From Phycisphaerae bacterium (GTDB lineage: Bacteria > Planctomycetota > Phycisphaerae > Sedimentisphaerales > Anaerobacaceae), in assembly GCA_030615025.1 (NCBI GenBank), contig JAUXAB010000007.1, positions 1-64,000 on the forward strand: a stretch of DNA of 64,000 bases, written 5' to 3'. Below are positions 1 to 64,000 of this stretch, piece by piece. Both the position numbers and the translations under genes were made by a program. Numbering within the stretch: the stretch's first letter is position 1; each line of letters opens with the position of its first letter. Under the pieces are notes generated by a model that searched no databases, was not told where the DNA came from, and saw nothing but the letters and a program-made list of their open reading frames with translations.

Positions 1-1
1 G

Positions 2-2959
2 AAAAACAACACCGTGCGGATAAAGCAGCAGACGCGGTACCCGTGGGACGGGCAGGTGAAGATGACGGTTGAACCGGAGCGTTTGGCGGAATTTACGATT
101 TGTGTTCGCATTCCCGGCTGGGCGAGGAATCAGCCCGTGCCGAGCGACCTCTATCGTTATATGAACCCCAGCCCTTCGCAGAAGGGCGGGGTGAACCGCA
201 GCGATGAGAAGGTGACACTCAAGGTCAACGGCAGAGTCCTTGCTCTGGACCTGGAGAAAGGCTTCGCTCGAATCCGACGCAGGTGGAGGAGAGGTGATGT
301 CATCGAGTTAAATCTGCCAATGCCGGTGCGGCGAGTGCTGTCTCACGAGAAAGTTGCGGAAAACGCTGGCAAGGTAGCGCTTGAGCGAGGCCCAATCGTG
401 TACTGTGCTGAATGGCCGGACAACAACGGCCACGTTCTTAACGTTGTCCTGACGGATGACACCAAACTCACGGCCGAATACCGCAAGGATATGCTCAATG
501 GCGTAACGGTGATTCGTGCCAAAGCCGTCGCTTTGAGTTACGGCAAAGACGCCAAATCCGTATCGAAGAAGGAGCAGGATTTCGTTGCGATTCCTTATTA
601 TGCCTGGGCGCATCGCGGCACCGGCGAGATGGCGGTCTGGCTGGCGCGAGATGAGTCGGCGGCGCAGCCCCTGACGCCGCCGGGGGTGATACGCAACTCT
701 TCATTTGAAAAAGCTGTCGGCAATAAACCCGTAGGATGGGAGAACCGTACGTATAGCGGAAAAGGCGAATTCAAGTATGTTGAGGGCGGGCGAACAGGCA
801 AACGGGCCGTTATGCTGTCGTCAGAAAGCGGGGCCGATATCGGCTGGCTGACCTCGGTACCGGTCAAGCCGCGCTCACAATACAGGTTATCCGGCTGGAT
901 TAAAACCGAAAATCTGGCTGTCGGTTCCGGTAAGGGGGCACTGTTGAATCTGCACAACATTCAACCGTTGCAAACGCCAGCCGTTACCGGAACCAAGGAT
1001 TGGACGCAGGTCGAACTTGTGTTCGACTCGGGAGACCATTCTGCCGTGGAAATCAATTGTCTCTTTGGCGGCTGGGGGCTGTCCACGGGCAAGGCGTCGT
1101 ACGACGATGTGCGTCTGGAGCTGCTCTCTACTAAAACTACGAAGCCAGCCGTAACAATCGATGCGAGCGAGACCGGCGAGCCGGTTTCCAAGTACATTTA
1201 CGGCCAGTTTATCGAACACCTTGGACGGTGCATCTACGGCGGCATCTGGGCCGAGATGCTCGAAGACCGTAAGTTCTACTACCCCGTCGGTGACAAGCAA
1301 TCGCCGTGGAAAGTCGTCGGCGAAAGAAACGCGGTCAAGATGCGCAAAGAAAACTCTTTTGTCGGCGAGCATACGCCCCAGATACAATTGTCCGGTGATG
1401 GTAAGCCCTGCGGAATATTTCAGGATAAGCTGGGACTGGTTAGAGGGAAAAGATATACAGGTCGGATTGTAATTGCCGGCGTTTCTAAGGCTGTGCCGAT
1501 AAAGGTTAGTCTTATATGGGGTCCGGGTCAAAATGGCCGACAAACTATCACAATCGGTACACTCACCGCTGATTACACCAGGACACCCTTGCGTTTCACA
1601 GCCGGCGCCGATACTGACGATGCACGGTTGGAGATTGTTGGTTTCGGCACCGGGTCTTTCCGTATCGGCACCGTTTCACTAATGCCCGCCGACAATATCA
1701 AGGGTATGCGGGCGGACACGCTGAAGCTGCTCAAAGAGCTTGATTCCCCGGTCTATCGCTGGCCCGGCGGCAACTTCGTCAGCGGTTACGATTGGAAAGA
1801 CGGCATCGGCTGGCGCGACAAACGTCCGCCTCGCAAAAACCCCGCCTGGAAGGGTATCGAGCATAACGACTTCGGCCTCGACGAATTCATCACGTTCTGC
1901 CGCGAGGTCGGTGCTGAGCCGATGATAGCAGTGAACTCCGGCCTCGGCGACGACCGCTCGGCGGCCGAGGAGGTCGAATACGCCAACGGCCCGCTCGATA
2001 CGCCGATGGGCAAGTGGCGCGCCACCAACGGTCATGCCGAACCTTACAATGTCAAGTGGTGGTGCATCGGCAACGAAATGTACGGCGGCTGGCAATTGGG
2101 CCACATGCCACTGAGTCAATACGTCCGTAAGCACAACGTCTTCGCTAAGGTGATGCGTAAGGTGGACCCGTCCATTAAACTCATTGCCGTCGGCGCCGTC
2201 GGCTCCTGGTCGGAGAGCATGATGAAGAACTGCGCCGAACACATGGACCTCATCAGTGAGCACTTCTACAAAGGGGCAAAGAAATCCGTAATGGAGCACG
2301 TGCGTCAGGCCCCCGATGCGGTCCGGCACATTGTCACGGCCCATCGCGATTACCGCAAAAAATTTGAATCGCTCAAAGGCAAGGACATCCGCATCGCTAT
2401 CGACGAATGGAACTACTGGTATGGAAAACACATCTTCGGCGAGCTTGGTACCCGTTATTTCCTCAGGGACGCTCTGGGCATCGCGGCAGGTCTTCACGAA
2501 ATGATACGCAACAGTGACATCGTCTTCATGGCCAACTACGCCCAGACCGTCAACGTCATCGGCGCTATCAAAACGACCAAGACCGCCGCTGCCTTTGAGA
2601 CGACAGGCCTGGCCTTGAAGCTCTACCGGCAACGCTTCGGCACCGTGCCGGTGGCAATCACTGGTGACGCTTACCCGCTTGATGTGGTAGCGGCCTGGAC
2701 AAAAAATCGCAAGGCATTAACTGTTGCCATCGTCAATCCCACAGAGCACAAATATGAACTCCCAATAGAGTTAAAAGGCGCCCGACTGACCGGCACAGGA
2801 TTGCTCTGGCAAATCGCCCACTCCGACCCTATGGCCTATAACGAGCCGGGCAAACCGTCCGAGGTCGTGATTGAAGAAAAGCCAGTTACGGATACTTCTA
2901 ATAAGTTAAGCGTGCCGCCGTTGAGCATTAGCCTTTACGAGCTCAAAACTATAAACTAA
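2..2959 (+). CDS. GH127 (C-terminal part) - CBM - GH51 alpha-L-arabinofuranosidase fusion, 5' partial
   Basis: The frame is open to the left window edge, so the true start is missing; the first in-window start-like codon is a GTG at 14. Numbering from that GTG, residues 1-220 resemble the C-terminal beta-sandwich of GH127 beta-L-arabinofuranosidases (TRYPWDG, VRIPGWA, ALERGPIVYCAE). Residues about 225-370 look like a carbohydrate-binding beta-sandwich (NSSFEKA to YDDVRLELL). Residues about 378-981 are a complete GH51 alpha-L-arabinofuranosidase. The acid/base Glu lies in WWCIGNEMYGG (E688) and the nucleophile in IAIDEWNYWYG (E798), spaced as in the family. It probably acts outside the cytoplasm on arabinan side chains; the signal peptide would be upstream of the window. 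No frameshift or stop separates the two enzymes, so this is a genuine fusion in this sequence. Confidence 0.9.
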   Translation, partial: KNNTVRIKQQTRYPWDGQVKMTVEPERLAEFTICVRIPGWARNQPVPSDLYRYMNPSPSQKGGVNRSDEKVTLKVNGRVLALDLEKGFARIRRRWRRGDVIELNLPMPVRRVLSHEKVAENAGKVALERGPIVYCAEWPDNNGHVLNVVLTDDTKLTAEYRKDMLNGVTVIRAKAVALSYGKDAKSVSKKEQDFVAIPYYAWAHRGTGEMAVWLARDESAAQPLTPPGVIRNSSFEKAVGNKPVGWENRTYSGKGEFKYVEGGRTGKRAVMLSSESGADIGWLTSVPVKPRSQYRLSGWIKTENLAVGSGKGALLNLHNIQPLQTPAVTGTKDWTQVELVFDSGDHSAVEINCLFGGWGLSTGKASYDDVRLELLSTKTTKPAVTIDASETGEPVSKYIYGQFIEHLGRCIYGGIWAEMLEDRKFYYPVGDKQSPWKVVGERNAVKMRKENSFVGEHTPQIQLSGDGKPCGIFQDKLGLVRGKRYTGRIVIAGVSKAVPIKVSLIWGPGQNGRQTITIGTLTADYTRTPLRFTAGADTDDARLEIVGFGTGSFRIGTVSLMPADNIKGMRADTLKLLKELDSPVYRWPGGNFVSGYDWKDGIGWRDKRPPRKNPAWKGIEHNDFGLDEFITFCREVGAEPMIAVNSGLGDDRSAAEEVEYANGPLDTPMGKWRATNGHAEPYNVKWWCIGNEMYGGWQLGHMPLSQYVRKHNVFAKVMRKVDPSIKLIAVGAVGSWSESMMKNCAEHMDLISEHFYKGAKKSVMEHVRQAPDAVRHIVTAHRDYRKKFESLKGKDIRIAIDEWNYWYGKHIFGELGTRYFLRDALGIAAGLHEMIRNSDIVFMANYAQTVNVIGAIKTTKTAAAFETTGLALKLYRQRFGTVPVAITGDAYPLDVVAAWTKNRKALTVAIVNPTEHKYELPIELKGARLTGTGLLWQIAHSDPMAYNEPGKPSEVVIEEKPVTDTSNKLSVPPLSISLYELKTIN

Positions 2960-3006
2960 AATCTGTGTTAATCCGTGGTTTCTATCTCAAAAGGAGACAT
3001 TTGAAT

Positions 3007-3201
3007 ATGGAATGCAAAAAAGAAGAAAACTTAAAAGATTGCGGCTGTACATACCCGGGCTGTGAGAGAAAGGGAATGTGCTGCGAGTGTATAAGCTATC
3101 ATTTATCGTCGAAGCAGCTGCCCGGCTGCTGTTTCCCCGACGAGGTCGAGAAAACTTTCGACCGCAGTTTCCGCGCCTTCGCCAAGGCCTGGAATTTATA
3201 A
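3007..3201 (+). CDS. small cysteine-rich protein (DUF6485-like)
   Basis: A 64-residue protein with eight Cys, including a CGCTYPGC / CCEC pattern, then a Pro-Gly-Cys-Cys and an acidic helix ending FRAFAKAWNL. It resembles the short DUF6485 family, whose function is unknown; clustered Cys pairs suggest metal binding. An upstream in-frame start at 2965 exists, but AAGGAG at 2991-2996 lies ten bases before the ATG at 3007, which fixes the start. It follows the arabinofuranosidase by 47 bases and could be cotranscribed with it. A hairpin lies just after the stop. Confidence 0.75.
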   Translation: MECKKEENLKDCGCTYPGCERKGMCCECISYHLSSKQLPGCCFPDEVEKTFDRSFRAFAKAWNL

Positions 3202-3210
3202 ATGTCCGAA

Positions 3211-3229
3211 CCCCACGTAAAACGTGGGG
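3211..3229 (+). terminator. short hairpin after the Cys-rich gene
   Basis: Perfect 8-bp stem CCCCACGT / ACGTGGGG with a three-base loop, ten bases after the stop at 3201. No T-run follows on the plus strand, so it may be a transcript-stabilising hairpin or an incomplete terminator. Confidence 0.4.
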
Positions 3230-3241
3230 CTAAATAAAGGC

Positions 3242-3271
3242 AAAAAGGCCGAGCCAAAACCAGCCCGGCCT
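3242..3271 (-). terminator. intrinsic terminator of the first ECF sigma operon
   Basis: Read on the minus strand: AGGCCGGGC, an eight-base loop, GCTCGGCCT and then a run of T. The RNA stem is fully paired if one G-U is allowed. It lies 26 bases beyond the stop of the membrane partner gene and nearly matches the terminator at 5439-5470. Confidence 0.85.
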
Positions 3272-3297
3272 GTTTATCAATACACACCTACCGAGCG

Positions 3298-4725
3298 TTA
3301 TTTCCCCGGCTGTTCGACTACCTCCGGGATGGGAACAAGTTCGGCATCTAGGGTAAATTCAATTTCGCCCGAGTTTTCGTACCATTCCTCCCAGGCCGCT
3401 ATTGCCTGCTCGTTCTCTTCGGCACTTACATAGGGGTCATAGCCGAAGTTTTGACCGGTTATGATTCTCAGGCGGTTGACCATCATTGCGAGACTTTGTT
3501 GCGCGGTTGGTCTCTTATCTTTGGGAAGGCTCCGGTACAGCGGATCATCGGCGTAATCGAACATCGTCGCACCTTCTATGTTGCGCAGTGATTCGATCAT
3601 CAACGGCAATGCTGCCTCCAAATCATGCCGGGCCATATCTTTCATACCCTTGGCTGCGTACGCCAGTCCCCGTGCCAGATGGCAGTAGTGCGGTACTGAT
3701 TCATGCTTAGCGAACATGTCAATGACTTTTGAGAACTCGTAGATTGCTGTATCATATTCGCCCAATTCATAATGGGCCTTGCCTAACCAGAACCATGCCC
3801 AGTTACGACCGCCTTGAGCTTCAACCACCTTGGCGAACAGTTCGGCGGCCTCTTCATAGTCTCCCGCGGCTAATGCATGCCGAGCATTTTTAAAGTTGTT
3901 GTTCGCAACTTCGTCTTTATCTAATTTGTCTGTTAACCACTCTGGTTCTTCCGTCGGTTCTGCTCCCGGTTGCTTGTCTACTACTTGGACACCATTTGGA
4001 ATAACTATATCAAACGTACCTTCCGGTGGATATTCATAGCTGATCTGATAACCACCTATACCGATAGGAAGCTTGGTTTCCGGGTCGACATAGCAATCTT
4101 GATTCAACTTGAGCCACCGCACACGGTGTGCCTTCCGGCCCCAGTAATCCACATTCTCCTCAATTACAATACTACTCTGCCCGGTAAGCTCCTTAAGCCA
4201 TTCTCCGAGATTTCCAATCCACTGGTATTGCCTGTCCTTGGGATCATAGAGGACAATCGTATTCTTGTCCTTATAGTATACTGAGACGGTCTGGCCATCT
4301 TCGACAATAAGCCGACTGGGAGGATTATCTTGTCGATATCTAACCTGAAAACCGTCAGGCCCTATCTCAATCCACCTCTCATCTTCGATTTGGCCGGCTT
4401 TGTCACGCCGGACAATATGCATAAATTGAACATCCTTAACGGCCTCCAAAGTTTGCGCAAACGCATAAGCTGGCGGCGACAGCTTATCCACAACTGTTAT
4501 CGACAGTGCCACTGCCACTATTATGACCGCCGCAGCGGCGAGTTTTGGTATTCTACTTTTCATAATTGTTCTCCAGACTCCGACAGTTCGCACTGTCGGT
4601 TGGAGCCGATGTTTGGGGAAAGCGCTCAGGAGCTGCTTTTTCAGCGTATCGCGATGCTCCCGGCGTGGGGTATCAAAAGGAACATCCTTTACAAACTCTT
4701 CGATGTATTTTTCGTTATCGTTCAT
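3298..4725 (-). CDS. sigma-coupled membrane protein with TPR-like C-terminus (candidate anti-sigma factor)
   Basis: A 475-residue protein with a short cytoplasmic N-terminus (about 60 residues), one membrane segment (IPKLAAAAVIIVAVALSITVV) and an exported domain. The first exported half resembles the outer-membrane-lipoprotein-sorting-like fold common in planctomycete sigma partners. Residues about 265-390 carry TPR-like helices (LFAKVVEAQGGRNWAWFWLGKAHYELGEY region). No zinc-finger anti-sigma motif (H-x3-C-x2-C) is visible. The start at 4725 overlaps the stop of the sigma gene as ATGA, a translational-coupling arrangement, and the longer upstream reading merely runs inside the sigma gene. 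Regulation of the sigma factor by this protein is inferred from the pairing and topology. Confidence 0.75.
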   Translation of the reverse strand: MNDNEKYIEEFVKDVPFDTPRREHRDTLKKQLLSAFPKHRLQPTVRTVGVWRTIMKSRIPKLAAAAVIIVAVALSITVVDKLSPPAYAFAQTLEAVKDVQFMHIVRRDKAGQIEDERWIEIGPDGFQVRYRQDNPPSRLIVEDGQTVSVYYKDKNTIVLYDPKDRQYQWIGNLGEWLKELTGQSSIVIEENVDYWGRKAHRVRWLKLNQDCYVDPETKLPIGIGGYQISYEYPPEGTFDIVIPNGVQVVDKQPGAEPTEEPEWLTDKLDKDEVANNNFKNARHALAAGDYEEAAELFAKVVEAQGGRNWAWFWLGKAHYELGEYDTAIYEFSKVIDMFAKHESVPHYCHLARGLAYAAKGMKDMARHDLEAALPLMIESLRNIEGATMFDYADDPLYRSLPKDKRPTAQQSLAMMVNRLRIITGQNFGYDPYVSAEENEQAIAAWEEWYENSGEIEFTLDAELVPIPEVVEQPGK

Positions 4726-5342
4726 AATATTGACTCTCCCGTATTTACAGCAGCATTGAGTTTTTTGCGCAGTTTTGCGGTAGCGCGCGCAAGCCAAGTG
4801 CGGATTGTAGAGGGATTTTTTCCCAAACAAGCGGCTATTTCGGTCAACTTCATTTTTTCAAAGAAACGCAAGGCGATGACAGCCTGGTACTTTGGTTTTA
4901 AGCTTAAAAGGGCCTGTTTCAAATGAGCTTTCTTTTCGAGCAGTACGTCATCAGAGCTAATGTCCAGAACGGATTCTGCGCGGGTATTTCTGACAGCTTT
5001 TTGCATAACGTCGGCCCTTCTTTTGGTGTCGCGGAGATGGTCGTTAACGGCGTTTGTTGCGATGCGAAGGAGCCAGTTGCGAAAATCAACCGCTCCTCCA
5101 CGAAAAGAGTCTAAGCTATGCATAGCTTTAAGAAAAACGGTGGAAGTTACGTCTTCGGCATAGTGGCGGTCAAATAACCGACGCACACAATAGTTAAATA
5201 CGTTGTTATAATATAATAGGTAAAGCTGTGCGAAGGCGTCGGGGTCGCTGCACGCCCTCTGGATAAGGTTAGTTTGTTCGCCTTCGGCAAGAGTCAAATT
5301 TGTCCACCTATTTATTCGTTTTTTACAAGTTTTAGCTGTCAT
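4722..5342 (-). CDS. ECF-type RNA polymerase sigma factor
   Basis: A 206-residue sigma-70-family protein of ECF type. Region 2 is seen in DAFAQLYLLYYNNVFNYCVRR and YAEDVTSTVFLKA with FRNWLLRIATNAVNDHLR; region 4 in LKPKYQAVIALRFFEKMKLTEIAACLGKNPSTIRTWLARA. The open frame continues upstream to 5675, but that part crosses the terminator of the neighbouring operon and has no sigma similarity. The ATG at 5342 gives the usual ECF length. No clear Shine-Dalgarno sequence precedes it. It is coupled by ATGA to the membrane partner downstream. Confidence 0.88.
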   Translation of the reverse strand: MTAKTCKKRINRWTNLTLAEGEQTNLIQRACSDPDAFAQLYLLYYNNVFNYCVRRLFDRHYAEDVTSTVFLKAMHSLDSFRGGAVDFRNWLLRIATNAVNDHLRDTKRRADVMQKAVRNTRAESVLDISSDDVLLEKKAHLKQALLSLKPKYQAVIALRFFEKMKLTEIAACLGKNPSTIRTWLARATAKLRKKLNAAVNTGESIL

Positions 5343-5438
5343 CGCAATTATAAACGGAAAAAGGGGGAAAAACGTCCCAAAAAAATCGGGAAAAGTGGGA
5401 AAAATATATCCTTGTTCTGTGCTTTTTTGAAAGGACGG

Positions 5439-5470
5439 AAAAAAGGCCGAGCGAAAACAAGCCCGGCCTT
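5439..5470 (-). terminator. intrinsic terminator of the second ECF sigma operon
   Basis: Minus-strand AAGGCCGGGC, an eight-base loop, GCTCGGCCTT and a T-run (six T read from 5444 down to 5439). It lies 17 bases beyond the stop of the partner gene at 5488 and is almost the same sequence as the terminator at 3242-3271. Confidence 0.88.
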
Positions 5471-5487
5471 GAGAATATCCAAATCGT

Positions 5488-6417
5488 CTATTCCTTCTGT
5501 TCTTTGTCCCCAGCCGCCTTAATCTCATCAGGATGCGCATTAATGAATCCTTCGGGAGCTTCCTGGGGGATAAATGTATCTGCAGGTAGTTCTTCATTAT
5601 AGTCGAATTGGTCTTGAACTGTAATGTGCGGATGAAAATCAGTCTGTGTTTTATCCCGCGGACATGCTCTCTCATACTCCATTAATACCGGGAGCCCTGT
5701 ATCAATATCAAACCAGACTCTGTCAAGCCACTCTTTAGGATTATCATCGTACTTACCTGCACCGATTTCAAAGCCCACACAATTATGAGCTTCAACGACC
5801 TTCTCCCCCAATAGCTTATCTGTATTGTCTAAAACCTTGACATACAAACGCATCCTTTCGATGGGATCTTGCTTCCCGAAACTTCCCTTATGCCTTAAAG
5901 CACCGTAGCACTTTAAGTCAAAACGTACATAGTGTTGAATCATGTTATTTCCGTCGGGTACATACCACTGGATTTCCCTTAAGACATCTCCATCGTAAAT
6001 ATCTCTACGGTAACTGTCGCTTGAAACGTAAAATATGTCCCAGGTACTGGACGTATGCCTTGATCCATCGGATTCTATCCATATCGTTTGCTCTCGACAG
6101 GAAACTGCTTTGATTGTATCAAGTGCTGCCAAAATTTCCTGCCCCCACGCCGCCGGCGGCCCCAGCCACCACTTTCCTTTCTCTGAGCTATCGGGCCAAA
6201 AGTTTATACTACCCAGGATGACAATGATTATCGCCGCAGCAGCGGCCAGTTTTGTTATTCTACTTTTCATGATATACTCCAAGAAAATATGTCGTTTTGG
6301 TTGCTTCAAAGTTTCGCTGAAATCTTCTGACATTTCCTGGGCGATCTGGCGTGCCTCGGCCGGCACATCTTCACTGCCGATACTCTTCAGGATTTCTTCA
6401 ATACTTTCTCTGCTCAT
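5488..6417 (-). CDS. sigma-coupled membrane protein (candidate anti-sigma factor)
   Basis: A 309-residue protein: about 50 cytoplasmic residues, a membrane segment in MKSRITKLAAAAAIIIVILGSI, then an exported domain of about 230 residues. It shares the K-L-A-A-A-A membrane signature and the general fold style of the partner at 3298-4725 but lacks the TPR tail. No zinc finger is visible. An SD-like AGGGAGGAAT sits at the 3' end of the preceding sigma gene, whose stop is one base away, so the two are cotranscribed. It could instead be an effector controlled by the sigma factor; the anti-sigma role is inferred only from topology and pairing. Confidence 0.7.
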   Translation of the reverse strand: MSRESIEEILKSIGSEDVPAEARQIAQEMSEDFSETLKQPKRHIFLEYIMKSRITKLAAAAAIIIVILGSINFWPDSSEKGKWWLGPPAAWGQEILAALDTIKAVSCREQTIWIESDGSRHTSSTWDIFYVSSDSYRRDIYDGDVLREIQWYVPDGNNMIQHYVRFDLKCYGALRHKGSFGKQDPIERMRLYVKVLDNTDKLLGEKVVEAHNCVGFEIGAGKYDDNPKEWLDRVWFDIDTGLPVLMEYERACPRDKTQTDFHPHITVQDQFDYNEELPADTFIPQEAPEGFINAHPDEIKAAGDKEQKE

Positions 6418-6418
6418 T

Positions 6419-6931
6419 TTATTCCTCCCTTTCTGCCAACGTCGCCAATTTCCTTTTCAAAGTTGCAACTGCCTTGGATACGTGTGACCTTGCCCCGGCT
6501 TCGCTGCATTTCAATTTCTCAGCGACGTCCCTGTAACCCTGCTGCTCGAAATATCTCATCACTATCGCCTTTGACTGTTTGGCTGGAAGCTGCGCTATCG
6601 CTCGTCTTACTCTTCCGACCAATTCACTGTTGCCAACGTTTTCTTCCGGGCTTTTCTCAATACTGACCTGGTTTCTGCTTATTTGGCCGTCTCTGCCGAT
6701 TCTGTTTCGCCACGCCGCCGAATTCGCCGTCAGCGCAATCCTGTAGATATAAGCACCTGCTTTTGGGCCGTTGAGCTTCTCGACATGCTGCCACATTCCT
6801 AACAGCGAATACTGCATCGCTTCGGTAAAAAGCTCCCGATCGCCCGTCAGCTTCCAGAGAACCGATGCTAAAAAGTCGATATAGTCAGTTTTTACCCGTC
6901 TAAAGAGCTCCGCTCGCTTCGAATACTTCAT
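6419..6931 (-). CDS. ECF-type RNA polymerase sigma factor
   Basis: A 170-residue ECF sigma factor. Region 2 is in DFLASVLWKLTGDRELFTEA and GAYIYRIALTANSAAWRNR; region 4 is in LPAKQSKAIVMRYFEQQGYRDVAEKL followed by SEAGARSHVSKAVATLKRKL. It is first in a two-gene unit with the membrane protein one base downstream. The sequence differs clearly from the sigma factor at 4722-5342, so the two pairs are not a recent duplication of the coding part. No strong SD sequence precedes the ATG. Confidence 0.86.
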   Translation of the reverse strand: MKYSKRAELFRRVKTDYIDFLASVLWKLTGDRELFTEAMQYSLLGMWQHVEKLNGPKAGAYIYRIALTANSAAWRNRIGRDGQISRNQVSIEKSPEENVGNSELVGRVRRAIAQLPAKQSKAIVMRYFEQQGYRDVAEKLKCSEAGARSHVSKAVATLKRKLATLAEREE

Positions 6932-7104
6932 CTATTAGGCCCCGAGCTTCCGTAAAACCTGAAAATTTCCAGTTTCCACATAATATAACAGCCGAAAGTT
7001 GATTTTGTGTAAAACTTTTTTCCTGAAAAGACAAAGCTGCCCGCACTTTTCCTGGAATTCCATCGAAATGCTTTTTCAACAGTCTATCTGTGGCTATTTA
7101 CCGG

Positions 7105-8286
7105 CTAATTCCGCACCGGCTGGCTTTGGATTTTCAGCATAATGAAAAGTCCAAAAGCGCCCGAAAACACATAGCCCAGAGGCACAAATTTCAAGATGAC
7201 ACCAGGGCCAAAAGATTGTGCCACTGGCAGCAAGGCCAGAAAGACAACATTGGCCAATGCCCACGTACCCCCTGCCATAAAGCCCATTCGCTGTCCGAGG
7301 CTTAGCCCTGTGGCGTGTCTCGATAAGGTAATCATCAATACGTAAGCTGATATTGCGCAAAAGCCGACACCAAACAGTATCCATATAGCCATTTTGTTAT
7401 CTATCAATATCAGGTATGTAACCAAGAAAGGAATCGCGAGAAAAAGTGCGACAATTGAACACGGCAGCGCCCCTTTCTTGTGAGCGATGCCCCCACATAC
7501 AAGTGAGCCCGCCGCCCCTCCCAGACCGAACATCGTTGCCGAGAACCCCCCGAAAGTAAGCTCAAAACCAAGCTCATTGAGTACCGTCGGCAACAGTGAT
7601 ACAAGAACGAGCGTAGAAATAGCCGCCGGCATAGCCATAGCTATTATGAGCCAGAAAGACAAGCGGCCCTCACCCGGGCCCGACCCATTTTCGTTGCGTA
7701 CTTTCGGCTCAACCGCCAGGCGGATTCTAAAGAATATGACCATCAAAATGCCGACAGCGGGACAAAGAATTAGAGGATACAAACCCGGCAGACCAAACCG
7801 TGATACCAGGATAGTAGAGACCGCTCCGCCACTTGCGTATCCGAGAAAGCCGCCGGCCATAAAGACCGCTGTGCTAATCGCCGGCGGAATCCGCTTAAGC
7901 CGGTGAACAGCCCGCAGCGCTTCCGGGTGCACTATCGCTACTCCGCAGCCGCTGACCGTGGCCAGGACAAGCATTGCGGCAAAGGCGCCGCCCGACCTCG
8001 GCAGCACACCCAGCAGGCATATACTTGCCGCCAATATCAGCCCAAGATGCAAAAACAACGGCCCGCGCTTGTCAGCACGCGTATGGCCGGTCAGCACCTG
8101 AACCCCATTGCTCGTCATATGCAGCACGACCAAAAGAATGCCACCCAGGGACAGGCTTAATGCGAATTCGGTCCTGATTGCCGGCAAAATGGCAGGCAGC
8201 ATACCACCGAACATATCAATCAGAAAATGAACTCCCGCAAGCACCAATAGCTGCATCCATCGAAATGTAGCAATTCTTTTATTCAA
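7105..8286 (-). CDS. MFS transporter
   Basis: A 393-residue polytopic protein with about 12 hydrophobic segments in two halves. It has the MFS intracellular loop between TM2 and TM3 (GHTRADKRGPLF), similar to the fosmidomycin-resistance (Fsr)-like branch. The substrate cannot be told. The best start is TTG at 8286, because the frame has no ATG before residue 11 and the SD-like AAGGAG near 8310 is rather far away. It is last in a minus run with the TPR protein (22-base gap) and purC. Confidence 0.8.
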   Translation of the reverse strand: MNKRIATFRWMQLLVLAGVHFLIDMFGGMLPAILPAIRTEFALSLSLGGILLVVLHMTSNGVQVLTGHTRADKRGPLFLHLGLILAASICLLGVLPRSGGAFAAMLVLATVSGCGVAIVHPEALRAVHRLKRIPPAISTAVFMAGGFLGYASGGAVSTILVSRFGLPGLYPLILCPAVGILMVIFFRIRLAVEPKVRNENGSGPGEGRLSFWLIIAMAMPAAISTLVLVSLLPTVLNELGFELTFGGFSATMFGLGGAAGSLVCGGIAHKKGALPCSIVALFLAIPFLVTYLILIDNKMAIWILFGVGFCAISAYVLMITLSRHATGLSLGQRMGFMAGGTWALANVVFLALLPVAQSFGPGVILKFVPLGYVFSGAFGLFIMLKIQSQPVRN

Positions 8287-8308
8287 GTGTCAACTAATTC
8301 ACGTCTCC

Positions 8309-10282
8309 TTAGCGATTTCGCTGCTTTGCCAATGCAGCTTCCAGCAGATTGCGGGCCTTGGTATAGTCAGGGTCGATTTGCAATGCCTGGCGATATGCCT
8401 TTATTGCCTCGTCGGTTTTGCCCTGCTTTTCCAAAAGAATGCCGACATTGCAGTACATTTCTACATCGTCAGGACAGGCTTTGAGCACAATCTGACATTG
8501 CTCTATGGCTTCATCGAACCTGTTAAGACCGCCCAGTGCCAGGCCCAATCGGCCGTGGGTAATTACGTTGTCAGGCTCAAGCTCAATCGCTTTTTTATAA
8601 TACTCAACAGCCTCATTAAAGTTACCCTTTTGGGCCAAAACCAATCCTAAATTGCTCAGTGTATCGGCATCATCCGGTCTATATCGCAACGCCTCACGAT
8701 ATTCGGCGATGGCTTCATCATTTTTTCCCTGCTTGCCCAACGCTATCGCCAGATTATAGTGTGCTTCCGCAAAGTTCGGCCTTAATTCCAGCGCCTTTTT
8801 GTAATGCTTAATCGCCTCATCAACTCTGTCGAGATTGCCAAGAGCATTGCCCAGGTTGTTATGAACCTCAGGAGAATCAGGTCTGATTCGAAGCGCTTTG
8901 TCAAAATAGTCAATTGCCTTTTCGACTTGTCCTATTTTTTTTAGAATGTTGGCGTAATTATTGTTCATAATGAAGTTACTGCTGGTGACATTGATTGCCC
9001 GTTCAAAAAGAGTGCTGTTACTTCGCCAATGGCGCAGTTGAAGGCGGGTACATATCGACAAAGACAAGAGAACGGCCAGTGCTAATGCACCAAGTGTAAT
9101 TTTTCGGTACCGCCACTTTGCTAACAAATCCGGCAGGCCCCAGGCAATCATGATAAACAGCCCTATAAACGGCAGGTAAGTGTAGCGGTCTGCCATAGCC
9201 TGTGCCCCGACTTGAACCAGGCCAATAACAGGCACAAGAGCTCCCAGATACCACAGCCAGCCCACGGTCAGGTATTTGCGACTTCGAGCCAACCAGATTA
9301 CCGCAACCGTTATAGCCAGCAACAGCAGGGCCGACGCTACTACCTGCCACGTTGGCAGCTTATCAAAAGGATGCGGATAAAATACTGCCAACCGGCTGGG
9401 CCATATCAATTTTCTGATATAAGTGATGTAAGAAACAAAGGCGTTTGCAACACGGTATTTTAGAGGGACATTTCCCAATCCGGATACCGTCCCACCTCTC
9501 TGCTGAACAACGAATGTAATTACGCCCAAAACTGCCGAGAGGATGAACAATGGTATTTTTTCTGCCAGCAAACGCCAGACCGGAGGTTCCTGAGGCCTGG
9601 CTTGCACTGATTCAAGCTGCGATGGATCTTCTTGCTCACCTCGACGCTCCCATCGAAGCCTGCCCAGTGGCCAATAGTCCAGCAGAAGCAGCGCGAACGG
9701 TAAAGTTACCACCATCGGCTTGGTCATGGTGCCCAACGCAAAAACTAAAACCACCAGCAAGAACCTGCCGATACTCGGACGCTCAGCGTATCGAATGTAG
9801 GTCGCTATGGTCAACATCCAGAAAAAGCCGCTCAAAACATTCTTACGCTCAGCCACCCAGGCAACTGACTCGACATTCAAAGGATGTAAAGCGAAGGCCG
9901 CAGCAACGAAGGCGCTGGGCCAAATCGCACCAGTCATCCTTTTCAAAATGCCAAACAATAGCAAAGTACTGCCGACGTGAAACAGCAGACTGGTCAAATG
10001 ATGCCAGGCCGGATTAAGTCCATACAACTGGAAATCCAGTATATGGCTTAGCGAAGTCAATGGGTGCCACATATGAAAATGAGGAGTTGTAAAGGCCCAG
10101 ATGACTGACTGGCGGGTTATTCCACCCTTGACATGTGGATTTTCAGTCACGTATTTATCATCGTCGTACTTGACAAATTCGCAATTGAGGACCGGCCAAA
10201 ATACCGACAGACTTACTACGATTAGAGAAAGACATATCAGAAGACACCAATATTTGTGAGGCGATATGTTCATTTTTTGCAA
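8309..10282 (-). CDS. membrane protein with C-terminal tetratricopeptide repeats (TMTC/PMT-like)
   Basis: A 657-residue protein. Residues 1 to about 400 carry roughly ten membrane segments with motifs typical of the planctomycete and eukaryotic TMTC-like family (YDDDKYVTENPHV, HMWHPLTSLSHILD, HPLNVESVAWVAERKNVLSG). The early acidic loop and ER/K loop are those of GT-C glycosyltransferase folds. Residues about 415-650 form six or more 34-residue TPRs (NLGNAL.., NLAIALGK.., NLGLVLAQ..). It probably acts at the cytoplasmic membrane, perhaps transferring a lipid-linked sugar, but its activity is not established. The start is TTG at 10282 or ATG at 10273; no strong SD sequence decides. It lies 23 bases after purC. 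Confidence 0.8.
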   Translation of the reverse strand: MQKMNISPHKYWCLLICLSLIVVSLSVFWPVLNCEFVKYDDDKYVTENPHVKGGITRQSVIWAFTTPHFHMWHPLTSLSHILDFQLYGLNPAWHHLTSLLFHVGSTLLLFGILKRMTGAIWPSAFVAAAFALHPLNVESVAWVAERKNVLSGFFWMLTIATYIRYAERPSIGRFLLVVLVFALGTMTKPMVVTLPFALLLLDYWPLGRLRWERRGEQEDPSQLESVQARPQEPPVWRLLAEKIPLFILSAVLGVITFVVQQRGGTVSGLGNVPLKYRVANAFVSYITYIRKLIWPSRLAVFYPHPFDKLPTWQVVASALLLLAITVAVIWLARSRKYLTVGWLWYLGALVPVIGLVQVGAQAMADRYTYLPFIGLFIMIAWGLPDLLAKWRYRKITLGALALAVLLSLSICTRLQLRHWRSNSTLFERAINVTSSNFIMNNNYANILKKIGQVEKAIDYFDKALRIRPDSPEVHNNLGNALGNLDRVDEAIKHYKKALELRPNFAEAHYNLAIALGKQGKNDEAIAEYREALRYRPDDADTLSNLGLVLAQKGNFNEAVEYYKKAIELEPDNVITHGRLGLALGGLNRFDEAIEQCQIVLKACPDDVEMYCNVGILLEKQGKTDEAIKAYRQALQIDPDYTKARNLLEAALAKQRNR

Positions 10283-10305
10283 ATTCAGGTAGGTATTCTT
10301 ATAAA

Positions 10306-11196
10306 TTACGCCTGGAATTTTTTGCCGGTCAGTTGTTCATAGGCCTCGATGTATTTTTCGCTGGTCTTTTGCCGGATATCCTCGGGCAGCTCGACGCCCG
10401 GGCCTGATTTGTCGAAATTTATGCTCTCCAAGAAATTGCGAACAAACTGCTTGTCGAAACTCTCCTGGTCTCTGCCGGCCTCATACTTATCGGCAGGCCA
10501 GAAACGCGAAGAATCCGGCGTCAAGACCTCATCAATCAAAATAATCCTTCCATCACTAACGCCCCACTCAAACTTCGTATCAGCTAAGATTATCCCTTTG
10601 CCCTCGGCATACGCGCTTGCCTTCTTGAAAATCTCTATACTCTTGTCCCGCACATACCTGGCTGACTCTTCGCCGATGATATCGGCAGACTGCTGGAAAC
10701 TGATATTCTCATCGTGTGTCCCCCTCTCGGCCTTTGTCGCAGGTGTAAAAATAAGCTCCGGCAGCTTTTCACATTGTCTTAACCCAGCCGGCAGCTTTTG
10801 CCCACAAACCGTGCCGTTGTTTTTGTATTCGGCCCAGCCCGAGCCTGCCAAATAGCCGCGCACCACGCACTCTATCGGCAAGACTCTGGCTTTTTTAACC
10901 AGCATACTCCGCCCAGCCAGCTGCTCAGCGAAAGTGCAAAACGGCGCAGGGAAACTCGTTACATCCTCACTAATCAGATGATGCTCAACGTCCGCTCCAA
11001 GAAAATCGAACCAGAACCGTGAAATCTGCGTCAAAATTACTCCTTTATAAGGTATGCCGTTGGCCATAACCACGTCGAAAGCGCTTATCCTGTCGGTCGC
11101 AACTATGAGCAGCTTATCGCCCAAATCATATATGTCACGAACCTTGCCCCGGCTCGGCTCCACCCCTGCTATATTCGTCTTCAAAACCATTTCCAT
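10306..11196 (-). CDS. purC: phosphoribosylaminoimidazole-succinocarboxamide synthase
   Basis: A 296-residue SAICAR synthetase that joins aspartate to CAIR in purine synthesis using ATP. Motifs visible: RGKVRDIYDLGDKLLIVATD, ISAFDVVMANGIPYKG, LPIECVVRGYLAGSGW, LADTKFEWG and LIDEVLTPDSSRFWP. Its length is that of the longer, yeast-like form. GAAGGG precedes the ATG by six bases. Gene order on the minus strand is HD protein, purC, TPR protein, MFS. The remaining purine genes nearby are only purB at 60.2 kb. Confidence 0.97.
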   Translation of the reverse strand: MEMVLKTNIAGVEPSRGKVRDIYDLGDKLLIVATDRISAFDVVMANGIPYKGVILTQISRFWFDFLGADVEHHLISEDVTSFPAPFCTFAEQLAGRSMLVKKARVLPIECVVRGYLAGSGWAEYKNNGTVCGQKLPAGLRQCEKLPELIFTPATKAERGTHDENISFQQSADIIGEESARYVRDKSIEIFKKASAYAEGKGIILADTKFEWGVSDGRIILIDEVLTPDSSRFWPADKYEAGRDQESFDKQFVRNFLESINFDKSGPGVELPEDIRQKTSEKYIEAYEQLTGKKFQA

Positions 11197-11234
11197 AATA
11201 ATCCCTTCTTTATGTCACTTTTACTTTTGCCTTT

Positions 11235-12038
11235 TTAGTTTTTACATCTTTGCTGCTTTATTCTAAAATCAACATACTCAAATATCTTTTCTTTGACTCT
11301 TTCGATATCTTCAGTTCCCGGCAAAAAGTCAACCAGTGCCTCCAATAATTTGCGATTCCTTATGTGTCTGAGCGTCGCCGTAAAATTCACATCGTAGACC
11401 CATCCAAGCTGGCAAAGCTTCATATCAGTCAACGTCCGCAACTCGCTGTAATCTATCCGCCGCCCACGCAGAAGCCCCTCAACCACTTTAGCCGAATATC
11501 CCGGCTCATCCGGAAGCTCCAGCTCCAGCTTAAAACCCTCCGGATTGTCGGCGTACTGCCTGTAGTAATCCGTCACCACATAGAGCACATCTATCTTATC
11601 GGCGTCACGAATCAATTTTGAAAACAGCAGACACTGGCCGTTCAAATCCCTCGGCAGCTCTCTTAAGCCGTGATATTCAATCGCTTTTTCTATCAATTGT
11701 CTTTGGGGCTCGGGTACATCCCCAAGCACCTTTGTCTGGTGGAGAACCTCTAAGCCCAGCAGACAATGGTTTACGCTTCGACTGTCAACATACGTTCGAT
11801 ATCTTACAAACTGCTCGAATCGGCCGATATCGTGAAAAAGTGCTATCACCTCAGCTATCCGCTTTTGATTGCCTGATAGGCCCAGCTCTTTAGCCAAATG
11901 CAGCATCTGGTCGCAGGTTCGCCGAGTGTGCTCTTCTTTGAGCTTCAAATTGGCATTGATGAACTCGTCATTGCCGTAAAAGCCGGCTACATAATCATCG
12001 AACCACGCTCTGAATTTCTCAAGCTGCTCTTGCTCCAC
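11235..12038 (-). CDS. HD-domain (putative metal-dependent phosphohydrolase) protein
   Basis: A 267-residue protein with the HD superfamily pattern: EEHTRR (first His), ALFHDIGRFEQF (HD pair), HCLLGLEVL and IEYHG as extra His, and RDADKIDVLYVV (distal Asp). The substrate is unknown. The frame is open up to 12116, but the upstream part encodes low-complexity residues and lies over a dispersed repeat. A GTG at 12038 preceded by GGAG at about five bases is the more likely start. It is 38 bases upstream of purC and is probably cotranscribed with it. Confidence 0.82.
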   Translation of the reverse strand: MEQEQLEKFRAWFDDYVAGFYGNDEFINANLKLKEEHTRRTCDQMLHLAKELGLSGNQKRIAEVIALFHDIGRFEQFVRYRTYVDSRSVNHCLLGLEVLHQTKVLGDVPEPQRQLIEKAIEYHGLRELPRDLNGQCLLFSKLIRDADKIDVLYVVTDYYRQYADNPEGFKLELELPDEPGYSAKVVEGLLRGRRIDYSELRTLTDMKLCQLGWVYDVNFTATLRHIRNRKLLEALVDFLPGTEDIERVKEKIFEYVDFRIKQQRCKN

Positions 12039-12068
12039 AACTCCACTACCGCTAAATAAAATAGAATA

Positions 12069-12114
12069 GACAGAATAACAAGATGAACTTGATAGCTTAT
12101 CCTGTAATCCTGTC
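12069..12114. repeat. degenerate copy of a 'CCTGTAATCCTGTC'-type dispersed repeat
   Basis: The stretch runs from GACAG to CTGTC and holds CCTGTAATCCTGTC, with related CAGAATAACAAGATGAAC in the opposite sense. Such 'ATCCTGT' repeats occur between genes in many environmental genomes. Assignment is by recollection of the pattern, not by a search. Confidence 0.35.
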
Positions 12115-12221
12115 AAAAATTCTTACCGGCTTTCAGGAAAAATTCCTATTCCATATTCCCAAATATGCACCTTGGGGTATAATACAGTCTGAATCGATAA
12201 TAGTCAAAGGAGCAAAAGAAT

Positions 12222-12494
12222 ATGCCAAGCGTAAAAGATGTGATTGTCAAAAAGCCGTCCGATGAAGAAGCCGAAGCCTGCAAGGTCTGGCCAATCTGGA
12301 AATGTGAACCCAGCACTTTCGACTGGGCATACACAGAACAAGAAACCTGCCTTCTGATAGAAGGCAAGGTAACAGTTACGGACGGCACGAACTCGGTAAG
12401 TTTCGCTGCCGGCGACCTTGTGGTTTTCCCCGAGGACCTCGAATGCACATGGAATGTCCAGGAAGCCGTAACAAAGCACTACAACTTCGGATAA
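12222..12494 (+). CDS. small cupin-domain protein (DUF861/Cupin_3 type)
   Basis: A 90-residue single cupin: LLIEGKVTVTDGTNSVSFAAGDLVVFPEDLECTW matches the core of the Cupin_3 (EutQ-like) family, with Trp in WAYTEQETCLL and CTWNV. Cupins of this size are usually sugar- or small-molecule-binding proteins or isomerases, and the substrate is unknown. AAAGGAGCAAAAGAAT gives a good SD sequence six to eight bases before the ATG. It stands alone on the plus strand, divergent from the HD gene and convergent with the giant M56 gene, whose stop is 63 bases away. Confidence 0.85.
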   Translation: MPSVKDVIVKKPSDEEAEACKVWPIWKCEPSTFDWAYTEQETCLLIEGKVTVTDGTNSVSFAAGDLVVFPEDLECTWNVQEAVTKHYNFG

Positions 12495-12557
12495 AACGTG
12501 TCATTGCCCACAACAAGCCGGGGGATTGCTCTGCGCAAGGTTGTCAGCTTGCCCCCT

Positions 12558-15500
12558 TCAAACTCCGACCTGCACATCGGTCTTCACCCCCGGCCCGATG
12601 CGTATAACCGAACCGGCAGGCGCAGCGTCAACAGCCTCCTTAATCGAACTGTACATAGTACTCTTACCCGCACTAACGACAACAATCCTGCCGCCTCCGG
12701 ACTCAGAGCTGCTTTGTTCAACTTCGACCTGCACATCGGTTTTATGAATGGCAGCGGTAGAGCCGACCCATTGGTCCGAATCTTTAAGTGCCTTAATAAG
12801 TTTTCCTGAAACCGACCTGCCCACCTCGTCCTGGGCTTGCATAAGTGCTTTCTCCACTGCCCACTTGATTGCATTGCCCTTTAGGTTCCGGGCAATAACC
12901 TTTCCATCCGGCCCAATCAATATCGCCGCAGGCCAGCTTCGCACGCCATACTTAGATGCTAACTCGGTTTTGTCCTCGCCATCCAAAGTCGTCTGATCCC
13001 AGCGCGCATTAAACATAGCAAGGTATTTTTGCAAGTCTGCCACCTTCCTTTTCTGCCGGACTAAACCGAGCATTACAAATCGCTTATCTGCACGGAAAGC
13101 TTCATATACCGCCTTGAGGTAGGTTAACTGATTCTCGCTGGGATTACTCCCAGCGACCCAGAAGTTAAGCAGTACAACCTTGCCTTGATGGTCAGCCAAT
13201 GTCCAGCTTTTGCCCCCAAGCGTTTCAACCTCAAACAGCGGTGCCTTGTCCCCAACCTTAAGCTCAGGCAGCGGCTCAGGAGGTTCTTGCTTGCCAACGG
13301 GTGGTCGTCCTAAGTAAATAACCGTGCGTTGTTTCCGTTTTTCCTCCCAGTCTTCTATCTGAAATTCCAGATGTATTGTCTGACCAGCAGCAACAGTGAT
13401 TTCTCTCTCGCCGAGTCTTCCGCTGCCTGCTGATGAGCTTTCATGACCCATTATTCTCACATTGCAGTTACCCACTGGTACATTGCGCAGCGTAAACTTG
13501 CCCTCGGCAAACGCAGCCCGGAATCCCCATCTCTTGTACCAAGATTCGCTCGTTTCGTTCACTCGCACGAAGGGGCCAGCAGGACGCACATCTATGATAA
13601 AAGACGGTATTGGGTTGTTGTCGCCATCTACGACCGTTCCTGCAATTGTGCCGCCAGCTGCTTCTTCGGCAGGCCAGGGCCCGAATTCAAAATTCACTTC
13701 CTTCTTGCCCTCAAAAACTTTGTTCCGCCGCAGGTATTGCCAGCGATAACCGACCACATCTTTCAGGGGCGCGTAAATCATACTCCCGATAAAGTAAGGA
13801 TAGTCCAAAGGCCGCATACCATAATAACCCTTTTCATTTGTTCTGGCATCCGGCGCGGCGATACTTTCCCCGATACCTCGATTCGGTTTAAACTCACGCA
13901 CCTGCACCGTGGCGTAGGGGACGGGACGCCCTTTGGCATCGCTGACTTTGCCATACGGCCCCAATTCCTCGGTAACCACATTCTTAGCATTTAGATGGCC
14001 TACCCCACGCAGGAAGCTTTGCACATTCCAGAACCGTGCTTTCTTGCTGAGAAACGTGGCCATCTCGATTTCGACGTGAGCGGGCTTGCCATCAGCTCGG
14101 ATCGTGACCGGTTTCGGCCAGTCAACCGACAAACCCACGGCATCAATACTTCTCGGATTCTTAGCCTCTGTAGCAAACAGATAGTAGGTTCCCGGCGGTA
14201 TTCCGGTTATCTCGAAAGATTCATTGACAGTGGTGAGATAATAGAACACCGGCTTGCCGGGCCAGCTCTCTACTGGAACAAAAAACAAATAAGCCAGGTG
14301 ATAAGAAGTGTCAGCCGTATCTCTCACAATCCCTTTCAAAATGCCTGGCCCCGGCTCGCTGTGCAGTCTCGGAATTCTCGGTCTTTGTTCCCCAAGCGTG
14401 CCTTCTACAGCCAGCTTGATCACCGGCATTAACCCCGTAACGATATTGCTGTCTTCCATCAATTTCGCCCCCCTCAGTTTCACAGCTTCACCCTCAACCT
14501 GCACATTCGTCTCAAAGCCGGGCTTGAGGGATGTTTTAGCTGTGTCGTCCAACACCTCCGGACATAAAAAATAGACATACATTGGTTGATAATCACCAGG
14601 TGGGCCGATTACGATTAATTGTTCATAGTTTTCATAATGGTCGATACGTGCATTGCCTCCAAGCCACCATGAATCCAAACGAACTGGCTTGTCTATACGG
14701 ACGATGATCGCCACAGGCAATTTCTTCCAGGAAGTAAATTCGATTTTCCTTTTACGCCTGTCGCGCGACAAAAGGTCATGATTGCTCGGTAAACTGTGGC
14801 GGTGGATGACCGCTACACGTTCGTTTTCGTCGATGGTTCGGCCAACCTTTACGCGAATGTCTTTCATCCCGCCGCCACGTTCACGCCAACGTGATTGCAG
14901 CGGCGTACCATCCGGCAGGTAATACATACCCGTAGCATTGACCAATTGGCTTGAACCCCATCCAACTTCATCCGGCGCACAATCGGTGCTCCTTCGCCAT
15001 AATGCACGATAGTGCCATACGGTAACTTCGCCTTGTGCATCAATGTGGTACAATCCCGCACCTGCAGGCCAATGTGTAGCCTGTTCCGGGTATTGCTTTT
15101 CGACTTGCTTTACCAGATCAAGCAATTGCTCAATCAGCTTGCGTTCGAAATCCTTTAGCGGCGGTGCTTGAATATTGTTTTCGGTTTTGATTTGCACATC
15201 GGTTTTCTTATCTTGTACTTGTCTCACCCTTAATTCAAAACTATCAATATCGCTGAAATCTGCGAATTTGCCCTGTGAGAATTGTATAGTTTCATCGCTA
15301 ACCAATGGAAACCCTTCAATTATTCCCGAGTTTTCAAATGTCTGATATAAGGGTAAGGTCTCTTCGGCATCAGCATCTCGAAGCTCAAGCCGAGACTCCC
15401 ATTTAGTTTTAGGGTATGAAGTAAGCGCTATTTGCAGCGAAGCTTTTAATTCGTTTTTGGTCTTTTCAAATTTAATCGACTGGCATTTGACGAAACCATC

Positions 15501-18500
15501 AGAAGACTGAAGATCGACGGGGATTTCCTTATCTAAAGAAAAAGTTCCTCGAAAAAGGCCTTTAAAAGCACCTCCCCTGGAACCGAGTGGTTGTTCGCCA
15601 GCACAAACCAGGGATTTCAATCCGTATTTGTCCACCAGTTTCTCAATATCACTTAAGCCGTAAGCAATACCCAACCAGGCCATAGATTTTGGCTCTGGCA
15701 TTGTTCCAGGCGCAAATGCCCATTCAAGGACAGTATTTTGCGGCTCCGGCAAATTTGCTAACATTGCGGAAAGGTCGTTAATATCATCCAGGTATTGTCC
15801 TTGAAAAGTGATTTTATCTTCATCGTCGAAAACTAATCGGGCATAGCTTGTTTGTTCTGTTACTTTACGCCAATTGTCAGCAACCTCAACCTGCACATCG
15901 GGCCTTTTATTGCTGGCACTGGCAGTGCCAAGTGCTTTGGCTACAGCCGATTTTATCTCTTCGGCTCGCAAATCCCCGGCAATAATCTTGCCATCGCCAC
16001 CAATCAGAATCGCGGTCGGAATGGCTCCCACCCCATACTGCTTGACTATTAGCGATTCAGACATATCGCCCAGGCAAGCGTGAGGCCATTTCAAACCATT
16101 ATCTGCTACAAATCTCTTTGCCTTGTCGAGGTCCCAATCCACCGACATCCCTATCATTGCAAATCGAGGATTAGCTGCAAAGGCCTCATATATTTTCTTT
16201 AGCTTCGGCATCTGGTCCAGGCAAGGCCGGCACCAGGTCGCCCAAAAATCCAGCAGCACGACCTTACCCCGGAAATCCTCAAGCCTGATGACTTTTCCAT
16301 CCAAAGACCTCGCCTCAAAAAGCGAAGCCGGGTCGCCAACCTCAGGATATGTCAGCAAGCTCATTCTGATATCGGGCAGGTGAATCGGTCGGGTGTCGTC
16401 GGTATCAACCTTAAATCCGGTGATAGCGACGGCTTCAAGGACGCCACGTCCACAGGAGACACTCTCGCCCAGCGGAGCATGGTAATTGACTACAAACTCA
16501 TATTCACCAGGCGGCATATTGTCAAACCTGAATGTTCCATTATCCTCAATATTCGCAATGAATCTTCTGTCAAAAGTCTTCGATCTTTCATAGACATTTG
16601 TTGCATCCCGCCACAGCCACAGAAATGACCTCTCTGACATATCCCTTATCTCATCCGGCAGCTTTGACTCCGGCTCGATACAATATGCAGCTGCATGCAA
16701 CCTGCGAGGGTTAGACATTCCCGCTTCGCCAGTTTCTCTGGCGCGTTCTGGAATCGGGTGGATGATTTTCCCAGTGACGGTTCGGCCTCTGCCGCCAATC
16801 TGGACTTTATAAGCTTCTCCGGGTTGAGGCTTAATGTACACCGGGTTGGATTGTTCCCAGCGAACAATCTGGCCTACTTGCAAAGGTATCGAAGGGACAT
16901 AATCGATAATGAAATGCTTATCACTGAAAGAAGTCCTGTCAAATAGCCACCTTATTGGCTGGGACTCATAATCTTCTGAGGATATTATAGGATTGACTGC
17001 CACGACAAACTCTCGGCTCTTTGTATCGGCAGAAGCAATAGTGCCTTCGATTTTGGCCCAGGGAATCAATTGGATTCGAGAACCGCTCTTAAAATCATTG
17101 GATTTTACGTGAGCATATCCGTCAGAGTGAACAACAACCATCAGCCCTTCTTCTCTGGTAGGATTCAGCTCAAATTGGCCATTTTCATTCGTTTCAACAA
17201 TAACTTCTGCTTGAGCAACCCAACCAGTCGCATCAAATCTCCCGTTTTTGATAAAAGCTTTTTTGTCCGGCCCAACCCAGCCAACTTCTGCCTTGACGGC
17301 GGGCCTGCCTTCGCGGTCAACTACAATCCCTTCCCAAGGCTCGGCCTTCGTAAGGCGTATAACAAACGGTTCGTATTTTCCCCCTAATTTGATCGGCGGC
17401 GTAATTTCGGGAAGATATCCCTTCGCCTCTATTTTGAGACAGGACGCTCCATCAAAGGGATAGGTTATATGATAACCGCTCCAAGTTTCAGCAAATGCGC
17501 CATCCTCTGAATTCACCTGCTTTTTATAGTGCCTGCTCCAATGGAACGATTCATCTACTGACTTCCATTTAACCCCGTTGACGACTTCAAAGCTTGTGAT
17601 GGGCTCTTCAGTTTCGGCATCTATAACTTTGCCGACAAACACGGGCGTTTTGTACATTACAATTTTGTCTCTGTGTGACAAATCTTCCGGCATCTCCTTG
17701 GAAAAACCCTGAAAACCGCTTCCTCTCTTGCCAAAATCAAACCTCAGCTTTCCTTCTTCCGGCAGATCCTCAATTTTGAAAAGCCCTTGTGAATCGGTCT
17801 CTGTCATGCGAGTTATACTACTACGCCGCTTGCCGACCCGCCAGTCACCGACATCGATTTTGACTCCTTCGATAGGGTTGCCGTCGACGTCGACTACCTG
17901 GCCTACGTAAGCTGTTCCGCCCTTCAAGCTGACCTCAATCGGTTCCATGCCGTCTTCGACTTCAACCGAGACAACTCGCGGTGCATATCCCACTGCTGAA
18001 ACAACTATGTCCTTGCTGCCGGCAGCTAATCCTCCGATGCTGAAAGAGCCGTCAGCTAATGTACGCGGGGTGGTGCAATTCTCGATTACCTCGCCGTAGG
18101 GCGTTGTACCTTCACCGCCTCCCGTATCAACCAGAGCGTTTTCAATAGGCTCACCTTGCTGATTCTTGACTACGCCTCTAAGCCACAGCCCCTGCTTCAT
18201 AACCATTACGTTGGTGCCGTTAAGAAGCTCCGCCGAAGAGGCTCTATACCCTGATTGCTCGATGTACTCTGGATGTAACAGACCGATCCTAAGATTAGAG
18301 AGATCCTTGGGCAAACGCCGCTTCCATCGGCCTTGCTCATCGGTCATGACTTTTTTGCCCCATACACCCATAGAGCCTTGCCATTTATACATCATCTGGA
18401 CTTCGACTCCCTGTATAGGATCACCCTGCTCGTTTACAACACGACCGCTGTAAAGCACTTTCCCATCATCGGTTTGCTCGGGCTGGCCCTCGCCGATTAC

Positions 18501-21500
18501 CAATCTTGGCATCGGTACGAAGATTTGATTATCTGACAAGGCTATAGCCTTGGTAACATATTTCTGCTCGCTCTCATTCGCATCGGCCAGCTTCGCCTGC
18601 ACAGTTAGGCTGGAGCCACACGGTATGTTGGAACTGTAATTCCCGTATTTGTCCGTTTTGCGATAGCACTCCGAATAATAACTGACACCCTGTTTTGTAT
18701 TTGTTATAAGCTCAACTTTTCTATCAGCCAATCCTTTTCCATCCGGGTCCACAACTCGGCCTTCCACTTCTGCTTCACGGAAATTGAGAATCACGTGGAT
18801 GGGCTGGCCAGTATAGTTCTCTGGTATGGTAAATAACCCCATAGCCTGCGATGGCTGTGAGTATGCGACCCATTTCTTCTGTTCCGGTGTGACATCCTCA
18901 AGTGTAAATCGGCCCTGTGTATCGCTGCGTATTCCTTTCCATATACTGGTTGATTGCGGGGCAATATAAACATTGCCGCGAAGCCTTCCTAATTTGTCGG
19001 TAGCGATGCCAGTGACGGTCTTTGAAATATCAAGAGCTCGTGGTTCAATTCGCTCAACCTGCACATCGGATTTCTGAACACCTGTTATGCCGATTTTCTT
19101 AAGCCAATTGGGATTGCAGTATTGCACGGGGCCTTCATTGAATAGAACATTTGTACTACCGGCTTTTTCAAGCAATGTCTTATCATAGGCTATTACCGTC
19201 TTCGACGTTTCCGTCAATGTTTTGCCTTTGCCAAGATATTCGATGTTTTCAAGCAGCCAATCCAACCATTCATCGGTATCGTAGGATTTAATTTGATCCA
19301 GCCTGTCAGGATATTCTGAGTTATGGTCATTTGCGTACGCAGTCAGTATTCTGTCTAAATATTGAAGTTTTTTGTTTGATATTCGACGTCGTGTCATTTG
19401 TTCAAGTCTCAAGAGAGCAGCTGATTTGGCTTCAGGTGAATCATCTTTTCTCAAAATAACTTTGTGTTCATATCTAATGTTTTCCTCTGATGTTTCAAAA
19501 GAGATCAATTCCAAATCAGAACCGATAAAATTTCCCTGTTTATTTGGCTTAACGTTTGTTACATCTTTTCCCGGAAATAGCATCGAAGTCGACTTGGACG
19601 TATTGGCAATAGATAAGCCACAAAGCCAGCCGGACAGCTTCCGGCCATATTGGTGGTAATTGTAACGAGGTTCTGAATTATCTACGTAAAAGCGGCATTT
19701 CAGTATGTCATACTTATGTTTTTCAATCATACTTTCATCTATAATTTTCTGAGCCGCAATCTCAGGATGCAAATCAGCCTGCCCCGAGACAACTTTCGTC
19801 GTCTTTAAGATTTGGAAGGTATTCTTCTCGCTTACTTCCGGGCTTAACTCGATATTCCAATGGTACTTCCAAACAGCAGGCTGAGCATATGCATTATCCG
19901 TTTGCTTGAACGCAACTATGCCATATTCTTTGGGACCTGTGGGTTGTTCTTTTTTTGCAGGAATAATGGGATCCGACAATAAAGTCTGCGCGACAAATTT
20001 GTATGAGCCGTTATCTTCTATCAGGTAAAAGGTCGAACCCAGGCTCATACCTTTATGGAAGTGGTAGTAAACAATTGCATGAGTCGGTGGTTCAGCAAAA
20101 CTTACATGTTCTTTTAATTTGTCCCAGTCTTCGTCCGTAAATTCACGAAAGGTCGCGAAAAACTTAAAGTCATACTGACCGCGGAGAAAAGTGCCCTCTT
20201 TTATTTTTTTGATGCGATTGTGAAGCATTCTTCTATTATTGCCGTCATTAAGCTGCTCCTTTGTGCCGTCGCTAAGCAGAGATATAAACGCATCTACATC
20301 TTTACTTTTGCGAATACGAAAGAGCTTATTTGCGAATTCTAATTGCCGGGGATTCGCCAGTTGCCCATGCTTGCTGACAAAGGTAGTGTCAATGAGCTCT
20401 TCAGGCGTGCCAATAAACTCAAGGGCATATCTAATCGACCCCTGTTTTTGATAGAGATTATTGTCATATTCACCCTCAACCTGCACATCGGGTTTAATCC
20501 CCGGTTGTAGGGATACATTCTTGAATGTTACCCACTCATAAGGCCGTGTTTCAAAGCGGAATTCCTTAACTTCATCCTGTAGCAATCCTGAAAAGCGTGC
20601 CTCAATTTGTTGCAATCCACTTGGACCGTGTCTAAATCCTCCAGAGCTGAGACGTATGTTACCAGTATGGTCAATAGCAACAACACGTGTAGCCCTGTCA
20701 GTCATATTGTGCGTCACACCAATCGTAACTCTGTCCTTGCTTGCTGTCACTGGCCGAGAAACGATGATTCCATTGGGACCGTCACCATATGAACCCATGT
20801 TCTTAAACACTTGGAATGTGTTCCACTTGCCCGAAGCAATACCGAACCTCAGTATTGTCGTTTCTTGAGACCTTGGCAATTTAACAGCCCGAACTCGGTA
20901 GCTCCTTCGTTGCTTGTCGCCTCGCCAAGGATAGCCCCCTCCGAAGGGCGAAACTGATGGAATGAATTTCCATTTGGTATCAACACGGGTTTCAGGTAAA
21001 TCTGACAGATGAATAGCAAATTCATAGCACTGTTGCTCTTCATCACTCTTACCCTTACCATTCATGCGGTCATATGGGGCAGTCTCTAATGTCGAACCGT
21101 CCGGTTTCCACCATGGTTGATTCCATGATGGGTTGTAGGAAATTCCAACCAGTTCTACGGTTATCCCACTGTGCAATCTAACTGCGAACAGCTTACCAGC
21201 TTGATTCTCGGCGGAATCAATTGCATCTTCCTCAGAAAGTGGGGTCCGACCATCTACTCTAAGGAAATTTGGGCCAAAATTGGAACGTCCGGCTTCGTCT
21301 ACTGGGTCACCTTGGCGAGGGGTAATCGTAACCGAACCTAACTGCTCTCCGGTGACAAACTCCGACCAGTGCTTTGCCCACCAGATTTGCCAGCGTTTTG
21401 CTACCTCTTCACGCAGATTACGCACGGCACCGACATCTTCAAGATCCTCACTTTCGGGCTCTCTGTAATGCTCGTATCCCTCGCTATGACCAGTTATTTT

Positions 21501-24500
21501 TTCCAAAGCTGCAGTAATTTCTCTGACGGCACGGCCGTAATCTACGACCTTACTTGGCTTTGTTGTATCAATATGATGTTCCATCATGAATTTGCGCAGC
21601 TCCCGATCTCCTATTTGCAGTGCGCAATCAGAGGTTCTCACAGGTGCCTTGGGCAATGTCCTGATCAGCACTGGAACTGCACGTGGATCGGTGATAGCCC
21701 GTAAGGTATACCCTATGGCCCGCATTGTTAAATCACGCTCAGTCCTGTCCAATTCAGCCACGAGTTCCGGCACGGCAGGTTTGCCTATTTCTACTAATTC
21801 CTTAATTGCTGCAACCCACTGATCAAATCCACTAAATACCGTGGGCATGTGTCGCAACACATACACCAGCTCACGAACCCGCTGTTGTTGATCTGCTTCG
21901 GGATTTGTGTTTATCTCAGTGATAGACCCTCTTTCTGCTTTTGCCATCGGCAGCGTCGCAACAAAGATATCCTCCGGCTTTTCACCCTCAACCTGCACAT
22001 CGGTTTTGAAATTCGGCTTAAGAGAGACGTTCTTGAATGTCAACCACTGGAAAGGACGAGCCTGTAGGTAGAACCACTTAACCTGCTCGAGAGGGATATC
22101 GAATTCCGATTTACAAAGCCGCATTTCACGCCCAGGATTACTATATTTACTGGGCTCGTACACTTTCCCATCTTTGCCTTTGGCAACGATACGGCAGTCA
22201 TAGTCCCCGCCCAAAAGATGTGTGGCGGATATGTGTATATATCCATTATCCTCACGGGCCTCGTGATAGATCACATCTCCCTGGGTAATGCTGTCAAGGG
22301 TATGTGCACCTCTCGTTGCAGGTGCGCCAGCAGCCACGCTTTTCCATGGCCCTGTTGCAACTCCAAGTTGAAGATTGGTGCTCTGAACAGCTTTCGGAAA
22401 CGCAGCCTCGATGACCTGGATTGGTCTGAGCCTCTTTCTCTCTTTGTCTGTGTAGTCTGGCTCGAATCTGCTCTCACGAGCATCTTTCAACACCCAGGAG
22501 AACCGTATATTTTGAAGTACGTCATCGTCGAATCTAAGGGCTAAAAGCCTGAGAAACTGATTATCTTCTGGAACGATCGCATCATCGAAGTCATAATCGC
22601 GAAATCCATCTGCCTCAATAGAACTGCCGTCGGGCCGCCACCACTGCTTGCCTTCGCTCGGATGCTCACAAATTCCAACCAACTCAACCGTCACACCATT
22701 AGGCAGTGTCGCCTTATTATCCACCGCTTTGATAACCACCCCTCCCACATCCCATTTATTCTCGCCAGTCCCTTTTGTGCCCGTTCCAACCTCAACCTGC
22801 ACATCGGTTTTAGCTCCCGGCCGAAGCGAAACATTCTTGAAAGTTACCCACTGATACGGCCGAGTCTGAAACTGAAACTCCTTGATATTGTCCAGCAGGA
22901 TATTAAAATCAACCGTCGTTTGGCGCATTTTACCCGCTGAACCCCAACTCCTGCGTGCAGGAGTATGTAGATTACCATCTAAATCAATCGCAACAATTCG
23001 ATGGCTGTATTCGAGAAAGTCATCCGATATGATAAGCTTTGTTTCTTTACCTGGCTGGAAAGCTTTGGAAAAAGTAATTCCCCATTCGCCGTGCCCTATG
23101 CTCATCATGCCGCTGCCGTCATGCGTTGCCTTTGTTTCCCAGTTGCCGGCCGCTGCGCCCAGCCGCATGGACGTCGTAGTTAGATTTTCATCGACATGAA
23201 CCTTTTGGGCTCTCATATTACTAATCGCCTGGCCTTGTGAGCCCACCACTTCAAGGGATGCTCCGCCGTACGACCCATCAATTTCTCCCCATTTGAAAGT
23301 CATATCCTCTGGCCCATTCACTCTTGCCGCTATAGCAAAGGCTTTGCCACGTGCGGCAACAGTGCCACTCTTTTTCACATGGATTTGCTCTTCAAGGTCT
23401 GTCCCATCCGGCCGCCACCACTGTTTACCTTCGCTCGGATGCTCACAAACGCCCACCAGCTCAACCGTCACACCATTGGGTAGAGTTGCTTGATACGTTC
23501 CCGGAGGAATTAACAGGTCATATTTGAATTCCATATTTATAAAACCGATGCTCCGGCAGCGCTCAGACAGGTTTTCTATAGGTTCTTGTTGGCGTTGGAA
23601 TTCCTTTGTCGTACGCACACGAATATAAGGAAATGGATCTTGCTTCATCAGCTCACCAATCCGGGCCACAACCTTACCTACATTGCGGTAGGTTTTACCT
23701 TCCAGCTGATAAATGGGTTCTTCCTTCTGCCCCCACATATAAAGGGTATGAGTAACAATAGGTTTTCCATTTTCATCTAATGATACAGGATTACGAATAT
23801 CTTTTTCCCACTCACCTTTTGCCATTGGCAGCAGGATTGCACCGGCAATAATAACGGCAAGCACACCTACAATCCCAATCTTTGCACTTTTAGGCATCGG
23901 CCGACCAAGGATATGCTTGATTCGTCCGGCAAGGGCACTCTTGGATTCCACAACACCTATCAGTCGCAGACTCAAAGCCGGCTGCTTAAAAGCCAACTTC
24001 GCAACGCTCACGAGAGTTTGCGGGTACTGCTTGGCCTTCTCACCCATCGCCACAAGCACAGCCTCATCAACGGCCTGCTCACGTACCCTTCGAATCACGC
24101 AATTGGCAAGCCAGAGCAGCGGATTATAAAAATAGATAATCTGCAAAACGGTTTGAACCAGATTGACCCACAAATCGCCTCGCTTGATATGGGCAAGCTC
24201 ATGCATCAAAACAGCCCGCAGACGGCCAGCGCCTAAACTTGAAAGCAGATTCCGCGGCAGCAAAATCATCGGCCTAATTAACCCACACACCGCCGGGCTC
24301 GTCGCGTTAGCCGAGACCTTTAAGCCAAGTTTTCTTTTCACTCCCATACGCTCGCAGCAATACACAAGTGCATCATTCATCAAACGGTTCGCTTCTTTGG
24401 CCTGTGCAACAAGGCCACGCACAAAGAGCGCCCGCTGCAATAGCAATAATCCCATCACTATCACGACAGCGAGCCAAATCAAAAATACAATCCCCTGCCA

Positions 24501-24944
24501 AGATAGTGGTGTCACCGACGCCGGCGGCGGACTGACCGGCTCTGCCGCTACCGGCTCAGCACCCGGTATCATCGGCAAAACCGCCGGCGTATGCCTGCTC
24601 ACTTCGATAGGCACAATGTTGATAATTGGCAGCATATCTGTCGGAGCCGGCTCCACCGCTTCCGCCTCTGTCTCTACACCCATCTCGCTCTCGGTTACAT
24701 ACATCAGCTTGTCACCAAACCAGTATCCCAGACTCAAAGGCGATGACAACGAAGTCGGCAAAACCAGTTTGGCCAGCACCAGCATCCATATCCAATACCG
24801 AAACACCGCCTTGACTTTCTTGCGCAGCAGCAAATCGGCCAGCAGCAAAATCACTATCAGCACGCTGGACTGGATTAGCATCGGCAAGGCGAATTCCACA
24901 AATATGTGTCCGGCCGAATTTATATGTTCTACTATCGTATTCAT
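12558..24944 (-). CDS. giant modular M56-family (BlaR1-like) membrane metallopeptidase, 4,128 residues
   Basis: Residues 1-375 form an M56 peptidase with membrane segments near 15-42, 46-66, 148-176 and 353-375 and the zinc motif HELAH at 248-252. Everything after about 375 should be exported. In order: three copies of a module of about 230 residues (484-713, 745-981, 1254-1485; shared TLPNGVTVELVG, WWRPDG and WVTFKNVSL); a HEAT-like stretch (1020-1100) before the third copy; an unknown region ending in a pseudopilin-like part with YANDHNSEYPDRL (1485-1959); carboxypeptidase-regulatory-like beta-sandwiches (1960-2840); a TlpA-like thioredoxin domain with WCRPC (C2905, C2908); two unknown modules (3015-3248, 3248-3479); more beta-sandwiches; and a second thioredoxin fold whose cysteines are serines (S3933, S3936). 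It ends in a 53-residue fragment like the start of a pectinesterase/beta-helix. Nine K/T-DVQVE seams separate modules. The blaI gene 53 bases upstream indicates a BlaR1/BlaI-type sensor pair; the ligand is unknown. No internal stop or frameshift was seen. Confidence 0.85.
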   Translation of the reverse strand: MNTIVEHINSAGHIFVEFALPMLIQSSVLIVILLLADLLLRKKVKAVFRYWIWMLVLAKLVLPTSLSSPLSLGYWFGDKLMYVTESEMGVETEAEAVEPAPTDMLPIINIVPIEVSRHTPAVLPMIPGAEPVAAEPVSPPPASVTPLSWQGIVFLIWLAVVIVMGLLLLQRALFVRGLVAQAKEANRLMNDALVYCCERMGVKRKLGLKVSANATSPAVCGLIRPMILLPRNLLSSLGAGRLRAVLMHELAHIKRGDLWVNLVQTVLQIIYFYNPLLWLANCVIRRVREQAVDEAVLVAMGEKAKQYPQTLVSVAKLAFKQPALSLRLIGVVESKSALAGRIKHILGRPMPKSAKIGIVGVLAVIIAGAILLPMAKGEWEKDIRNPVSLDENGKPIVTHTLYMWGQKEEPIYQLEGKTYRNVGKVVARIGELMKQDPFPYIRVRTTKEFQRQQEPIENLSERCRSIGFINMEFKYDLLIPPGTYQATLPNGVTVELVGVCEHPSEGKQWWRPDGTDLEEQIHVKKSGTVAARGKAFAIAARVNGPEDMTFKWGEIDGSYGGASLEVVGSQGQAISNMRAQKVHVDENLTTTSMRLGAAAGNWETKATHDGSGMMSIGHGEWGITFSKAFQPGKETKLIISDDFLEYSHRIVAIDLDGNLHTPARRSWGSAGKMRQTTVDFNILLDNIKEFQFQTRPYQWVTFKNVSLRPGAKTDVQVEVGTGTKGTGENKWDVGGVVIKAVDNKATLPNGVTVELVGICEHPSEGKQWWRPDGSSIEADGFRDYDFDDAIVPEDNQFLRLLALRFDDDVLQNIRFSWVLKDARESRFEPDYTDKERKRLRPIQVIEAAFPKAVQSTNLQLGVATGPWKSVAAGAPATRGAHTLDSITQGDVIYHEAREDNGYIHISATHLLGGDYDCRIVAKGKDGKVYEPSKYSNPGREMRLCKSEFDIPLEQVKWFYLQARPFQWLTFKNVSLKPNFKTDVQVEGEKPEDIFVATLPMAKAERGSITEINTNPEADQQQRVRELVYVLRHMPTVFSGFDQWVAAIKELVEIGKPAVPELVAELDRTERDLTMRAIGYTLRAITDPRAVPVLIRTLPKAPVRTSDCALQIGDRELRKFMMEHHIDTTKPSKVVDYGRAVREITAALEKITGHSEGYEHYREPESEDLEDVGAVRNLREEVAKRWQIWWAKHWSEFVTGEQLGSVTITPRQGDPVDEAGRSNFGPNFLRVDGRTPLSEEDAIDSAENQAGKLFAVRLHSGITVELVGISYNPSWNQPWWKPDGSTLETAPYDRMNGKGKSDEEQQCYEFAIHLSDLPETRVDTKWKFIPSVSPFGGGYPWRGDKQRRSYRVRAVKLPRSQETTILRFGIASGKWNTFQVFKNMGSYGDGPNGIIVSRPVTASKDRVTIGVTHNMTDRATRVVAIDHTGNIRLSSGGFRHGPSGLQQIEARFSGLLQDEVKEFRFETRPYEWVTFKNVSLQPGIKPDVQVEGEYDNNLYQKQGSIRYALEFIGTPEELIDTTFVSKHGQLANPRQLEFANKLFRIRKSKDVDAFISLLSDGTKEQLNDGNNRRMLHNRIKKIKEGTFLRGQYDFKFFATFREFTDEDWDKLKEHVSFAEPPTHAIVYYHFHKGMSLGSTFYLIEDNGSYKFVAQTLLSDPIIPAKKEQPTGPKEYGIVAFKQTDNAYAQPAVWKYHWNIELSPEVSEKNTFQILKTTKVVSGQADLHPEIAAQKIIDESMIEKHKYDILKCRFYVDNSEPRYNYHQYGRKLSGWLCGLSIANTSKSTSMLFPGKDVTNVKPNKQGNFIGSDLELISFETSEENIRYEHKVILRKDDSPEAKSAALLRLEQMTRRRISNKKLQYLDRILTAYANDHNSEYPDRLDQIKSYDTDEWLDWLLENIEYLGKGKTLTETSKTVIAYDKTLLEKAGSTNVLFNEGPVQYCNPNWLKKIGITGVQKSDVQVERIEPRALDISKTVTGIATDKLGRLRGNVYIAPQSTSIWKGIRSDTQGRFTLEDVTPEQKKWVAYSQPSQAMGLFTIPENYTGQPIHVILNFREAEVEGRVVDPDGKGLADRKVELITNTKQGVSYYSECYRKTDKYGNYSSNIPCGSSLTVQAKLADANESEQKYVTKAIALSDNQIFVPMPRLVIGEGQPEQTDDGKVLYSGRVVNEQGDPIQGVEVQMMYKWQGSMGVWGKKVMTDEQGRWKRRLPKDLSNLRIGLLHPEYIEQSGYRASSAELLNGTNVMVMKQGLWLRGVVKNQQGEPIENALVDTGGGEGTTPYGEVIENCTTPRTLADGSFSIGGLAAGSKDIVVSAVGYAPRVVSVEVEDGMEPIEVSLKGGTAYVGQVVDVDGNPIEGVKIDVGDWRVGKRRSSITRMTETDSQGLFKIEDLPEEGKLRFDFGKRGSGFQGFSKEMPEDLSHRDKIVMYKTPVFVGKVIDAETEEPITSFEVVNGVKWKSVDESFHWSRHYKKQVNSEDGAFAETWSGYHITYPFDGASCLKIEAKGYLPEITPPIKLGGKYEPFVIRLTKAEPWEGIVVDREGRPAVKAEVGWVGPDKKAFIKNGRFDATGWVAQAEVIVETNENGQFELNPTREEGLMVVVHSDGYAHVKSNDFKSGSRIQLIPWAKIEGTIASADTKSREFVVAVNPIISSEDYESQPIRWLFDRTSFSDKHFIIDYVPSIPLQVGQIVRWEQSNPVYIKPQPGEAYKVQIGGRGRTVTGKIIHPIPERARETGEAGMSNPRRLHAAAYCIEPESKLPDEIRDMSERSFLWLWRDATNVYERSKTFDRRFIANIEDNGTFRFDNMPPGEYEFVVNYHAPLGESVSCGRGVLEAVAITGFKVDTDDTRPIHLPDIRMSLLTYPEVGDPASLFEARSLDGKVIRLEDFRGKVVLLDFWATWCRPCLDQMPKLKKIYEAFAANPRFAMIGMSVDWDLDKAKRFVADNGLKWPHACLGDMSESLIVKQYGVGAIPTAILIGGDGKIIAGDLRAEEIKSAVAKALGTASASNKRPDVQVEVADNWRKVTEQTSYARLVFDDEDKITFQGQYLDDINDLSAMLANLPEPQNTVLEWAFAPGTMPEPKSMAWLGIAYGLSDIEKLVDKYGLKSLVCAGEQPLGSRGGAFKGLFRGTFSLDKEIPVDLQSSDGFVKCQSIKFEKTKNELKASLQIALTSYPKTKWESRLELRDADAEETLPLYQTFENSGIIEGFPLVSDETIQFSQGKFADFSDIDSFELRVRQVQDKKTDVQIKTENNIQAPPLKDFERKLIEQLLDLVKQVEKQYPEQATHWPAGAGLYHIDAQGEVTVWHYRALWRRSTDCAPDEVGWGSSQLVNATGMYYLPDGTPLQSRWRERGGGMKDIRVKVGRTIDENERVAVIHRHSLPSNHDLLSRDRRKRKIEFTSWKKLPVAIIVRIDKPVRLDSWWLGGNARIDHYENYEQLIVIGPPGDYQPMYVYFLCPEVLDDTAKTSLKPGFETNVQVEGEAVKLRGAKLMEDSNIVTGLMPVIKLAVEGTLGEQRPRIPRLHSEPGPGILKGIVRDTADTSYHLAYLFFVPVESWPGKPVFYYLTTVNESFEITGIPPGTYYLFATEAKNPRSIDAVGLSVDWPKPVTIRADGKPAHVEIEMATFLSKKARFWNVQSFLRGVGHLNAKNVVTEELGPYGKVSDAKGRPVPYATVQVREFKPNRGIGESIAAPDARTNEKGYYGMRPLDYPYFIGSMIYAPLKDVVGYRWQYLRRNKVFEGKKEVNFEFGPWPAEEAAGGTIAGTVVDGDNNPIPSFIIDVRPAGPFVRVNETSESWYKRWGFRAAFAEGKFTLRNVPVGNCNVRIMGHESSSAGSGRLGEREITVAAGQTIHLEFQIEDWEEKRKQRTVIYLGRPPVGKQEPPEPLPELKVGDKAPLFEVETLGGKSWTLADHQGKVVLLNFWVAGSNPSENQLTYLKAVYEAFRADKRFVMLGLVRQKRKVADLQKYLAMFNARWDQTTLDGEDKTELASKYGVRSWPAAILIGPDGKVIARNLKGNAIKWAVEKALMQAQDEVGRSVSGKLIKALKDSDQWVGSTAAIHKTDVQVEVEQSSSESGGGRIVVVSAGKSTMYSSIKEAVDAAPAGSVIRIGPGVKTDVQVGV
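12567..22808 (-). repeat. nine copies of a codon-conserved DVQV seam inside the M56 gene
   Basis: The 15-base core (minus strand ACC GAT GTG CAG GTT, Thr-Asp-Val-Gln-Val) occurs at 12567-12581, 12726-12740, 14496-14510, 15189-15203, 15888-15902, 19056-19070, 20478-20492, 21990-22004 and 22794-22808. The first residue is T713, T981, P1485, S1959, P3015, T3248, T3479, T4069 and T4122. GTG encodes the first Val in all nine, GAT the Asp in eight and CAG the Gln in eight, although synonymous codons are free. Five are preceded by a P(G/N)-x-(K/E) turn. Each lies at a visible change of domain type. Confidence 0.9.
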
Positions 24945-24997
24945 AACACGTCCTCCGCAAAATTAGACGCTGTTTCCACGGTATGGTTACAGTAAAA

Positions 24998-25399
24998 TTA
25001 TCTTTTTTTGCGCACACCGCTTCTTCTTCGCTTCTTTCTGATTAGCGATTCCAGTTCAGCCAACTGCTTCTGAGACAGTTTATGCTCATCCAGCAGAAAC
25101 TGCATCATCGGCGTAAGGGCTCCGTTGAACGCCCTTTTGACCGCGCGCATAATTTCGCCTTTTTGCGCTTGGACCCTTGTGATTGCCGAACTGTACAGAA
25201 TAAGATTGCGGAATCTCTCTGTAGTCAGCAGCCCTTTGGTCACCATCCGATCCATCAGTGTCTTGACGGTGCTGTAGTGCCAGTTCTTTCGGCCTTCCAA
25301 TTCTTCCTGAATCGTGGGAGCAGCACACGGCTCATTTTTCCAGACGGTCTGGATAATTGCCCATTCGGCTTCGGTAAGTTCAGGATTTCTATTTGCCAT
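24998..25399 (-). CDS. blaI: BlaI/MecI/CopY-family transcriptional repressor
   Basis: A 133-residue winged-helix repressor. The N-terminal DNA-binding part reads LTEAEWAIIQTVWKNEPCAAPTIQEEL and STVKTLMDRMVTKGLLTTE, characteristic of BlaI/MecI. The C-terminal half (dimer helix, LTPMMQFLLDEHKLSQKQLAELESLI) ends in a basic tail. AAAGGAG precedes the ATG by seven bases. It lies upstream of the M56 gene and is probably cotranscribed with it. A canonical BlaI-type operator lies in its own promoter, so autorepression is likely. In known systems the M56 partner triggers cleavage of BlaI. Confidence 0.93.
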   Translation of the reverse strand: MANRNPELTEAEWAIIQTVWKNEPCAAPTIQEELEGRKNWHYSTVKTLMDRMVTKGLLTTERFRNLILYSSAITRVQAQKGEIMRAVKRAFNGALTPMMQFLLDEHKLSQKQLAELESLIRKKRRRSGVRKKR

Positions 25400-25430
25400 T
25401 ACAAATCTCCTTTTGTCTTTAACTGTGTCA

Positions 25431-25460
25431 ATATTACTTTACAGTTGTAAAGACTTGCAA
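25431..25460 (-). promoter_or_regulatory. blaI promoter with BlaI-type operator in the spacer
   Basis: On the minus strand a -35 TTGCAA (25455-25460) and a -10 TAATAT (25431-25436) are separated by 18 bases. That spacer contains the perfect palindrome CTTTACA-AC-TGTAAAG (25437-25452), which holds the TACA-N2-TGTA core of known Bla/Mec operators. Binding there would block polymerase directly. Confidence 0.82.
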
Positions 25461-25650
25461 GAAAAAAATGGGGTTTTTTCAAAAAATTTTTCTCACCCCC
25501 CTGTTTTTAGCCCAAAAACCGCATTTTCACGGAAGAAAATAGGTGCAGTTTTATTGTGTTCTCAACGAGCCGCAATTTAGGTAAACGGCCTTTCGACCCA
25601 ATCAACACAAACGACCTGTTATCATTATTACTGTTCGGGCTTAATCCCAA

Positions 25651-26433
25651 TCAGTTTGCGGACCATCGAATGGCCCGTGCCACTAATTGTCGGTAGCTTG
25701 GATGGGCATATACACTGGGGCCGTGGCCGACCATGATGAAACAGACCTTGCCTTTGCCGTATCGCCGCACCCAGCCAAGCTGGGTGTCACTATCGGGATG
25801 GTTAGTCGTCAAAAGCAACCGATTGTCTTTCTCGAAGCTGCATTTCTTATACGTCTCGTCATGTACCGCAAAGTCACTTAGTCCCCGTGTAATCGGATGC
25901 GAGCCATCTTCTATCTGCACGGTAAAATCCGCATCGTGTTTGTACGTGCTCGCCTCGCGTTTGACACCGCCCTGCTCTGACGCCTTCAAATTGTATCTTC
26001 CGCCGATGATTTTGATATACTCGGGCCATTCCTGATAGGAACCCATGCAGTGGTGCAGCGCCAGCACTCCGACGCCGTCCTTTACCAGCTTTGTGAAATT
26101 TTCCTGTCTCTTCGGCGATATCTTCTGCGTCATATTGAAAAATACGATTACATCGTAATCCCATTCGCTTATGTCCTCGAATATCTCGCTGTGGTCTTTC
26201 AGCTGCGCCTCGACGTACTCAATATCATCATATCCCTCAAACAGCGTAAAGAACGGCTTACGCTCAAAGCCGTGCCCGCCGGTAACTACAAGGGCTTTTA
26301 TCTTCTCGCCCGGCTGGCTGAGGTCTTTCCCCGACCGGCCGCATTCACAGCACGAGCAAAGAAATCCTGCCAACAACAATAGAACGCCGGCCAGCATTAC
26401 CGTATGAATCGTGATTTTACCTGTGCATTTCAT
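25651..26433 (-). CDS. ThuA-like domain lipoprotein
   Basis: A 260-residue protein. A hydrophobic signal (TVMLAGVLLLLAGFLCSCCEC) with a Cys after L-A-G-F-L suggests a lipoprotein or cleaved export signal. The remainder is a ThuA/trehalose-utilization glutamine-amidotransferase-like fold: ALVVTGGHGFERKPFF, YDVIVFFNMTQ, GVGVLALHHCMGSY and GKVCFIMVGHGPSVY. The catalytic role of ThuA-like proteins is not settled; they accompany sugar oxidoreductases, as here. It is last of the minus-strand cluster, 81 bases after the sulfatase. Confidence 0.85.
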   Translation of the reverse strand: MKCTGKITIHTVMLAGVLLLLAGFLCSCCECGRSGKDLSQPGEKIKALVVTGGHGFERKPFFTLFEGYDDIEYVEAQLKDHSEIFEDISEWDYDVIVFFNMTQKISPKRQENFTKLVKDGVGVLALHHCMGSYQEWPEYIKIIGGRYNLKASEQGGVKREASTYKHDADFTVQIEDGSHPITRGLSDFAVHDETYKKCSFEKDNRLLLTTNHPDSDTQLGWVRRYGKGKVCFIMVGHGPSVYAHPSYRQLVARAIRWSAN

Positions 26434-26514
26434 TTACTCATCTCCTTTCAAAATCCTCAGCTATTTTTTTAATTCTTCCACAAAACACATAAATCTACAG
26501 CCAATTGCCGCGCT

Positions 26515-27972
26515 TCAACTGGAATACCGCACGGTCCCGCTACTGTCAACAACGTAGCCCCACTTCTTGATGTACTCGGCGCCCGGCAGAAACTCGTCAT
26601 TTGTCTGCTTTAGCTTTTGCGATAAGATGCTCTCCATCTTTTTCTGCAATTCGCTGTGCCCAGACTTATTGCAAAGGTTATTGAGCTGGTACGGGTCCTG
26701 TTTATTGTCATAAAGCAGCCATGGCCCTTTCAGGTCGCGGACATAGGTATAGCGTCGTGTGCGTACGCCGCGATATTCCCTGCCGCCCCTCGCTCTTTGC
26801 CACTGGCCAAAGGGTGACGGGCAGCTAATAAGCGCAGCGTTTTTACTCGGTTTCCCGGTTCCCGTAAGAATGCCAGAGTAATCAGCTCCCTCGACGGTAT
26901 CAGGTATTTCAATACCGCTTAAACCCAGCAGTGTCGGCACAATATCAGGTGTGTTAATCGGCATATCAATCGTTCTGCCACCGCTTCCAAGTGCAGCAGG
27001 ATAGTGTACGAGTAATGGAACCCGAATCGACTCGTCCCACGGCCTTTGCTTTTTCTGCTCGCCCTGCGAATAAAGCATGTCCCCATGGTCAGATGTAAAG
27101 ACAAGTATAGTGTCGTTTCCCAGACCTGATTTGTTCAGCGTCTGAAGGATTTCTCCAATGCAGTCATCCAGTGCGGCAATATGAGCGTAGTAGCCGGCAA
27201 GGGCCTTGGCCGCTTGAGCTTCGAGACGTTTGGGGACATTAGGCCGCAATTTGATTTGCGCCTGACTGAATTGTTTTCTATACTTCTCGGGCGCCGTCTG
27301 GTAGGGCGCATGGGGCGGGCCCCACGAAAGAAAAAGAGCAAAAGGCCCGCCGTCCGTGTGCTCGCGAATGTAGCGCTGGGCCTCGCGGGTCTGGGCGATT
27401 GCGTCATAGCCATTCCATTTTAGCTTTATGTTCACATCTGCGTAATAGAAGGAGTTGTTGTAGTTATGCGTACAGCCGAACGCCTTCCAGAATTTAAAGC
27501 CCTGCCGTCTTTCTTTAGGAATAAAGGCAGTTCTTTGACGTCCGTCTAAATGCCACTTCCCAATATATCCGGTTTCATAGCCTGCGTTGTTATAGGCTTG
27601 AGCAATGGAAACAGCGTCAGTATTTAAGCATACATCGTTGAGAAAAACACCGTGCGTGAGCGGATATCGGCCGGTCAGCAAGCTCGCCCGATACGGACTA
27701 CACACCGGACACCCGGACACAGCATTGCTGAAATTGACGCTCTCTGCGGCGAGTTCGTCGAGGTTCGGCGTCCTAACCTGCGTATTCCCCCCGCAGCCAG
27801 TATCTTGTGCACGCCATTGGTCCGCGAAGATAAAAACAAGATTCGGCTTTCGAGAAGCACGCTTCCTACCTGAACGCCGCGCCAAGGAGACTTTTTGATT
27901 CAGGACAATCGAAGCGGCCCCGACCGTTGCAGCCCGCAGAAACTGCCTTCTTCGGATATTGGCTTTTTTCAT
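26515..27972 (-). CDS. Tat-exported sulfatase
   Basis: A 485-residue type I sulfatase. A twin-arginine signal (RRRQFLRAATVGAASIVL) begins the protein. NLVFIFADQWR provides the first metal ligand, and the formylglycine motif is C-S-P-Y-R at C91 (CPVCSPYRASLLTGR). YETGYIGKWHLDG and LVFTSDHGDML carry further active-site residues. Cys-type maturation needs a formylglycine-generating enzyme, which is not in this window. Substrates are probably sulfated polysaccharides. It lies between the sugar isomerase-like gene and ThuA and is likely part of the same operon. Confidence 0.93.
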   Translation of the reverse strand: MKKANIRRRQFLRAATVGAASIVLNQKVSLARRSGRKRASRKPNLVFIFADQWRAQDTGCGGNTQVRTPNLDELAAESVNFSNAVSGCPVCSPYRASLLTGRYPLTHGVFLNDVCLNTDAVSIAQAYNNAGYETGYIGKWHLDGRQRTAFIPKERRQGFKFWKAFGCTHNYNNSFYYADVNIKLKWNGYDAIAQTREAQRYIREHTDGGPFALFLSWGPPHAPYQTAPEKYRKQFSQAQIKLRPNVPKRLEAQAAKALAGYYAHIAALDDCIGEILQTLNKSGLGNDTILVFTSDHGDMLYSQGEQKKQRPWDESIRVPLLVHYPAALGSGGRTIDMPINTPDIVPTLLGLSGIEIPDTVEGADYSGILTGTGKPSKNAALISCPSPFGQWQRARGGREYRGVRTRRYTYVRDLKGPWLLYDNKQDPYQLNNLCNKSGHSELQKKMESILSQKLKQTNDEFLPGAEYIKKWGYVVDSSGTVRYSS

Positions 27973-28023
27973 CGGATTTTGCCGTGCAATACTTTCAACA
28001 TCGCCTGGGGCACGGGTCCCGTA

Positions 28024-28848
28024 CTATACCAACTCTTTTAGATGCTTGATACTTCGCTGGGCTTGTTCGATAGTGCCGCACTCAACGCTCAAAACGATGT
28101 CACGCGGTGCACCCTTGCATACCTCGACCACCTTTTTCCAGTCTATAACGCCTTCACCGCAGGCACAGCCTGCCGGAGTACCTGTAACCTTGCCGCGTTC
28201 GTCCTCGGATTGCTGTATTGAAATATCTTTGGCGTGGAGATGTACTAAATTGTCCTTGACGCGCTCCAGCCACTCAATTGGGTCGTGACCGCTTAAGTAA
28301 CTATTGCCGGTATCGAAGTTGATACCGATAGCCGGTGAATTGACAAGCTGATAAATCTTTTCCAGACCATCGGGACTTTTGCTGTACTGCTGGTGCGGCT
28401 CAATGCCAATCATAACACCGCGTCCCTCAGCAACCGCCGCCGCTTCGGTCAGCACATACTTCATCAACACGTGGTCTTCCTCTTCCGTCGTCCAGGCAGG
28501 TTTCGGACCTTCGTCACTGTTGACAACCGGCGCGCCACATTCGGCTGCGAAACGAATTGCTTGTTTAAGATAGTTGGTGCTGATATCCGGCTTGCACATA
28601 GGAGTATGTGCCGACAAGCCCGAAAGCTTAACGCCTGCCTTTTCGCAGGCCCGCTTCACCCGGAATGGGTCGTCCAGCATCGAAATAGTCGCGTAGTAGC
28701 CCGCTTCACTCATCAACTCGCGTCCCCAGTGGACCCACGGCTCGACATATTCATATCCCAGCTCCGCCGCTTTTTCTATTCCCAATTCAAACGACATATC
28801 GGCGTGTCGTACAAATTCAAGATTGACTCCAATGTAAACATTTGCCAT
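28024..28848 (-). CDS. sugar phosphate isomerase/epimerase-like TIM barrel
   Basis: A 274-residue AP-endonuclease-2/xylose-isomerase-like TIM barrel. Recognisable parts are AAELGYEYVEPW, GIEPHQQY (metal Glu, His), INFDTGN and LVHLHAKDI (metal Asp, His). The open frame extends ten residues further to 28878, but GGGAGG seven bases before the ATG at 28848 fixes the start. Such proteins commonly work with Gfo/Idh/MocA dehydrogenases in catabolism of keto-sugars and inositols. It lies 36 bases after the last oxidoreductase gene. Confidence 0.88.
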   Translation of the reverse strand: MANVYIGVNLEFVRHADMSFELGIEKAAELGYEYVEPWVHWGRELMSEAGYYATISMLDDPFRVKRACEKAGVKLSGLSAHTPMCKPDISTNYLKQAIRFAAECGAPVVNSDEGPKPAWTTEEEDHVLMKYVLTEAAAVAEGRGVMIGIEPHQQYSKSPDGLEKIYQLVNSPAIGINFDTGNSYLSGHDPIEWLERVKDNLVHLHAKDISIQQSEDERGKVTGTPAGCACGEGVIDWKKVVEVCKGAPRDIVLSVECGTIEQAQRSIKHLKELV

Positions 28849-28884
28849 TTCAAAGACCTCCCTTTCACAAGTAAACAATCAATT

Positions 28885-30219
28885 TTACAAACGCCATGGA
28901 CTACGCATCGCACGCTTTAGCATCCTGTTCGCCGCCTCGCTTTTGACGAAACGTTCTTTTTTCGGGTCCCATTTGAGTTTTTGTTCAAGCCGAATCGCAA
29001 TATCGCTGATCTGGCATATTATGTCCCCCCGGACAGACGCATCAACCGGAGATATCGTCTCAGCCCGGCTTTTCACGCAGTCCAGCAGATTCCTCACGTG
29101 GTTACCGCTCTTATGCAGGTGGATATCGTTCGGCCCAAACTCCGTCGAGAGCAGATCCTTCGGATGCGCGTTAATGCCCCCCCGGTCAACGTGCACCCAT
29201 CCTTTAGTGCCTTCAAACGCCGTCCCGTGACCGGTCGTTCTTCCATAACGCTTTTTCCATTCTTCCGGATATGGATCGCCGGTAAAGTTCATAGTAACGC
29301 CGCTGGCATACTTGCACACGATATTCCAGTTCCTCGCCGTATCGCATACACCGTCGGGGCTGGGCCAGACGCCCGTCCCTTCGATCTCCAACGGCCCCGC
29401 AACTTTTTCACCACCGCCCCAGATGGCAATGTCGACAGGATGAATCCCCCAGCCGGCGATAAACCCAAGCGCATAATCGGAAATAAACCACCACAGCCTA
29501 TTGGAGCAGCGATCCTTCGTGTAAGGCGTGTAAGGAGCGGGCCCCAGCCACATATCGTAATCAATCCAGTCCGGCTCAGGCACAGGTTTCGGCGACCCGC
29601 CTGAAGCGCTGCCGGGAGCCCATACGTTGATGGTGTGCAGCTTTCCTATCCGCTCGTTCAAAGCCAGTTCACACGCAAAACGGAAATTCCGACTGGAGCG
29701 CTGCTGCGTGCCGAACTGAAACTTTCTGCCGTAGCGGTGCACCGCTTCTCGCATCGCCTGGTCTTCGGCCACAGACAGGCCCATCGGTTTTTCCATGTAG
29801 ACATCTTTTCCCGACCTAACCGCTGCCAGCGACACAAGAACATGCCAATGGTCAGTCGTAGCCACAAGAACAACATCAATATCTTCGCGTCCTACCAGTT
29901 CACGAAAGTCTTTGTAAGTCGCGCATCCATCGCTTTGATAGTGCTTATTCACCAGATTCTGGGCCGCATCGCGCGCCTGTTCTTTAAGGTCGCAAATCGC
30001 CACTACCTGAGCATCCCTTTGCCCAAGGAAATTCCGCATCACCCCGCTGCCCTGAGGCCCAACGCCAACGCAACCAACAATGATTCGATTACTTGCAGCA
30101 ACGTTGCCGGCCTTACCCAGCGCTGATGACGAAACTAAATATGGAAAACCAATTGCCCCCACAGCGGTATCTGTGGCCCGCTTCAAAAATTTTCGTCGAC
30201 TAATTCTTATTTGTCTCAT
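28885..30219 (-). CDS. Tat-exported Gfo/Idh/MocA-family oxidoreductase (copy 1)
   Basis: A 444-residue protein. It has a twin-arginine signal (SRRKFLKRATDTAVGAIGFPY), a Rossmann fold starting GCVGVGPQGSGVM, the family motif DVYMEKPMGLS and a C-terminal alpha/beta domain. It probably oxidises or hydrolyses sugars with a tightly bound NAD in the periplasm, as known for Tat-exported family members; the substrate is unknown. It is the fourth in transcription order of four tandem paralogs. Its signal peptide DNA is nearly the same as that of copy 2, while the catalytic middle differs. Confidence 0.92.
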   Translation of the reverse strand: MRQIRISRRKFLKRATDTAVGAIGFPYLVSSSALGKAGNVAASNRIIVGCVGVGPQGSGVMRNFLGQRDAQVVAICDLKEQARDAAQNLVNKHYQSDGCATYKDFRELVGREDIDVVLVATTDHWHVLVSLAAVRSGKDVYMEKPMGLSVAEDQAMREAVHRYGRKFQFGTQQRSSRNFRFACELALNERIGKLHTINVWAPGSASGGSPKPVPEPDWIDYDMWLGPAPYTPYTKDRCSNRLWWFISDYALGFIAGWGIHPVDIAIWGGGEKVAGPLEIEGTGVWPSPDGVCDTARNWNIVCKYASGVTMNFTGDPYPEEWKKRYGRTTGHGTAFEGTKGWVHVDRGGINAHPKDLLSTEFGPNDIHLHKSGNHVRNLLDCVKSRAETISPVDASVRGDIICQISDIAIRLEQKLKWDPKKERFVKSEAANRMLKRAMRSPWRL

Positions 30220-30348
30220 AGCAAAAACTCCCTTACCTCATAATTAACCAATATAACGAGTTTACATAATCAATAATCAGTAATCAATTTCATAATCGCC
30301 ACGGACTTCGCATCGGCTGTTTCAACATCCGGTTTGCCTGGTCGTCGT
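30115..30348. repeat. duplicated block A: end of copy 2, intergenic DNA and start of copy 1
   Basis: About 230 bases running from the signal peptide region of copy 1, through the intergenic DNA (TTACCTCATAATTAACCAAT onward), into the last codons of copy 2. It is nearly identical by eye to 31485-31719, whereas the central coding parts of these genes are much more divergent. Confidence 0.85.
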
Positions 30349-31588
30349 TAATAAACACTTCCTTCCCGGGATTCCATTTTAGCCTGCGTCCCAGTCGCAC
30401 CGCGATATCACTTAGCTGGCACAGCGTATCAGAACGCACCGCTACATCCACAGGAGCTACGGTCTGTCGCCTGGTTCTCATACAGTCAAGCAAGTTCTTA
30501 CTGTGATTGTCGCTCACCGGCAGATGAATTTCATCAGGACCCATCGTCTCTTTTAAAAGCGATGCCGGAGAGGCGCTGATACCCTGGCGATTAACGTGGA
30601 CCCATCCTTTCTCTCCCTCAAAACGGGCTCCCTGCCTGTTCTTTGTGTTATCGGTGAAGTGAATGGTAACACCGTTAGGATACCGCAGGTTTACCTCCCA
30701 GCTCTTAGCACAATCCAATACTCCCTCATCAGGGAATACCGCCGTACCTTCAACTTCAGTCGGCCCGGTTAATTCTGTCCCGTTTCCCCACTGAGCAATA
30801 TCCAAGTGGTGAACACCCCAAGCTGATATAAATCCAAGCGAATACAGGCTAATTAGTTCGTGTGTCCATCCGTTTAAGATAGCTTCAGTAAAGGGAGACC
30901 ATTGTGCCGGACCAAGCCAAGCATGGTAATCCAAGCCTTGCGGAACTGGTTTTTGGGGGAACTTCTTATTGAAATCTCCAGCCGGTACGCCCACCCTAAT
31001 GGTGTGGACTTTTCCGATTCTGCCGTTTCGCGCTAATTCACAGGCAAAACGGAAATTGCGGCCCGACCGCTGCTGCGTTCCAAACTGAAAGACACGTCCA
31101 TACCGGTGAATAGTTTGACGGAGTATCTTCGCCTCTGCGAAACTCAACCCCACGGGCTTCTCCATGTACATGTCCTTGCCTTGCTTGGCTGCCTCGGTGG
31201 CCATTATCACATGCCAAAATACAGGTGAGGCGATGAGAACCGCATCGATATCCGATCTGGATAGAAGTTCAGAAAAATCATGGTAAGTTTTACATACTTT
31301 TTTGTTATATTTCTCATCAACCATCCTCCGGGCCAGTTGGTATCTTTCTTTGTTAACGTCGCACACCGCCACGACCTGGGCATCTGATAACTCCAGGAAG
31401 CTTTGCATGACTGCCCTGCCGCGTCCTCCCACTCCGATAACACCCATGACAATCCTATCGCCGGCGGCAACTCTGCCGGCCTTACCCAGCGCCGAAGACA
31501 AAACTAAATATGGAAAACCAATTGCCCCCACAGCGGTACCTGTGGCCCGCTTCAAAAAATGCCTTCGACTAATTCTTTTTTGTCTCAT
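30290..31588 (-). CDS. Tat-exported Gfo/Idh/MocA-family oxidoreductase (copy 2)
   Basis: A 432-residue paralog with SRRHFLKRATGTAVGAIGFPY as Tat signal, MGVIGVGGRGRAVM as nucleotide-binding loop and DMYMEKPVGLS as the family motif. The C-terminal end ANRMLKQPMRSPWRL also ends copy 3. GGGAG lies eight bases before the ATG, in an upstream stretch of about 70 bases that is nearly identical to the one before copy 1. Membership of the same operon as sulfatase and isomerase implies action on a common glycan. Confidence 0.92.
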   Translation of the reverse strand: MRQKRISRRHFLKRATGTAVGAIGFPYLVLSSALGKAGRVAAGDRIVMGVIGVGGRGRAVMQSFLELSDAQVVAVCDVNKERYQLARRMVDEKYNKKVCKTYHDFSELLSRSDIDAVLIASPVFWHVIMATEAAKQGKDMYMEKPVGLSFAEAKILRQTIHRYGRVFQFGTQQRSGRNFRFACELARNGRIGKVHTIRVGVPAGDFNKKFPQKPVPQGLDYHAWLGPAQWSPFTEAILNGWTHELISLYSLGFISAWGVHHLDIAQWGNGTELTGPTEVEGTAVFPDEGVLDCAKSWEVNLRYPNGVTIHFTDNTKNRQGARFEGEKGWVHVNRQGISASPASLLKETMGPDEIHLPVSDNHSKNLLDCMRTRRQTVAPVDVAVRSDTLCQLSDIAVRLGRRLKWNPGKEVFINDDQANRMLKQPMRSPWRL

Positions 31589-31719
31589 AACAAAAACTCC
31601 CTTACCTCATAATTAACCAATATAACGAGTTTACATAATCAATAATCAGTAATCAATTTCACAATCGCCACGGACTTCGCATCGGCTGTTTCAACATCCG
31701 GTTTGCCTGGTCATCGTCA
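31485..31719. repeat. duplicated block B: end of copy 3, intergenic DNA and start of copy 2
   Basis: The partner of the block at 30115-30348. The noncoding 70 bases between genes differ at only a few positions, including the shared CAATAATCAGTAATCAATTT, which points to recent tandem duplication or gene conversion at the gene junctions. Confidence 0.85.
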
Positions 31720-32960
31720 ACAAATCGCTCTTTTTCAGGATTCCATTTCAACGGCCGGCCAAGCCGGTATGCAATATTACCAAGGTGACAAACTGTTACC
31801 GAGCGGCAACCTATCTCTTCGTCGCAAACCGTTTTGCTGCGCGTTCGGATACATTCCAGGAAATTGCCTTGATGGCTTCTGCTTTCATAAAGGTGTATCT
31901 CATCGGGCTTGATTTTTTGCCTTGCGAGAGTCTCCGGCCAGGTGCGTAAATGTCCACGATTAACCTCAATCTTTCCTTCGGCACCCGTAAACAAAACACC
32001 GTTGGCCTTATCGCGAGTCATAATGACACCATTAGCGTACCTGTAAGTGAGCACCTTGAAGTCCTTACCATCAGGTGGAACAACTTCAACCGGGCCGCTG
32101 TCGTCCATGCCAAGACCCCATTGAGCGATATCAAAGTGGTGCGGCCCCCAGTTTGTCATCTCACCGCCGCCATAATCCCAATAGCCCATCCAGCCATGCC
32201 GTAAGAGGCCCGGATGGAAGGGCCTCCATGGTGCCGGACCCAGCCACATCTCCCAATCGATACAATCCGGCACAGGCTCTCCCGGCAGATTACATTCACG
32301 GGCAGGACCGCCAACACCAATCGTTACCGATTTGACGTCGCCGATGTAACCATTGCGGACCAGCTCGCAGGCAAAGCGAAAATTCCTGTCGGAACGCTGC
32401 TGCGTACCGATCTGATACACACGACCATAACGTTTGACCGCGTTAGCCATTGCGCGAGCTTCAGAGATAGTAAGTGACATCGGCTTCTCGCAGTAAATAT
32501 CCTTGCCCGCCTTAGCAGCAGCGATATTTATTATGGCATTGGAGTGCGACGGCGTGGCAGTCACCACCGCATCAATATCATCCCGTGCCAAAAGCTCTCG
32601 AAAATCTTTGTAGGCGGCACAATCCTTATTGCCGTAGTATTTGTTGGCGATGTCACGAGCCTGATTTAGCCACCTATCATCGACATCACAGACCGCCACC
32701 ATCTGCACTTCGGCACTGCCCATAAAACCTCCGGGCTCAACCCAATTCAAATTTGGGACGGTACCACCACGCCAACCCATATGGGCCGTTCCCTGGTTAC
32801 CCATCCCAATGCAGGCCACTACAATTCGATTACTCGCGGCAACGCTGCCGGCCTTACCCATGGCCGAAGACGAAGCCAAATATGGAAAACCAAGTGTTCC
32901 CACAGCCGCACCGGCAGCCCGTTTCAAAAACCGCCTTCGACCAATTCCTCTTCGTCTCAC
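31659..32960 (-). CDS. Tat-exported Gfo/Idh/MocA-family oxidoreductase (copy 3)
   Basis: A 433-residue paralog. The GTG at 32960 was chosen because GGGAGTTCTTATT-GTG-AGACG aligns base by base with GGGAGTTTTTGTT-ATG-AGACA at copy 2; the longer frame to 32981 would overlap that SD sequence. It has GRRRFLKRAAGAAVGTLGFPY (Tat), VACIGMGNQGTAH (Rossmann) and DIYCEKPMSLT. It has an insertion after the Rossmann loop (RGGTVPNLNWVEPGG) that copies 1, 2 and 4 lack, suggesting a different substrate pocket. Confidence 0.9.
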   Translation of the reverse strand: MRRRGIGRRRFLKRAAGAAVGTLGFPYLASSSAMGKAGSVAASNRIVVACIGMGNQGTAHMGWRGGTVPNLNWVEPGGFMGSAEVQMVAVCDVDDRWLNQARDIANKYYGNKDCAAYKDFRELLARDDIDAVVTATPSHSNAIINIAAAKAGKDIYCEKPMSLTISEARAMANAVKRYGRVYQIGTQQRSDRNFRFACELVRNGYIGDVKSVTIGVGGPARECNLPGEPVPDCIDWEMWLGPAPWRPFHPGLLRHGWMGYWDYGGGEMTNWGPHHFDIAQWGLGMDDSGPVEVVPPDGKDFKVLTYRYANGVIMTRDKANGVLFTGAEGKIEVNRGHLRTWPETLARQKIKPDEIHLYESRSHQGNFLECIRTRSKTVCDEEIGCRSVTVCHLGNIAYRLGRPLKWNPEKERFVDDDQANRMLKQPMRSPWRL

Positions 32961-33014
32961 AATAAGAACTCCCTTCTCCAATTACTAAACGAGTTCAACG
33001 GTCAATAATCAGTT

Positions 33015-34328
33015 CTACAGCCACCAGGGACTGCGCATCGGCCTTGTAAGCATCCGGTTTGCCCGGTCGTCGTTAATAAACTCTTCTTTGTCCGGATCCC
33101 ACCGCAGCTTCCTGCCAAGGCGCATCGCGATGTCACTTAGCTGACAGAGTGTATCCGAGCGTACCGTCACTTCAACCGGAGCCACCGTTCTGGCCCGGGT
33201 CTTGACGCAGTCCAGAAAATTTTTCTGGTGGTGATTGCTTACCGGCAGATGAACTTCGTCCGAGCCGATTTCCTTCTTGAGTAACTCCTTCGGATGAGCG
33301 TCCACCTTACCGCCCAGATGCTCTTCCTTGACGAACACCCAGCCGTCGGTTCCTTCAAAACGAACACCAAGCGGATTCCTTTTCCCGTCGGTAAAATTCA
33401 TTGTCACGCCATTGGCAAACTTAAGATTCACGTCCCAGCCGGTCGCGTTGTTGCATGTCCCGTCCGGCGGATACTCACCGACCCCCTCCACCTCCAAAGG
33501 CCCCGTAAGGTCCGTCCCGTTACCCCACGTCGCAATATCAATCGTATGAATGCCACAACCGGCAATCCATCCAAGAGAGTAATCACTGATATGCCACCAG
33601 TGACTGTTGCTCACCCGGTTCGGATGATAGGGTGCCCACGGTGCAGGCCCAAGCCAGAGATCATAATCGATCGAATCAGGAACCGGCATCGCCGGAAAGT
33701 TCTCGCTGACTATGCTGTACCGCGAAGCCACCGTGATTTTGCGAATCTTACCGACCCGGCCGCTCAAAACCATCTCGCAGGCAAAACGGGAATTCCGACT
33801 CGACCGCTCCTGCGTGCCGAACTGAAACACCCGGCCATACCGATTAACCTCCTGGCGCAGCACCTGTCCCTGCTCAACGCTCATGCCTAACGGCTTCTCA
33901 CAATATACATCCTTGCCCGACCGCACCGACTGTAAAGCGTGCGGCACGTGCCAGTGGTCCGTAGAACCAACCACAACCGCGTCTATATCGCCGCGTTCGC
34001 AAAGTTCGCGGAAATCATTGTACCCTGTGCACACTTTTTTGCCGTAGTGCTTATCCACCCGCTGCAGGGCCCTATCGCGATTTGGCCGTTTCACATCGCA
34101 CACCGCCACTACCTGCGCGTCAGCCAAGTTAATAAAATTACTCAGCAATGCCCCTCCTCGCCCGCCTGTGCCGATAAAGCCCATCACAATTCGATTGCTC
34201 GCAGCAACGTTGCCGGCCTTACCCAATGCCGAGGACGAAATTATATATGGAAAACCTATCACCCCCACAGCGGCACCCGCTGCCTTTTTCAAAAAACCCC
34301 GCCGTGTAATATCTTTATACCTCTGCAT
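33015..34328 (-). CDS. Tat-exported Gfo/Idh/MocA-family oxidoreductase (copy 4, first of the operon)
   Basis: A 437-residue paralog: TRRGFLKKAAGAAVGVIGFPY as Tat signal, MGFIGTGGRGGALL as nucleotide-binding loop and DVYCEKPLGMS as motif. The ATG at 34328 with AAGGAG nine bases upstream is preferred over the one at 34346, which would overlap the SD sequence. It is the first gene of the cluster transcribed toward ThuA. The WYL-type regulator upstream (34650-35630) is on the same strand, separated by 321 bases. Confidence 0.92.
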   Translation of the reverse strand: MQRYKDITRRGFLKKAAGAAVGVIGFPYIISSSALGKAGNVAASNRIVMGFIGTGGRGGALLSNFINLADAQVVAVCDVKRPNRDRALQRVDKHYGKKVCTGYNDFRELCERGDIDAVVVGSTDHWHVPHALQSVRSGKDVYCEKPLGMSVEQGQVLRQEVNRYGRVFQFGTQERSSRNSRFACEMVLSGRVGKIRKITVASRYSIVSENFPAMPVPDSIDYDLWLGPAPWAPYHPNRVSNSHWWHISDYSLGWIAGCGIHTIDIATWGNGTDLTGPLEVEGVGEYPPDGTCNNATGWDVNLKFANGVTMNFTDGKRNPLGVRFEGTDGWVFVKEEHLGGKVDAHPKELLKKEIGSDEVHLPVSNHHQKNFLDCVKTRARTVAPVEVTVRSDTLCQLSDIAMRLGRKLRWDPDKEEFINDDRANRMLTRPMRSPWWL

Positions 34329-34649
34329 AACCCATCTCCTTTCCATAGAATGCTTTATTTATATCTGTATCTACCTGACGAAAGTCCCGTAAGGGGCGCT
34401 GCGCGAATCAAAATGGCCTATCAATTGTAACCAAAACCGCAATTGGCGTCAAAAGAAAAAGCCGAAAAACCATAGGGCCGACTGGAACATCGGATGGTTG
34501 GCCACTGAGGAGATAACCATAGATGTATGGAGATTTGTGACGCTGGGCTGATGTAACCAGTGTAAGAGGGTTTTCTGGGCGTTGCCTGGTTTGCTATCCA
34601 GAGTGATTAGATAACTAACGTTACTACACAAAACGCCATTGGGTGTCGC
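34329..34649. other. intergenic region upstream of the Gfo/Idh cluster
   Basis: There are 321 bases without a convincing gene. It should hold the promoter of the oxidoreductase/sulfatase cluster and the end of the WYL regulator transcript. I see no clear -35/-10 pair, strong terminator or repeat. A minus ORF of 60 codons here has no SD sequence and no family resemblance. Confidence 0.5.
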
Positions 34650-35630
34650 TTATATCTGCTGATTGAGTTTGATCATATTTTTAGCTGTCTCAAGGAGTCT
34701 CTTTCGCAGTGCCTTTGGTGCCAGGACCTGGACCTGGTCGCCATAGCCGAGAATCCACCAGGCTATCTCACCCAGACCGTCAACGCGAAACTCCACGGTG
34801 GCGGAGCCGTCGCTGCTGCGAGTGACCTCCTGCGTGCTGTGCCATTGCACCTCGGTGACATTGTTAGCCACTTTGGGCAGGAACCGCAGCTTGACATTGT
34901 AGATTCTGCCTTCCGGTATCATTGACCAGGCCTTGCCAAAGTAGTCATACAAATCGAAATTCTCACCGCCCAGGAAACACTGCTCTGTAGTTTTTAATTC
35001 CTTGATGCGGTTAAGCTTAAAGGTGCGGATGCTTTTGTGCAGGCTGGAGTAGCCCAGCACATACCAGGCCCGCTGGTTGTATAGCAGATGATAGGGACAC
35101 AGCTGGACGTCAATAATTCTGCCCTCGAAAAGCGAATGGTAGCGAATGCTTACCTTGCGTTTCTTGGTGATAGCTTTTTGCAATTGTGCGAAGGTCCTAT
35201 CAAGTCCGCCGGAATGGTAGATAGGCGCCTGTGCGCCGGCCCTGGTAGAGATATTTCGCAGGGCTGTATTGCAATACTGTCTGATTCCGGCAGGCAGATT
35301 GTTTTCGATTTTCAAAGCGGCCAGCAGCGCTGAATTTTTGAACGGCAACTGTATCTGGTTACGCGCCTTGTGGACCAGCAGAAGCAGACTCAGTGCCTCT
35401 TGCAGGTTCAAATCTACAGGCGGCAGGAAAAACTCAGGCTTTATGGTATAACCGCCGGTCCCGGCATCGTAGCGAAACGGCACGCCGATAGCCCGCAGCT
35501 CTTTCAAATCGCGGAAGACCGTCCGCCGGCTCGTCCCAAACATTTTCGACATATCGCTAACGGCATAGCCTTTTCCTGCCTGCAATGTCGTTAAAATCTG
35601 CATGACTCTACTGATTCTGCTGGATTTCAT
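34650..35630 (-). CDS. WYL-domain transcriptional regulator (YafY/DeoR-type HTH)
   Basis: A 326-residue regulator. The N-terminal winged helix (residues about 5-60) is VMQILTTLQAGKGYAVSDMS with SRRTVFRDLKELRAIGVPF. The WYL domain is near residues 165-225 (YHSLFEGRIIDVQLCPYHLL, RAWYVLGYSS, RTFKLNRIKEL) and is followed by the C-terminal WCX part. WYL domains sense ligands such as nucleic acids or nucleotides. Being directly upstream on the same strand, it is a candidate regulator of the oxidoreductase/sulfatase operon; this is inferred from position only. A long palindrome lies right before its start. Confidence 0.92.
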   Translation of the reverse strand: MKSSRISRVMQILTTLQAGKGYAVSDMSKMFGTSRRTVFRDLKELRAIGVPFRYDAGTGGYTIKPEFFLPPVDLNLQEALSLLLLVHKARNQIQLPFKNSALLAALKIENNLPAGIRQYCNTALRNISTRAGAQAPIYHSGGLDRTFAQLQKAITKKRKVSIRYHSLFEGRIIDVQLCPYHLLYNQRAWYVLGYSSLHKSIRTFKLNRIKELKTTEQCFLGGENFDLYDYFGKAWSMIPEGRIYNVKLRFLPKVANNVTEVQWHSTQEVTRSSDGSATVEFRVDGLGEIAWWILGYGDQVQVLAPKALRKRLLETAKNMIKLNQQI

Positions 35631-35643
35631 AGCCTGGCTCCTT

Positions 35644-35690
35644 GGAAAATTAGGGACAGCCAGGAAACCGTTGGCAGTCCCGAATTTTCC
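35644..35690. repeat. 47-bp imperfect palindrome upstream of the WYL gene
   Basis: Arms GGAAAATT-a-GGGAC-a-GCCA and TGGC-a-GTCCC-g-AATTTTCC flank a nine-base centre, giving 17 pairs per arm with two single mismatches. The GGGACAGCC / GGC-GTCCC pattern recalls REP- or IS-end-like repeats. It lies 14 bases upstream of the WYL start codon, so it would be in the promoter or leader. Confidence 0.7.
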
Positions 35691-35925
35691 GTTAACTTCT
35701 CAATAGGATTGTGATTATACAGCCAATATGAGGGCGATGTCAAAACCTTGGTTTGGCATGCCAAGACTGAGGACTGAGAATCTGACTTCTGACATCTTAA
35801 TTATGGTGTAGCGATTCTTGCGCAGCGATTTCGGCGGCCGGTATTGGGACTTCAAATTGCTGATTATTCTGGTATACTTAACTTTTTCTATAACTATAGC
35901 CTTATATTAGATATGGACAGAAGTT

Positions 35926-37242
35926 ATGGCGTTACCGGTAGTAGCAATAATTGGTCGGCCGAATGTGGGCAAGAGCAGTCTCTTTAACGCGCTGGCCGGT
36001 GAGATGATAAGTATAGTCGAGCCGACGTCTGGCGTTACAAGAGACCGTGTCAGTACCTTCATCGGAAAAGACGACCACTATTTTGAGCTTATCGATACCG
36101 GCGGATACGGAGTAGTAGATAGCGACCAGTTGAGCGAGCATATCGAACAGCAAATCATTGTGGCGATTGAATCGGCTAATCTCGTGATTTTCATGGTCGA
36201 CATTCGCGATGGCGTTGTGCCGCTGGACGAAAAAATAGCCCGGCTCCTGCGCAAGAACGAGCTTGACGTTATCGGCGTTGCCAACAAAGCTGACAATGCC
36301 AGGATGTTTCCGGCGGCAGGCGAATTCGGCAAGCTCGGGTTTGGCGAATTCTTGTGTATCTCAGTGAAGAACAATCTTAATAAAGCCGTTCTGCTCGATA
36401 GGGTCTTTGAAAGAATCGAGCATCTCGAATCGGCTAAGCCAAAAGAGCCGGCTATGAAGATAGCGATAGTCGGCAAGCGAAACACCGGCAAAAGTACCCT
36501 TGTAAACGCTATGGTGGGTTCGGAGAGGGTCATCGTCAGCGAGACGCCGGGTACGACCAGGGACGCTGTGGACGTGCGGTTCGAAAAAGACGGCAAAACC
36601 ATCATTGTTATTGACACCGCAGGGATAAGAAAAAAGAGCAAAATAGCTAACAGTATTGAGTTTTACAGCTACGTCCGTGCGACATGGTCTATCCGCCGGG
36701 CTGACGTTGTGCTGCTTCTGATAGATGCGACGCTGCCGGTTTCGCAGATCGATAAGAAAGTGGCCAGATTCATCGCTGAAGAATGCAAGAGCTGTATATT
36801 GGTCGTAAACAAATGGGACCTTGCCAAGGAGACTGCCGTCACCGGTGACTATGAGGGATATTTGACAAAGCTGCTGCCAGGCTTAAAATATGCACCAATA
36901 GCTTTTACCACTGCAACCGAGGCAAAAAACGTCCATAGCGTTTTGGATTTGGCGGCTGAAATCTTCAAGCAGACCACAACATGGATACCCACTGCCAAAT
37001 TGAACAAGGCATTTGAAATCATAAAGACAGAGAAAATTGGCGGAGTCAAAGGCAAAGGCAGCTGGCCAAAGATTTACTATGCCACACAAATTTCTGTCAA
37101 CCCGATTACGATACTTATGTTTGTAAATAAGCCGGAACTGTTTGAGGAGAATTATCGCCGATTTATCATAAACAGATTGCGAGAGCTGCTGCCGGTAGAA
37201 GAGGTGCCCATAAGACTGTTAGCCCGCTCACACAGGAAATAA
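35926..37242 (+). CDS. der: ribosome biogenesis GTPase Der (EngA)
   Basis: A 438-residue tandem GTPase needed for 50S subunit assembly. The first G domain has GRPNVGKSSLFN, DTGGYG and NKAD. The second has GKRNTGKSTLVN, DTAGIRKKSK and NKWD. A C-terminal KH-like domain (residues about 350-438) follows. The second P-loop reads GKRNTGKST instead of the usual G-x-PNVGKS but keeps the GKS/T core. The ATG is preceded by a weak GGA-type SD sequence. It is followed after 26 bases by cstA. Confidence 0.96.
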   Translation: MALPVVAIIGRPNVGKSSLFNALAGEMISIVEPTSGVTRDRVSTFIGKDDHYFELIDTGGYGVVDSDQLSEHIEQQIIVAIESANLVIFMVDIRDGVVPLDEKIARLLRKNELDVIGVANKADNARMFPAAGEFGKLGFGEFLCISVKNNLNKAVLLDRVFERIEHLESAKPKEPAMKIAIVGKRNTGKSTLVNAMVGSERVIVSETPGTTRDAVDVRFEKDGKTIIVIDTAGIRKKSKIANSIEFYSYVRATWSIRRADVVLLLIDATLPVSQIDKKVARFIAEECKSCILVVNKWDLAKETAVTGDYEGYLTKLLPGLKYAPIAFTTATEAKNVHSVLDLAAEIFKQTTTWIPTAKLNKAFEIIKTEKIGGVKGKGSWPKIYYATQISVNPITILMFVNKPELFEENYRRFIINRLRELLPVEEVPIRLLARSHRK

Positions 37243-37268
37243 GCCCCTATTCACAAGGAAAGATTGGA

Positions 37269-39038
37269 ATGGATACGCTTTTACTGATGCTGGTTTGCGG
37301 CGGTGGGTATTTAGTAGCTTATTACACTTATGGGCGATTCCTTGCCAAAAAGATATTCAAACTTAATAAAGATGCACGCGTGCCATCGGTGGAGCTCCGA
37401 GACGGCATCGATTATGTCCCCGCCCGCAAAGGCATAATCTTCGGACATCACTTCACATCAATAGCAGGTACGGGGCCAATTGTTGGGCCAGCGATAGGAA
37501 TTATCTGGGGCTGGCTGCCGGCTATACTGTGGGTGACCTTCGGCTGTATCCTTATGGGCGCTGTGCACGATTTCGGAGCGCTGGTAGTATCAATGCGAAA
37601 CCAGGGCAAAAGCATCTCAGAAGCAGCCGCAAAGTATATCAATGTACGCGTGCGATTTATATTCTTCGCGATTGTGTTTTTGAGCTTGCTAATTGTTATC
37701 GCCATATTCGGCGTTGTGATTGCAGCGGTCTTCACACGGTTTCCAGAATCGATTTTGCCGGTCTGGCTGGAGATTCCGATAGCTATCGCGCTTGGCTGGG
37801 CGGTTTATAAAAAAAGTGCCAATGTAATACTTTCAACAATTGTGGCTGTGGCGGCGATGTATCTAACCGTCGGGTTAGGGGCGTATATCGAGAGCGTCAG
37901 GCCAGGGCTGCTTGCACTGCCGGAGTGCTCGTGGCTGCCGCCAGCCACGGGTTTGTGGGTGATAATTTTGTTAATCTACGCCTGGGTGGCTTCGACGCTG
38001 CCGGTAACCACGCTTTTGCAGCCGAGGGATTACATTAACGCCTGGCAGCTCTTTATTGCTATGGCCCTTTTGGTCGGCGGAACGGTGGCAGCGTCATTAA
38101 GGGGCAATCTCCCTCTCGCAGCACCCTGCATCAATCCGTTGCCGCCGACAAATGTCCCGCCGATATGGCCGTTTATGTTTGTCATAATCGCCTGCGGCGC
38201 CATCAGCGGCTTCCATTCCCTCGTGGCCTCCGGCACAAGCGCCAAACAAGTAGCAAAGGAGTCAGACAGTTTGTTTGTCGGATACGGCTCAATGCTGTTG
38301 GAAGGCTTCCTGGCGGTACTGGTTATTATCTGCGTCGCAGCCGGGGTAGCAATGGCCCTAAAACTCGAGAACGGAACAATCCTGACCGGAAAGGCCGCCT
38401 GGCAACACTACTATAGCACCTGGATAGGGGCCAAAGGACTGTCTGACAAGATAGCCCCTGTGGTCATCGGCGCAGCCAATATAATGGGGGCGCTCGGCCT
38501 GCCCAAGGTGGTCGGAATTACACTTATGGGCGTGTTCATCGCATCGTTTGCCGGCACAACTCTCGATACCTCGGTGCGAATCCAGCGCTACGTAATAAGT
38601 GAACTGGCAACCGATTTGCGAATCCCCCATTTGGCCAACAGATGGGCAGCGACCACTTTCGCTGTGCTTACCGCAGCGGGATTGGCCTTCGCCACCGGAG
38701 CGAGTGGCCGCGGCGCAATGATACTCTGGCCCCTGTTCGGGAGCTCAAATCAACTTCTGGCAGCCCTGGCACTGCTGGTGATAACGATTTATCTAAAACG
38801 CAAGGGTGGATTGAAATTCGTGGTTACCGCCGTGCCGTGTCTGATTATGCTGGTGATTACAAACTGGGCTATGGTCAAAAACGAAATGAATTTTATCGCC
38901 GACAAAAATTGGCTCCTCGTTACAATCGGGGCGGGAATATTTGCACTGGCATTGTGGATGACAGTTGAGGCACTGATAGCGTTCTTTAGTCTTCCGTACT
39001 CTTCGGCGTCTCAGCAGAAGATACAGGAGTCAATATAA
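37269..39038 (+). CDS. cstA: CstA-family carbon starvation / peptide or pyruvate transporter
   Basis: A 589-residue polytopic membrane protein with about 15 hydrophobic segments. CstA-family motifs include YYTYGRFLAKKIFKLN, DGIDYVPARKGIIFGHHFTSIAGTGPIVGPAIG, GFHSLVASGTSAKQVAKESD and FAGTTLDTSVRIQRYVISEL. Family members import peptides or pyruvate during carbon limitation. It is probably cotranscribed with der. Its last 53 bases overlap the end of the convergent cdaR gene. Confidence 0.94.
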   Translation: MDTLLLMLVCGGGYLVAYYTYGRFLAKKIFKLNKDARVPSVELRDGIDYVPARKGIIFGHHFTSIAGTGPIVGPAIGIIWGWLPAILWVTFGCILMGAVHDFGALVVSMRNQGKSISEAAAKYINVRVRFIFFAIVFLSLLIVIAIFGVVIAAVFTRFPESILPVWLEIPIAIALGWAVYKKSANVILSTIVAVAAMYLTVGLGAYIESVRPGLLALPECSWLPPATGLWVIILLIYAWVASTLPVTTLLQPRDYINAWQLFIAMALLVGGTVAASLRGNLPLAAPCINPLPPTNVPPIWPFMFVIIACGAISGFHSLVASGTSAKQVAKESDSLFVGYGSMLLEGFLAVLVIICVAAGVAMALKLENGTILTGKAAWQHYYSTWIGAKGLSDKIAPVVIGAANIMGALGLPKVVGITLMGVFIASFAGTTLDTSVRIQRYVISELATDLRIPHLANRWAATTFAVLTAAGLAFATGASGRGAMILWPLFGSSNQLLAALALLVITIYLKRKGGLKFVVTAVPCLIMLVITNWAMVKNEMNFIADKNWLLVTIGAGIFALALWMTVEALIAFFSLPYSSASQQKIQESI

Positions 39039-40026
39039 ATTGGGCAACTGCCGGTTTCTGGTTTAGCTCAATTTCGCCCTTGCGGAGAAACTTTTCGGGG
39101 AAGTTGTAAACAACTTCTCTTTTTAGTTTCTCCGTAGTGTTTTCATCACCATCAAGAATATACAGGGTCATCCGGGGAAATGGTTGCAGCTTATAGGCCC
39201 GTTCCGCCTCAGGTGTGGCTTTGATGTAAATGGGACCCAGTTCGTGCAGATTGGTTACCTCAACAGTATATTTGCCCTGCAGGATTGGACTTATTGGACT
39301 TAATGAGACGTTGAGTGTTGCTATAGTTATGGTGCACTCTCCAAGCCGGTCCGGTTCCAGCGGCATTGTAATTTCGACAGGTTTGGGGGCCTCTCTGATT
39401 TGGCTGGCCGTCAGCCTAATATAGGGTAGTTTTTCAATAGCCGACACTCTTGCATGCTCAATTTCCCTGGGTGTCAGCAAAACTTCTGCAATGCGTTTTT
39501 CGGCGCCCCAATTCTCCGGTACAAGCATCTCCACTTGCCCCGGCTTAACGGTTGCTTCGCCAATTGGGTTTTGGTCCTCATCTACACACTTTACATCCAA
39601 CCGCCTGCTAACAAGCCCAACAACTTTGACGGAGACCGTCTCCGGCTTGCATTTTTCGACTTTGAGACCGAGGTCATTTATTTCCGCGGCTTTCTGCAAG
39701 AATGGCAACAGTGGTAAAGGATAGGTGCCAGGTTCATTCATTTTTTCTTTTGCAGCATCAAAGTCAATCTTGAGCCCCTCTTCCTCTTCCAATTTCTTAC
39801 GCATCTCATTAATTTTGCGCAGGGGACCTTTAAGAACCATCTCTTCAATAGAAACAGACGACGCGTCGTCGAAACTTACCCAAAGTTTGGGATTAGACTT
39901 GACAACACTTATCACAGCGTTGGAAATGGGCAATTTTTTATCCAGAGCCAAGTCTGCGAAGACCCAGATTAAGATTGTTATGAATACCACAATGGCTATT
40001 TTGCCGTATTTGAGCTTTGTAATCAT
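38986..40026 (-). CDS. cdaR: YbbR-domain protein (CdaR-like regulator of diadenylate cyclase)
   Basis: A 346-residue protein with one N-terminal membrane segment (GKIAIVVFITILIWVFADLAL) and YbbR-type repeats in the exported part (repeated K-V-x-G/VTVKP-type strands such as VEKCKPETVSVKVVGLVSRRLDVKC). In Firmicutes, CdaR binds and modulates CdaA. It starts 15 bases after the cdaA stop, the canonical cdaA-cdaR order. The 3' end overlaps cstA on the other strand by 53 bases. Confidence 0.85.
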   Translation of the reverse strand: MITKLKYGKIAIVVFITILIWVFADLALDKKLPISNAVISVVKSNPKLWVSFDDASSVSIEEMVLKGPLRKINEMRKKLEEEEGLKIDFDAAKEKMNEPGTYPLPLLPFLQKAAEINDLGLKVEKCKPETVSVKVVGLVSRRLDVKCVDEDQNPIGEATVKPGQVEMLVPENWGAEKRIAEVLLTPREIEHARVSAIEKLPYIRLTASQIREAPKPVEITMPLEPDRLGECTITIATLNVSLSPISPILQGKYTVEVTNLHELGPIYIKATPEAERAYKLQPFPRMTLYILDGDENTTEKLKREVVYNFPEKFLRKGEIELNQKPAVAQFILTPVSSAETPKSTED

Positions 40027-40041
40027 TTTGATTTGCTGATA

Positions 40042-40905
40042 CTATGCGAAATCTTTATAGCCCTGGCCAGTGTCTTTACCGGGATGCCTCGCCAGAAACC
40101 TCTGGCCAATTGGCACTCCCTCGGCCAGCGTGCTGGTCAGCTGCTTTCTTAGCTGAGATTCACTTATGTTTCGGATTAACTTTCCCTTCCGGGCAAGCGA
40201 AATGACACCGGTTTCTTCACTTATGACTAAACAGGCAGCGTCCGAACCTGCCGTTATGCCTATAGCAGCCCTGTGCCGGGAACCAAGTTCAACGCCGTCA
40301 ATACTGCCGGCTTCAGCCAAAGGCAACTGCACCCTGGCGGCAACTACTCTATCGCCTCGTATTATAACGGCCATATCGTGAAGAGCAGTGCCTGGGTGAA
40401 AAATAGTCTTGAGCAGCTCAGCCGTAACCATGGCATCGACCCGGACGCCAGCTTCTACAAACTCACCTAACGCTACCCGCTTTTCAATAACAATGATAGC
40501 TCCGGTTTTGGTGGCGGAAAGTTCCGTTACGGCGGTGACCATTTCTTCGACGGTTTTTGCTAACTGCTGCGAAGACGTTGCCCAAAACTTGGGCTGACCT
40601 ATTCGTATAAGTGCTCTTCGAATTTCGGGCTGAAATGCTGCGACAGTAATGACCAAAACCCCAATCAAAAAGCCCCTGTAAAGATACTCCAGGCGTTCTA
40701 ATCTGAGCTGCTCGGCTACCAAGTTTAAGATGAGCACGCCTGCAATGAGAATGAATATTACGCTGCGGAATAACCTTTCTCCGCGAGTGCCTTCGAGGAA
40801 GTCCACAACCCAGTAAACAACCAGGCCGATAAGAAACAACTCGATAACAACACGCCACCATTCATACCCTGCCACCCGGTAGAAATAGTCCATGAGCGTT
40901 TCCAC
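40042..40905 (-). CDS. cdaA: CdaA-type diadenylate cyclase (c-di-AMP synthase)
   Basis: A 287-residue protein with three N-terminal membrane segments (residues about 18-36, 45-62, 75-92) and a DAC domain (about 115-270). It would condense two ATP to c-di-AMP. The RHR motif is intact (GSRHRAAIG, R210-H211-R212), but the usual LHDGAV reads LHDMAV, that is D177-M178-A179. AAGGA eight bases before the GTG at 40905 supports that start. It is paired with cdaR downstream. The Gly-to-Met change lies at the ATP-binding loop, so activity should not be assumed. Confidence 0.88.
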   Translation of the reverse strand: METLMDYFYRVAGYEWWRVVIELFLIGLVVYWVVDFLEGTRGERLFRSVIFILIAGVLILNLVAEQLRLERLEYLYRGFLIGVLVITVAAFQPEIRRALIRIGQPKFWATSSQQLAKTVEEMVTAVTELSATKTGAIIVIEKRVALGEFVEAGVRVDAMVTAELLKTIFHPGTALHDMAVIIRGDRVVAARVQLPLAEAGSIDGVELGSRHRAAIGITAGSDAACLVISEETGVISLARKGKLIRNISESQLRKQLTSTLAEGVPIGQRFLARHPGKDTGQGYKDFA

Positions 40906-40941
40906 AAATCAAATCCTTTTTACAAGTGCACAAGAACATAG

Positions 40942-40994
40942 GAGCACAAGGGAACCTATGATTTATGCAACTCTACACTTGTGCCCTTGTGCTC
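40942..40994. repeat. 11-bp inverted repeat between the lipoprotein gene and cdaA
   Basis: GAGCACAAGGG (40942-40952) and CCCTTGTGCTC (40984-40994) are perfect complements with a 31-base loop that contains a related ACACTTGTG. There is no T-run, so it is not a standard terminator. It may be a decayed dispersed palindrome or a processing hairpin. Confidence 0.6.
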
Positions 40995-41000
40995 TACATA

Positions 41001-41237
41001 TCAGGGTATTCTTTTATCGGTGAGCTTGCTTGGTTTATCGAAGAGCATAACCTTGTCTATGTCTTCTATCATCTCCTGCTGATTAATACGAAGAATGCGC
41101 TGGTGCCTTCTATGCCCCTCAGCCGTGGTCTCACCCAGCTGGCCGGAAGATCCACAACCACAAGGTAAGAAGACCAAAGCATACAAGAAAACAGCCAAAA
41201 TCACTTTACAGACAAAAACAGAAGTACTTTTCATCAT
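41001..41237 (-). CDS. small putative lipoprotein
   Basis: A 78-residue protein (or 77 from the second ATG at 41234). Hydrophobic signal VILAVFLYALVFLPCGCGSS has a lipobox-like L-P-C. The mature part is short and charged (GHRRHQRILRINQQEMIEDIDKVMLF), ending DKPSKLTDKRIP. An AAGGAAAAA SD-like stretch precedes it. I recall similar short lipoproteins in planctomycetes but no function. It lies upstream of cdaA on the same strand, 95 bases apart. Confidence 0.65.
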   Translation of the reverse strand: MMKSTSVFVCKVILAVFLYALVFLPCGCGSSGQLGETTAEGHRRHQRILRINQQEMIEDIDKVMLFDKPSKLTDKRIP

Positions 41238-41496
41238 TTTTTCCTTTTTTGAAATCTAACAAGCCGGCTATACTTCTCAGACAATCGTTTTCGTACCGGT
41301 CAGCCGACACATTTACCATTTGAGCGGCACAAAACCCACCACTATCCATTGGTTTATTATAGCAGCCACCGACCCGCCTGTCAACTCAAAAAGATTCCTC
41401 ACCAGTCCGAGCACTGGCTAAAATCCAAATTTACTTGACTCATTACAGCCAAAATGGTAATAATCGCTGGTTCGAGACAAATAAGAGGAAATAAAA

Positions 41497-42585
41497 ATGG
41501 AAAATAATCGACGGGACTTTCTGAAGATGGTGGCTTCCGGTGTGGCTACGGCGGCATTGCCCGGGTATGCACAGGAACCAAAGAAAGAAGAAAAAAAGGG
41601 CAAATCCGCGGCGCAGACGGTGCTGCCCCGCTGGCGGGGTTTTAATCTGCTGGATATGTTCACAATGCGAAGCAAAGGCGATTTCCAGGAAGATGATTTC
41701 CGATGGATGCGCGACTGGGGCTTTGACTTCGTTCGTTTTCCGATGTGCTATCGGCTGTGGATAAAGGACGGAGACGATTATAAAATCCACGAGCCGATGC
41801 TCGAAAAGCTTGACCGGGCTGTGCAGCTTGCCGGTAAATACGGCCTCCACGTCAGCCTGAACTTTCACCGCGGCCCGGGGTATTCGGTGAACAGGGAATT
41901 CACCGAGCCGCATAACCTCTGGAAAGATGCCGAGCCGCTCAAGGCGTTCTGCTTTCATTGGCAGATGCTGGCCAGACGATACAAGGGCATCTCGAAGGAC
42001 AAGCTGAGCTTCGACCTTATTAATGAGCCGCCATCTATCGGCTCTCGTATGAGCCGGGCCGACCATGAGCGGGTAGTTCGGACGGCGGTGGCGGCCATTC
42101 GCAAGATAAACCCCGACCGCATCGTCGTAGCCGATGGTATGAGCTGGGGCAATGAGCCGGCGCCGGAGTTGGCCGACCTTGGCATCGCCCAGAGCACCCG
42201 TGCGTATCAGCCTATGTTCGTCAGTCACTACAAGGCCTCGTGGGTTCGCGGCGATAGATTCCCTATGCCTACCTGGCCCGGGCACGGCTGGGACCGCAAA
42301 CGCCTGGAACAGCACTACCAGAAGTGGGCTGACCTTGCCAAAAAAGGTGTGGGTGTGCACTGCGGGGAAGGCGGCGCATACAATAAGACGCCGCACAAGG
42401 TGGTTTTAGCCTGGTTGCGGGATGTGCTGGAGATACTTACCGGCCACGGCATCGGCTTAGCCCTTTGGAACTTCCGTGGGTCATTCGGCATTCTCGACTC
42501 CGGCCGAAAGGATGTGAAGTACGAGGACTTCCACGGCCATAAGCTCGACCGCAAGTTGCTGAAACTACTGCAGCAGTTCAAATAG
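41497..42585 (+). CDS. GH5-family glycoside hydrolase, Tat-type signal
   Basis: A 362-residue (alpha/beta)8 hydrolase. The N-terminus NNRRDFLKMVASGVATAALPGYA is a Tat-like signal. The catalytic acid/base lies in SFDLINEPP (E177) and the nucleophile in GVHCGEGGAYN (E291). VSLNFHRGPGY and ALWNFRGSFGILDSGRKDV are also typical of GH5. The substrate is likely a beta-linked glucan or mannan but cannot be fixed. AGAGGAAATAAAA before the ATG is a good SD sequence. It is isolated on the plus strand and convergent with the HTH/membrane array. Confidence 0.93.
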   Translation: MENNRRDFLKMVASGVATAALPGYAQEPKKEEKKGKSAAQTVLPRWRGFNLLDMFTMRSKGDFQEDDFRWMRDWGFDFVRFPMCYRLWIKDGDDYKIHEPMLEKLDRAVQLAGKYGLHVSLNFHRGPGYSVNREFTEPHNLWKDAEPLKAFCFHWQMLARRYKGISKDKLSFDLINEPPSIGSRMSRADHERVVRTAVAAIRKINPDRIVVADGMSWGNEPAPELADLGIAQSTRAYQPMFVSHYKASWVRGDRFPMPTWPGHGWDRKRLEQHYQKWADLAKKGVGVHCGEGGAYNKTPHKVVLAWLRDVLEILTGHGIGLALWNFRGSFGILDSGRKDVKYEDFHGHKLDRKLLKLLQQFK

Positions 42586-42834
42586 TCAGGCGTCTGGACT
42601 GGTTGCTGAAGGCTGAGAATCTTCGTCCTCATATTGAAATATATCTTCTATCGGCATACCAAAAGTGCGGGCTATTTTGAAGGCAAGAGGCAAAGACGGT
42701 GCGTATTTGCCGGCTTCGATGGCGATGATAGTCTGGCGGGTTACGCCTGTCTTGTTTGCCAACTGCTGCTGGGTCATTTCACCGTTTTCAAAACGCAGAC
42801 GGCGAATCTGATTTTTTAAATCACTTTTCGCCAT
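42586..42834 (-). CDS. XRE-family HTH transcriptional regulator
   Basis: An 82-residue regulator: a Cro/CI-type helix-turn-helix (MTQQQLANKTGVTRQTIIAIEAGKYAPSLPLAFKIARTF) and a short acidic tail. GGGGAGG lies five bases before the ATG at 42834, inside the end of the preceding membrane gene, which it overlaps by 14 bases. The longer frame to 42969 is read-through of that gene. It is the last gene of a seven-gene operon with six membrane paralogs. Small HTH proteins of this type often sit beside DUF2178-like membrane proteins and presumably control them. Confidence 0.9.
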   Translation of the reverse strand: MAKSDLKNQIRRLRFENGEMTQQQLANKTGVTRQTIIAIEAGKYAPSLPLAFKIARTFGMPIEDIFQYEDEDSQPSATSPDA

Positions 42835-43264
42835 CTTTACCTCCCCAGCCGTACTGAACAAGAACAACCAACGACAAGATGAGCATAAAAAAAATAAATG
42901 CAACGTAAATAATGGCCGACAGTAATGAAATCTTAATGGAAGCTTCTGCTCCAAGCAAAAAAAGTGCAACCAGGTAAGAAATACATAAAATGGTAAATCC
43001 GGAAACAGAGGCGGCTATAACGGACCTTTTAATGATAACTCTGTCACGCTCATCGAGTTCTACCTTAGACTTTTTTCTACTTCTATTAAGCCACACGATC
43101 GGCAGAACGAAAAAGACAACAGCTAACAGCATATGCCACACAATAATTCCTGGCGTTGGAAAACCTTTGTAATCCAAGATACCGGTTAAATCAACTACAG
43201 CCACAGCAACCAGCATCGCTGATAAATAAATCCCGAACCAGGCACCTTTCTGTGTCATATTCAT
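42821..43264 (-). CDS. DUF2178-like four-TM membrane protein, array member 6
   Basis: A 147-residue protein with four hydrophobic segments and the array signature DERDRVIIKRS between TM2 and TM3, ending VLVQYGWGGKDGEK. Its ATG overlaps the stop of member 5 as ATGA. The codons for its final residues supply the SD sequence of the HTH gene. The function is unknown. Confidence 0.82.
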   Translation of the reverse strand: MNMTQKGAWFGIYLSAMLVAVAVVDLTGILDYKGFPTPGIIVWHMLLAVVFFVLPIVWLNRSRKKSKVELDERDRVIIKRSVIAASVSGFTILCISYLVALFLLGAEASIKISLLSAIIYVAFIFFMLILSLVVLVQYGWGGKDGEK

Positions 43265-43689
43265 GATTTTTCTCCTTTACCTCCCCTGCCGTACTGAACT
43301 ATAACAGCTATCGACCAGGTTATCCTAAATAATACAGCTGCAAAGACAAGCACCCCTCCAAGGTACATAACGTGAATACTACCATTTCCAATAGCGAGTA
43401 TTGGGATAATGCAAATCAAAATGAACATATACCAGAAAATAATAAATGATATCCTGGTTGCTCGATTTTTAATTTGCTCATCGCGTTCATCAAATGCAAT
43501 TTCACCTGGCTTAAGCGGAAAGATCACCCTGTATAAGTGAACGAACACAAACAAACAAAAGGGGATAACAGCGCTAAACTCTTTACCCCGCCAATATTTT
43601 GCTGCTACCAATAAAACAACGGTAGCGAACAGTGTTGCCGCAATAGTCACTATCAATTGATACCATGCGTATTTCAAAACTCTATTCAT
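43261..43689 (-). CDS. DUF2178-like four-TM membrane protein, array member 5
   Basis: A 142-residue paralog starting MNRVLKYAWYQL, with DERDEQIKNRA in the central loop and the C-terminus QYGRGGKGEKS. The start was set by alignment with the other members (MNR-x-x-K-x-AW); the longer frame to 43863 is read-through of member 4. It overlaps members 4 and 6 by ATGA. The codons for K-G-E-K-S contain AAAGGAG, the SD sequence of member 6. Confidence 0.82.
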   Translation of the reverse strand: MNRVLKYAWYQLIVTIAATLFATVVLLVAAKYWRGKEFSAVIPFCLFVFVHLYRVIFPLKPGEIAFDERDEQIKNRATRISFIIFWYMFILICIIPILAIGNGSIHVMYLGGVLVFAAVLFRITWSIAVIVQYGRGGKGEKS

Positions 43690-44117
43690 TGTCTTTTCCT
43701 CCAGCCGTACTCTTGCAATGTCGCTATCGCCTGTATCAGCGTAACATAAAACATCCCGCCGAACACCATCCAGGCCAGATACAGGACACTTACCTTCCCA
43801 TCCGGGCCGAGCACGAAAAATGGAGCCATCGCCGCCAGCACAAACAGGGGCCAGAAAGTCCAATACGCTGCCAGCATTGCCTTTCTTTTTATGAGCAAAT
43901 CCCTTTCGTCAAGCTGTACCTCTTGCTTATCTTTTCTGAAAATCAGCGGGGCTAAAGCAACGAATGCCATCACTCCTATAAATGCGAATCCAGCAGCTGC
44001 CCGACGCAGCGGCCAGCCAAAACCGAAGTACAACACACCAACAGTCGTTAGGCTCATAACCAGCGCCAATATCTGCACCACCAACGTAAACCAAGCCATT
44101 TTCTGCCATCTATTCAT
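43686..44117 (-). CDS. DUF2178-like four-TM membrane protein, array member 4
   Basis: A 143-residue paralog starting MNRWQKMAWFTL, with DERDLLIKRKA and the C-terminus LQEYGWRKRQ. The start was chosen by homology and by the ATGA overlap with member 3; the frame to 44291 is read-through. There are four hydrophobic segments. A Gly-Pro-Asp-Gly-Lys turn precedes TM4 (FVLGPDGKVSVLYL), and the same turn is present in members 2 and 1 (GPKASIS, GPKGTIS). Confidence 0.82.
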   Translation of the reverse strand: MNRWQKMAWFTLVVQILALVMSLTTVGVLYFGFGWPLRRAAAGFAFIGVMAFVALAPLIFRKDKQEVQLDERDLLIKRKAMLAAYWTFWPLFVLAAMAPFFVLGPDGKVSVLYLAWMVFGGMFYVTLIQAIATLQEYGWRKRQ

Positions 44118-44557
44118 GATTTTTCTCCTTTGTTCCTCCAGCCGTACTGAACCAGAATTGCCACCGAGTAGACTAACAGAGCACCGAGCAGCACGCTCAA
44201 ATTGATAAAGGCAAGCAGCCAAACCGGGATCGACCCTTTTACCCCAACCACAAACCGGGGAATTGTGGCTGCCGCGGCTAACAAAATCCAAACTGAAACG
44301 AAGCTGGCTATGACCGCTCTGTATTTGATTAAGTTGTCACGCTCATCTGAATCAACCTCAGCCGGGCTTTGTTTTCTTCGCAGAAGAACGATTGATGTCA
44401 CCATGAAGGCGCAAAAGACCGCCAAGGGCCAGAATCGCTCAAAGGCTTCAGGCACTGTCTTCAATATGACGAGTCTTGCGACTACCCAGATGATAATCGC
44501 GATACACAGCAACGCGCCCGCCAGATTAAACCACGCCACTTTTTGTGTTTTATTCAT
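44114..44557 (-). CDS. DUF2178-like four-TM membrane protein, array member 3
   Basis: A 147-residue paralog starting MNKTQKVAWFNL, with DERDNLIKYRA and the C-terminus LVQYGWRNKGEKS. ATGA overlaps occur on both sides. The K-G-E-K-S codons again carry AAAGGAG for the following gene. Four hydrophobic segments; no enzymatic motif. Confidence 0.82.
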   Translation of the reverse strand: MNKTQKVAWFNLAGALLCIAIIIWVVARLVILKTVPEAFERFWPLAVFCAFMVTSIVLLRRKQSPAEVDSDERDNLIKYRAVIASFVSVWILLAAAATIPRFVVGVKGSIPVWLLAFINLSVLLGALLVYSVAILVQYGWRNKGEKS

Positions 44558-44982
44558 GTTTTTTTCCTTCCCCAGCCGTACTGAACCAGAATCGCCACAG
44601 AATGGACAAAGAACATACTGAGGCCAGCTCCCCCAAATATGTTAGGCAGCCAGATAACCGATATTGAGGCTTTCGGCCCAAGAATAAAAAATGGAATCAT
44701 ACACACCAGGCCGACGAGCAGATATGATGTGCCAAAACCTGCAAGTGCAGCCCTTCTGTTAATCAACCTGTCACGTTCGTCGAGAGTAACCTTGCCTTTA
44801 TCTGTGTGGAAAATTAGAGGTGAAAAGCCCCCGAGGCCTGCGATACCTAAAAATCCGAGACCTGCAAGCGCTCTTGGCATTCCAACTTTGAAGTACAATA
44901 TCGCAATCGCTATGCAACTGAGAAGAAAAGCTACGGATATCGTAACTACGAAAGACCACGCTATTTTTTGTACTCTATTCAT
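44554..44982 (-). CDS. DUF2178-like four-TM membrane protein, array member 2
   Basis: A 142-residue paralog starting MNRVQKIAWSFV, with DERDRLINRRA and the C-terminus LVQYGWGRKKT. It is most similar by eye to member 1 (shared MNR-x-QKIAWS, the GxPxALxGxxxxxI segment and SVAILxQYGW). ATGA overlaps on both sides. Confidence 0.82.
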   Translation of the reverse strand: MNRVQKIAWSFVVTISVAFLLSCIAIAILYFKVGMPRALAGLGFLGIAGLGGFSPLIFHTDKGKVTLDERDRLINRRAALAGFGTSYLLVGLVCMIPFFILGPKASISVIWLPNIFGGAGLSMFFVHSVAILVQYGWGRKKT

Positions 44983-45446
44983 GATTTTTCTCCTTTGTTT
45001 GTCCAGCCGTACTGCGCAAGAATGGCTACAGAATGAGCCAGCATTAAGGTCATAAATCCACCCATTACTGTTAGCGGCAGCACGTTAACCGAGATGGTAC
45101 CTTTCGGACCATAGATAAACCATGTGGTCATACACACAATGACAAAGAAAAGATAAGATGCACAATAACCCAGAAACCATGCTCTCATGTAAAAGAGTTG
45201 ATCACGCTCATCGAATCGCACTTTTCCTTGTCCTTTTTTGAAGATTAACTGGGAAAACACTCCAAGGCCGCCTATACCCATGAGCCCGAAGCCCCCAGGG
45301 AGGCCTATACTCATGAGCGCGAAGCCCCAAAGTGCTTTAGGCATCCCAAATATCAAGTAGAATATGACTACTGCTATAATGCTGAGAATAAGGCTTATCG
45401 ATACTGTAATTAGACAGGACCATGCTATTTTCTGCGCTCTATTCAT
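44979..45446 (-). CDS. DUF2178-like four-TM membrane protein, array member 1 (first gene)
   Basis: A 155-residue paralog starting MNRAQKIAWSCL, with DERDQLFYMRA and the C-terminus LAQYGWTNKGEKS. The ATG at 45446 is preferred to that at 45455, because AAAAGG directly abuts the latter and lies nine bases before the former, and because the other members start with MNR. It carries an extra Gly-rich insertion (GLPGGFGLMGIGGLG) between TM2 and the DERD loop. Its promoter lies in the 330-base region upstream. Confidence 0.82.
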   Translation of the reverse strand: MNRAQKIAWSCLITVSISLILSIIAVVIFYLIFGMPKALWGFALMSIGLPGGFGLMGIGGLGVFSQLIFKKGQGKVRFDERDQLFYMRAWFLGYCASYLFFVIVCMTTWFIYGPKGTISVNVLPLTVMGGFMTLMLAHSVAILAQYGWTNKGEKS

Positions 45447-45484
45447 GATATTCATCCTTTTCCATCTGTAACTTTCTTTTGTTT

Positions 45485-45533
45485 ATGTAAAGCATACTAA
45501 ACATAATGTAAAGGAAACTATACTATATGTCAA
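45485..45533 (-). promoter_or_regulatory. candidate promoter and 21-bp-spaced direct repeats upstream of the membrane array
   Basis: On the minus strand a consensus TTGACA (plus 45528-45533) is followed after 17 bases by TACATT (45505-45510), a four-of-six match to -10. Two copies of ATGTAAAG (plus strand, 45485-45492 and 45506-45513) lie exactly 21 bases apart, two helical turns, over the -10 and the likely start site. They are a natural site for the operon's HTH protein. The rest of 45447-45785 is AT-rich without a gene. Confidence 0.6.
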
Positions 45534-45785
45534 GTATATATTACATTTTTTTGTAAAATTTTTTGAAAAATTAGCTGTTTTAGGGCTGGATTTTTGGTAA
45601 CTGCTTTGGCAATAAGCTATTACGCCAAATCAGAAAACATTGTATTTTTCGTAAATTTAGGCAGAAACTTCTGTTTTGGCACTTGTACCCGTATGTACTT
45701 GAGAAATCGGCTGGCTTGAATTTGTAAAGTAATAGGTGGAAGAATCTGGTGCTGAAATTTGCCGGATATTTCCGATATACCTCTT

Positions 45786-46487
45786 ATGACAGTAGTCGAT
45801 TTACAGACAAAACAGTGTCTATTTTGCGCCGAGACCATACAGGCTCAGGCCATCAAGTGCCGGTTCTGCGGGGAATATTTGAACAGCAAGAAGGCCAAAG
45901 CCCTTCAAAACAGCTCAGAATCGAATTCCCAGTCATCCGAAGACGAAAAAACTGATGATAAACTCCTGTTTGCAGGTAAGCCATCTCTGTGGGGAATGGC
46001 GCCGGCGATTGTCAAGGGTCTGTTTTTTCTCGTTATGGCAGGTCTTTTGATAAAACTGCCTCTCGAAAGCATGGCTGATGAGCTGCTGGGTTTGAAACTT
46101 ACCGACAATCAGGCGTTGGCATTCGGCCAATACAGGGTCATTGCCGGTCTTGGGCTCGCCACAGTTGTTGTGCTTATACTTCTTGTAAAAATCGTCAGGC
46201 TCAAAATGATTTATTACGAAGTTACAGCCGAGCGGATTGAGTGGGGACGGGGTATTTTCGACAGAAGGGTTGACAATCTGGATATGTTCAGAGTGATTGA
46301 CCTGAAAATGCGCAGGAGCCTGTTCGATTGTATTGTCGGGATAGGTACTGTGGGATTGATAACAACCGACAAAACGGACCCGGAGTTCGACTTCGAAAAG
46401 ATACGAAGGCCTCGCGCACTGTACGACATTATCAAAAAAGCCAGCCTTGATGCAGACCAACAAAACCGTGTCATACACCTGGAGTAA
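45786..46487 (+). CDS. zinc-ribbon and bacterial PH-domain membrane protein
   Basis: A 233-residue protein. An N-terminal double-CxxC zinc ribbon (CLFCAETIQAQAIKCRFC) is followed by a Ser/Glu-rich linker, two membrane segments (GLFFLVMAGLLIKL; VIAGLGLATVVVLILLV) and a bacterial PH-like (DUF304/YdbT) domain (YYEVTAERIEWGRGIFDRRVDNLDMFRVIDLKMRRSLFD). The role is unknown; such proteins bind membranes or partners. The start is uncertain: a TTG at 45759 extends it by nine residues, and ATG 45786 is preferred although neither has a strong SD sequence. Confidence 0.82.
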   Translation: MTVVDLQTKQCLFCAETIQAQAIKCRFCGEYLNSKKAKALQNSSESNSQSSEDEKTDDKLLFAGKPSLWGMAPAIVKGLFFLVMAGLLIKLPLESMADELLGLKLTDNQALAFGQYRVIAGLGLATVVVLILLVKIVRLKMIYYEVTAERIEWGRGIFDRRVDNLDMFRVIDLKMRRSLFDCIVGIGTVGLITTDKTDPEFDFEKIRRPRALYDIIKKASLDADQQNRVIHLE

Positions 46488-46508
46488 TGAGCTGGCAGAA
46501 ACTTTAGA

Positions 46509-47042
46509 TTAGTTGCTTTTGCAATCGATTAGCGCTGCTTGTTCGTGTTTAAGCAACTTTGCTTTTAAGTCCTTTCCTCCGGCAGCGGAGAAGCCGCCGA
46601 TTTGGCCATTGCTGCAGACTACGCGGTGGCAGGGGATAATCAGCGGCAGTGGATTTTTGGCCAGTGCGCCGCCGACAGCTCGACTTGCGGCGGGTCGGCC
46701 TGATTTTTTCGCTAAGGTCGAATAGCTTACCGTCCGGCCGAATTCTATATCTCTGCAGACAGTCAAAACCAAGCTAAGAAAAGAACTATATCCATCCAGA
46801 ACGACAGGGATATCTGTAAAATTTGTGACGGCACCTTCAAAATAAGCGATTATCTGGTCCTGGGCCGTTTTGAAAATGATTTTGTCATATCGGGGATTTG
46901 GAATATTCTGTAAAAGCTGCGATTCGACCCTTTCAGGCTCTGGCCCAGGCAGACAAGTTCTCAAAAGGCCGAATTCGGTGCCGACAAGGCCGAAATAGCC
47001 CCATTTGGTCTTAAAAATCGTATATTTTATCGCTTTTTGCAT
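46509..47042 (-). CDS. ogt: methylated-DNA--[protein]-cysteine S-methyltransferase
   Basis: A 177-residue Ogt/MGMT protein that repairs O6-alkylguanine by transferring the alkyl group to its own Cys. The active-site motif is IPCHRVV (C138). FGRTVSYSTLAKKSGRPAASRAVGGALAKNP gives the DNA-binding helix with Arg finger. The N-terminal half is short and divergent, as in Ogt. It is convergent with the PH-domain gene, 21 bases away. Confidence 0.95.
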   Translation of the reverse strand: MQKAIKYTIFKTKWGYFGLVGTEFGLLRTCLPGPEPERVESQLLQNIPNPRYDKIIFKTAQDQIIAYFEGAVTNFTDIPVVLDGYSSFLSLVLTVCRDIEFGRTVSYSTLAKKSGRPAASRAVGGALAKNPLPLIIPCHRVVCSNGQIGGFSAAGGKDLKAKLLKHEQAALIDCKSN

Positions 47043-47197
47043 TTTTTACTTATAATTCGCTGGTGAAATATTATCTAATGTGCCAAATTCCTTGACGCAA
47101 GAGCAAAATTCTGTTAAGTATAGTGGTTTTTATAAAAAATGGCCACCAAAGGAAACGGAAAACGCAAGGCCATAGTACGAAATTCAAAATTTGATTT

Positions 47198-47283
47198 GAG
47201 ATTGCTTTCCGCCAGAGGCGGAGTTTCAGCGCTTCGCTCGCCCCGTAAGTTGGCCGTTGGTCTTACGAGGCTCGCAATGACAA
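47198..47283. repeat. dispersed 'GATTGCTT...CTCGCAATGACAA' element between ogt and pheA
   Basis: The 314 bases between ogt and pheA hold no gene. This part begins GAGATTGCTTTCCGCC and ends CTCGCAATGACAA, with CGCTTCGCTCG inside. That is the layout of a repeat frequently seen between genes of environmental bacteria (family recalled, not searched). It includes the palindrome TCCGCC-AGA-GGCGGA at 47208-47222. Confidence 0.5.
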
Positions 47284-47356
47284 TCTGATTGTGCGCAAAA
47301 TATACGATATACGACACACACAATACGCCATATTACTTTCTTTTGGCATTTAATTT

Positions 47357-48427
47357 ATGTCTCTTGAAGAACTAAGAAAGCGGATAGACGAACTCGACCA
47401 TCAGCTCGTGAAACTGCTGAACGAGCGTGCGCGCGTTGTGGTAGAGATAGGAAAGCTAAAGAGCAAAACCGATAAACCTATCTACGCACCGGACCGCGAA
47501 AAAGAGGTGTTGGCCAAGATTGCCGAGGCCAATAAGGGCCCACTTCCGGACAAGTGCCTGGTGGCGATTTGGCGTGAGCTGATGAGCGGCTCTTTTGTGT
47601 TGGAGAGGCCATTGCGAATCGGCTATCTTGGTCCCGGCGGCAGCTTCAGCCACACTGCGGCTATGCTCAAATTCGGCCAGAGCGTCGAATATGAGCCGCT
47701 GGCGGATATCACAAGTATCTTTGATGAAGTCAGCAAGGGTCATTGTGATCTGGGCCTTGCGCCGATAGAGAATACCACGGGCGGCGGCGTAATAGAAACA
47801 CTCGACGCGCTGATAGATTCAGATGTGAAAGTCTGCGCCGAGGTCCTAATGGCGATTCATCATAATCTTTTAGGCAATTGCTCGCTGGAAGAAATCAAGA
47901 AGATTTACTCAAAGCCGGAAGTATTCGCTCAGTGCCGAAACTGGTTAAGCGCCACCTTTAAGGGGGCACAGACTGTCCCGGTTGCTTCCACTGCCAAGGC
48001 GGCACAACTGGCCTCAGAAGAATCAGGCGCTGCAGCGATTGGCTCCAGAGTCGCAGCGGAGCTGTATGGGCTGAGGATTGTCTGCGAAGATATCGAGGAT
48101 ATTGCTAATAATGTAACCAGATTTCTGGTAATCAGCCAGGAAGATGCAAAGCCGACAGGCGAAGATAAAACCGCTATACTGTTTAGCACCGCTCATAAGG
48201 CCGGTGCCCTGGCCGATGTGCTCGATGTTTTCAAACGACACAATATCAATCTGACAAATATAGAATCCAGGCCCAGCAAGAAAAGGCAGTGGGAATACTA
48301 TTTCTTCGTGGATTTTGTTGGACACAGGACGGAGAAACAAGTTCAAAAGGGACTGGAAGAGGCCCGTAAGTATTGCCTACAGCTTTCGATATTAGGCAGT
48401 TTCCCGAGGGCAACCGAATTGCTTTAA
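47357..48427 (+). CDS. pheA: bifunctional chorismate mutase / prephenate dehydratase
   Basis: A 356-residue P-protein for phenylalanine synthesis. An AroQ-type chorismate mutase (residues 1-90; LRKRIDELDHQLVKLLNERARVV) is followed by prephenate dehydratase (about 92-270; GYLGPGGSFSH, APIENTTGGGV, NVTRFLVIS) and a C-terminal ACT domain (about 280-356) with the Phe-binding IESRPSKKRQWEYYFFVDF. Feedback inhibition by Phe is expected from the ACT domain. It is first in a plus-strand housekeeping run. No strong SD sequence precedes the ATG. Confidence 0.96.
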   Translation: MSLEELRKRIDELDHQLVKLLNERARVVVEIGKLKSKTDKPIYAPDREKEVLAKIAEANKGPLPDKCLVAIWRELMSGSFVLERPLRIGYLGPGGSFSHTAAMLKFGQSVEYEPLADITSIFDEVSKGHCDLGLAPIENTTGGGVIETLDALIDSDVKVCAEVLMAIHHNLLGNCSLEEIKKIYSKPEVFAQCRNWLSATFKGAQTVPVASTAKAAQLASEESGAAAIGSRVAAELYGLRIVCEDIEDIANNVTRFLVISQEDAKPTGEDKTAILFSTAHKAGALADVLDVFKRHNINLTNIESRPSKKRQWEYYFFVDFVGHRTEKQVQKGLEEARKYCLQLSILGSFPRATELL

Positions 48428-48442
48428 TCGCAGCCCGCGGCC

Positions 48443-48479
48443 CGTAACCCAAGCGACGAGACACGAGCGCCGGGTTACG
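48443..48479. repeat. inverted repeat between pheA and tpiA
   Basis: CGTAACCC (48443-48450) and GGGTTACG (48472-48479) are perfect 8-bp complements around a 21-base GC-rich loop. There is no T-run after it. It lies immediately before the tpiA SD sequence, so folding could affect tpiA translation; this is inference only. Confidence 0.55.
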
Positions 48480-48496
48480 AATTCAGGAGAGTTTTT

Positions 48497-49258
48497 ATGA
48501 GAAAGCCATTTGTGGCCGGCAACTGGAAGATGAATACCGACAGTCACAGCAGTGTAAATCTGGCTGAGAGGATTGCTTCCGGGTCTTCGGAGATAGCGGG
48601 CCAGAGCGTTAGCGTGGCGGTCTTCCCGCCTTTTGTTTATCTGCGATCCGTGTTCAAGGCCCTTAGTGTATCGAACATTGCGGTCGGCGCGCAGGATTTT
48701 TACTTTGAGCAAAATGGAGCTTTTACCGGCGAGATAAGTGCGTCGATGTTAAAGGATATTGGCTGTACCTATGCCTTGTGCGGTCATTCGGAACGTCGGC
48801 ACGTTATCGGTGAGAGAGACGAGTTAATAAATAAAAAAGTTGCTGCTGCTATTTCCGGCGGCCTTTTGCCGATATTATGTGTGGGCGAGCTGCTCACCGA
48901 GCGCAAAGCTTCGCAAACAAATGAAGTAGTGACCCGACAGATAAAGAATGGTCTGGCCGGCTTAAATGCCGAGAAGGTCTCTGCGGTAACCATAGCTTAT
49001 GAACCCGTCTGGGCTATCGGGACAGGCCTGACGGCGACGCCGCAGCAGGCACAAGAAGCGCACGAACTCGTGCGAAAGCTGCTTGCCGAAATGTATGACG
49101 AGCGATTAGCTGAGGAAATCCGCATTCTCTACGGCGGCTCGGTCAAGCCGGACAACGCAGCAGAGTTGATGCGTCAGCAGGATATAGATGGGCTGCTGGT
49201 CGGCGGGGCAAGTTTAAATGCAGATGATTTTTTGACGATAATTCGGGCGGCAGTGTAA
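48497..49258 (+). CDS. tpiA: triosephosphate isomerase
   Basis: A 253-residue TIM. MRKPFVAGNWKMN carries the substrate Asn-Lys, CGHSERR the catalytic His, AYEPVWAIGTG the catalytic Glu and hinge, and ILYGGSVKPDNA with GLLVGGASL the phosphate loop. It interconverts DHAP and G3P in glycolysis. AGGAGAG lies about six bases before the ATG. Confidence 0.98.
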   Translation: MRKPFVAGNWKMNTDSHSSVNLAERIASGSSEIAGQSVSVAVFPPFVYLRSVFKALSVSNIAVGAQDFYFEQNGAFTGEISASMLKDIGCTYALCGHSERRHVIGERDELINKKVAAAISGGLLPILCVGELLTERKASQTNEVVTRQIKNGLAGLNAEKVSAVTIAYEPVWAIGTGLTATPQQAQEAHELVRKLLAEMYDERLAEEIRILYGGSVKPDNAAELMRQQDIDGLLVGGASLNADDFLTIIRAAV

Positions 49259-49353
49259 TTGACAATTGACTATTGAAAAAGAAAAAACAGAAACGGCGAT
49301 TGCGTAACAATAGTAAATAGAAAGGTAAATAGTCGATTGAAAGGGGAACGAAT

Positions 49354-49755
49354 ATGATTGTTTTAGCGTTGTCGGCAGACAGTTTTATTATGAAGGTCGT
49401 CGCCGTCCTTTTTGTTATTTGCTCCGTGGCATTGATTCTAATCATTTTGGTTCAAAAGGGCAGAGGCGGCGGTTTAAGTGCGGCGTTCGGCGGAGGTATA
49501 GCAAGCGGGATTCTGGGTTCCAAAACCGGAGATTTTTTGACGTGGGTTACAATAGTGCTGGTAGGTATATTTCTTACTCTTGCGGTGGTGATGGCCAGAT
49601 CCTACAAACCGTCCGATTTTGACGAGGGTACACCACAGCGGACCACCTTTCCCACAGAGCCGCCGCGAGGTCCGGAGCTGCCATCGCCGATTGACAAGGT
49701 CGGGACCACAGCCAGCAGCGAAAGTACCGATGCAAATCTGCCCGGCTTGAGGTGA
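49354..49755 (+). CDS. secG: protein-export membrane protein SecG
   Basis: A 133-residue protein with two membrane segments (VVAVLFVICSVALILIILVQ and WVTIVLVGIFLTLAVVMA) separated by the SecG cytosolic motif KGRGGGLSAAFGGG. A proline- and Ser/Thr-rich tail of about 50 residues extends beyond the usual SecG length. It assists SecYEG translocation. AAAGGGGAA precedes the ATG by about five bases. It follows tpiA, a common pairing. Confidence 0.94.
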   Translation: MIVLALSADSFIMKVVAVLFVICSVALILIILVQKGRGGGLSAAFGGGIASGILGSKTGDFLTWVTIVLVGIFLTLAVVMARSYKPSDFDEGTPQRTTFPTEPPRGPELPSPIDKVGTTASSESTDANLPGLR

Positions 49756-49868
49756 AAATTTTTATAAGCGCTCTATAATAACGGGAACCGCATTTTACCC
49801 GCCCGCCGGTGGGCAAAGTAGGAAGCCTGCCGAATGCGAAGCTGAATTAGTTTGAAAGTGCAGTGGCT

Positions 49869-50753
49869 ATGATAAGTAGCATGACCGGATATGGAGATGC
49901 AGAGGGCCAGCTCAATGGCGTAACCTACACGGTGGAAATCAAGACGGTTAACAACCGTTACCTCAAGACCAATATAAAATTGCAGGAGGCAGTAGCGTTT
50001 CTGGAAGAAGCTATTGATAAGCTTCTGCGAAGAAACCTGTCACGCGGGACGGTGAATTATGTGCTTCGGCTCAAAAATGCATCAGTGAGTGTGCTCTTTG
50101 ATATAGACGAGACGGCTTTGCGAGCCGTTATGGAAAGATTGAGCCGGATTGCCTCCTCGGCTGATATAAAATGTCCGATTGATATTAGCGGCTTGCTTAA
50201 CCTTCCGGGGATATTGGAGCCTGCATCGCCGGATGAAAAAACGGCCGAACAAATCAAGAAGACGGTCTTAGGAATCAGCCAGGAGGCAATCGAGAAGCTT
50301 AAACAAATGCGTGTCGCCGAAGGAACCGCTCTTGAAGCTGATTTGAAAAAACACTGCAGTGCTATAAAGCAGGACCTTGAGCGAATATGTGCTCGCAGGG
50401 CGGTTGTCCTGCAGAGATATGCAGAGAAACTAAAGAAAAGAGTTAACGAACTGCTCGCGGGTGCAAAACTGAAGTTGGACGAAGAAACGCTTGCCAGAGA
50501 AGTGGCGATTTTCGCCGAGAGATCGGATATATCCGAGGAGATTGCTCGGCTGGATTCGCACCTGCAGCAACTGCTTGAGGGCTGTCAGGCAAATGGCCAG
50601 GCCGGGCGCAGGCTGGACTTTATCAGCCAGGAGATGCTCAGAGAAGCTAACACCATTGCCAGCAAGGCCTCTGATACCGAGATTACCAGCTGCGTGGTCG
50701 ATATAAAGTGCCGGATAGACCGGATTAAAGAACAGGTTCAGAATGTAGAGTGA
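49869..50753 (+). CDS. YicC-family protein (probable endoribonuclease)
   Basis: A 294-residue YicC/YloC-family protein. The family N-terminus MISSMTGYGDAEG shows the start is ATG 49869, not the GTG two codons upstream. The YicC N-terminal domain (about 1-155; EIKTVNNRYLK) is followed by DUF1732 (about 208-294; DISEEIARLDSHLQQ, GRRLDFISQEMLREANTIASKA). E. coli YicC acts as an RNase. It lies directly upstream of gmk, the common order. Confidence 0.92.
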   Translation: MISSMTGYGDAEGQLNGVTYTVEIKTVNNRYLKTNIKLQEAVAFLEEAIDKLLRRNLSRGTVNYVLRLKNASVSVLFDIDETALRAVMERLSRIASSADIKCPIDISGLLNLPGILEPASPDEKTAEQIKKTVLGISQEAIEKLKQMRVAEGTALEADLKKHCSAIKQDLERICARRAVVLQRYAEKLKKRVNELLAGAKLKLDEETLAREVAIFAERSDISEEIARLDSHLQQLLEGCQANGQAGRRLDFISQEMLREANTIASKASDTEITSCVVDIKCRIDRIKEQVQNVE

Positions 50754-50819
50754 CAGAGTGACATCTCGTATTGCATATATTCTTTGCATAACACGTCACG
50801 CACGATGCACAACGAAAAT

Positions 50820-51398
50820 ATGAACGAGACAAAGGACAGACATGGCAAAGTGGTGATAGTGAGCGGCCCATCCGGTGTCGGCAAGAGCACTATCTGCAAA
50901 GAGATGGCTAAGCGGCTAAATAGTGTTTATCTTAGTGTCTCGGTTACTACGCGGCCGAGGAGCCAAGCCGAAGTTGACGGGCAGGACTATTGGTTTATAT
51001 CGGAGAATGAGTTTCAGCAGCGCATCGATAAGGGCTTGCTGCTGGAATATGCCGAAGTGTTCGGCCATCTATACGGGACGCCAAAGGACAAGACAGAGAA
51101 GGCGCTGAAAGCCGGCAAGAACGTAATCTTGGAAATAGACGTTCAAGGTGCCAAACAGGTCAAGCGCATATACAAGGACGCAGTGATGATTTTTATTTTC
51201 CCACCGAGTCAAAGGGAATTGGCAGAGCGTATGAAACTCAGGGGCAGAGAAGGCGGGCAAAGCGCCGAAGAAAGATTGGAAGGGGCAAGCGGAGAAATCG
51301 CCGCTGCCTGGCAATATTATGAACACATGGTTATAAACGACAATTTGCAGCAGGCGGTAAGCGAGGTCGTAGAAATTATCCAGGGACCCCAGCGATAG
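50820..51398 (+). CDS. gmk: guanylate kinase
   Basis: A 192-residue GMP kinase: GPSGVGKSTICKEM (P-loop), SVTTRPRSQAEVDGQDYWF (GMP-binding), LEIDVQGAKQVK and IFIFPPSQREL. It phosphorylates GMP to GDP. The frame begins at 50784; ATG 50820 was chosen because it leaves the usual short lead before VVIVSGPSG, but ATG 50805 is possible and no strong SD sequence discriminates. It lies between yicC and rpoZ. Confidence 0.95.
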   Translation: MNETKDRHGKVVIVSGPSGVGKSTICKEMAKRLNSVYLSVSVTTRPRSQAEVDGQDYWFISENEFQQRIDKGLLLEYAEVFGHLYGTPKDKTEKALKAGKNVILEIDVQGAKQVKRIYKDAVMIFIFPPSQRELAERMKLRGREGGQSAEERLEGASGEIAAAWQYYEHMVINDNLQQAVSEVVEIIQGPQR

Positions 51399-51504
51399 AA
51401 GGCGTTTGGGAACAGGCCGGCAGAATTGAGAAAAAGTAGCTGCGAATTAGTACGAATTTGTGTAAATTTGTGTTTAGCCTTTGAAGTAAACCGGAGAAAA
51501 AATA

Positions 51505-51738
51505 ATGATAGAGGAGCTTAAGAGCACCAAGCTAATCAATAAAGTTGGGGGTAGATTCAAATTAACGGCACTGATTCAAAAACGTCTGGACGAGCTGGTG
51601 CAAGGTGCTCGGCCCCTGATTGAGGATGCCGACGGCAAAACAATGCTGGAAATCGTTGTTCAGGAGATTCTGCAGGACAAGATCACCATGGAGACCAAAG
51701 ACAGCGAGATGAATAAACCGGATGAAGAAAAAGATTAA
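51505..51738 (+). CDS. rpoZ: RNA polymerase omega subunit
   Basis: A 77-residue omega subunit: GGRFKLTALIQKRLDELVQGARPLIE is the conserved core, and a variable acidic tail follows. It promotes assembly of beta-prime. CCGGAGAAAAATA places an SD sequence about seven bases before the ATG. The position after gmk and before coaC/coaB matches the usual gmk-rpoZ-coaBC order. Confidence 0.9.
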   Translation: MIEELKSTKLINKVGGRFKLTALIQKRLDELVQGARPLIEDADGKTMLEIVVQEILQDKITMETKDSEMNKPDEEKD

Positions 51739-51779
51739 CCGCGGATTGAAAAAATCGCTAAGAACGTTAAGCGCCAATA

Positions 51780-51813
51780 GTGAAGCGAGATATCCGCCTT
51801 CGGCGGACTTCAC
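51780..51813. repeat. hairpin with TCCGCC-TTC-GGCGGA core
   Basis: Outer arms GTGAAG / CTTCAC (51780-51785, 51808-51813) enclose TCCGCC-TTC-GGCGGA (51793-51807). It lies between rpoZ and coaC. The same core occurs at 47208-47222 and 62790-62804, so it appears to be a dispersed palindrome rather than a terminator. Confidence 0.65.
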
Positions 51814-51852
51814 GAGATACGAAATTACGCGGCCAACGAAATCGAATTGACA

Positions 51853-52479
51853 ATGCCCGCAAAAAAGACAAATCCAAGAATTAAAAAAATAAATATTTTG
51901 CTGGGTGTCAGCGGCGGAATCGCTGCATATAAGGTTGTCGATTTGGCCAGTAAGCTGACCGCCGCTGGTGCCAGGGTGAAGACGGTAATGACGGAGGCCG
52001 CCTGCCGGTTTGTCGGGCAGAAAAGCTTCGAGGCGGTCACCGGCTCAGCGGTCTTTACGAGTTTGTGGAGTAAGTCCGAGGAACATAGAATCAAACATGT
52101 AAGTCTTGTTGACTGGGCTGATATTGTTGTCGTGGCCCCTGCAACGGCGAATATCATAGGCAAAATTGCAAACGGCATCTGCGATGATCTGCTCAGTGCA
52201 ACTTTTTGCGTTTGTTGGCAAAAGCCGATACTTCTGGCACCGGCGATGAATGGTAATATGTGGAACAATCCCATTGTGCAGCGCAATCTAAAGACCCTCA
52301 AGGAAATGGGATTCAACTCAATAGGGCCCACAAAAGGACGGCTTGCTGACGGGACAATTGCAGAGGGCAGGATGTCGGAGCCGAAGGATATTTTAGAGGC
52401 GATTGAAAAAATCGTAACAGATTTGCCACTAAGACACAAAGGCACAAAGAAATTAAAAAATAACACATTAAAGGCTTAG
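51853..52479 (+). CDS. coaC: phosphopantothenoylcysteine decarboxylase (stand-alone CoaC flavoprotein)
   Basis: A 208-residue HFCD-family flavoprotein: LLGVSGGIAAYK, RIKHVSLVDWADIVVVAPATANIIGKIANGICDDLLS (active-site His and FMN contacts) and LAPAMNGNMW (PXMNXXMW substrate motif). It decarboxylates PPC to phosphopantetheine in CoA synthesis. The conserved Cys region, usually L-A-C-G in front of GRM, reads GRLADGTIAEGRM, with Asp in the Cys position. ATG 51853 is preferred over TTG 51847. The CoaB activity is on a separate gene 24 bases downstream. Confidence 0.9.
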   Translation: MPAKKTNPRIKKINILLGVSGGIAAYKVVDLASKLTAAGARVKTVMTEAACRFVGQKSFEAVTGSAVFTSLWSKSEEHRIKHVSLVDWADIVVVAPATANIIGKIANGICDDLLSATFCVCWQKPILLAPAMNGNMWNNPIVQRNLKTLKEMGFNSIGPTKGRLADGTIAEGRMSEPKDILEAIEKIVTDLPLRHKGTKKLKNNTLKA

Positions 52480-52503
52480 TGTCTTGGTGGCTGACAAAGC
52501 AAA

Positions 52504-53124
52504 ATGCATTTTTTAATCACGGCAGGCGGCACACGGGAATATATTGACCCGGTCCGTTTTATTACCAACGCAAGCAGCGGCAGGATGGGATATGCGCTCA
52601 CTCGTGCAGCTCAAAAGACCGGCCATAGAGTGACGCTTATCAGTGCTTCAGATTTACAGCCGCCGGTCGGCGTCGAGTTTGTCGGCGTCGATAGTGCCGC
52701 CGAGATGTTCGGGGCGGTTAAAAAACATTTCCCTCGCTGCGATTGTTTGATTATGGCTGCCGCGGTTGCTGATTATACTCCTTTCCGGTCGGCTAAAAAC
52801 AAAATCAAAAAACAAGGTAAACTCCTGACCATAAAATTAAAACATACAGTTGATATTCTGAAATGGGCGGGCCGGCATAAAAAGAAAAATCAGGTCGTTG
52901 TTGGTTTTGCCCTCGAAGATAAAAATCTGCGGGCAAATGCAGAGAAGAAATTAAAGGAAAAGAACCTCGATATGATAATCGCCAACACGCCAGCGGCAAT
53001 CGGAGCCGACAAATCAACCGTCCAGATAAAAACACCGGATTCCCCCTGGACAAAAATCGAAAACGCCACAAAAGCAGCTTCAGCCAAACGTATAATCCGT
53101 TTGGTGGAGAAACTCCGAAGGTAA
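52504..53124 (+). CDS. coaB: phosphopantothenate--cysteine ligase (stand-alone CoaB)
   Basis: A 206-residue CoaB domain: ITAGGTREYIDPVRFITNASSGRMGYALTRAA, ITAAAVADY-like MAAAVADYTP, and the LKHTVDIL and VVGFALEDKNL segments. It joins Cys to phosphopantothenate with CTP in bacterial types. In most bacteria CoaB is fused behind CoaC; here a stop and 24 bases separate them. The 24-base gap and separate ATG show two proteins, not an obvious frameshift. Confidence 0.92.
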   Translation: MHFLITAGGTREYIDPVRFITNASSGRMGYALTRAAQKTGHRVTLISASDLQPPVGVEFVGVDSAAEMFGAVKKHFPRCDCLIMAAAVADYTPFRSAKNKIKKQGKLLTIKLKHTVDILKWAGRHKKKNQVVVGFALEDKNLRANAEKKLKEKNLDMIIANTPAAIGADKSTVQIKTPDSPWTKIENATKAASAKRIIRLVEKLRR

Positions 53125-53136
53125 TACCGACACTTT

Positions 53137-53919
53137 TCATAGCACGTACCATATTCCCAGTCCCAACGACGGTATCATAAGTCCAAGTCCGATTAAGAGT
53201 AAAACAAACGCCCATTTTCGGCTGAACCAGCCGGCGAAAGGTCGAAACAAGACTTTTGGTATATTCGGCCTTGCCAAGAACACGATGCCATGGATAAGCC
53301 ACCATAATCCCAGCGAGCCCGCAAAAACCGAACAGACGGCAAGCCAGTATGGCGTATCGTCACCGATTTTGTAAGTAGCCCTTATTGTGTGCTCCAAGTC
53401 GTACGCCAGCGGTATAAGCCCGAGCAAAGGCAACCCAAGGAAAAAGCAAAGCGACACGAGATATACGATAATCAAAGATGGATATATCAGCCATCTTTGC
53501 GCTTTGAGCTGGCCGGGATCTTCTGTTTCTGATAATGCCGCCCGGGCAACAATAAAACTTGCAGGTATCAATACAACAAAAGACGGAAGAATTATAAATC
53601 CGGCTATCAGCAGGCCAAAAGATATGTAAGCCAATCGCCAATCCTCCGGACCGGTTCGCAGCCTGAAAATTATCTTTCGCCACCAAGATATTTCTTCTTC
53701 AGGGACCCATTGCCTCGGGCTGCCAAGCCTTTGCAGAACAATATCAAGCTCTTCAAAAGAGACGGCCGCCGTCGCACTCTCAAACTCGCTTTCGATGTGC
53801 TCTATTACATTACGCTCGACTTCATCAGCATCAACTGTTTTGCATCCTCGCAGATAAGTCCTGACCTGCTGCAGATAATTGTCCAGATGTTTTTTTGCAT
53901 TATCGGCTAAGTTAATCAT
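53137..53919 (-). CDS. HAAS-domain (DUF1700-like) membrane protein
   Basis: A 260-residue protein. The N-terminal helical HAAS-type signalling domain (residues about 8-80; YLQQVRTYLRGCKTVDADEVERNVIEHIESEF) leads into about five membrane segments. HAAS proteins are typically encoded next to PadR repressors and are thought to be regulated by or to signal to them. The start overlaps the padR stop as ATGA. Convergent with coaB, 12 bases away. Confidence 0.82.
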   Translation of the reverse strand: MINLADNAKKHLDNYLQQVRTYLRGCKTVDADEVERNVIEHIESEFESATAAVSFEELDIVLQRLGSPRQWVPEEEISWWRKIIFRLRTGPEDWRLAYISFGLLIAGFIILPSFVVLIPASFIVARAALSETEDPGQLKAQRWLIYPSLIIVYLVSLCFFLGLPLLGLIPLAYDLEHTIRATYKIGDDTPYWLAVCSVFAGSLGLWWLIHGIVFLARPNIPKVLFRPFAGWFSRKWAFVLLLIGLGLMIPSLGLGIWYVL

Positions 53920-54263
53920 GACTTTTCCTCCCTTTTGAGAGCATCGGTTCCGGTTTTGATATCCTGCCAGTAACCGTTCATTTCGCTCAATATTTTTTCG
54001 CCTTTGGAAGTTAATTCATAATACTTGCGGGGCGGGCCTTCGGTGGATTCCTTGATAGTTGTTTGCACGAAACCTTCCCGTTTGAGTCGACTCAGGATTG
54101 GATAGATGGTTCCTTCGCTGATTACCAGTCCCCGGATGTTGCGAAGCTTTCGGACAATATCGTAGCCGTACAGACTTGTCCCTCTTATTGCGTTCAGTAT
54201 GCACAACTCAAGCATTCCTTTACGAAGCTGTGTTGACCAGTTGTCGAAAAATCGATTTTCCAT
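53916..54263 (-). CDS. PadR-family transcriptional regulator
   Basis: A 115-residue PadR winged helix: GMLELCILNAIRGTSLYGYDIVRKL, LVISEGTIYPILSRLKREGFV (recognition helix and wing), GPPRKYYELTSKGEKIL, followed by a short C-terminal helix. It is first in a two-gene unit with the HAAS protein. The ATG lies only seven bases after a good -10 box, with no SD sequence, so the mRNA may be leaderless. Inverted repeats at the promoter suggest autoregulation. Confidence 0.92.
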   Translation of the reverse strand: MENRFFDNWSTQLRKGMLELCILNAIRGTSLYGYDIVRKLRNIRGLVISEGTIYPILSRLKREGFVQTTIKESTEGPPRKYYELTSKGEKILSEMNGYWQDIKTGTDALKREEKS

Positions 54264-54304
54264 AATGTCCAGTATATTGCATTACAAGGTATCTGTCAAT
54301 ACCA
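54264..54304 (-). promoter_or_regulatory. padR promoter with overlapping inverted repeats
   Basis: Minus-strand TTGACA (54294-54299), a 17-base spacer and TATACT (54271-54276). The start codon follows after seven bases. GGTAT-N6-ATACC (54289-54304) covers the -35, and TAATG-N12-CATTA (54263-54284) covers the -10; both are candidate PadR operators. Confidence 0.75.
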
Positions 54305-54423
54305 TTTACCATTTTTTTTAATTTTTTTTGAAAATTTTTCTGTGGCAATCTCCTGTGTCATAAGCAGCAGTATTTTTTGCCTTTGAAATTGGCTTTGTTT
54401 GGGTTTGAATTGGGTTCGTATTG

Positions 54424-54634
54424 GGTTCGTTTTCAAAAAGCGCCCAATTGAGCTTATTTTCATAATCCTTTGTTGAATAGAAGTTTACGTTTATTTTGGC
54501 TTTTTGGAAATTGGCTTCGTTTGGGTTCGTTTTGGGTTCGTTTTCACCAAGTGTCCAATTGGATTTATTTTCATAATCCTTTGTTAATACTTTATTTACG
54601 TTCATTTGGTCATCCGGAAAATTGGGTTCGTTTT
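54424..54634. repeat. two direct repeats of about 100 bp ('NEPNF/TKDYEN' dispersed element)
   Basis: Units 54424-54522 and 54535-54634 share GGGTTCGTTTTC, TCATAATCCTTTGTT and TTTACGTT in the same order. Read on the minus strand they would encode repeats like TKDYENK-NW-L-ENEP. The open frame 54318-54806 that contains them looks like a translated repeat, not a gene. I recall the same peptide-like pattern scattered through Phycisphaerae genomes; this was not searched. Confidence 0.65.
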
Positions 54635-54650
54635 GCATAAAAAGTCTGAT

Positions 54651-54678
54651 TTGTAAAGATCTCTTTACAAGTGTAAAG
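54651..54678. repeat. overlapping palindromes TTGTAAAG-ATCT-CTTTACAA and CTTTACA-AG-TGTAAAG
   Basis: Two perfect palindromes share a half-site (54651-54670 and 54663-54678). The second has exactly the arms of the BlaI operator found before blaI at 25437-25452, with a different two-base centre. It lies inside the dispersed element and has no evident gene to control. Confidence 0.7.
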
Positions 54679-54832
54679 ATGCCGAAGGCATGTAAATAGT
54701 TCATTAATCGCGGATTGCGCTGATTAAACGGATTTTTTAGCCATAAAAATGCACAAAATGCATAAAGAAACAGAGTAATAAAGGGAATCTCAAAAAGCTT
54801 GTGCATGAATAGGGCCCTTTCTTACTGATTAT

Positions 54833-54906
54833 TGATATTTGACTTGGCCTGCTGGCCCCTTTTCGTGCCCTTCGGGGCTTATCGTGCGGTTCTCCGCTAA
54901 ATATCA
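54833..54906. other. 74-nt element with terminal inverted repeats and three internal hairpins
   Basis: Ends TGATATTT (54833-54840) and AAATATCA (54899-54906) are exact complements. Inside lie GGCC-tgct-GGCC (54845-54856), GCCC-TTCG-GGGC (54867-54878) and GCGG-ttct-CCGC (54886-54897). The result is a junction of three hairpins closed by an 8-bp stem. It could be a structured RNA or a small MITE-like element; it does not fit a tRNA. Confidence 0.55.
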
Positions 54907-55182
54907 GCCATCTCTATGACTGGTTTACATTATACCAAACTCAACCTACATGTTCAATAAAAATCTAACTTTTTTAAGAAATTTTTTTTACAGATTGCTG
55001 CTGAATTGTTAGAGTTATAGACGTTCTATAAACAGCGGATGATATGTATTTTTCGGAGCATTTAACAAGGTTGGGAATATCTCGCTTTCTCCTCTCCCTC
55101 CGCTCCCAGCCCTGTTTTTATACAAGGATGATCGCTATTGCTTTTAGTCTGAAAAATTATAGTAGTTTGAAGTTGATGATAG
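54907..55182. other. intergenic region upstream of the 171-residue membrane protein
   Basis: No gene is seen. It contains the 17-bp palindrome TTATAGA-CGT-TCTATAA (55015-55031), which may be a regulatory site for the gene at 55183, and A/T-rich tracts. Confidence 0.45.
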
Positions 55183-55698
55183 ATGAAAAAAGTTGAATGG
55201 TCTCTTAAGGTTTTTGGTGTCTTGCTCGGAATTCTGGCTTTTGTTGTTTCTCAAGCTGAGCAGTTCCCTTCGTTGCTAAAGATAGTAAGTCCAGGTTATC
55301 AGCGAGGTATGAAAGGATTGGAAATGCTTAGAAATAAGAAGCCTCTTAAGCCAGGCGAAAAGGGGTTTTCCGAACTTAGTGAGATAGTCATGAGACGACA
55401 GAAAGAAATGTATCCTTCAAAAGATTTTAGTGCCATTCAGGTTAAACAATTCTTTCGCATTGGTCGTTTGGGTTCAACTTATAAAGGGAAATACGCGGAT
55501 GCGCAAACTTTCGTCGGTTTCGACTTGTCCGACGGAGATGGAGGCCCTGAGACTATTGGTAGCTTGCGAACTGGTCTTGACCAGCTTCGTTCGAGGAACG
55601 TGTTCCAACTGATGGTCATTTTGCTGTTTGTTGGCCTTGCTTTTGTGGAGATTCCGACGCTTTTCTTTGATTGGCCTTTCAGGAAAATTAAAATATAG
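55183..55698 (+). CDS. uncharacterised membrane protein with two terminal TM segments
   Basis: A 171-residue protein with hydrophobic segments at both ends (VFGVLLGILAFVVSQ near the N-terminus; LMVILLFVGLAFVEIPTLFF near the C-terminus) and a polar region of about 110 residues between them (KPLKPGEKGFSELSEIVMRR; FFRIGRLGSTYKGKYADAQTF). I do not recognise a family. Weak SD sequence (GATGATAG). It stands alone between the repeat region and the GGCT-like gene. Confidence 0.65.
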   Translation: MKKVEWSLKVFGVLLGILAFVVSQAEQFPSLLKIVSPGYQRGMKGLEMLRNKKPLKPGEKGFSELSEIVMRRQKEMYPSKDFSAIQVKQFFRIGRLGSTYKGKYADAQTFVGFDLSDGDGGPETIGSLRTGLDQLRSRNVFQLMVILLFVGLAFVEIPTLFFDWPFRKIKI

Positions 55699-55730
55699 TA
55701 ATGTAGTTTTACACTTGAAATCAGAGCTAT

Positions 55731-56219
55731 TTATAGAAGATGGTTATCACTGCACTTAAACGATTCCAAGAAAATGATGTAGTCTTTGGGGAAATCGTAT
55801 TTTTTTGCGTTTTGTATAATTAGCTGTAAATAATCCTTTGTTGGTTCCACTTGTCGGTTTTGTTCTCTTTCTTCAACAACCTTATAAGTTATAACATCCT
55901 TTATTACTTCGCCCTTGAATATTTCCACATTGACCTTGATTTCACGATAATACGTTGGACAGCCTTCCTTTCTTTGTATCTTATGTTTATCGCATTCTTT
56001 TAACCCAACTAAAAGGCCATAGACAGCATTTCCTTTAGATTTCATTATATTCGCGACACCACCACCTCTGCATTTAGAAAAATAATTGAACGCAAGTTTA
56101 ACATCCTTCAACTTTGCTGGTACAACATTAGAATATTCTATGAGTGTGTAGCCCTTTTTACGGCACCACTTATCCAAGTCGTCCTTGTCCATGTTGGAAC
56201 CGTAGGCAAAATAGTCCAT
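55731..56219 (-). CDS. gamma-glutamylcyclotransferase-fold (AIG2/GGCT-like) protein
   Basis: A 162-residue protein: DYFAYGSNMDKDDL carries the YGSN substrate loop. AVYGLLVGLKECDKHKIQRKEGCPTYYREIKVNV contains the position of the catalytic acid in the family (Glu in KEG-x-P-x-YY). It may act on gamma-glutamyl peptides or similar amines. ATG 56219 with AGGGGAAT about six bases upstream is preferred over ATG 56240. Confidence 0.82.
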   Translation of the reverse strand: MDYFAYGSNMDKDDLDKWCRKKGYTLIEYSNVVPAKLKDVKLAFNYFSKCRGGGVANIMKSKGNAVYGLLVGLKECDKHKIQRKEGCPTYYREIKVNVEIFKGEVIKDVITYKVVEEREQNRQVEPTKDYLQLIIQNAKKYDFPKDYIIFLESFKCSDNHLL

Positions 56220-56350
56220 CTCATTCCCCTTTTCTGACATGTACCGTACTGTAGTCCGGATCCTAAATCGCCAATGTTAGTTAGGGTTAATAATGATTAA
56301 GTTGGGTGAAAATTCTTATAAGTTTTCATCAAAATCAGAGCCGGGATGAT

Positions 56351-56857
56351 TTAACTCATAAAAACAAAAAGTTCATACCTCTTATATTCATACGTCTGTT
56401 GAGTCGTGTAAATAGCAACTGAGACTTTATATTTGCCGGGATGCTTCCCCTCGGTGTTCAACTCGACATAGTAGTCCAAGAATCCCTCTCCAACAATTGC
56501 CAATTCAGAAAGTCGAATGAGATAATAGCTATTATCTTGTGATGCACCATGTTCGGTCTTACCAGGTATGACCATTAAAGCCTTTTTAGTTGCAGAGAGC
56601 GTAAGCGGTCGATGAAATCGCATGTCGAATACGACACCAGTTAGCGTATATCTACTTGTATTCTTAAAGCGTAAACGGATTTTTTTAGCAGGATCTCCAG
56701 TTGAAATTTTTAATTCGCTAACTATCCTGTTATCAATGAGAAATCCAGAATCTATGGGGATAGTCTTTTTAAGCCAACCCCTTGTTGTGGCGAGTAAGGT
56801 CAGAATCCCTACTACCAAAATAAGACAAGACAGGATTATCAGAATAAAATCTGCCAT
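56351..56857 (-). CDS. uncharacterised membrane-anchored beta-sandwich-like protein
   Basis: A 168-residue protein: an N-terminal membrane anchor (FILIILSCLILVVGILTLLATT) followed by a strand-rich exported domain (IRLRFKNTSRYTLTGVVFDMRF; YVELNTEGKHPGKYKVSVAIYTTQQTYEYKRY). The fold is probably Ig-like, but no family is recognised. GGAATAGAG precedes the ATG. Confidence 0.6.
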   Translation of the reverse strand: MADFILIILSCLILVVGILTLLATTRGWLKKTIPIDSGFLIDNRIVSELKISTGDPAKKIRLRFKNTSRYTLTGVVFDMRFHRPLTLSATKKALMVIPGKTEHGASQDNSYYLIRLSELAIVGEGFLDYYVELNTEGKHPGKYKVSVAIYTTQQTYEYKRYELFVFMS

Positions 56858-57019
56858 CTCTATTCCATACTATTTTTGTTTTGTCTTAAGCCAAAAGATA
56901 AATATCATTGTAACAGCTTAAGTTATTGTTGAACAGTCAAAACAAAGACTACATAATCTTTCAATTTTGTGGCACTACAGTCAGAATGGCAGCAACTTTA
57001 ATAAGATGGCACAGTCAGC

Positions 57020-57184
57020 CTATGCTTTGTGCTTTTTGTCCTCTCCTTCTTCTTTTATTTTACTCTTTGAGAAAGTTCCCGCGGGGCCTCCGGCCGTGAA
57101 TAAAACCGCAAACCGTGTGATCAAAGCACCCAAAAGAACATAGCCCAAAATCACCAAAAAAATTATTTCACCGGCGGGGGACAT
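57020..57184 (-). CDS. small single-TM membrane protein, 54 residues
   Basis: A short open frame beginning MSPAGEIIFLVILGYVLLGA (one membrane segment), then ITRFAVLFTAGGPAGTF and a Lys/Glu-rich tail (KSKIKEEGEDKKHKA). The amphipathic layout looks like a real small protein. GGGAG lies about 14 bases upstream, rather far. A related sequence recurs at 58640-58697, beyond the GH140-like gene. Confidence 0.5.
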   Translation of the reverse strand: MSPAGEIIFLVILGYVLLGALITRFAVLFTAGGPAGTFSKSKIKEEGEDKKHKA

Positions 57185-57290
57185 TTAAAATCCGGCACTC
57201 CCTTTTAGGTTTGTGCAAAAAGACTCAAATATGATAGTATGGGGGCTATGGAAAGTGTGGAATTATCCAGTTAAGAAAAGGGAGAAAAAA

Positions 57291-58580
57291 ATGAAGACAA
57301 TAACTAAAAGAATCATTTTATTATCATCATTATTGTTAATATCTCCAATAATCACACTGGCTGGGGAACCAGTTTACCCCGTTAAAATAAGCGAGAACAG
57401 GAGGTATTTCGTAGACCAGAAAGGTAATCCCGTATTCTGGTTGGGCACTACCCAATGGCAAATCTTTCGGGAATACACTCTGGAGGAAGCCAGAACGATT
57501 ATTGAAAAAACAGGAAGCAAGGGATTTGCTTTCGTTCAGGCAATGCTCATGGGCGTTGGTGACGGAACGCAGCCCAATGTGTACGGCCAAAAGCCCTGGA
57601 TTAATAACGACCCCCTTACGCCAAACGAGGGGTACTTCAAGAATGTGGATTCTGTTATCCGGATAGCCCGCGATAATAACCTGGTCTTTTCGGTGACTCT
57701 TTATCATCAACGGTACCGCAAATATATAACATTAAAGAATGCCCGGGCATGGGCTAAATGGTTGGCTCTGCGGTACAAAAACGTACCCAATATTGTCTGG
57801 TCTATGACGCCTGAGGCCAAACAGGAGTTTGTCCCAGTTCTTCGGGAGCTGGCTGCCGGTCTTCACGAAGGAGACGAAGGGTGCCATCTTATTACCTTTA
57901 AACCGGACCCTGCACCGTACTCCTCCAGCTTCATTCACGATGAAAGCTGGCTGGATTTTAACTCCATGCAAACCTGGAATGGTGTTAAGCTCATTTATCC
58001 CATGGTGACCAAGGATTATAACCTCAAGCCTGTAAAGCCCGTCTTAATGGCTGAAGGTGCCTATGAAGCAGGCTCTGAATACGGATTTGATGTAACACCT
58101 TTATGGATTCGCAGGCAAGCCTATTATTCATACTTGGCCGGTGCCCATCACACATACGGCCACAATGATAGTTGGCGTGTACTGCCTACATGGAAAAAGG
58201 CCCTGGATGCACCCGGTGCCTTTCAAATGGGCGTCCTTAAGAAGATATTTCTGGCGCGAAAAGAATGGTGGAATCTTGTTCCGGACCAATCGATTTTTGC
58301 AAGCGGCGGCCAAACCAGCGGACGTGTATTGAACCTGGCAGCCCGTCATAAAGACGGCAAATGGATTATGGTTTATTTAGGCAGCAAATCTTCCTTTTCC
58401 ATCAATATGAATAAAATTACCGCAGGAAATAAAGTGAATGCATTTTGGATCGACCCGAAAACAGGGGATTCGGTTTCGATTGACAGTCTTGCGAATACAG
58501 CGGTAGAGTCCTTTTCGACACCCGATGATTGGGAAGATGCTATATTGATTCTGGAAACGTCTGATGGCAATCGGAACTGA
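57291..58580 (+). CDS. DUF4038/GH140-like (apiosidase-type) glycoside hydrolase
   Basis: A 429-residue exported protein. Signal peptide MKTITKRIILLSSLLLISP, then a TIM-barrel catalytic part (YFVDQKGNPVFWLGTTQWQIF; FSVTLYHQRYR; KPVLMAEGAYEAG with candidate Glu E255) and a C-terminal collagen-binding-like beta-domain (MVYLGSKSSFSINM... FWIDPKTGD). ATG 57291 with AAGGGAG seven bases upstream is the start; the longer frame to 57213 adds no signal. In related enzymes a GGD follows the IVW strand; here it reads IVWSMTPEAK (171-177), so the acid/base Asp is not obvious. Confidence 0.85.
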   Translation: MKTITKRIILLSSLLLISPIITLAGEPVYPVKISENRRYFVDQKGNPVFWLGTTQWQIFREYTLEEARTIIEKTGSKGFAFVQAMLMGVGDGTQPNVYGQKPWINNDPLTPNEGYFKNVDSVIRIARDNNLVFSVTLYHQRYRKYITLKNARAWAKWLALRYKNVPNIVWSMTPEAKQEFVPVLRELAAGLHEGDEGCHLITFKPDPAPYSSSFIHDESWLDFNSMQTWNGVKLIYPMVTKDYNLKPVKPVLMAEGAYEAGSEYGFDVTPLWIRRQAYYSYLAGAHHTYGHNDSWRVLPTWKKALDAPGAFQMGVLKKIFLARKEWWNLVPDQSIFASGGQTSGRVLNLAARHKDGKWIMVYLGSKSSFSINMNKITAGNKVNAFWIDPKTGDSVSIDSLANTAVESFSTPDDWEDAILILETSDGNRN

Positions 58581-58639
58581 AAGAGCTTCTTTCCAGATAA
58601 GAAGGCCTGGCCGCAAATGGCTAAAACTTGCACCAGCAG

Positions 58640-58697
58640 CCAAGATAAAAGTCGCCAAAAAAATTATTTCACTGGCAGAGAAGCTAATTGCCGGCAA
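58640..58697 (-). pseudogene. possible decayed copy of the small membrane protein at 57020-57184
   Basis: The minus strand reads SASEIIFLATFILAAGA, resembling SPAGEIIFLVILGYVLLGA of the 54-residue ORF, and 21 of 24 bases match around AATAATTTTTTTGGYG. The frame then runs into unrelated sequence antisense to the GH140-like gene. Confidence 0.3.
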
Positions 58698-58881
58698 TTG
58701 ACCAAAGAAGAATTAAACCTGCACAAAATATAATACCCTGCCATCGCAATTTCATTTTGCTAAAACAGGTCATCACAACAGCTACGAGGGAGCCCAAAGC
58801 ACCCACTAATGCCAGGCTGCTTAAGACCGGCACCAAGATAGCTGCCCTTTCATTTCCGTAGGTAATTGTGCCTCTTGCCAT
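58684..58881 (-). CDS. small two-TM membrane protein
   Basis: A 65-residue frame with two hydrophobic segments (AILVPVLSSLALVGALGSLVAVVMTCF; GIIFCAGLILLWSIAG). It starts 13 bases after the TlpA-like gene and is probably cotranscribed, but no SD sequence is visible and no family is recognised. Confidence 0.45.
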   Translation of the reverse strand: MARGTITYGNERAAILVPVLSSLALVGALGSLVAVVMTCFSKMKLRWQGIIFCAGLILLWSIAGN

Positions 58882-58894
58882 ATGGCCGAATCAT

Positions 58895-59653
58895 TTAATC
58901 TTTTAGCAAAGATTCAATCAGCTTTTCAGAAGGTGGGGCGTGTCTTGGTCCCCAAGCCAGCCGGCCTTGTCTGTTTATAAGATAATACGTTGGCCAGCCT
59001 GTAACTCCATAATCCTTCGCGATATGACCGGTATCAATGCCTGTTGGGAAGGTATAATTATTCTCGGCGATGAAAGCGGCCATTCCTTTGGTTTGAAAGG
59101 CGGAATGGATGCCTATTACGGTAAGGCCTTTATTTTTGAATTGGTCATATATTTTCTGAGTATGCGGTAATTTTTGACGACATGGGCCACACCATACGCC
59201 CCAAAAATCCAGAAGAACGATTTTGCCTCTTAGCTTGGACAATGAAATCGCATTGCCGAGTTGGTCTCTGATGCTAAAATCCGGCGCCATTCGCCCTGTT
59301 TGGAGTGAACTGGTTCTGGAAACCGATGTTTGGCAGCTTCCCGAAAAAGTTTCAAAAATAAGCAGGTACCCAAAAAGAACTGTACATAAAGTAGCAAAAA
59401 CGATGCTAATTTGTGTAAGGCTTTTCCATCTCTTAAACAGATTTGGTTTAGGAACAAGCATTTTAACAGAATTGCAGGAGCAAAAAATGATGGTTGGCAA
59501 AATAAAAAGAGAGACCAAAAAAATGTTGTTCCAATGGTAACGAGCATGCCCACGTGATGTAAAAATATCAAATATAACTATAATAACAAGAATTGTTAAA
59601 ACAATAACTAACAAAGCTTGGTAAATCCCTAATACAGTTTTCCTGAATCTCAT
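58895..59653 (-). CDS. membrane-anchored TlpA-like thioredoxin
   Basis: A 252-residue protein. Three hydrophobic segments lie in the first 105 residues. A TlpA/ResA-type thioredoxin domain follows (about 120-250; APDFSIRDQLGNAISLSKLRGKIVLLDFWGVWCGPCRQ) with a complete WCGPC active site and the cis-Pro loop GVTGWPTYYLI. It likely reduces or isomerises disulfides outside the membrane. It follows pyrE by 24 bases in the same transcript direction. Confidence 0.9.
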   Translation of the reverse strand: MRFRKTVLGIYQALLVIVLTILVIIVIFDIFTSRGHARYHWNNIFLVSLFILPTIIFCSCNSVKMLVPKPNLFKRWKSLTQISIVFATLCTVLFGYLLIFETFSGSCQTSVSRTSSLQTGRMAPDFSIRDQLGNAISLSKLRGKIVLLDFWGVWCGPCRQKLPHTQKIYDQFKNKGLTVIGIHSAFQTKGMAAFIAENNYTFPTGIDTGHIAKDYGVTGWPTYYLINRQGRLAWGPRHAPPSEKLIESLLKD

Positions 59654-59677
59654 TATGCGAATTTCCTAATTTACTGG

Positions 59678-60208
59678 TTAATGCTTATCTTTTATTCCGA
59701 GGTCATATTTTGTCAATATGGATTCGAATTTGTAGCCGGCGCCGATTACATTTTCTTCAGCCCCCTGTTTGCGGTCGATTACACAGACGATTCTTTTGAC
59801 AGTTGCACCGGCCTCGGTGATGACTTTCGCGGCTTCGAGGACCTGTCCGCCAGTGGTGGCGATGTCCTCTACCAGCAGGACCACGTCGCCGGGCTTCAAG
59901 ACGCCCTCAACCATTTTGTCGGTGCCGTACCCTTTTTTCTTGTTGCGGATGATTATCCAGTTTTTTCCGGTTTGCATCGCTGTTGCAGCGGCAAGTGCGA
60001 CGCCGCCCAATTCAGCACCGGCTATCAAAGTAATATCGTCAGTAATATATCTGGCAAATTCTTCGCCGAGGGCACTGAGTATATCGGGGCAGGTCTCAAA
60101 GAGGTATTTGTCAAGGTAGTATTTGCTTCGTTTGCCGCTGCGAAGGACAAAGTCACCTTCTAAATATGACGTTTCTTTGATACGCTTTATTAATTCTTCT
60201 CTGGTCAT
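59678..60208 (-). CDS. pyrE: orotate phosphoribosyltransferase
   Basis: A 176-residue OPRTase: FVLRSGKRSKYYLDKYLF (flexible N-terminal substrate loop), AGAELGGVALA, NKKKGYGTDKMVEG (catalytic loop) and VLLVEDIATTGGQVLEAA (PRPP motif). It makes OMP in pyrimidine synthesis. It lies 29 bases after purB, a plausible nucleotide operon. Confidence 0.96.
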   Translation of the reverse strand: MTREELIKRIKETSYLEGDFVLRSGKRSKYYLDKYLFETCPDILSALGEEFARYITDDITLIAGAELGGVALAAATAMQTGKNWIIIRNKKKGYGTDKMVEGVLKPGDVVLLVEDIATTGGQVLEAAKVITEAGATVKRIVCVIDRKQGAEENVIGAGYKFESILTKYDLGIKDKH

Positions 60209-60237
60209 AGTACATGCCCCTGGTTCCGATTGACTGT

Positions 60238-61677
60238 TTATACATTAAGTTCGACTTTTCGGTTGAGCTCTTTTCGGTATTTTCTGCGGACCGGCATTAC
60301 GATACTTTGCAAGAATTCATCGACCTGCTGCGGAGCGCGGCCGGTGTAACTTTTCGGGTCTAAGACACTCTTAAAGTCGACTTTGCTAAAAGCAGGATCG
60401 GCTTTGAGCCGGTCAACCAGATCGTTACTTCTGCCGAATTTTTTTATCTGTTCGCAGGCGCGCTGTGAATGCTGTCTTATTTTCTCGTGGAGTTTTTGTC
60501 TATTGCCGCCGGCCTTGACCGCTGCCATCAGGATATTTTCGGTGGCCATAAACGGCAGCTCCGCTGCGACGTGCGCCGCTATCACCCTCGGATAGACAAC
60601 AAGCGCGCCCGTGACGTTGATAAGGATTTCCAGAATCCCATCAACGGCCAAAAACGCTTCAGGAATGACTACCCTTCTGTTGGCTGAATCATCGAGCGTT
60701 CTTTCAAACCACTGTTCGGAAGCCGTCATCTGCGGGCTGGAAGCCAGGCTCAGAACCAGCCTGCTAAGCGCGGTTATCCTCTCACATCGCATCGGATTTC
60801 TTTTATAAGCCATCGCGGAAGAACCGACCTGCGATTTTTCAAAAGGCTCCTCAATCTCTTTTAGATTTGCGAGCAGACGCAGGTCGTTGCACAGCTTGTG
60901 GGCTGACTGCGCAATCGATGCAAGGCAGTTTATCACGAGGGTATCGATTTTCCGCTGATATGTCTGACCGGTGACGGCGCAGGTGTTTTTGAAGCCGAAC
61001 GCAGCGGCAACAGCCGTATCGAGCCGCTTGACTTTGTTGTGATTGCCGTCGAAAAGTGCCAGAAAAGAGGCCTGCGTGCCTGTGGTGCCTTTGACACCTC
61101 TAAAGGGAAGCCGCTCAAGCCGGTATTCGGTTTCCTGCAAATCCGTTACGAACTCATAACACCACAGCGTTGCCCTTTTGCCGACGGTGGTCAACTGGGC
61201 CGGCTGAAAATGCGTGTAGCCCAGTGTCGCAAGCCCGCGATACTTCCTTGCAAACTTGCTTAACAGATTTATCACTGCCGCCAACTTGCCGGCTGTCATC
61301 TGCAGCGCTTCTCGCATAATTATTAAATCAGCGTTATCGCCTACGAAGCAGCTGGTAGCGCCGAGGTGGATTATTGGTGCAGCTTTCGGTGCCGCAACGG
61401 CGAAAGTGTGAATGTGAGCGACAACATCATGCCGGAATTTCTTTTCGTAAGCGGCGGCTTTTTTGAAATCAATATCGTCAAGCTGCCCTGTCATCTGGTT
61501 TATCTGGCTTTGTTTTATGGGCAGGCCGAGTTTTTTTTGTGCCTTTGCGAGCTGGAGCCAGAGTCTGCGCCAGGTGCTGAACTTTTTTTGGGCCCCGAAA
61601 AGCTCAGCCATTTCCGGCGAAGCATTTCTTTCAACGAGGGGACTTACATAATTTCGAACTTTCGAATCTTTTGTCAT
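60238..61677 (-). CDS. purB: adenylosuccinate lyase
   Basis: A 479-residue fumarase/aspartase-superfamily lyase. GSSAMAYKRNPMRCERI is the signature loop with the catalytic Ser; HLGATSCFVGDN and TLGYTHFQPAQLTTVGKRA carry the catalytic His positions. It acts twice in purine synthesis (SAICAR and adenylosuccinate cleavage). Between the aldo/keto reductase (18-base gap) and pyrE (29-base gap). Confidence 0.96.
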   Translation of the reverse strand: MTKDSKVRNYVSPLVERNASPEMAELFGAQKKFSTWRRLWLQLAKAQKKLGLPIKQSQINQMTGQLDDIDFKKAAAYEKKFRHDVVAHIHTFAVAAPKAAPIIHLGATSCFVGDNADLIIMREALQMTAGKLAAVINLLSKFARKYRGLATLGYTHFQPAQLTTVGKRATLWCYEFVTDLQETEYRLERLPFRGVKGTTGTQASFLALFDGNHNKVKRLDTAVAAAFGFKNTCAVTGQTYQRKIDTLVINCLASIAQSAHKLCNDLRLLANLKEIEEPFEKSQVGSSAMAYKRNPMRCERITALSRLVLSLASSPQMTASEQWFERTLDDSANRRVVIPEAFLAVDGILEILINVTGALVVYPRVIAAHVAAELPFMATENILMAAVKAGGNRQKLHEKIRQHSQRACEQIKKFGRSNDLVDRLKADPAFSKVDFKSVLDPKSYTGRAPQQVDEFLQSIVMPVRRKYRKELNRKVELNV

Positions 61678-61695
61678 TTTTGCCTTCTTTAAAGT

Positions 61696-62667
61696 TTATT
61701 TAGCACTGATTCTTTCCAAGCGTTTGGCCAATAGCTGCTCAATCTCGTCAATATCCTCCTGGCTTAGGTCCCAATCTGATGCCTCTACGGTTTCGGCAAT
61801 CTGCTCAGGTCTTCGTGCCCCGACGATGGCAGCGGCAACCTCAGCCCGGCGAAGAACCCAGCTAATAGCTAACTGGGCCAATGTCCTGCCGTTGCGTTCT
61901 GCGATGGGACGCAGCTCATCAACAAACTTCAGGGTAGCAGAAAACTGCGGCTCAAGAAAATCAGGACTCTTTCTTCGATGGTCGTCTAAAGGCAGAGCTG
62001 CAAGCCTTTCCTGGCTAAATTTGCCTGTGAGCAAACCTCTCTGCATAGGGCTATATGCAACTACGCCGATATTATTTTGGGCACAATAGCTCAACAGTTC
62101 ATCCTCAACTTCACGATGGAGCATACTGTAGGGCGGCTGGAGCGAGGCGACAGGGGCAATTTTCTGGATTCGTCTTATTTGCTCGACACTATAATTCGAT
62201 ACGCCGATATACCGCACTTTGCCCTCTTCTACGAGTTTGGCCATTTCCTCCCAGCCCTCTTCGATATCTTCTTGTGGTTGGGGCCAGTGCATCTGGTATA
62301 GGTCAATTGCATCAGCTCCGAGTTTTTTTAGGCTTGTATGGCATTCTTCTCGAATGCTTTTGGCTTTGAGGCAGGGTATCCTCTGGTTCTGCTCGCTCCA
62401 GAGCAGCCCGCACTTGGTTGCGATGAGTGGTTTTTGGGTCGTTTGTTTTAGGGCTTCGCCGACAAGCTCCTCGGAATGGCCCAGACCATAGATTGGAGCG
62501 GTATCTATCCAGTTGATTCCTTTCTCAAGAGCGGTCAGGACTGCCCCAACTGCTTCGGAATCATCTTGCGGCCCCCAGCCATACAGCCACGGGCCGCCCA
62601 TTGCCCACGTTCCTAACCCTACGGTGGTCAGCTCCAAATCCGTATAACCTAATTTCCGTGTCTGCAT
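61696..62667 (-). CDS. aldo/keto reductase
   Basis: A 323-residue NADPH-dependent TIM-barrel oxidoreductase. The catalytic tetrad is visible: D and Y in NWIDTAPIYGLGHSEELVG, K in LIATKCGLLW, H in LYQMHWPQP. IVGARRPEQIAETVEA binds the cofactor. GGGAG seven bases before ATG 62667 decides the start over the TTG at 62673. The substrate is unknown. First gene of the purB-pyrE-tlpA run; 89 bases after the GH95 gene. Confidence 0.93.
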   Translation of the reverse strand: MQTRKLGYTDLELTTVGLGTWAMGGPWLYGWGPQDDSEAVGAVLTALEKGINWIDTAPIYGLGHSEELVGEALKQTTQKPLIATKCGLLWSEQNQRIPCLKAKSIREECHTSLKKLGADAIDLYQMHWPQPQEDIEEGWEEMAKLVEEGKVRYIGVSNYSVEQIRRIQKIAPVASLQPPYSMLHREVEDELLSYCAQNNIGVVAYSPMQRGLLTGKFSQERLAALPLDDHRRKSPDFLEPQFSATLKFVDELRPIAERNGRTLAQLAISWVLRRAEVAAAIVGARRPEQIAETVEASDWDLSQEDIDEIEQLLAKRLERISAK

Positions 62668-62756
62668 AATCAAGCTCCCAAAAAGTCGGGTTCACACAAT
62701 AGCATATAGTGAAAAACACAAAATGAAAAACGAAAAAGTGAGGATTTCAACAGTTT

Positions 62757-64000
62757 TTAGTCTGCCTGTGGCGGATTGAAAAGCTTCGTTCCGCCCATGG
62801 CGGATTTCACAACTGAGACAATATACGCTCCATCAACCTTTGTCTCAAACTCAATTACACCTCCCTCAGGACTGGTGGTCTTAATTAACTTGCGCACAGA
62901 AACGACCTTGACCATCACATTGGCGCGGATTCTGCACTTGCGGCCCAGCTTCGAGCGGACCACGGCGCCGGCGAGCTTGCCATTCTTCCAGGCGATGTCC
63001 ACCTCGAAGCCGCCGCGGGCGCAGAGGCCCTTGACACATCCGGTTGGCCAGGCCGTCGGTAAGGCAGGCAGCAGGTGAATCTCGCCTGCGTGACTTTGCA
63101 GCAGCATCTCGACAATGCCGGCCGTGCCGCCGAAGTTGCCGTCAATCTGGAATGGTGGATGGCTGTCGAACATGTTCGGCAGCGTACTGTGCGTGATTAA
63201 CCCGGCAAGCATTTTGTAAGCGTGGTCTCCGTCCAGCAGTCGTGCCCAGAAGTTGACCTTCCATGCCTTGCTCCAGCCTGTGCCGCCGTCACCACGATGC
63301 GTGAGGGTGACGCGGCAGGCCTCGGCCAGCTTAGGGGTTTTTAGCAGCGTGATCTCACAGCCCGGGTGCAGGGCGTACATGTGCGAAACGTGCCGGTGTT
63401 TGTTGTTGGGGTTGTCTTTGTCCTGGAGCCACTCCTGAAGCTGGCCATACTGTCCAATCTGATTTGGCACTATCCGGCTTCGCAGTTTGGTGAGCTTTCG
63501 GCGAAAGTCCTCGTCGAGGCCGAGGGTTTCAGCAGCTTCGATGCAATTGGTGAACAGCTCGCGGATGATTTGATGGTCCATAGAGGGGCCTGCAACCAGT
63601 CCACCCTGCTCAGGGGAGTTGGAGGGCGTGCTGATGAGCCAGCCGGTCTTCGGGTCCTCAATGAGAAAATCAACGAAAAACAGTGCCGCATCCTTCATCA
63701 CCGGATACGCGCGTTCAGCGAGAAACTTTCTGTCGCCGGTGAACAGGTAATGCTCCCAGAGGTGCCGAGTCAGCCATGCCCCGCCGGTTACCCATATACC
63801 GTGGTTTGCATGATTAATGGGTGCTGTGCCCCGCCAGAGGTCAGTGTTGTGGTGCAATACCCACCCACGGCAACCATAATGCACTTTCGCGGTCCTTCGC
63901 CCGGAGATAACAAGGTCGTCGAGCATATCGAACAGCGGCTCGTGACACTCCGAGAGGTTGCACACCTCGACCGGCCAGTAGTTCATCTCCGTGTTGATGT
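62757..64000 (-). CDS. GH95-family alpha-L-fucosidase, 5' partial
   Basis: The frame runs off the right window edge; the last in-window Met (63986) is inside the family motif [11 protein letters not shown], so the true start lies beyond. The (alpha/alpha)6 barrel is visible, with catalytic positions in NTEMNYW (Asn), SNSPEQGG (Glu, residue 126 from that Met) and [11 protein letters not shown] (Asp, residue 282). A C-terminal beta-domain follows. The enzyme would release alpha-1,2-linked fucose or galactose from glycans. The last 16 or so residues lie over dispersed palindromes. Confidence 0.93.
62761..62804. repeat. two TCYGCC-N3-GGCGGA palindromes at the 3' end of the GH95 gene
   Basis: TCTGCC-TGT-GGCGGA (62761-62775, one mismatch) and TCCGCC-CAT-GGCGGA (62790-62804). 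They encode the last residues of the GH95 frame, suggesting a dispersed palindromic element has supplied its C-terminal tail. Confidence 0.6.

Follow-up and report, generated by a model that had tools for sequence, protein, structure and literature searches.

The closest precedent for the genes described here is DOMO, the movement of domains within and between restriction-modification specificity genes by recombination at short flanking repeats (Furuta et al. 2011, PMC3077401). In one H. pylori group these repeats are 27, 53 and 14 bp long. Domains are both lost and gained by DOMO, and it is as unresolved there as it is here whether the mechanism is homologous or site-specific (PMC3077401). 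DOMO exchanges alternative versions of one target-recognition domain type between two positions, and its flanking repeats are of two or three kinds. The genes reported here carry a short DNA sequence, which we call the seam, at the boundaries of their modules. Like DOMO genes, they have short DNA repeats flanking the domains that move, and the same domain is found at different positions or in different genes with breaks at the repeats (module 7 and the partner-switch test, below). Unlike DOMO genes, they use a single universal seam to link domains of many unrelated families, with up to about ten in an array, in different genera and behind three M56 head types, and have a terminal seam that anchors the array. 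Seam genes carry the logic of DOMO over to long arrays of unrelated domains, and do so across genera.

The gene from which we started lies in a window of 64,000 nucleotides, the whole stretch of DNA analyzed here. Its locus resembles BlaR1/MecR1 with BlaI/MecI in having an M56 head with HEXXH, a BlaI-family gene upstream and an exported C-terminal part. Unlike BlaR1/MecR1, the encoded protein continues for about 3,750 residues of shuffled modules beyond its last strong hydrophobic segment, and a Pfam search of it found no penicillin-binding or transpeptidase-type C-terminal domain.

Integron cassette arrays and shufflons have a unit-plus-site layout, fixed ends and direct repeats at the joints, and a seam array shares all three properties. 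Unlike integrons, however, the seam loci of 14 genomes contain no linked tyrosine integrase (PF00589). Unlike both integron and shufflon sites, seams are in-frame coding DNA inside one open reading frame (ORF) and tolerate decay, and, unlike in shufflons, no site is inverted, all seams sharing the strand and frame of their gene.

A search of the available literature on BlaR1 in Planctomycetes and on giant seam-joined sensors found nothing relevant. Usually, the assembly of bacterial multidomain proteins has to be inferred from domain boundaries that are old and blurred. In the seam genes the joint can be seen directly, as a near-identical stretch of DNA, and the exchanges, which span genera, are recent enough to be read at the level of single bases. 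The system lends itself to direct tests of module capture, movement and loss, possibly offers a ready-made joint for protein engineering, and indicates that Phycisphaerae have a fast-evolving class of giant BlaI-M56 sensors.

A giant modular gene beside BlaI

A preliminary description of the window had proposed a single frame of 4,128 residues with an M56 head, and this was borne out. One uninterrupted ORF with an ATG start runs from 24944 to 12558 on the minus strand (4128 codons, no internal stop), and its head matches PF05569 with E 7.6e-47 and has both the HELAH zinc motif and the ExxxD partner. Three strong hydrophobic segments (residues about 22-40, 151-169 and 356-374) all lie before residue 375. 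The BlaI partner named in the same description is also present, directly upstream. The features are as follows, from the 5' side of the gene; throughout, the window's own genome is labeled G000, relatives' genomes G001 and so on, and contigs carry _C numbers.

24998..25399, minus strand: BlaI / Penicillinase_R repressor gene, directly upstream of the giant gene (PF03965, E 1.4e-27)
12558..24944, minus strand: giant M56 (BlaR1-like) modular gene, 4128 aa (ORF and Pfam)
23820..24944, minus strand: M56 metallopeptidase head, containing the hydrophobic segments and the zinc motif HELAH (Pfam stretch 19-345 and motifs)
22791..23495, minus strand: domain A copy 1, a double beta-sandwich that ends in seam 1 (profile match; AlphaFold pLDDT 92)
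22791..22811, minus strand: seam 1, AAAACCGATGTGCAGGTTGAG (seam scan)
21987..22715, minus strand: domain A copy 2, up to seam 2 (profile match)
21987..22007, minus strand: seam 2 (seam scan)
20475..21986, minus strand: module 3, HEAT-like stretch and domain A copy 3 (profile; weak HEAT-like match)
20475..20495, minus strand: seam 3 (seam scan)
19053..20474, minus strand: module 4, 90.8% identical in nucleotides to a G003 module, the alignment stopping at seam 4 (nucleotide alignment)
19053..19073, minus strand: seam 4 (seam scan)
15885..19052, minus strand: module 5, CarboxypepD_reg repeats and thioredoxin with WCRPC (Pfam)
15885..15905, minus strand: seam 5 (seam scan)
15186..15884, minus strand: module 6
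15186..15206, minus strand: seam 6, a DVQI variant that travels with module 7
14493..15185, minus strand: module 7, common to G004_C85 from seam to seam, 82.9% identical over 737 nt (nucleotide alignment)
14493..14513, minus strand: seam 7, an NVQV variant (seam scan)
12723..14492, minus strand: module 8, containing a second thioredoxin-like domain without CxxC
12723..12743, minus strand: seam 8 (seam scan)
12585..12722, minus strand: module 9, a truncated version of a longer module of G001_C461
12564..12584, minus strand: seam 9, the terminal seam, where 3'-flank homology with G003 and G001 starts

Among the module labels proposed earlier, the triplicated domain (then put at about 230 residues) was recovered by profile search as three copies of about 240 aa, which we call domain A, and the thioredoxin proved to be one of two AhpC-TSA/thioredoxin stretches, alongside CarboxypepD_reg in six. 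The HEAT-like stretch has only weak support (CpcF, E 2.6e-4), and the pseudopilin-like and beta-helix labels found no Pfam match in the window protein. The first thioredoxin, in module 5, retains its WCRPC motif. In module 8 (window 12831-13259) the CxxC of the second thioredoxin-like domain is gone (NFWVAGSNPSENQ), and this domain may serve binding rather than catalysis.

Beside the giant gene of G003 stands an orthologue of the window BlaI, 87% identical to it. The window protein itself scores 124 bits against the blaR1_generic model, below the NCBIfam BlaR1 cut-offs (400 for this model). The other neighbors scanned are ordinary genes, for example those for an HD protein, SAICAR synthetase, a sulfatase and ThuA, and none is a mobile-element gene. 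As the best explanation, we take the giant gene to be the sensor component of a BlaI-M56 pair, with an exported part built as a module mosaic. By analogy with the BlaR1 family, we infer that the modules would act as ligand sensors and that the M56 head would cleave BlaI upon a signal; there are no ligand, signaling or proteolysis data. The earlier idea that adding modules widens the range of ligands sensed likewise remains an inference, in the absence of ligand or signaling data. We also observed that G000 has eight M56 matches, and that the relatives G034, G021 and G027 have giant M56 genes of up to 3,376 aa without the seam.

The seam and its codons

The giant gene contains nine in-frame DVQV-type seams, and, as had been reported, the first Val is encoded by GTG in all nine. 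Five seams match GATGTGCAGGTT exactly, three differ from it by one base (two ...GTC, one AATGTG...), and the remaining one reads GATGTGCAAATC. When G000 was searched genome-wide for the 21-nt seam with up to three mismatches, eight of the nine seams were recovered, the more diverged seam 6 being missed, and outside the giant gene there was no match except one with three mismatches on contig C63 (GATTTTCAG), which looks like chance. Dispersed repeats (RPE, REP, uptake or Chi-like sequences) were rejected as an identity for the seam, since it is limited to this gene in G000 bar that one match.

Seams are shared among relatives. A degenerate codon-level pattern occurred in 16 of 89 genomes of this Phycisphaerae family, mostly in M56 genes with a few chance-like matches, and a nucleotide pattern allowing one mismatch or fewer occurred in 21 of the 89, some of these matches being unrelated; the reversed control gave none. 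Among 84,980 species scanned, 13 stretches were found, 11 of them in Planctomycetota metagenome-assembled genomes (MAGs). A position-weight matrix, itself built from DNA, gave 82 matches in 425 kb of fetched relatives' loci compared to one in shuffled DNA, nearly all in the frame of the gene. Counted by protein motif, each of 17 genomes has at least one seam. All genuine seams inspected lie in the same frame of an open ORF and on the same strand as the gene, and no convincing out-of-frame or non-coding seam was found in the relatives' loci scanned. Giant M56 genes of seamless relatives have almost no exact repeats of at least 14 nt in unlike contexts, which indicates that the seam is not a general property of such genes.

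The modules are mostly unrelated to one another, and only about 20 of 81 seams follow domain A, most following unrelated modules. Several other seam genes also end in a seam, often at the C terminus. In G026, a seam (ESDVQVKGRGL) closes a 430-aa protein (L036:11773-13062) that weakly matches retropepsin-like aspartyl proteases and is encoded separately from the adjoining M56 gene. A 593-aa protein of G092 (L067:2559-4337), which apparently has a signal peptide, combines domain A-like sequence and a seam without any M56 head, so seams are not confined to M56 genes.

Codon conservation was observed throughout this set. In 45 seams defined by protein motif, the codons were ACC in 26 of 28, GAT in 41 of 43, GTG in 42 of 45, CAG in 41 of 45 and GTT in 30 of 40, compared to background frequencies of 0.25, 0.60, 0.25, 0.56 and 0.35, respectively, and GTG was the majority codon for the first seam Val in 16 of 17 genomes. 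These sites were picked by protein motif, yet DNA patterns had led to some of the loci, and seams within a gene are not independent of each other. The domain A-ending copies (n=20) provide an internal control: the Val of FKNVSL, nine or ten codons upstream of the seam Val, is encoded by GTT in 8, GTC in 7 and GTA and GTG in one each, while in the seam of the same copies Val is GTG in 17 of 18 and Thr is ACC in 16 of 16. Codon usage does not explain this pattern, because the two seam Val codons are fixed to different triplets, GTG and then GTT. Amino acid variants retain the surrounding bases, as in CCGCTGTGCAGGTTGAG (KSAVQVE), found in several genomes. The preliminary description would have been refuted by seam codons no more conserved than their flanks; instead, synonymous conservation in the seam was far above that of the flanks in the same domain copies. 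The seam is conserved as DNA, with codons kept beyond what the amino acids would require.

In origin, the seam peptide appears to be domain A's own terminal strand, which would later have come to stand at the ends of unrelated modules. This origin is suggested by the similar end strand of seamless relatives, whose domain A ends in FENVSLQPGHKTDVRIN, FRNISLQPGQRTKVRIE and similar sequences (a similar strand being KTDVRIN), together with an AlphaFold model of domain A (pLDDT 92), a double beta-sandwich with QVEVGT on its last strand. Comparison of domain A with structures in the PDB returned only generic Ig-like matches (Z ≤6.6 over ~72 residues), and we claim no relative from it; a sequence search of solved structures gave nothing convincing.

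Evidence for module exchange between fixed ends

Breakpoints of similarity fall at seams: pairwise nucleotide alignments of modules begin and end there. At the 5' edge of window module 7, identity to G004_C85 is 29% left of the seam, 100% in the seam and 92% to its right, a switch across one 24-nt block. At the 3' edge of module 4, identity to G003 falls from 97% left of the seam to 21% on the right. Other pairs behave in the same way, with 89% then 30% across a seam between G003 and G016_C215, and 38% then 87% (5' edge) and 88% then 30% (3' edge) between G002 and G004_C85. Ends of protein HSPs lay near seams in 559 of 2174 cases, compared to 140 +/- 33 (maximum 259) for random positions, with the reservation that these counts are not independent. 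We also asked on which sides of a pair of seams the flanks are homologous. In a gap-tolerant test, 126 pairs were homologous only on the left, 42 only on the right and 8 two-sidedly; at least five of these eight are trivial (three domain A to domain A pairs and two overlapping seams of the same gene). This supersedes an ungapped test (0/30 two-sided), in which differing linker lengths had masked homology.

The earlier account asked whether other M56 proteins carry different modules between the same seams, and this partner switching is what we found. Relatives also have shared modules in another order: module 7 stands late in the window gene but right after the first domain A end in G004_C85, indicating that modules change position.

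Modules are near-identical across genera and head types. A domain A copy common to G003 and G016_C215, which belong to different genera, has 94.2% nucleotide identity over 711 nt, with heads at 68.6%, and another, common to G003 and G099, has 91.6%, with heads at 72.7%. Modules 86-91% identical in nucleotides stand behind three M56 head types (G003, G002_C33 and G026_C102b) whose heads are only 24-37% identical in amino acids. Within G000, a search for donors of window protein residues 469-3398 returned only distant paralogues, with ~27-44% identity. With module identity exceeding head identity and only distant paralogues at home, the sequences point to exchange between genomes, which would have been the source of these modules rather than copying within one.

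The ends of the array are constant: at 5' the M56 head with BlaI, at 3' the terminal seam. Synteny of the locus extends to G003, G004 and G099, where BlaI precedes the giant gene and a short ORF, an HD protein gene and a SAICAR synthetase gene follow it. Among the window, G003 and a G001 fragment, 3'-flank homology sets in exactly at the terminal seam, and the last window module, which has been cut and joined to this seam, is a truncated copy of one that runs on in G001_C461; both observations place the array between a constant head and this anchor.

Explanations for the seam

The reading we consider probable is that the seam is a DNA-level, self-perpetuating joint for short-homology recombination, derived from the last strand of domain A. 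It would have arisen as the codons of that beta-strand, FKNVSLxPGxKTDVQVE, and then been copied to the edges of unrelated modules, where seams would supply 21-27 nt of near-identical, in-frame homology in one direction. Recombination between seams across genes and genomes would swap, move, delete and add modules with the frame kept, and each exchange would re-homogenize the seam, which would account for its conservation at the codon level. General short-homology recombination as the agent is inferred, and the model leaves unexplained how a module first gained a seam at its far side. It also has to accommodate that 21-27 nt of perfect homology is near the lower limit for RecA recombination. The single direction and frame of the seams could also be produced by selection.

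A dedicated site-specific recombinase might instead recognize the seam and insert or excise cassettes of a module plus a seam between the fixed head and the terminal seam, in the manner of an in-frame integron or shufflon. If this were true, such a cassette system would be a protein-level counterpart of the integron, building new sensors. The seam-module-seam layout with fixed 5' and 3' ends would suit it, as would the terminal seams of several genes and the imperfect inverted arms AACC-GATGTGCA-GGTT around a most conserved core, GATGTGCAG. The arms are, however, variable as well as imperfect, seam sequences in relatives' loci decay gradually, and all seams have one orientation, with none found outside coding sequence. 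The search that found no tyrosine recombinase left serine recombinases and transposases outside its scope, and G003 and G008, both incomplete, appear to have little beyond Xer-like genes. The missing tyrosine recombinase, the gradual decay and the single orientation favor general recombination over a dedicated enzyme, which is unlikely but not excluded.

The preliminary description had left the seam as either a DNA-level junction or a linker or cleavage tag. The junction gained support from the codons, the identity switches and the differing modules, whereas the tag is weakly supported and we regard as improbable a purely protein-level feature (linker, cleavage or sorting tag) under peptide selection, with codon bias incidental or translational. 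Seams are always in frame, at module ends and often C-terminal, and single changes in them are somewhat biased to synonymous ones (omega-like 0.4-0.5), as such a feature would have it. Peptide selection would not fix two Val one codon apart to GTG and then GTT against codon usage, nor does it predict breaks of DNA identity at seams, and Asp to Ala and other changes occur with the neighboring codons unchanged. We give equally little weight to a passive relic, an end that domain A copies have in common and that tandem duplication and vertical descent have spread without a role in recombination. The seams that do follow domain A, and the similar strand of seamless relatives, fit a relic; it is contradicted by the majority that follow unrelated modules, by partner switching as the rule at seams, and by module identity above head identity across genera. 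Least credible of all is an assembly artifact in which separate genes were joined at short repeats. Seam genomes are indeed fragmented and often incomplete, and the named records are MAGs. Yet the same locus with its BlaI and HD-SAICAR synthetase flanks recurs in several independent MAGs with long intact ORFs (the G003 gene encodes 4353 aa), and the repeats, at 21-27 nt, fall below the k-mer length of final assembly graphs as usually built, so that a chimera is unlikely even without long reads.

Elsewhere in the window (28885-34346), the relatives matched by the GFO/IDH/MocA-type oxidoreductase at 28885-30219 are also matched by three further ORFs, at 30290-31588, 31659-32981 and 33015-34346, suggesting a tandem family.
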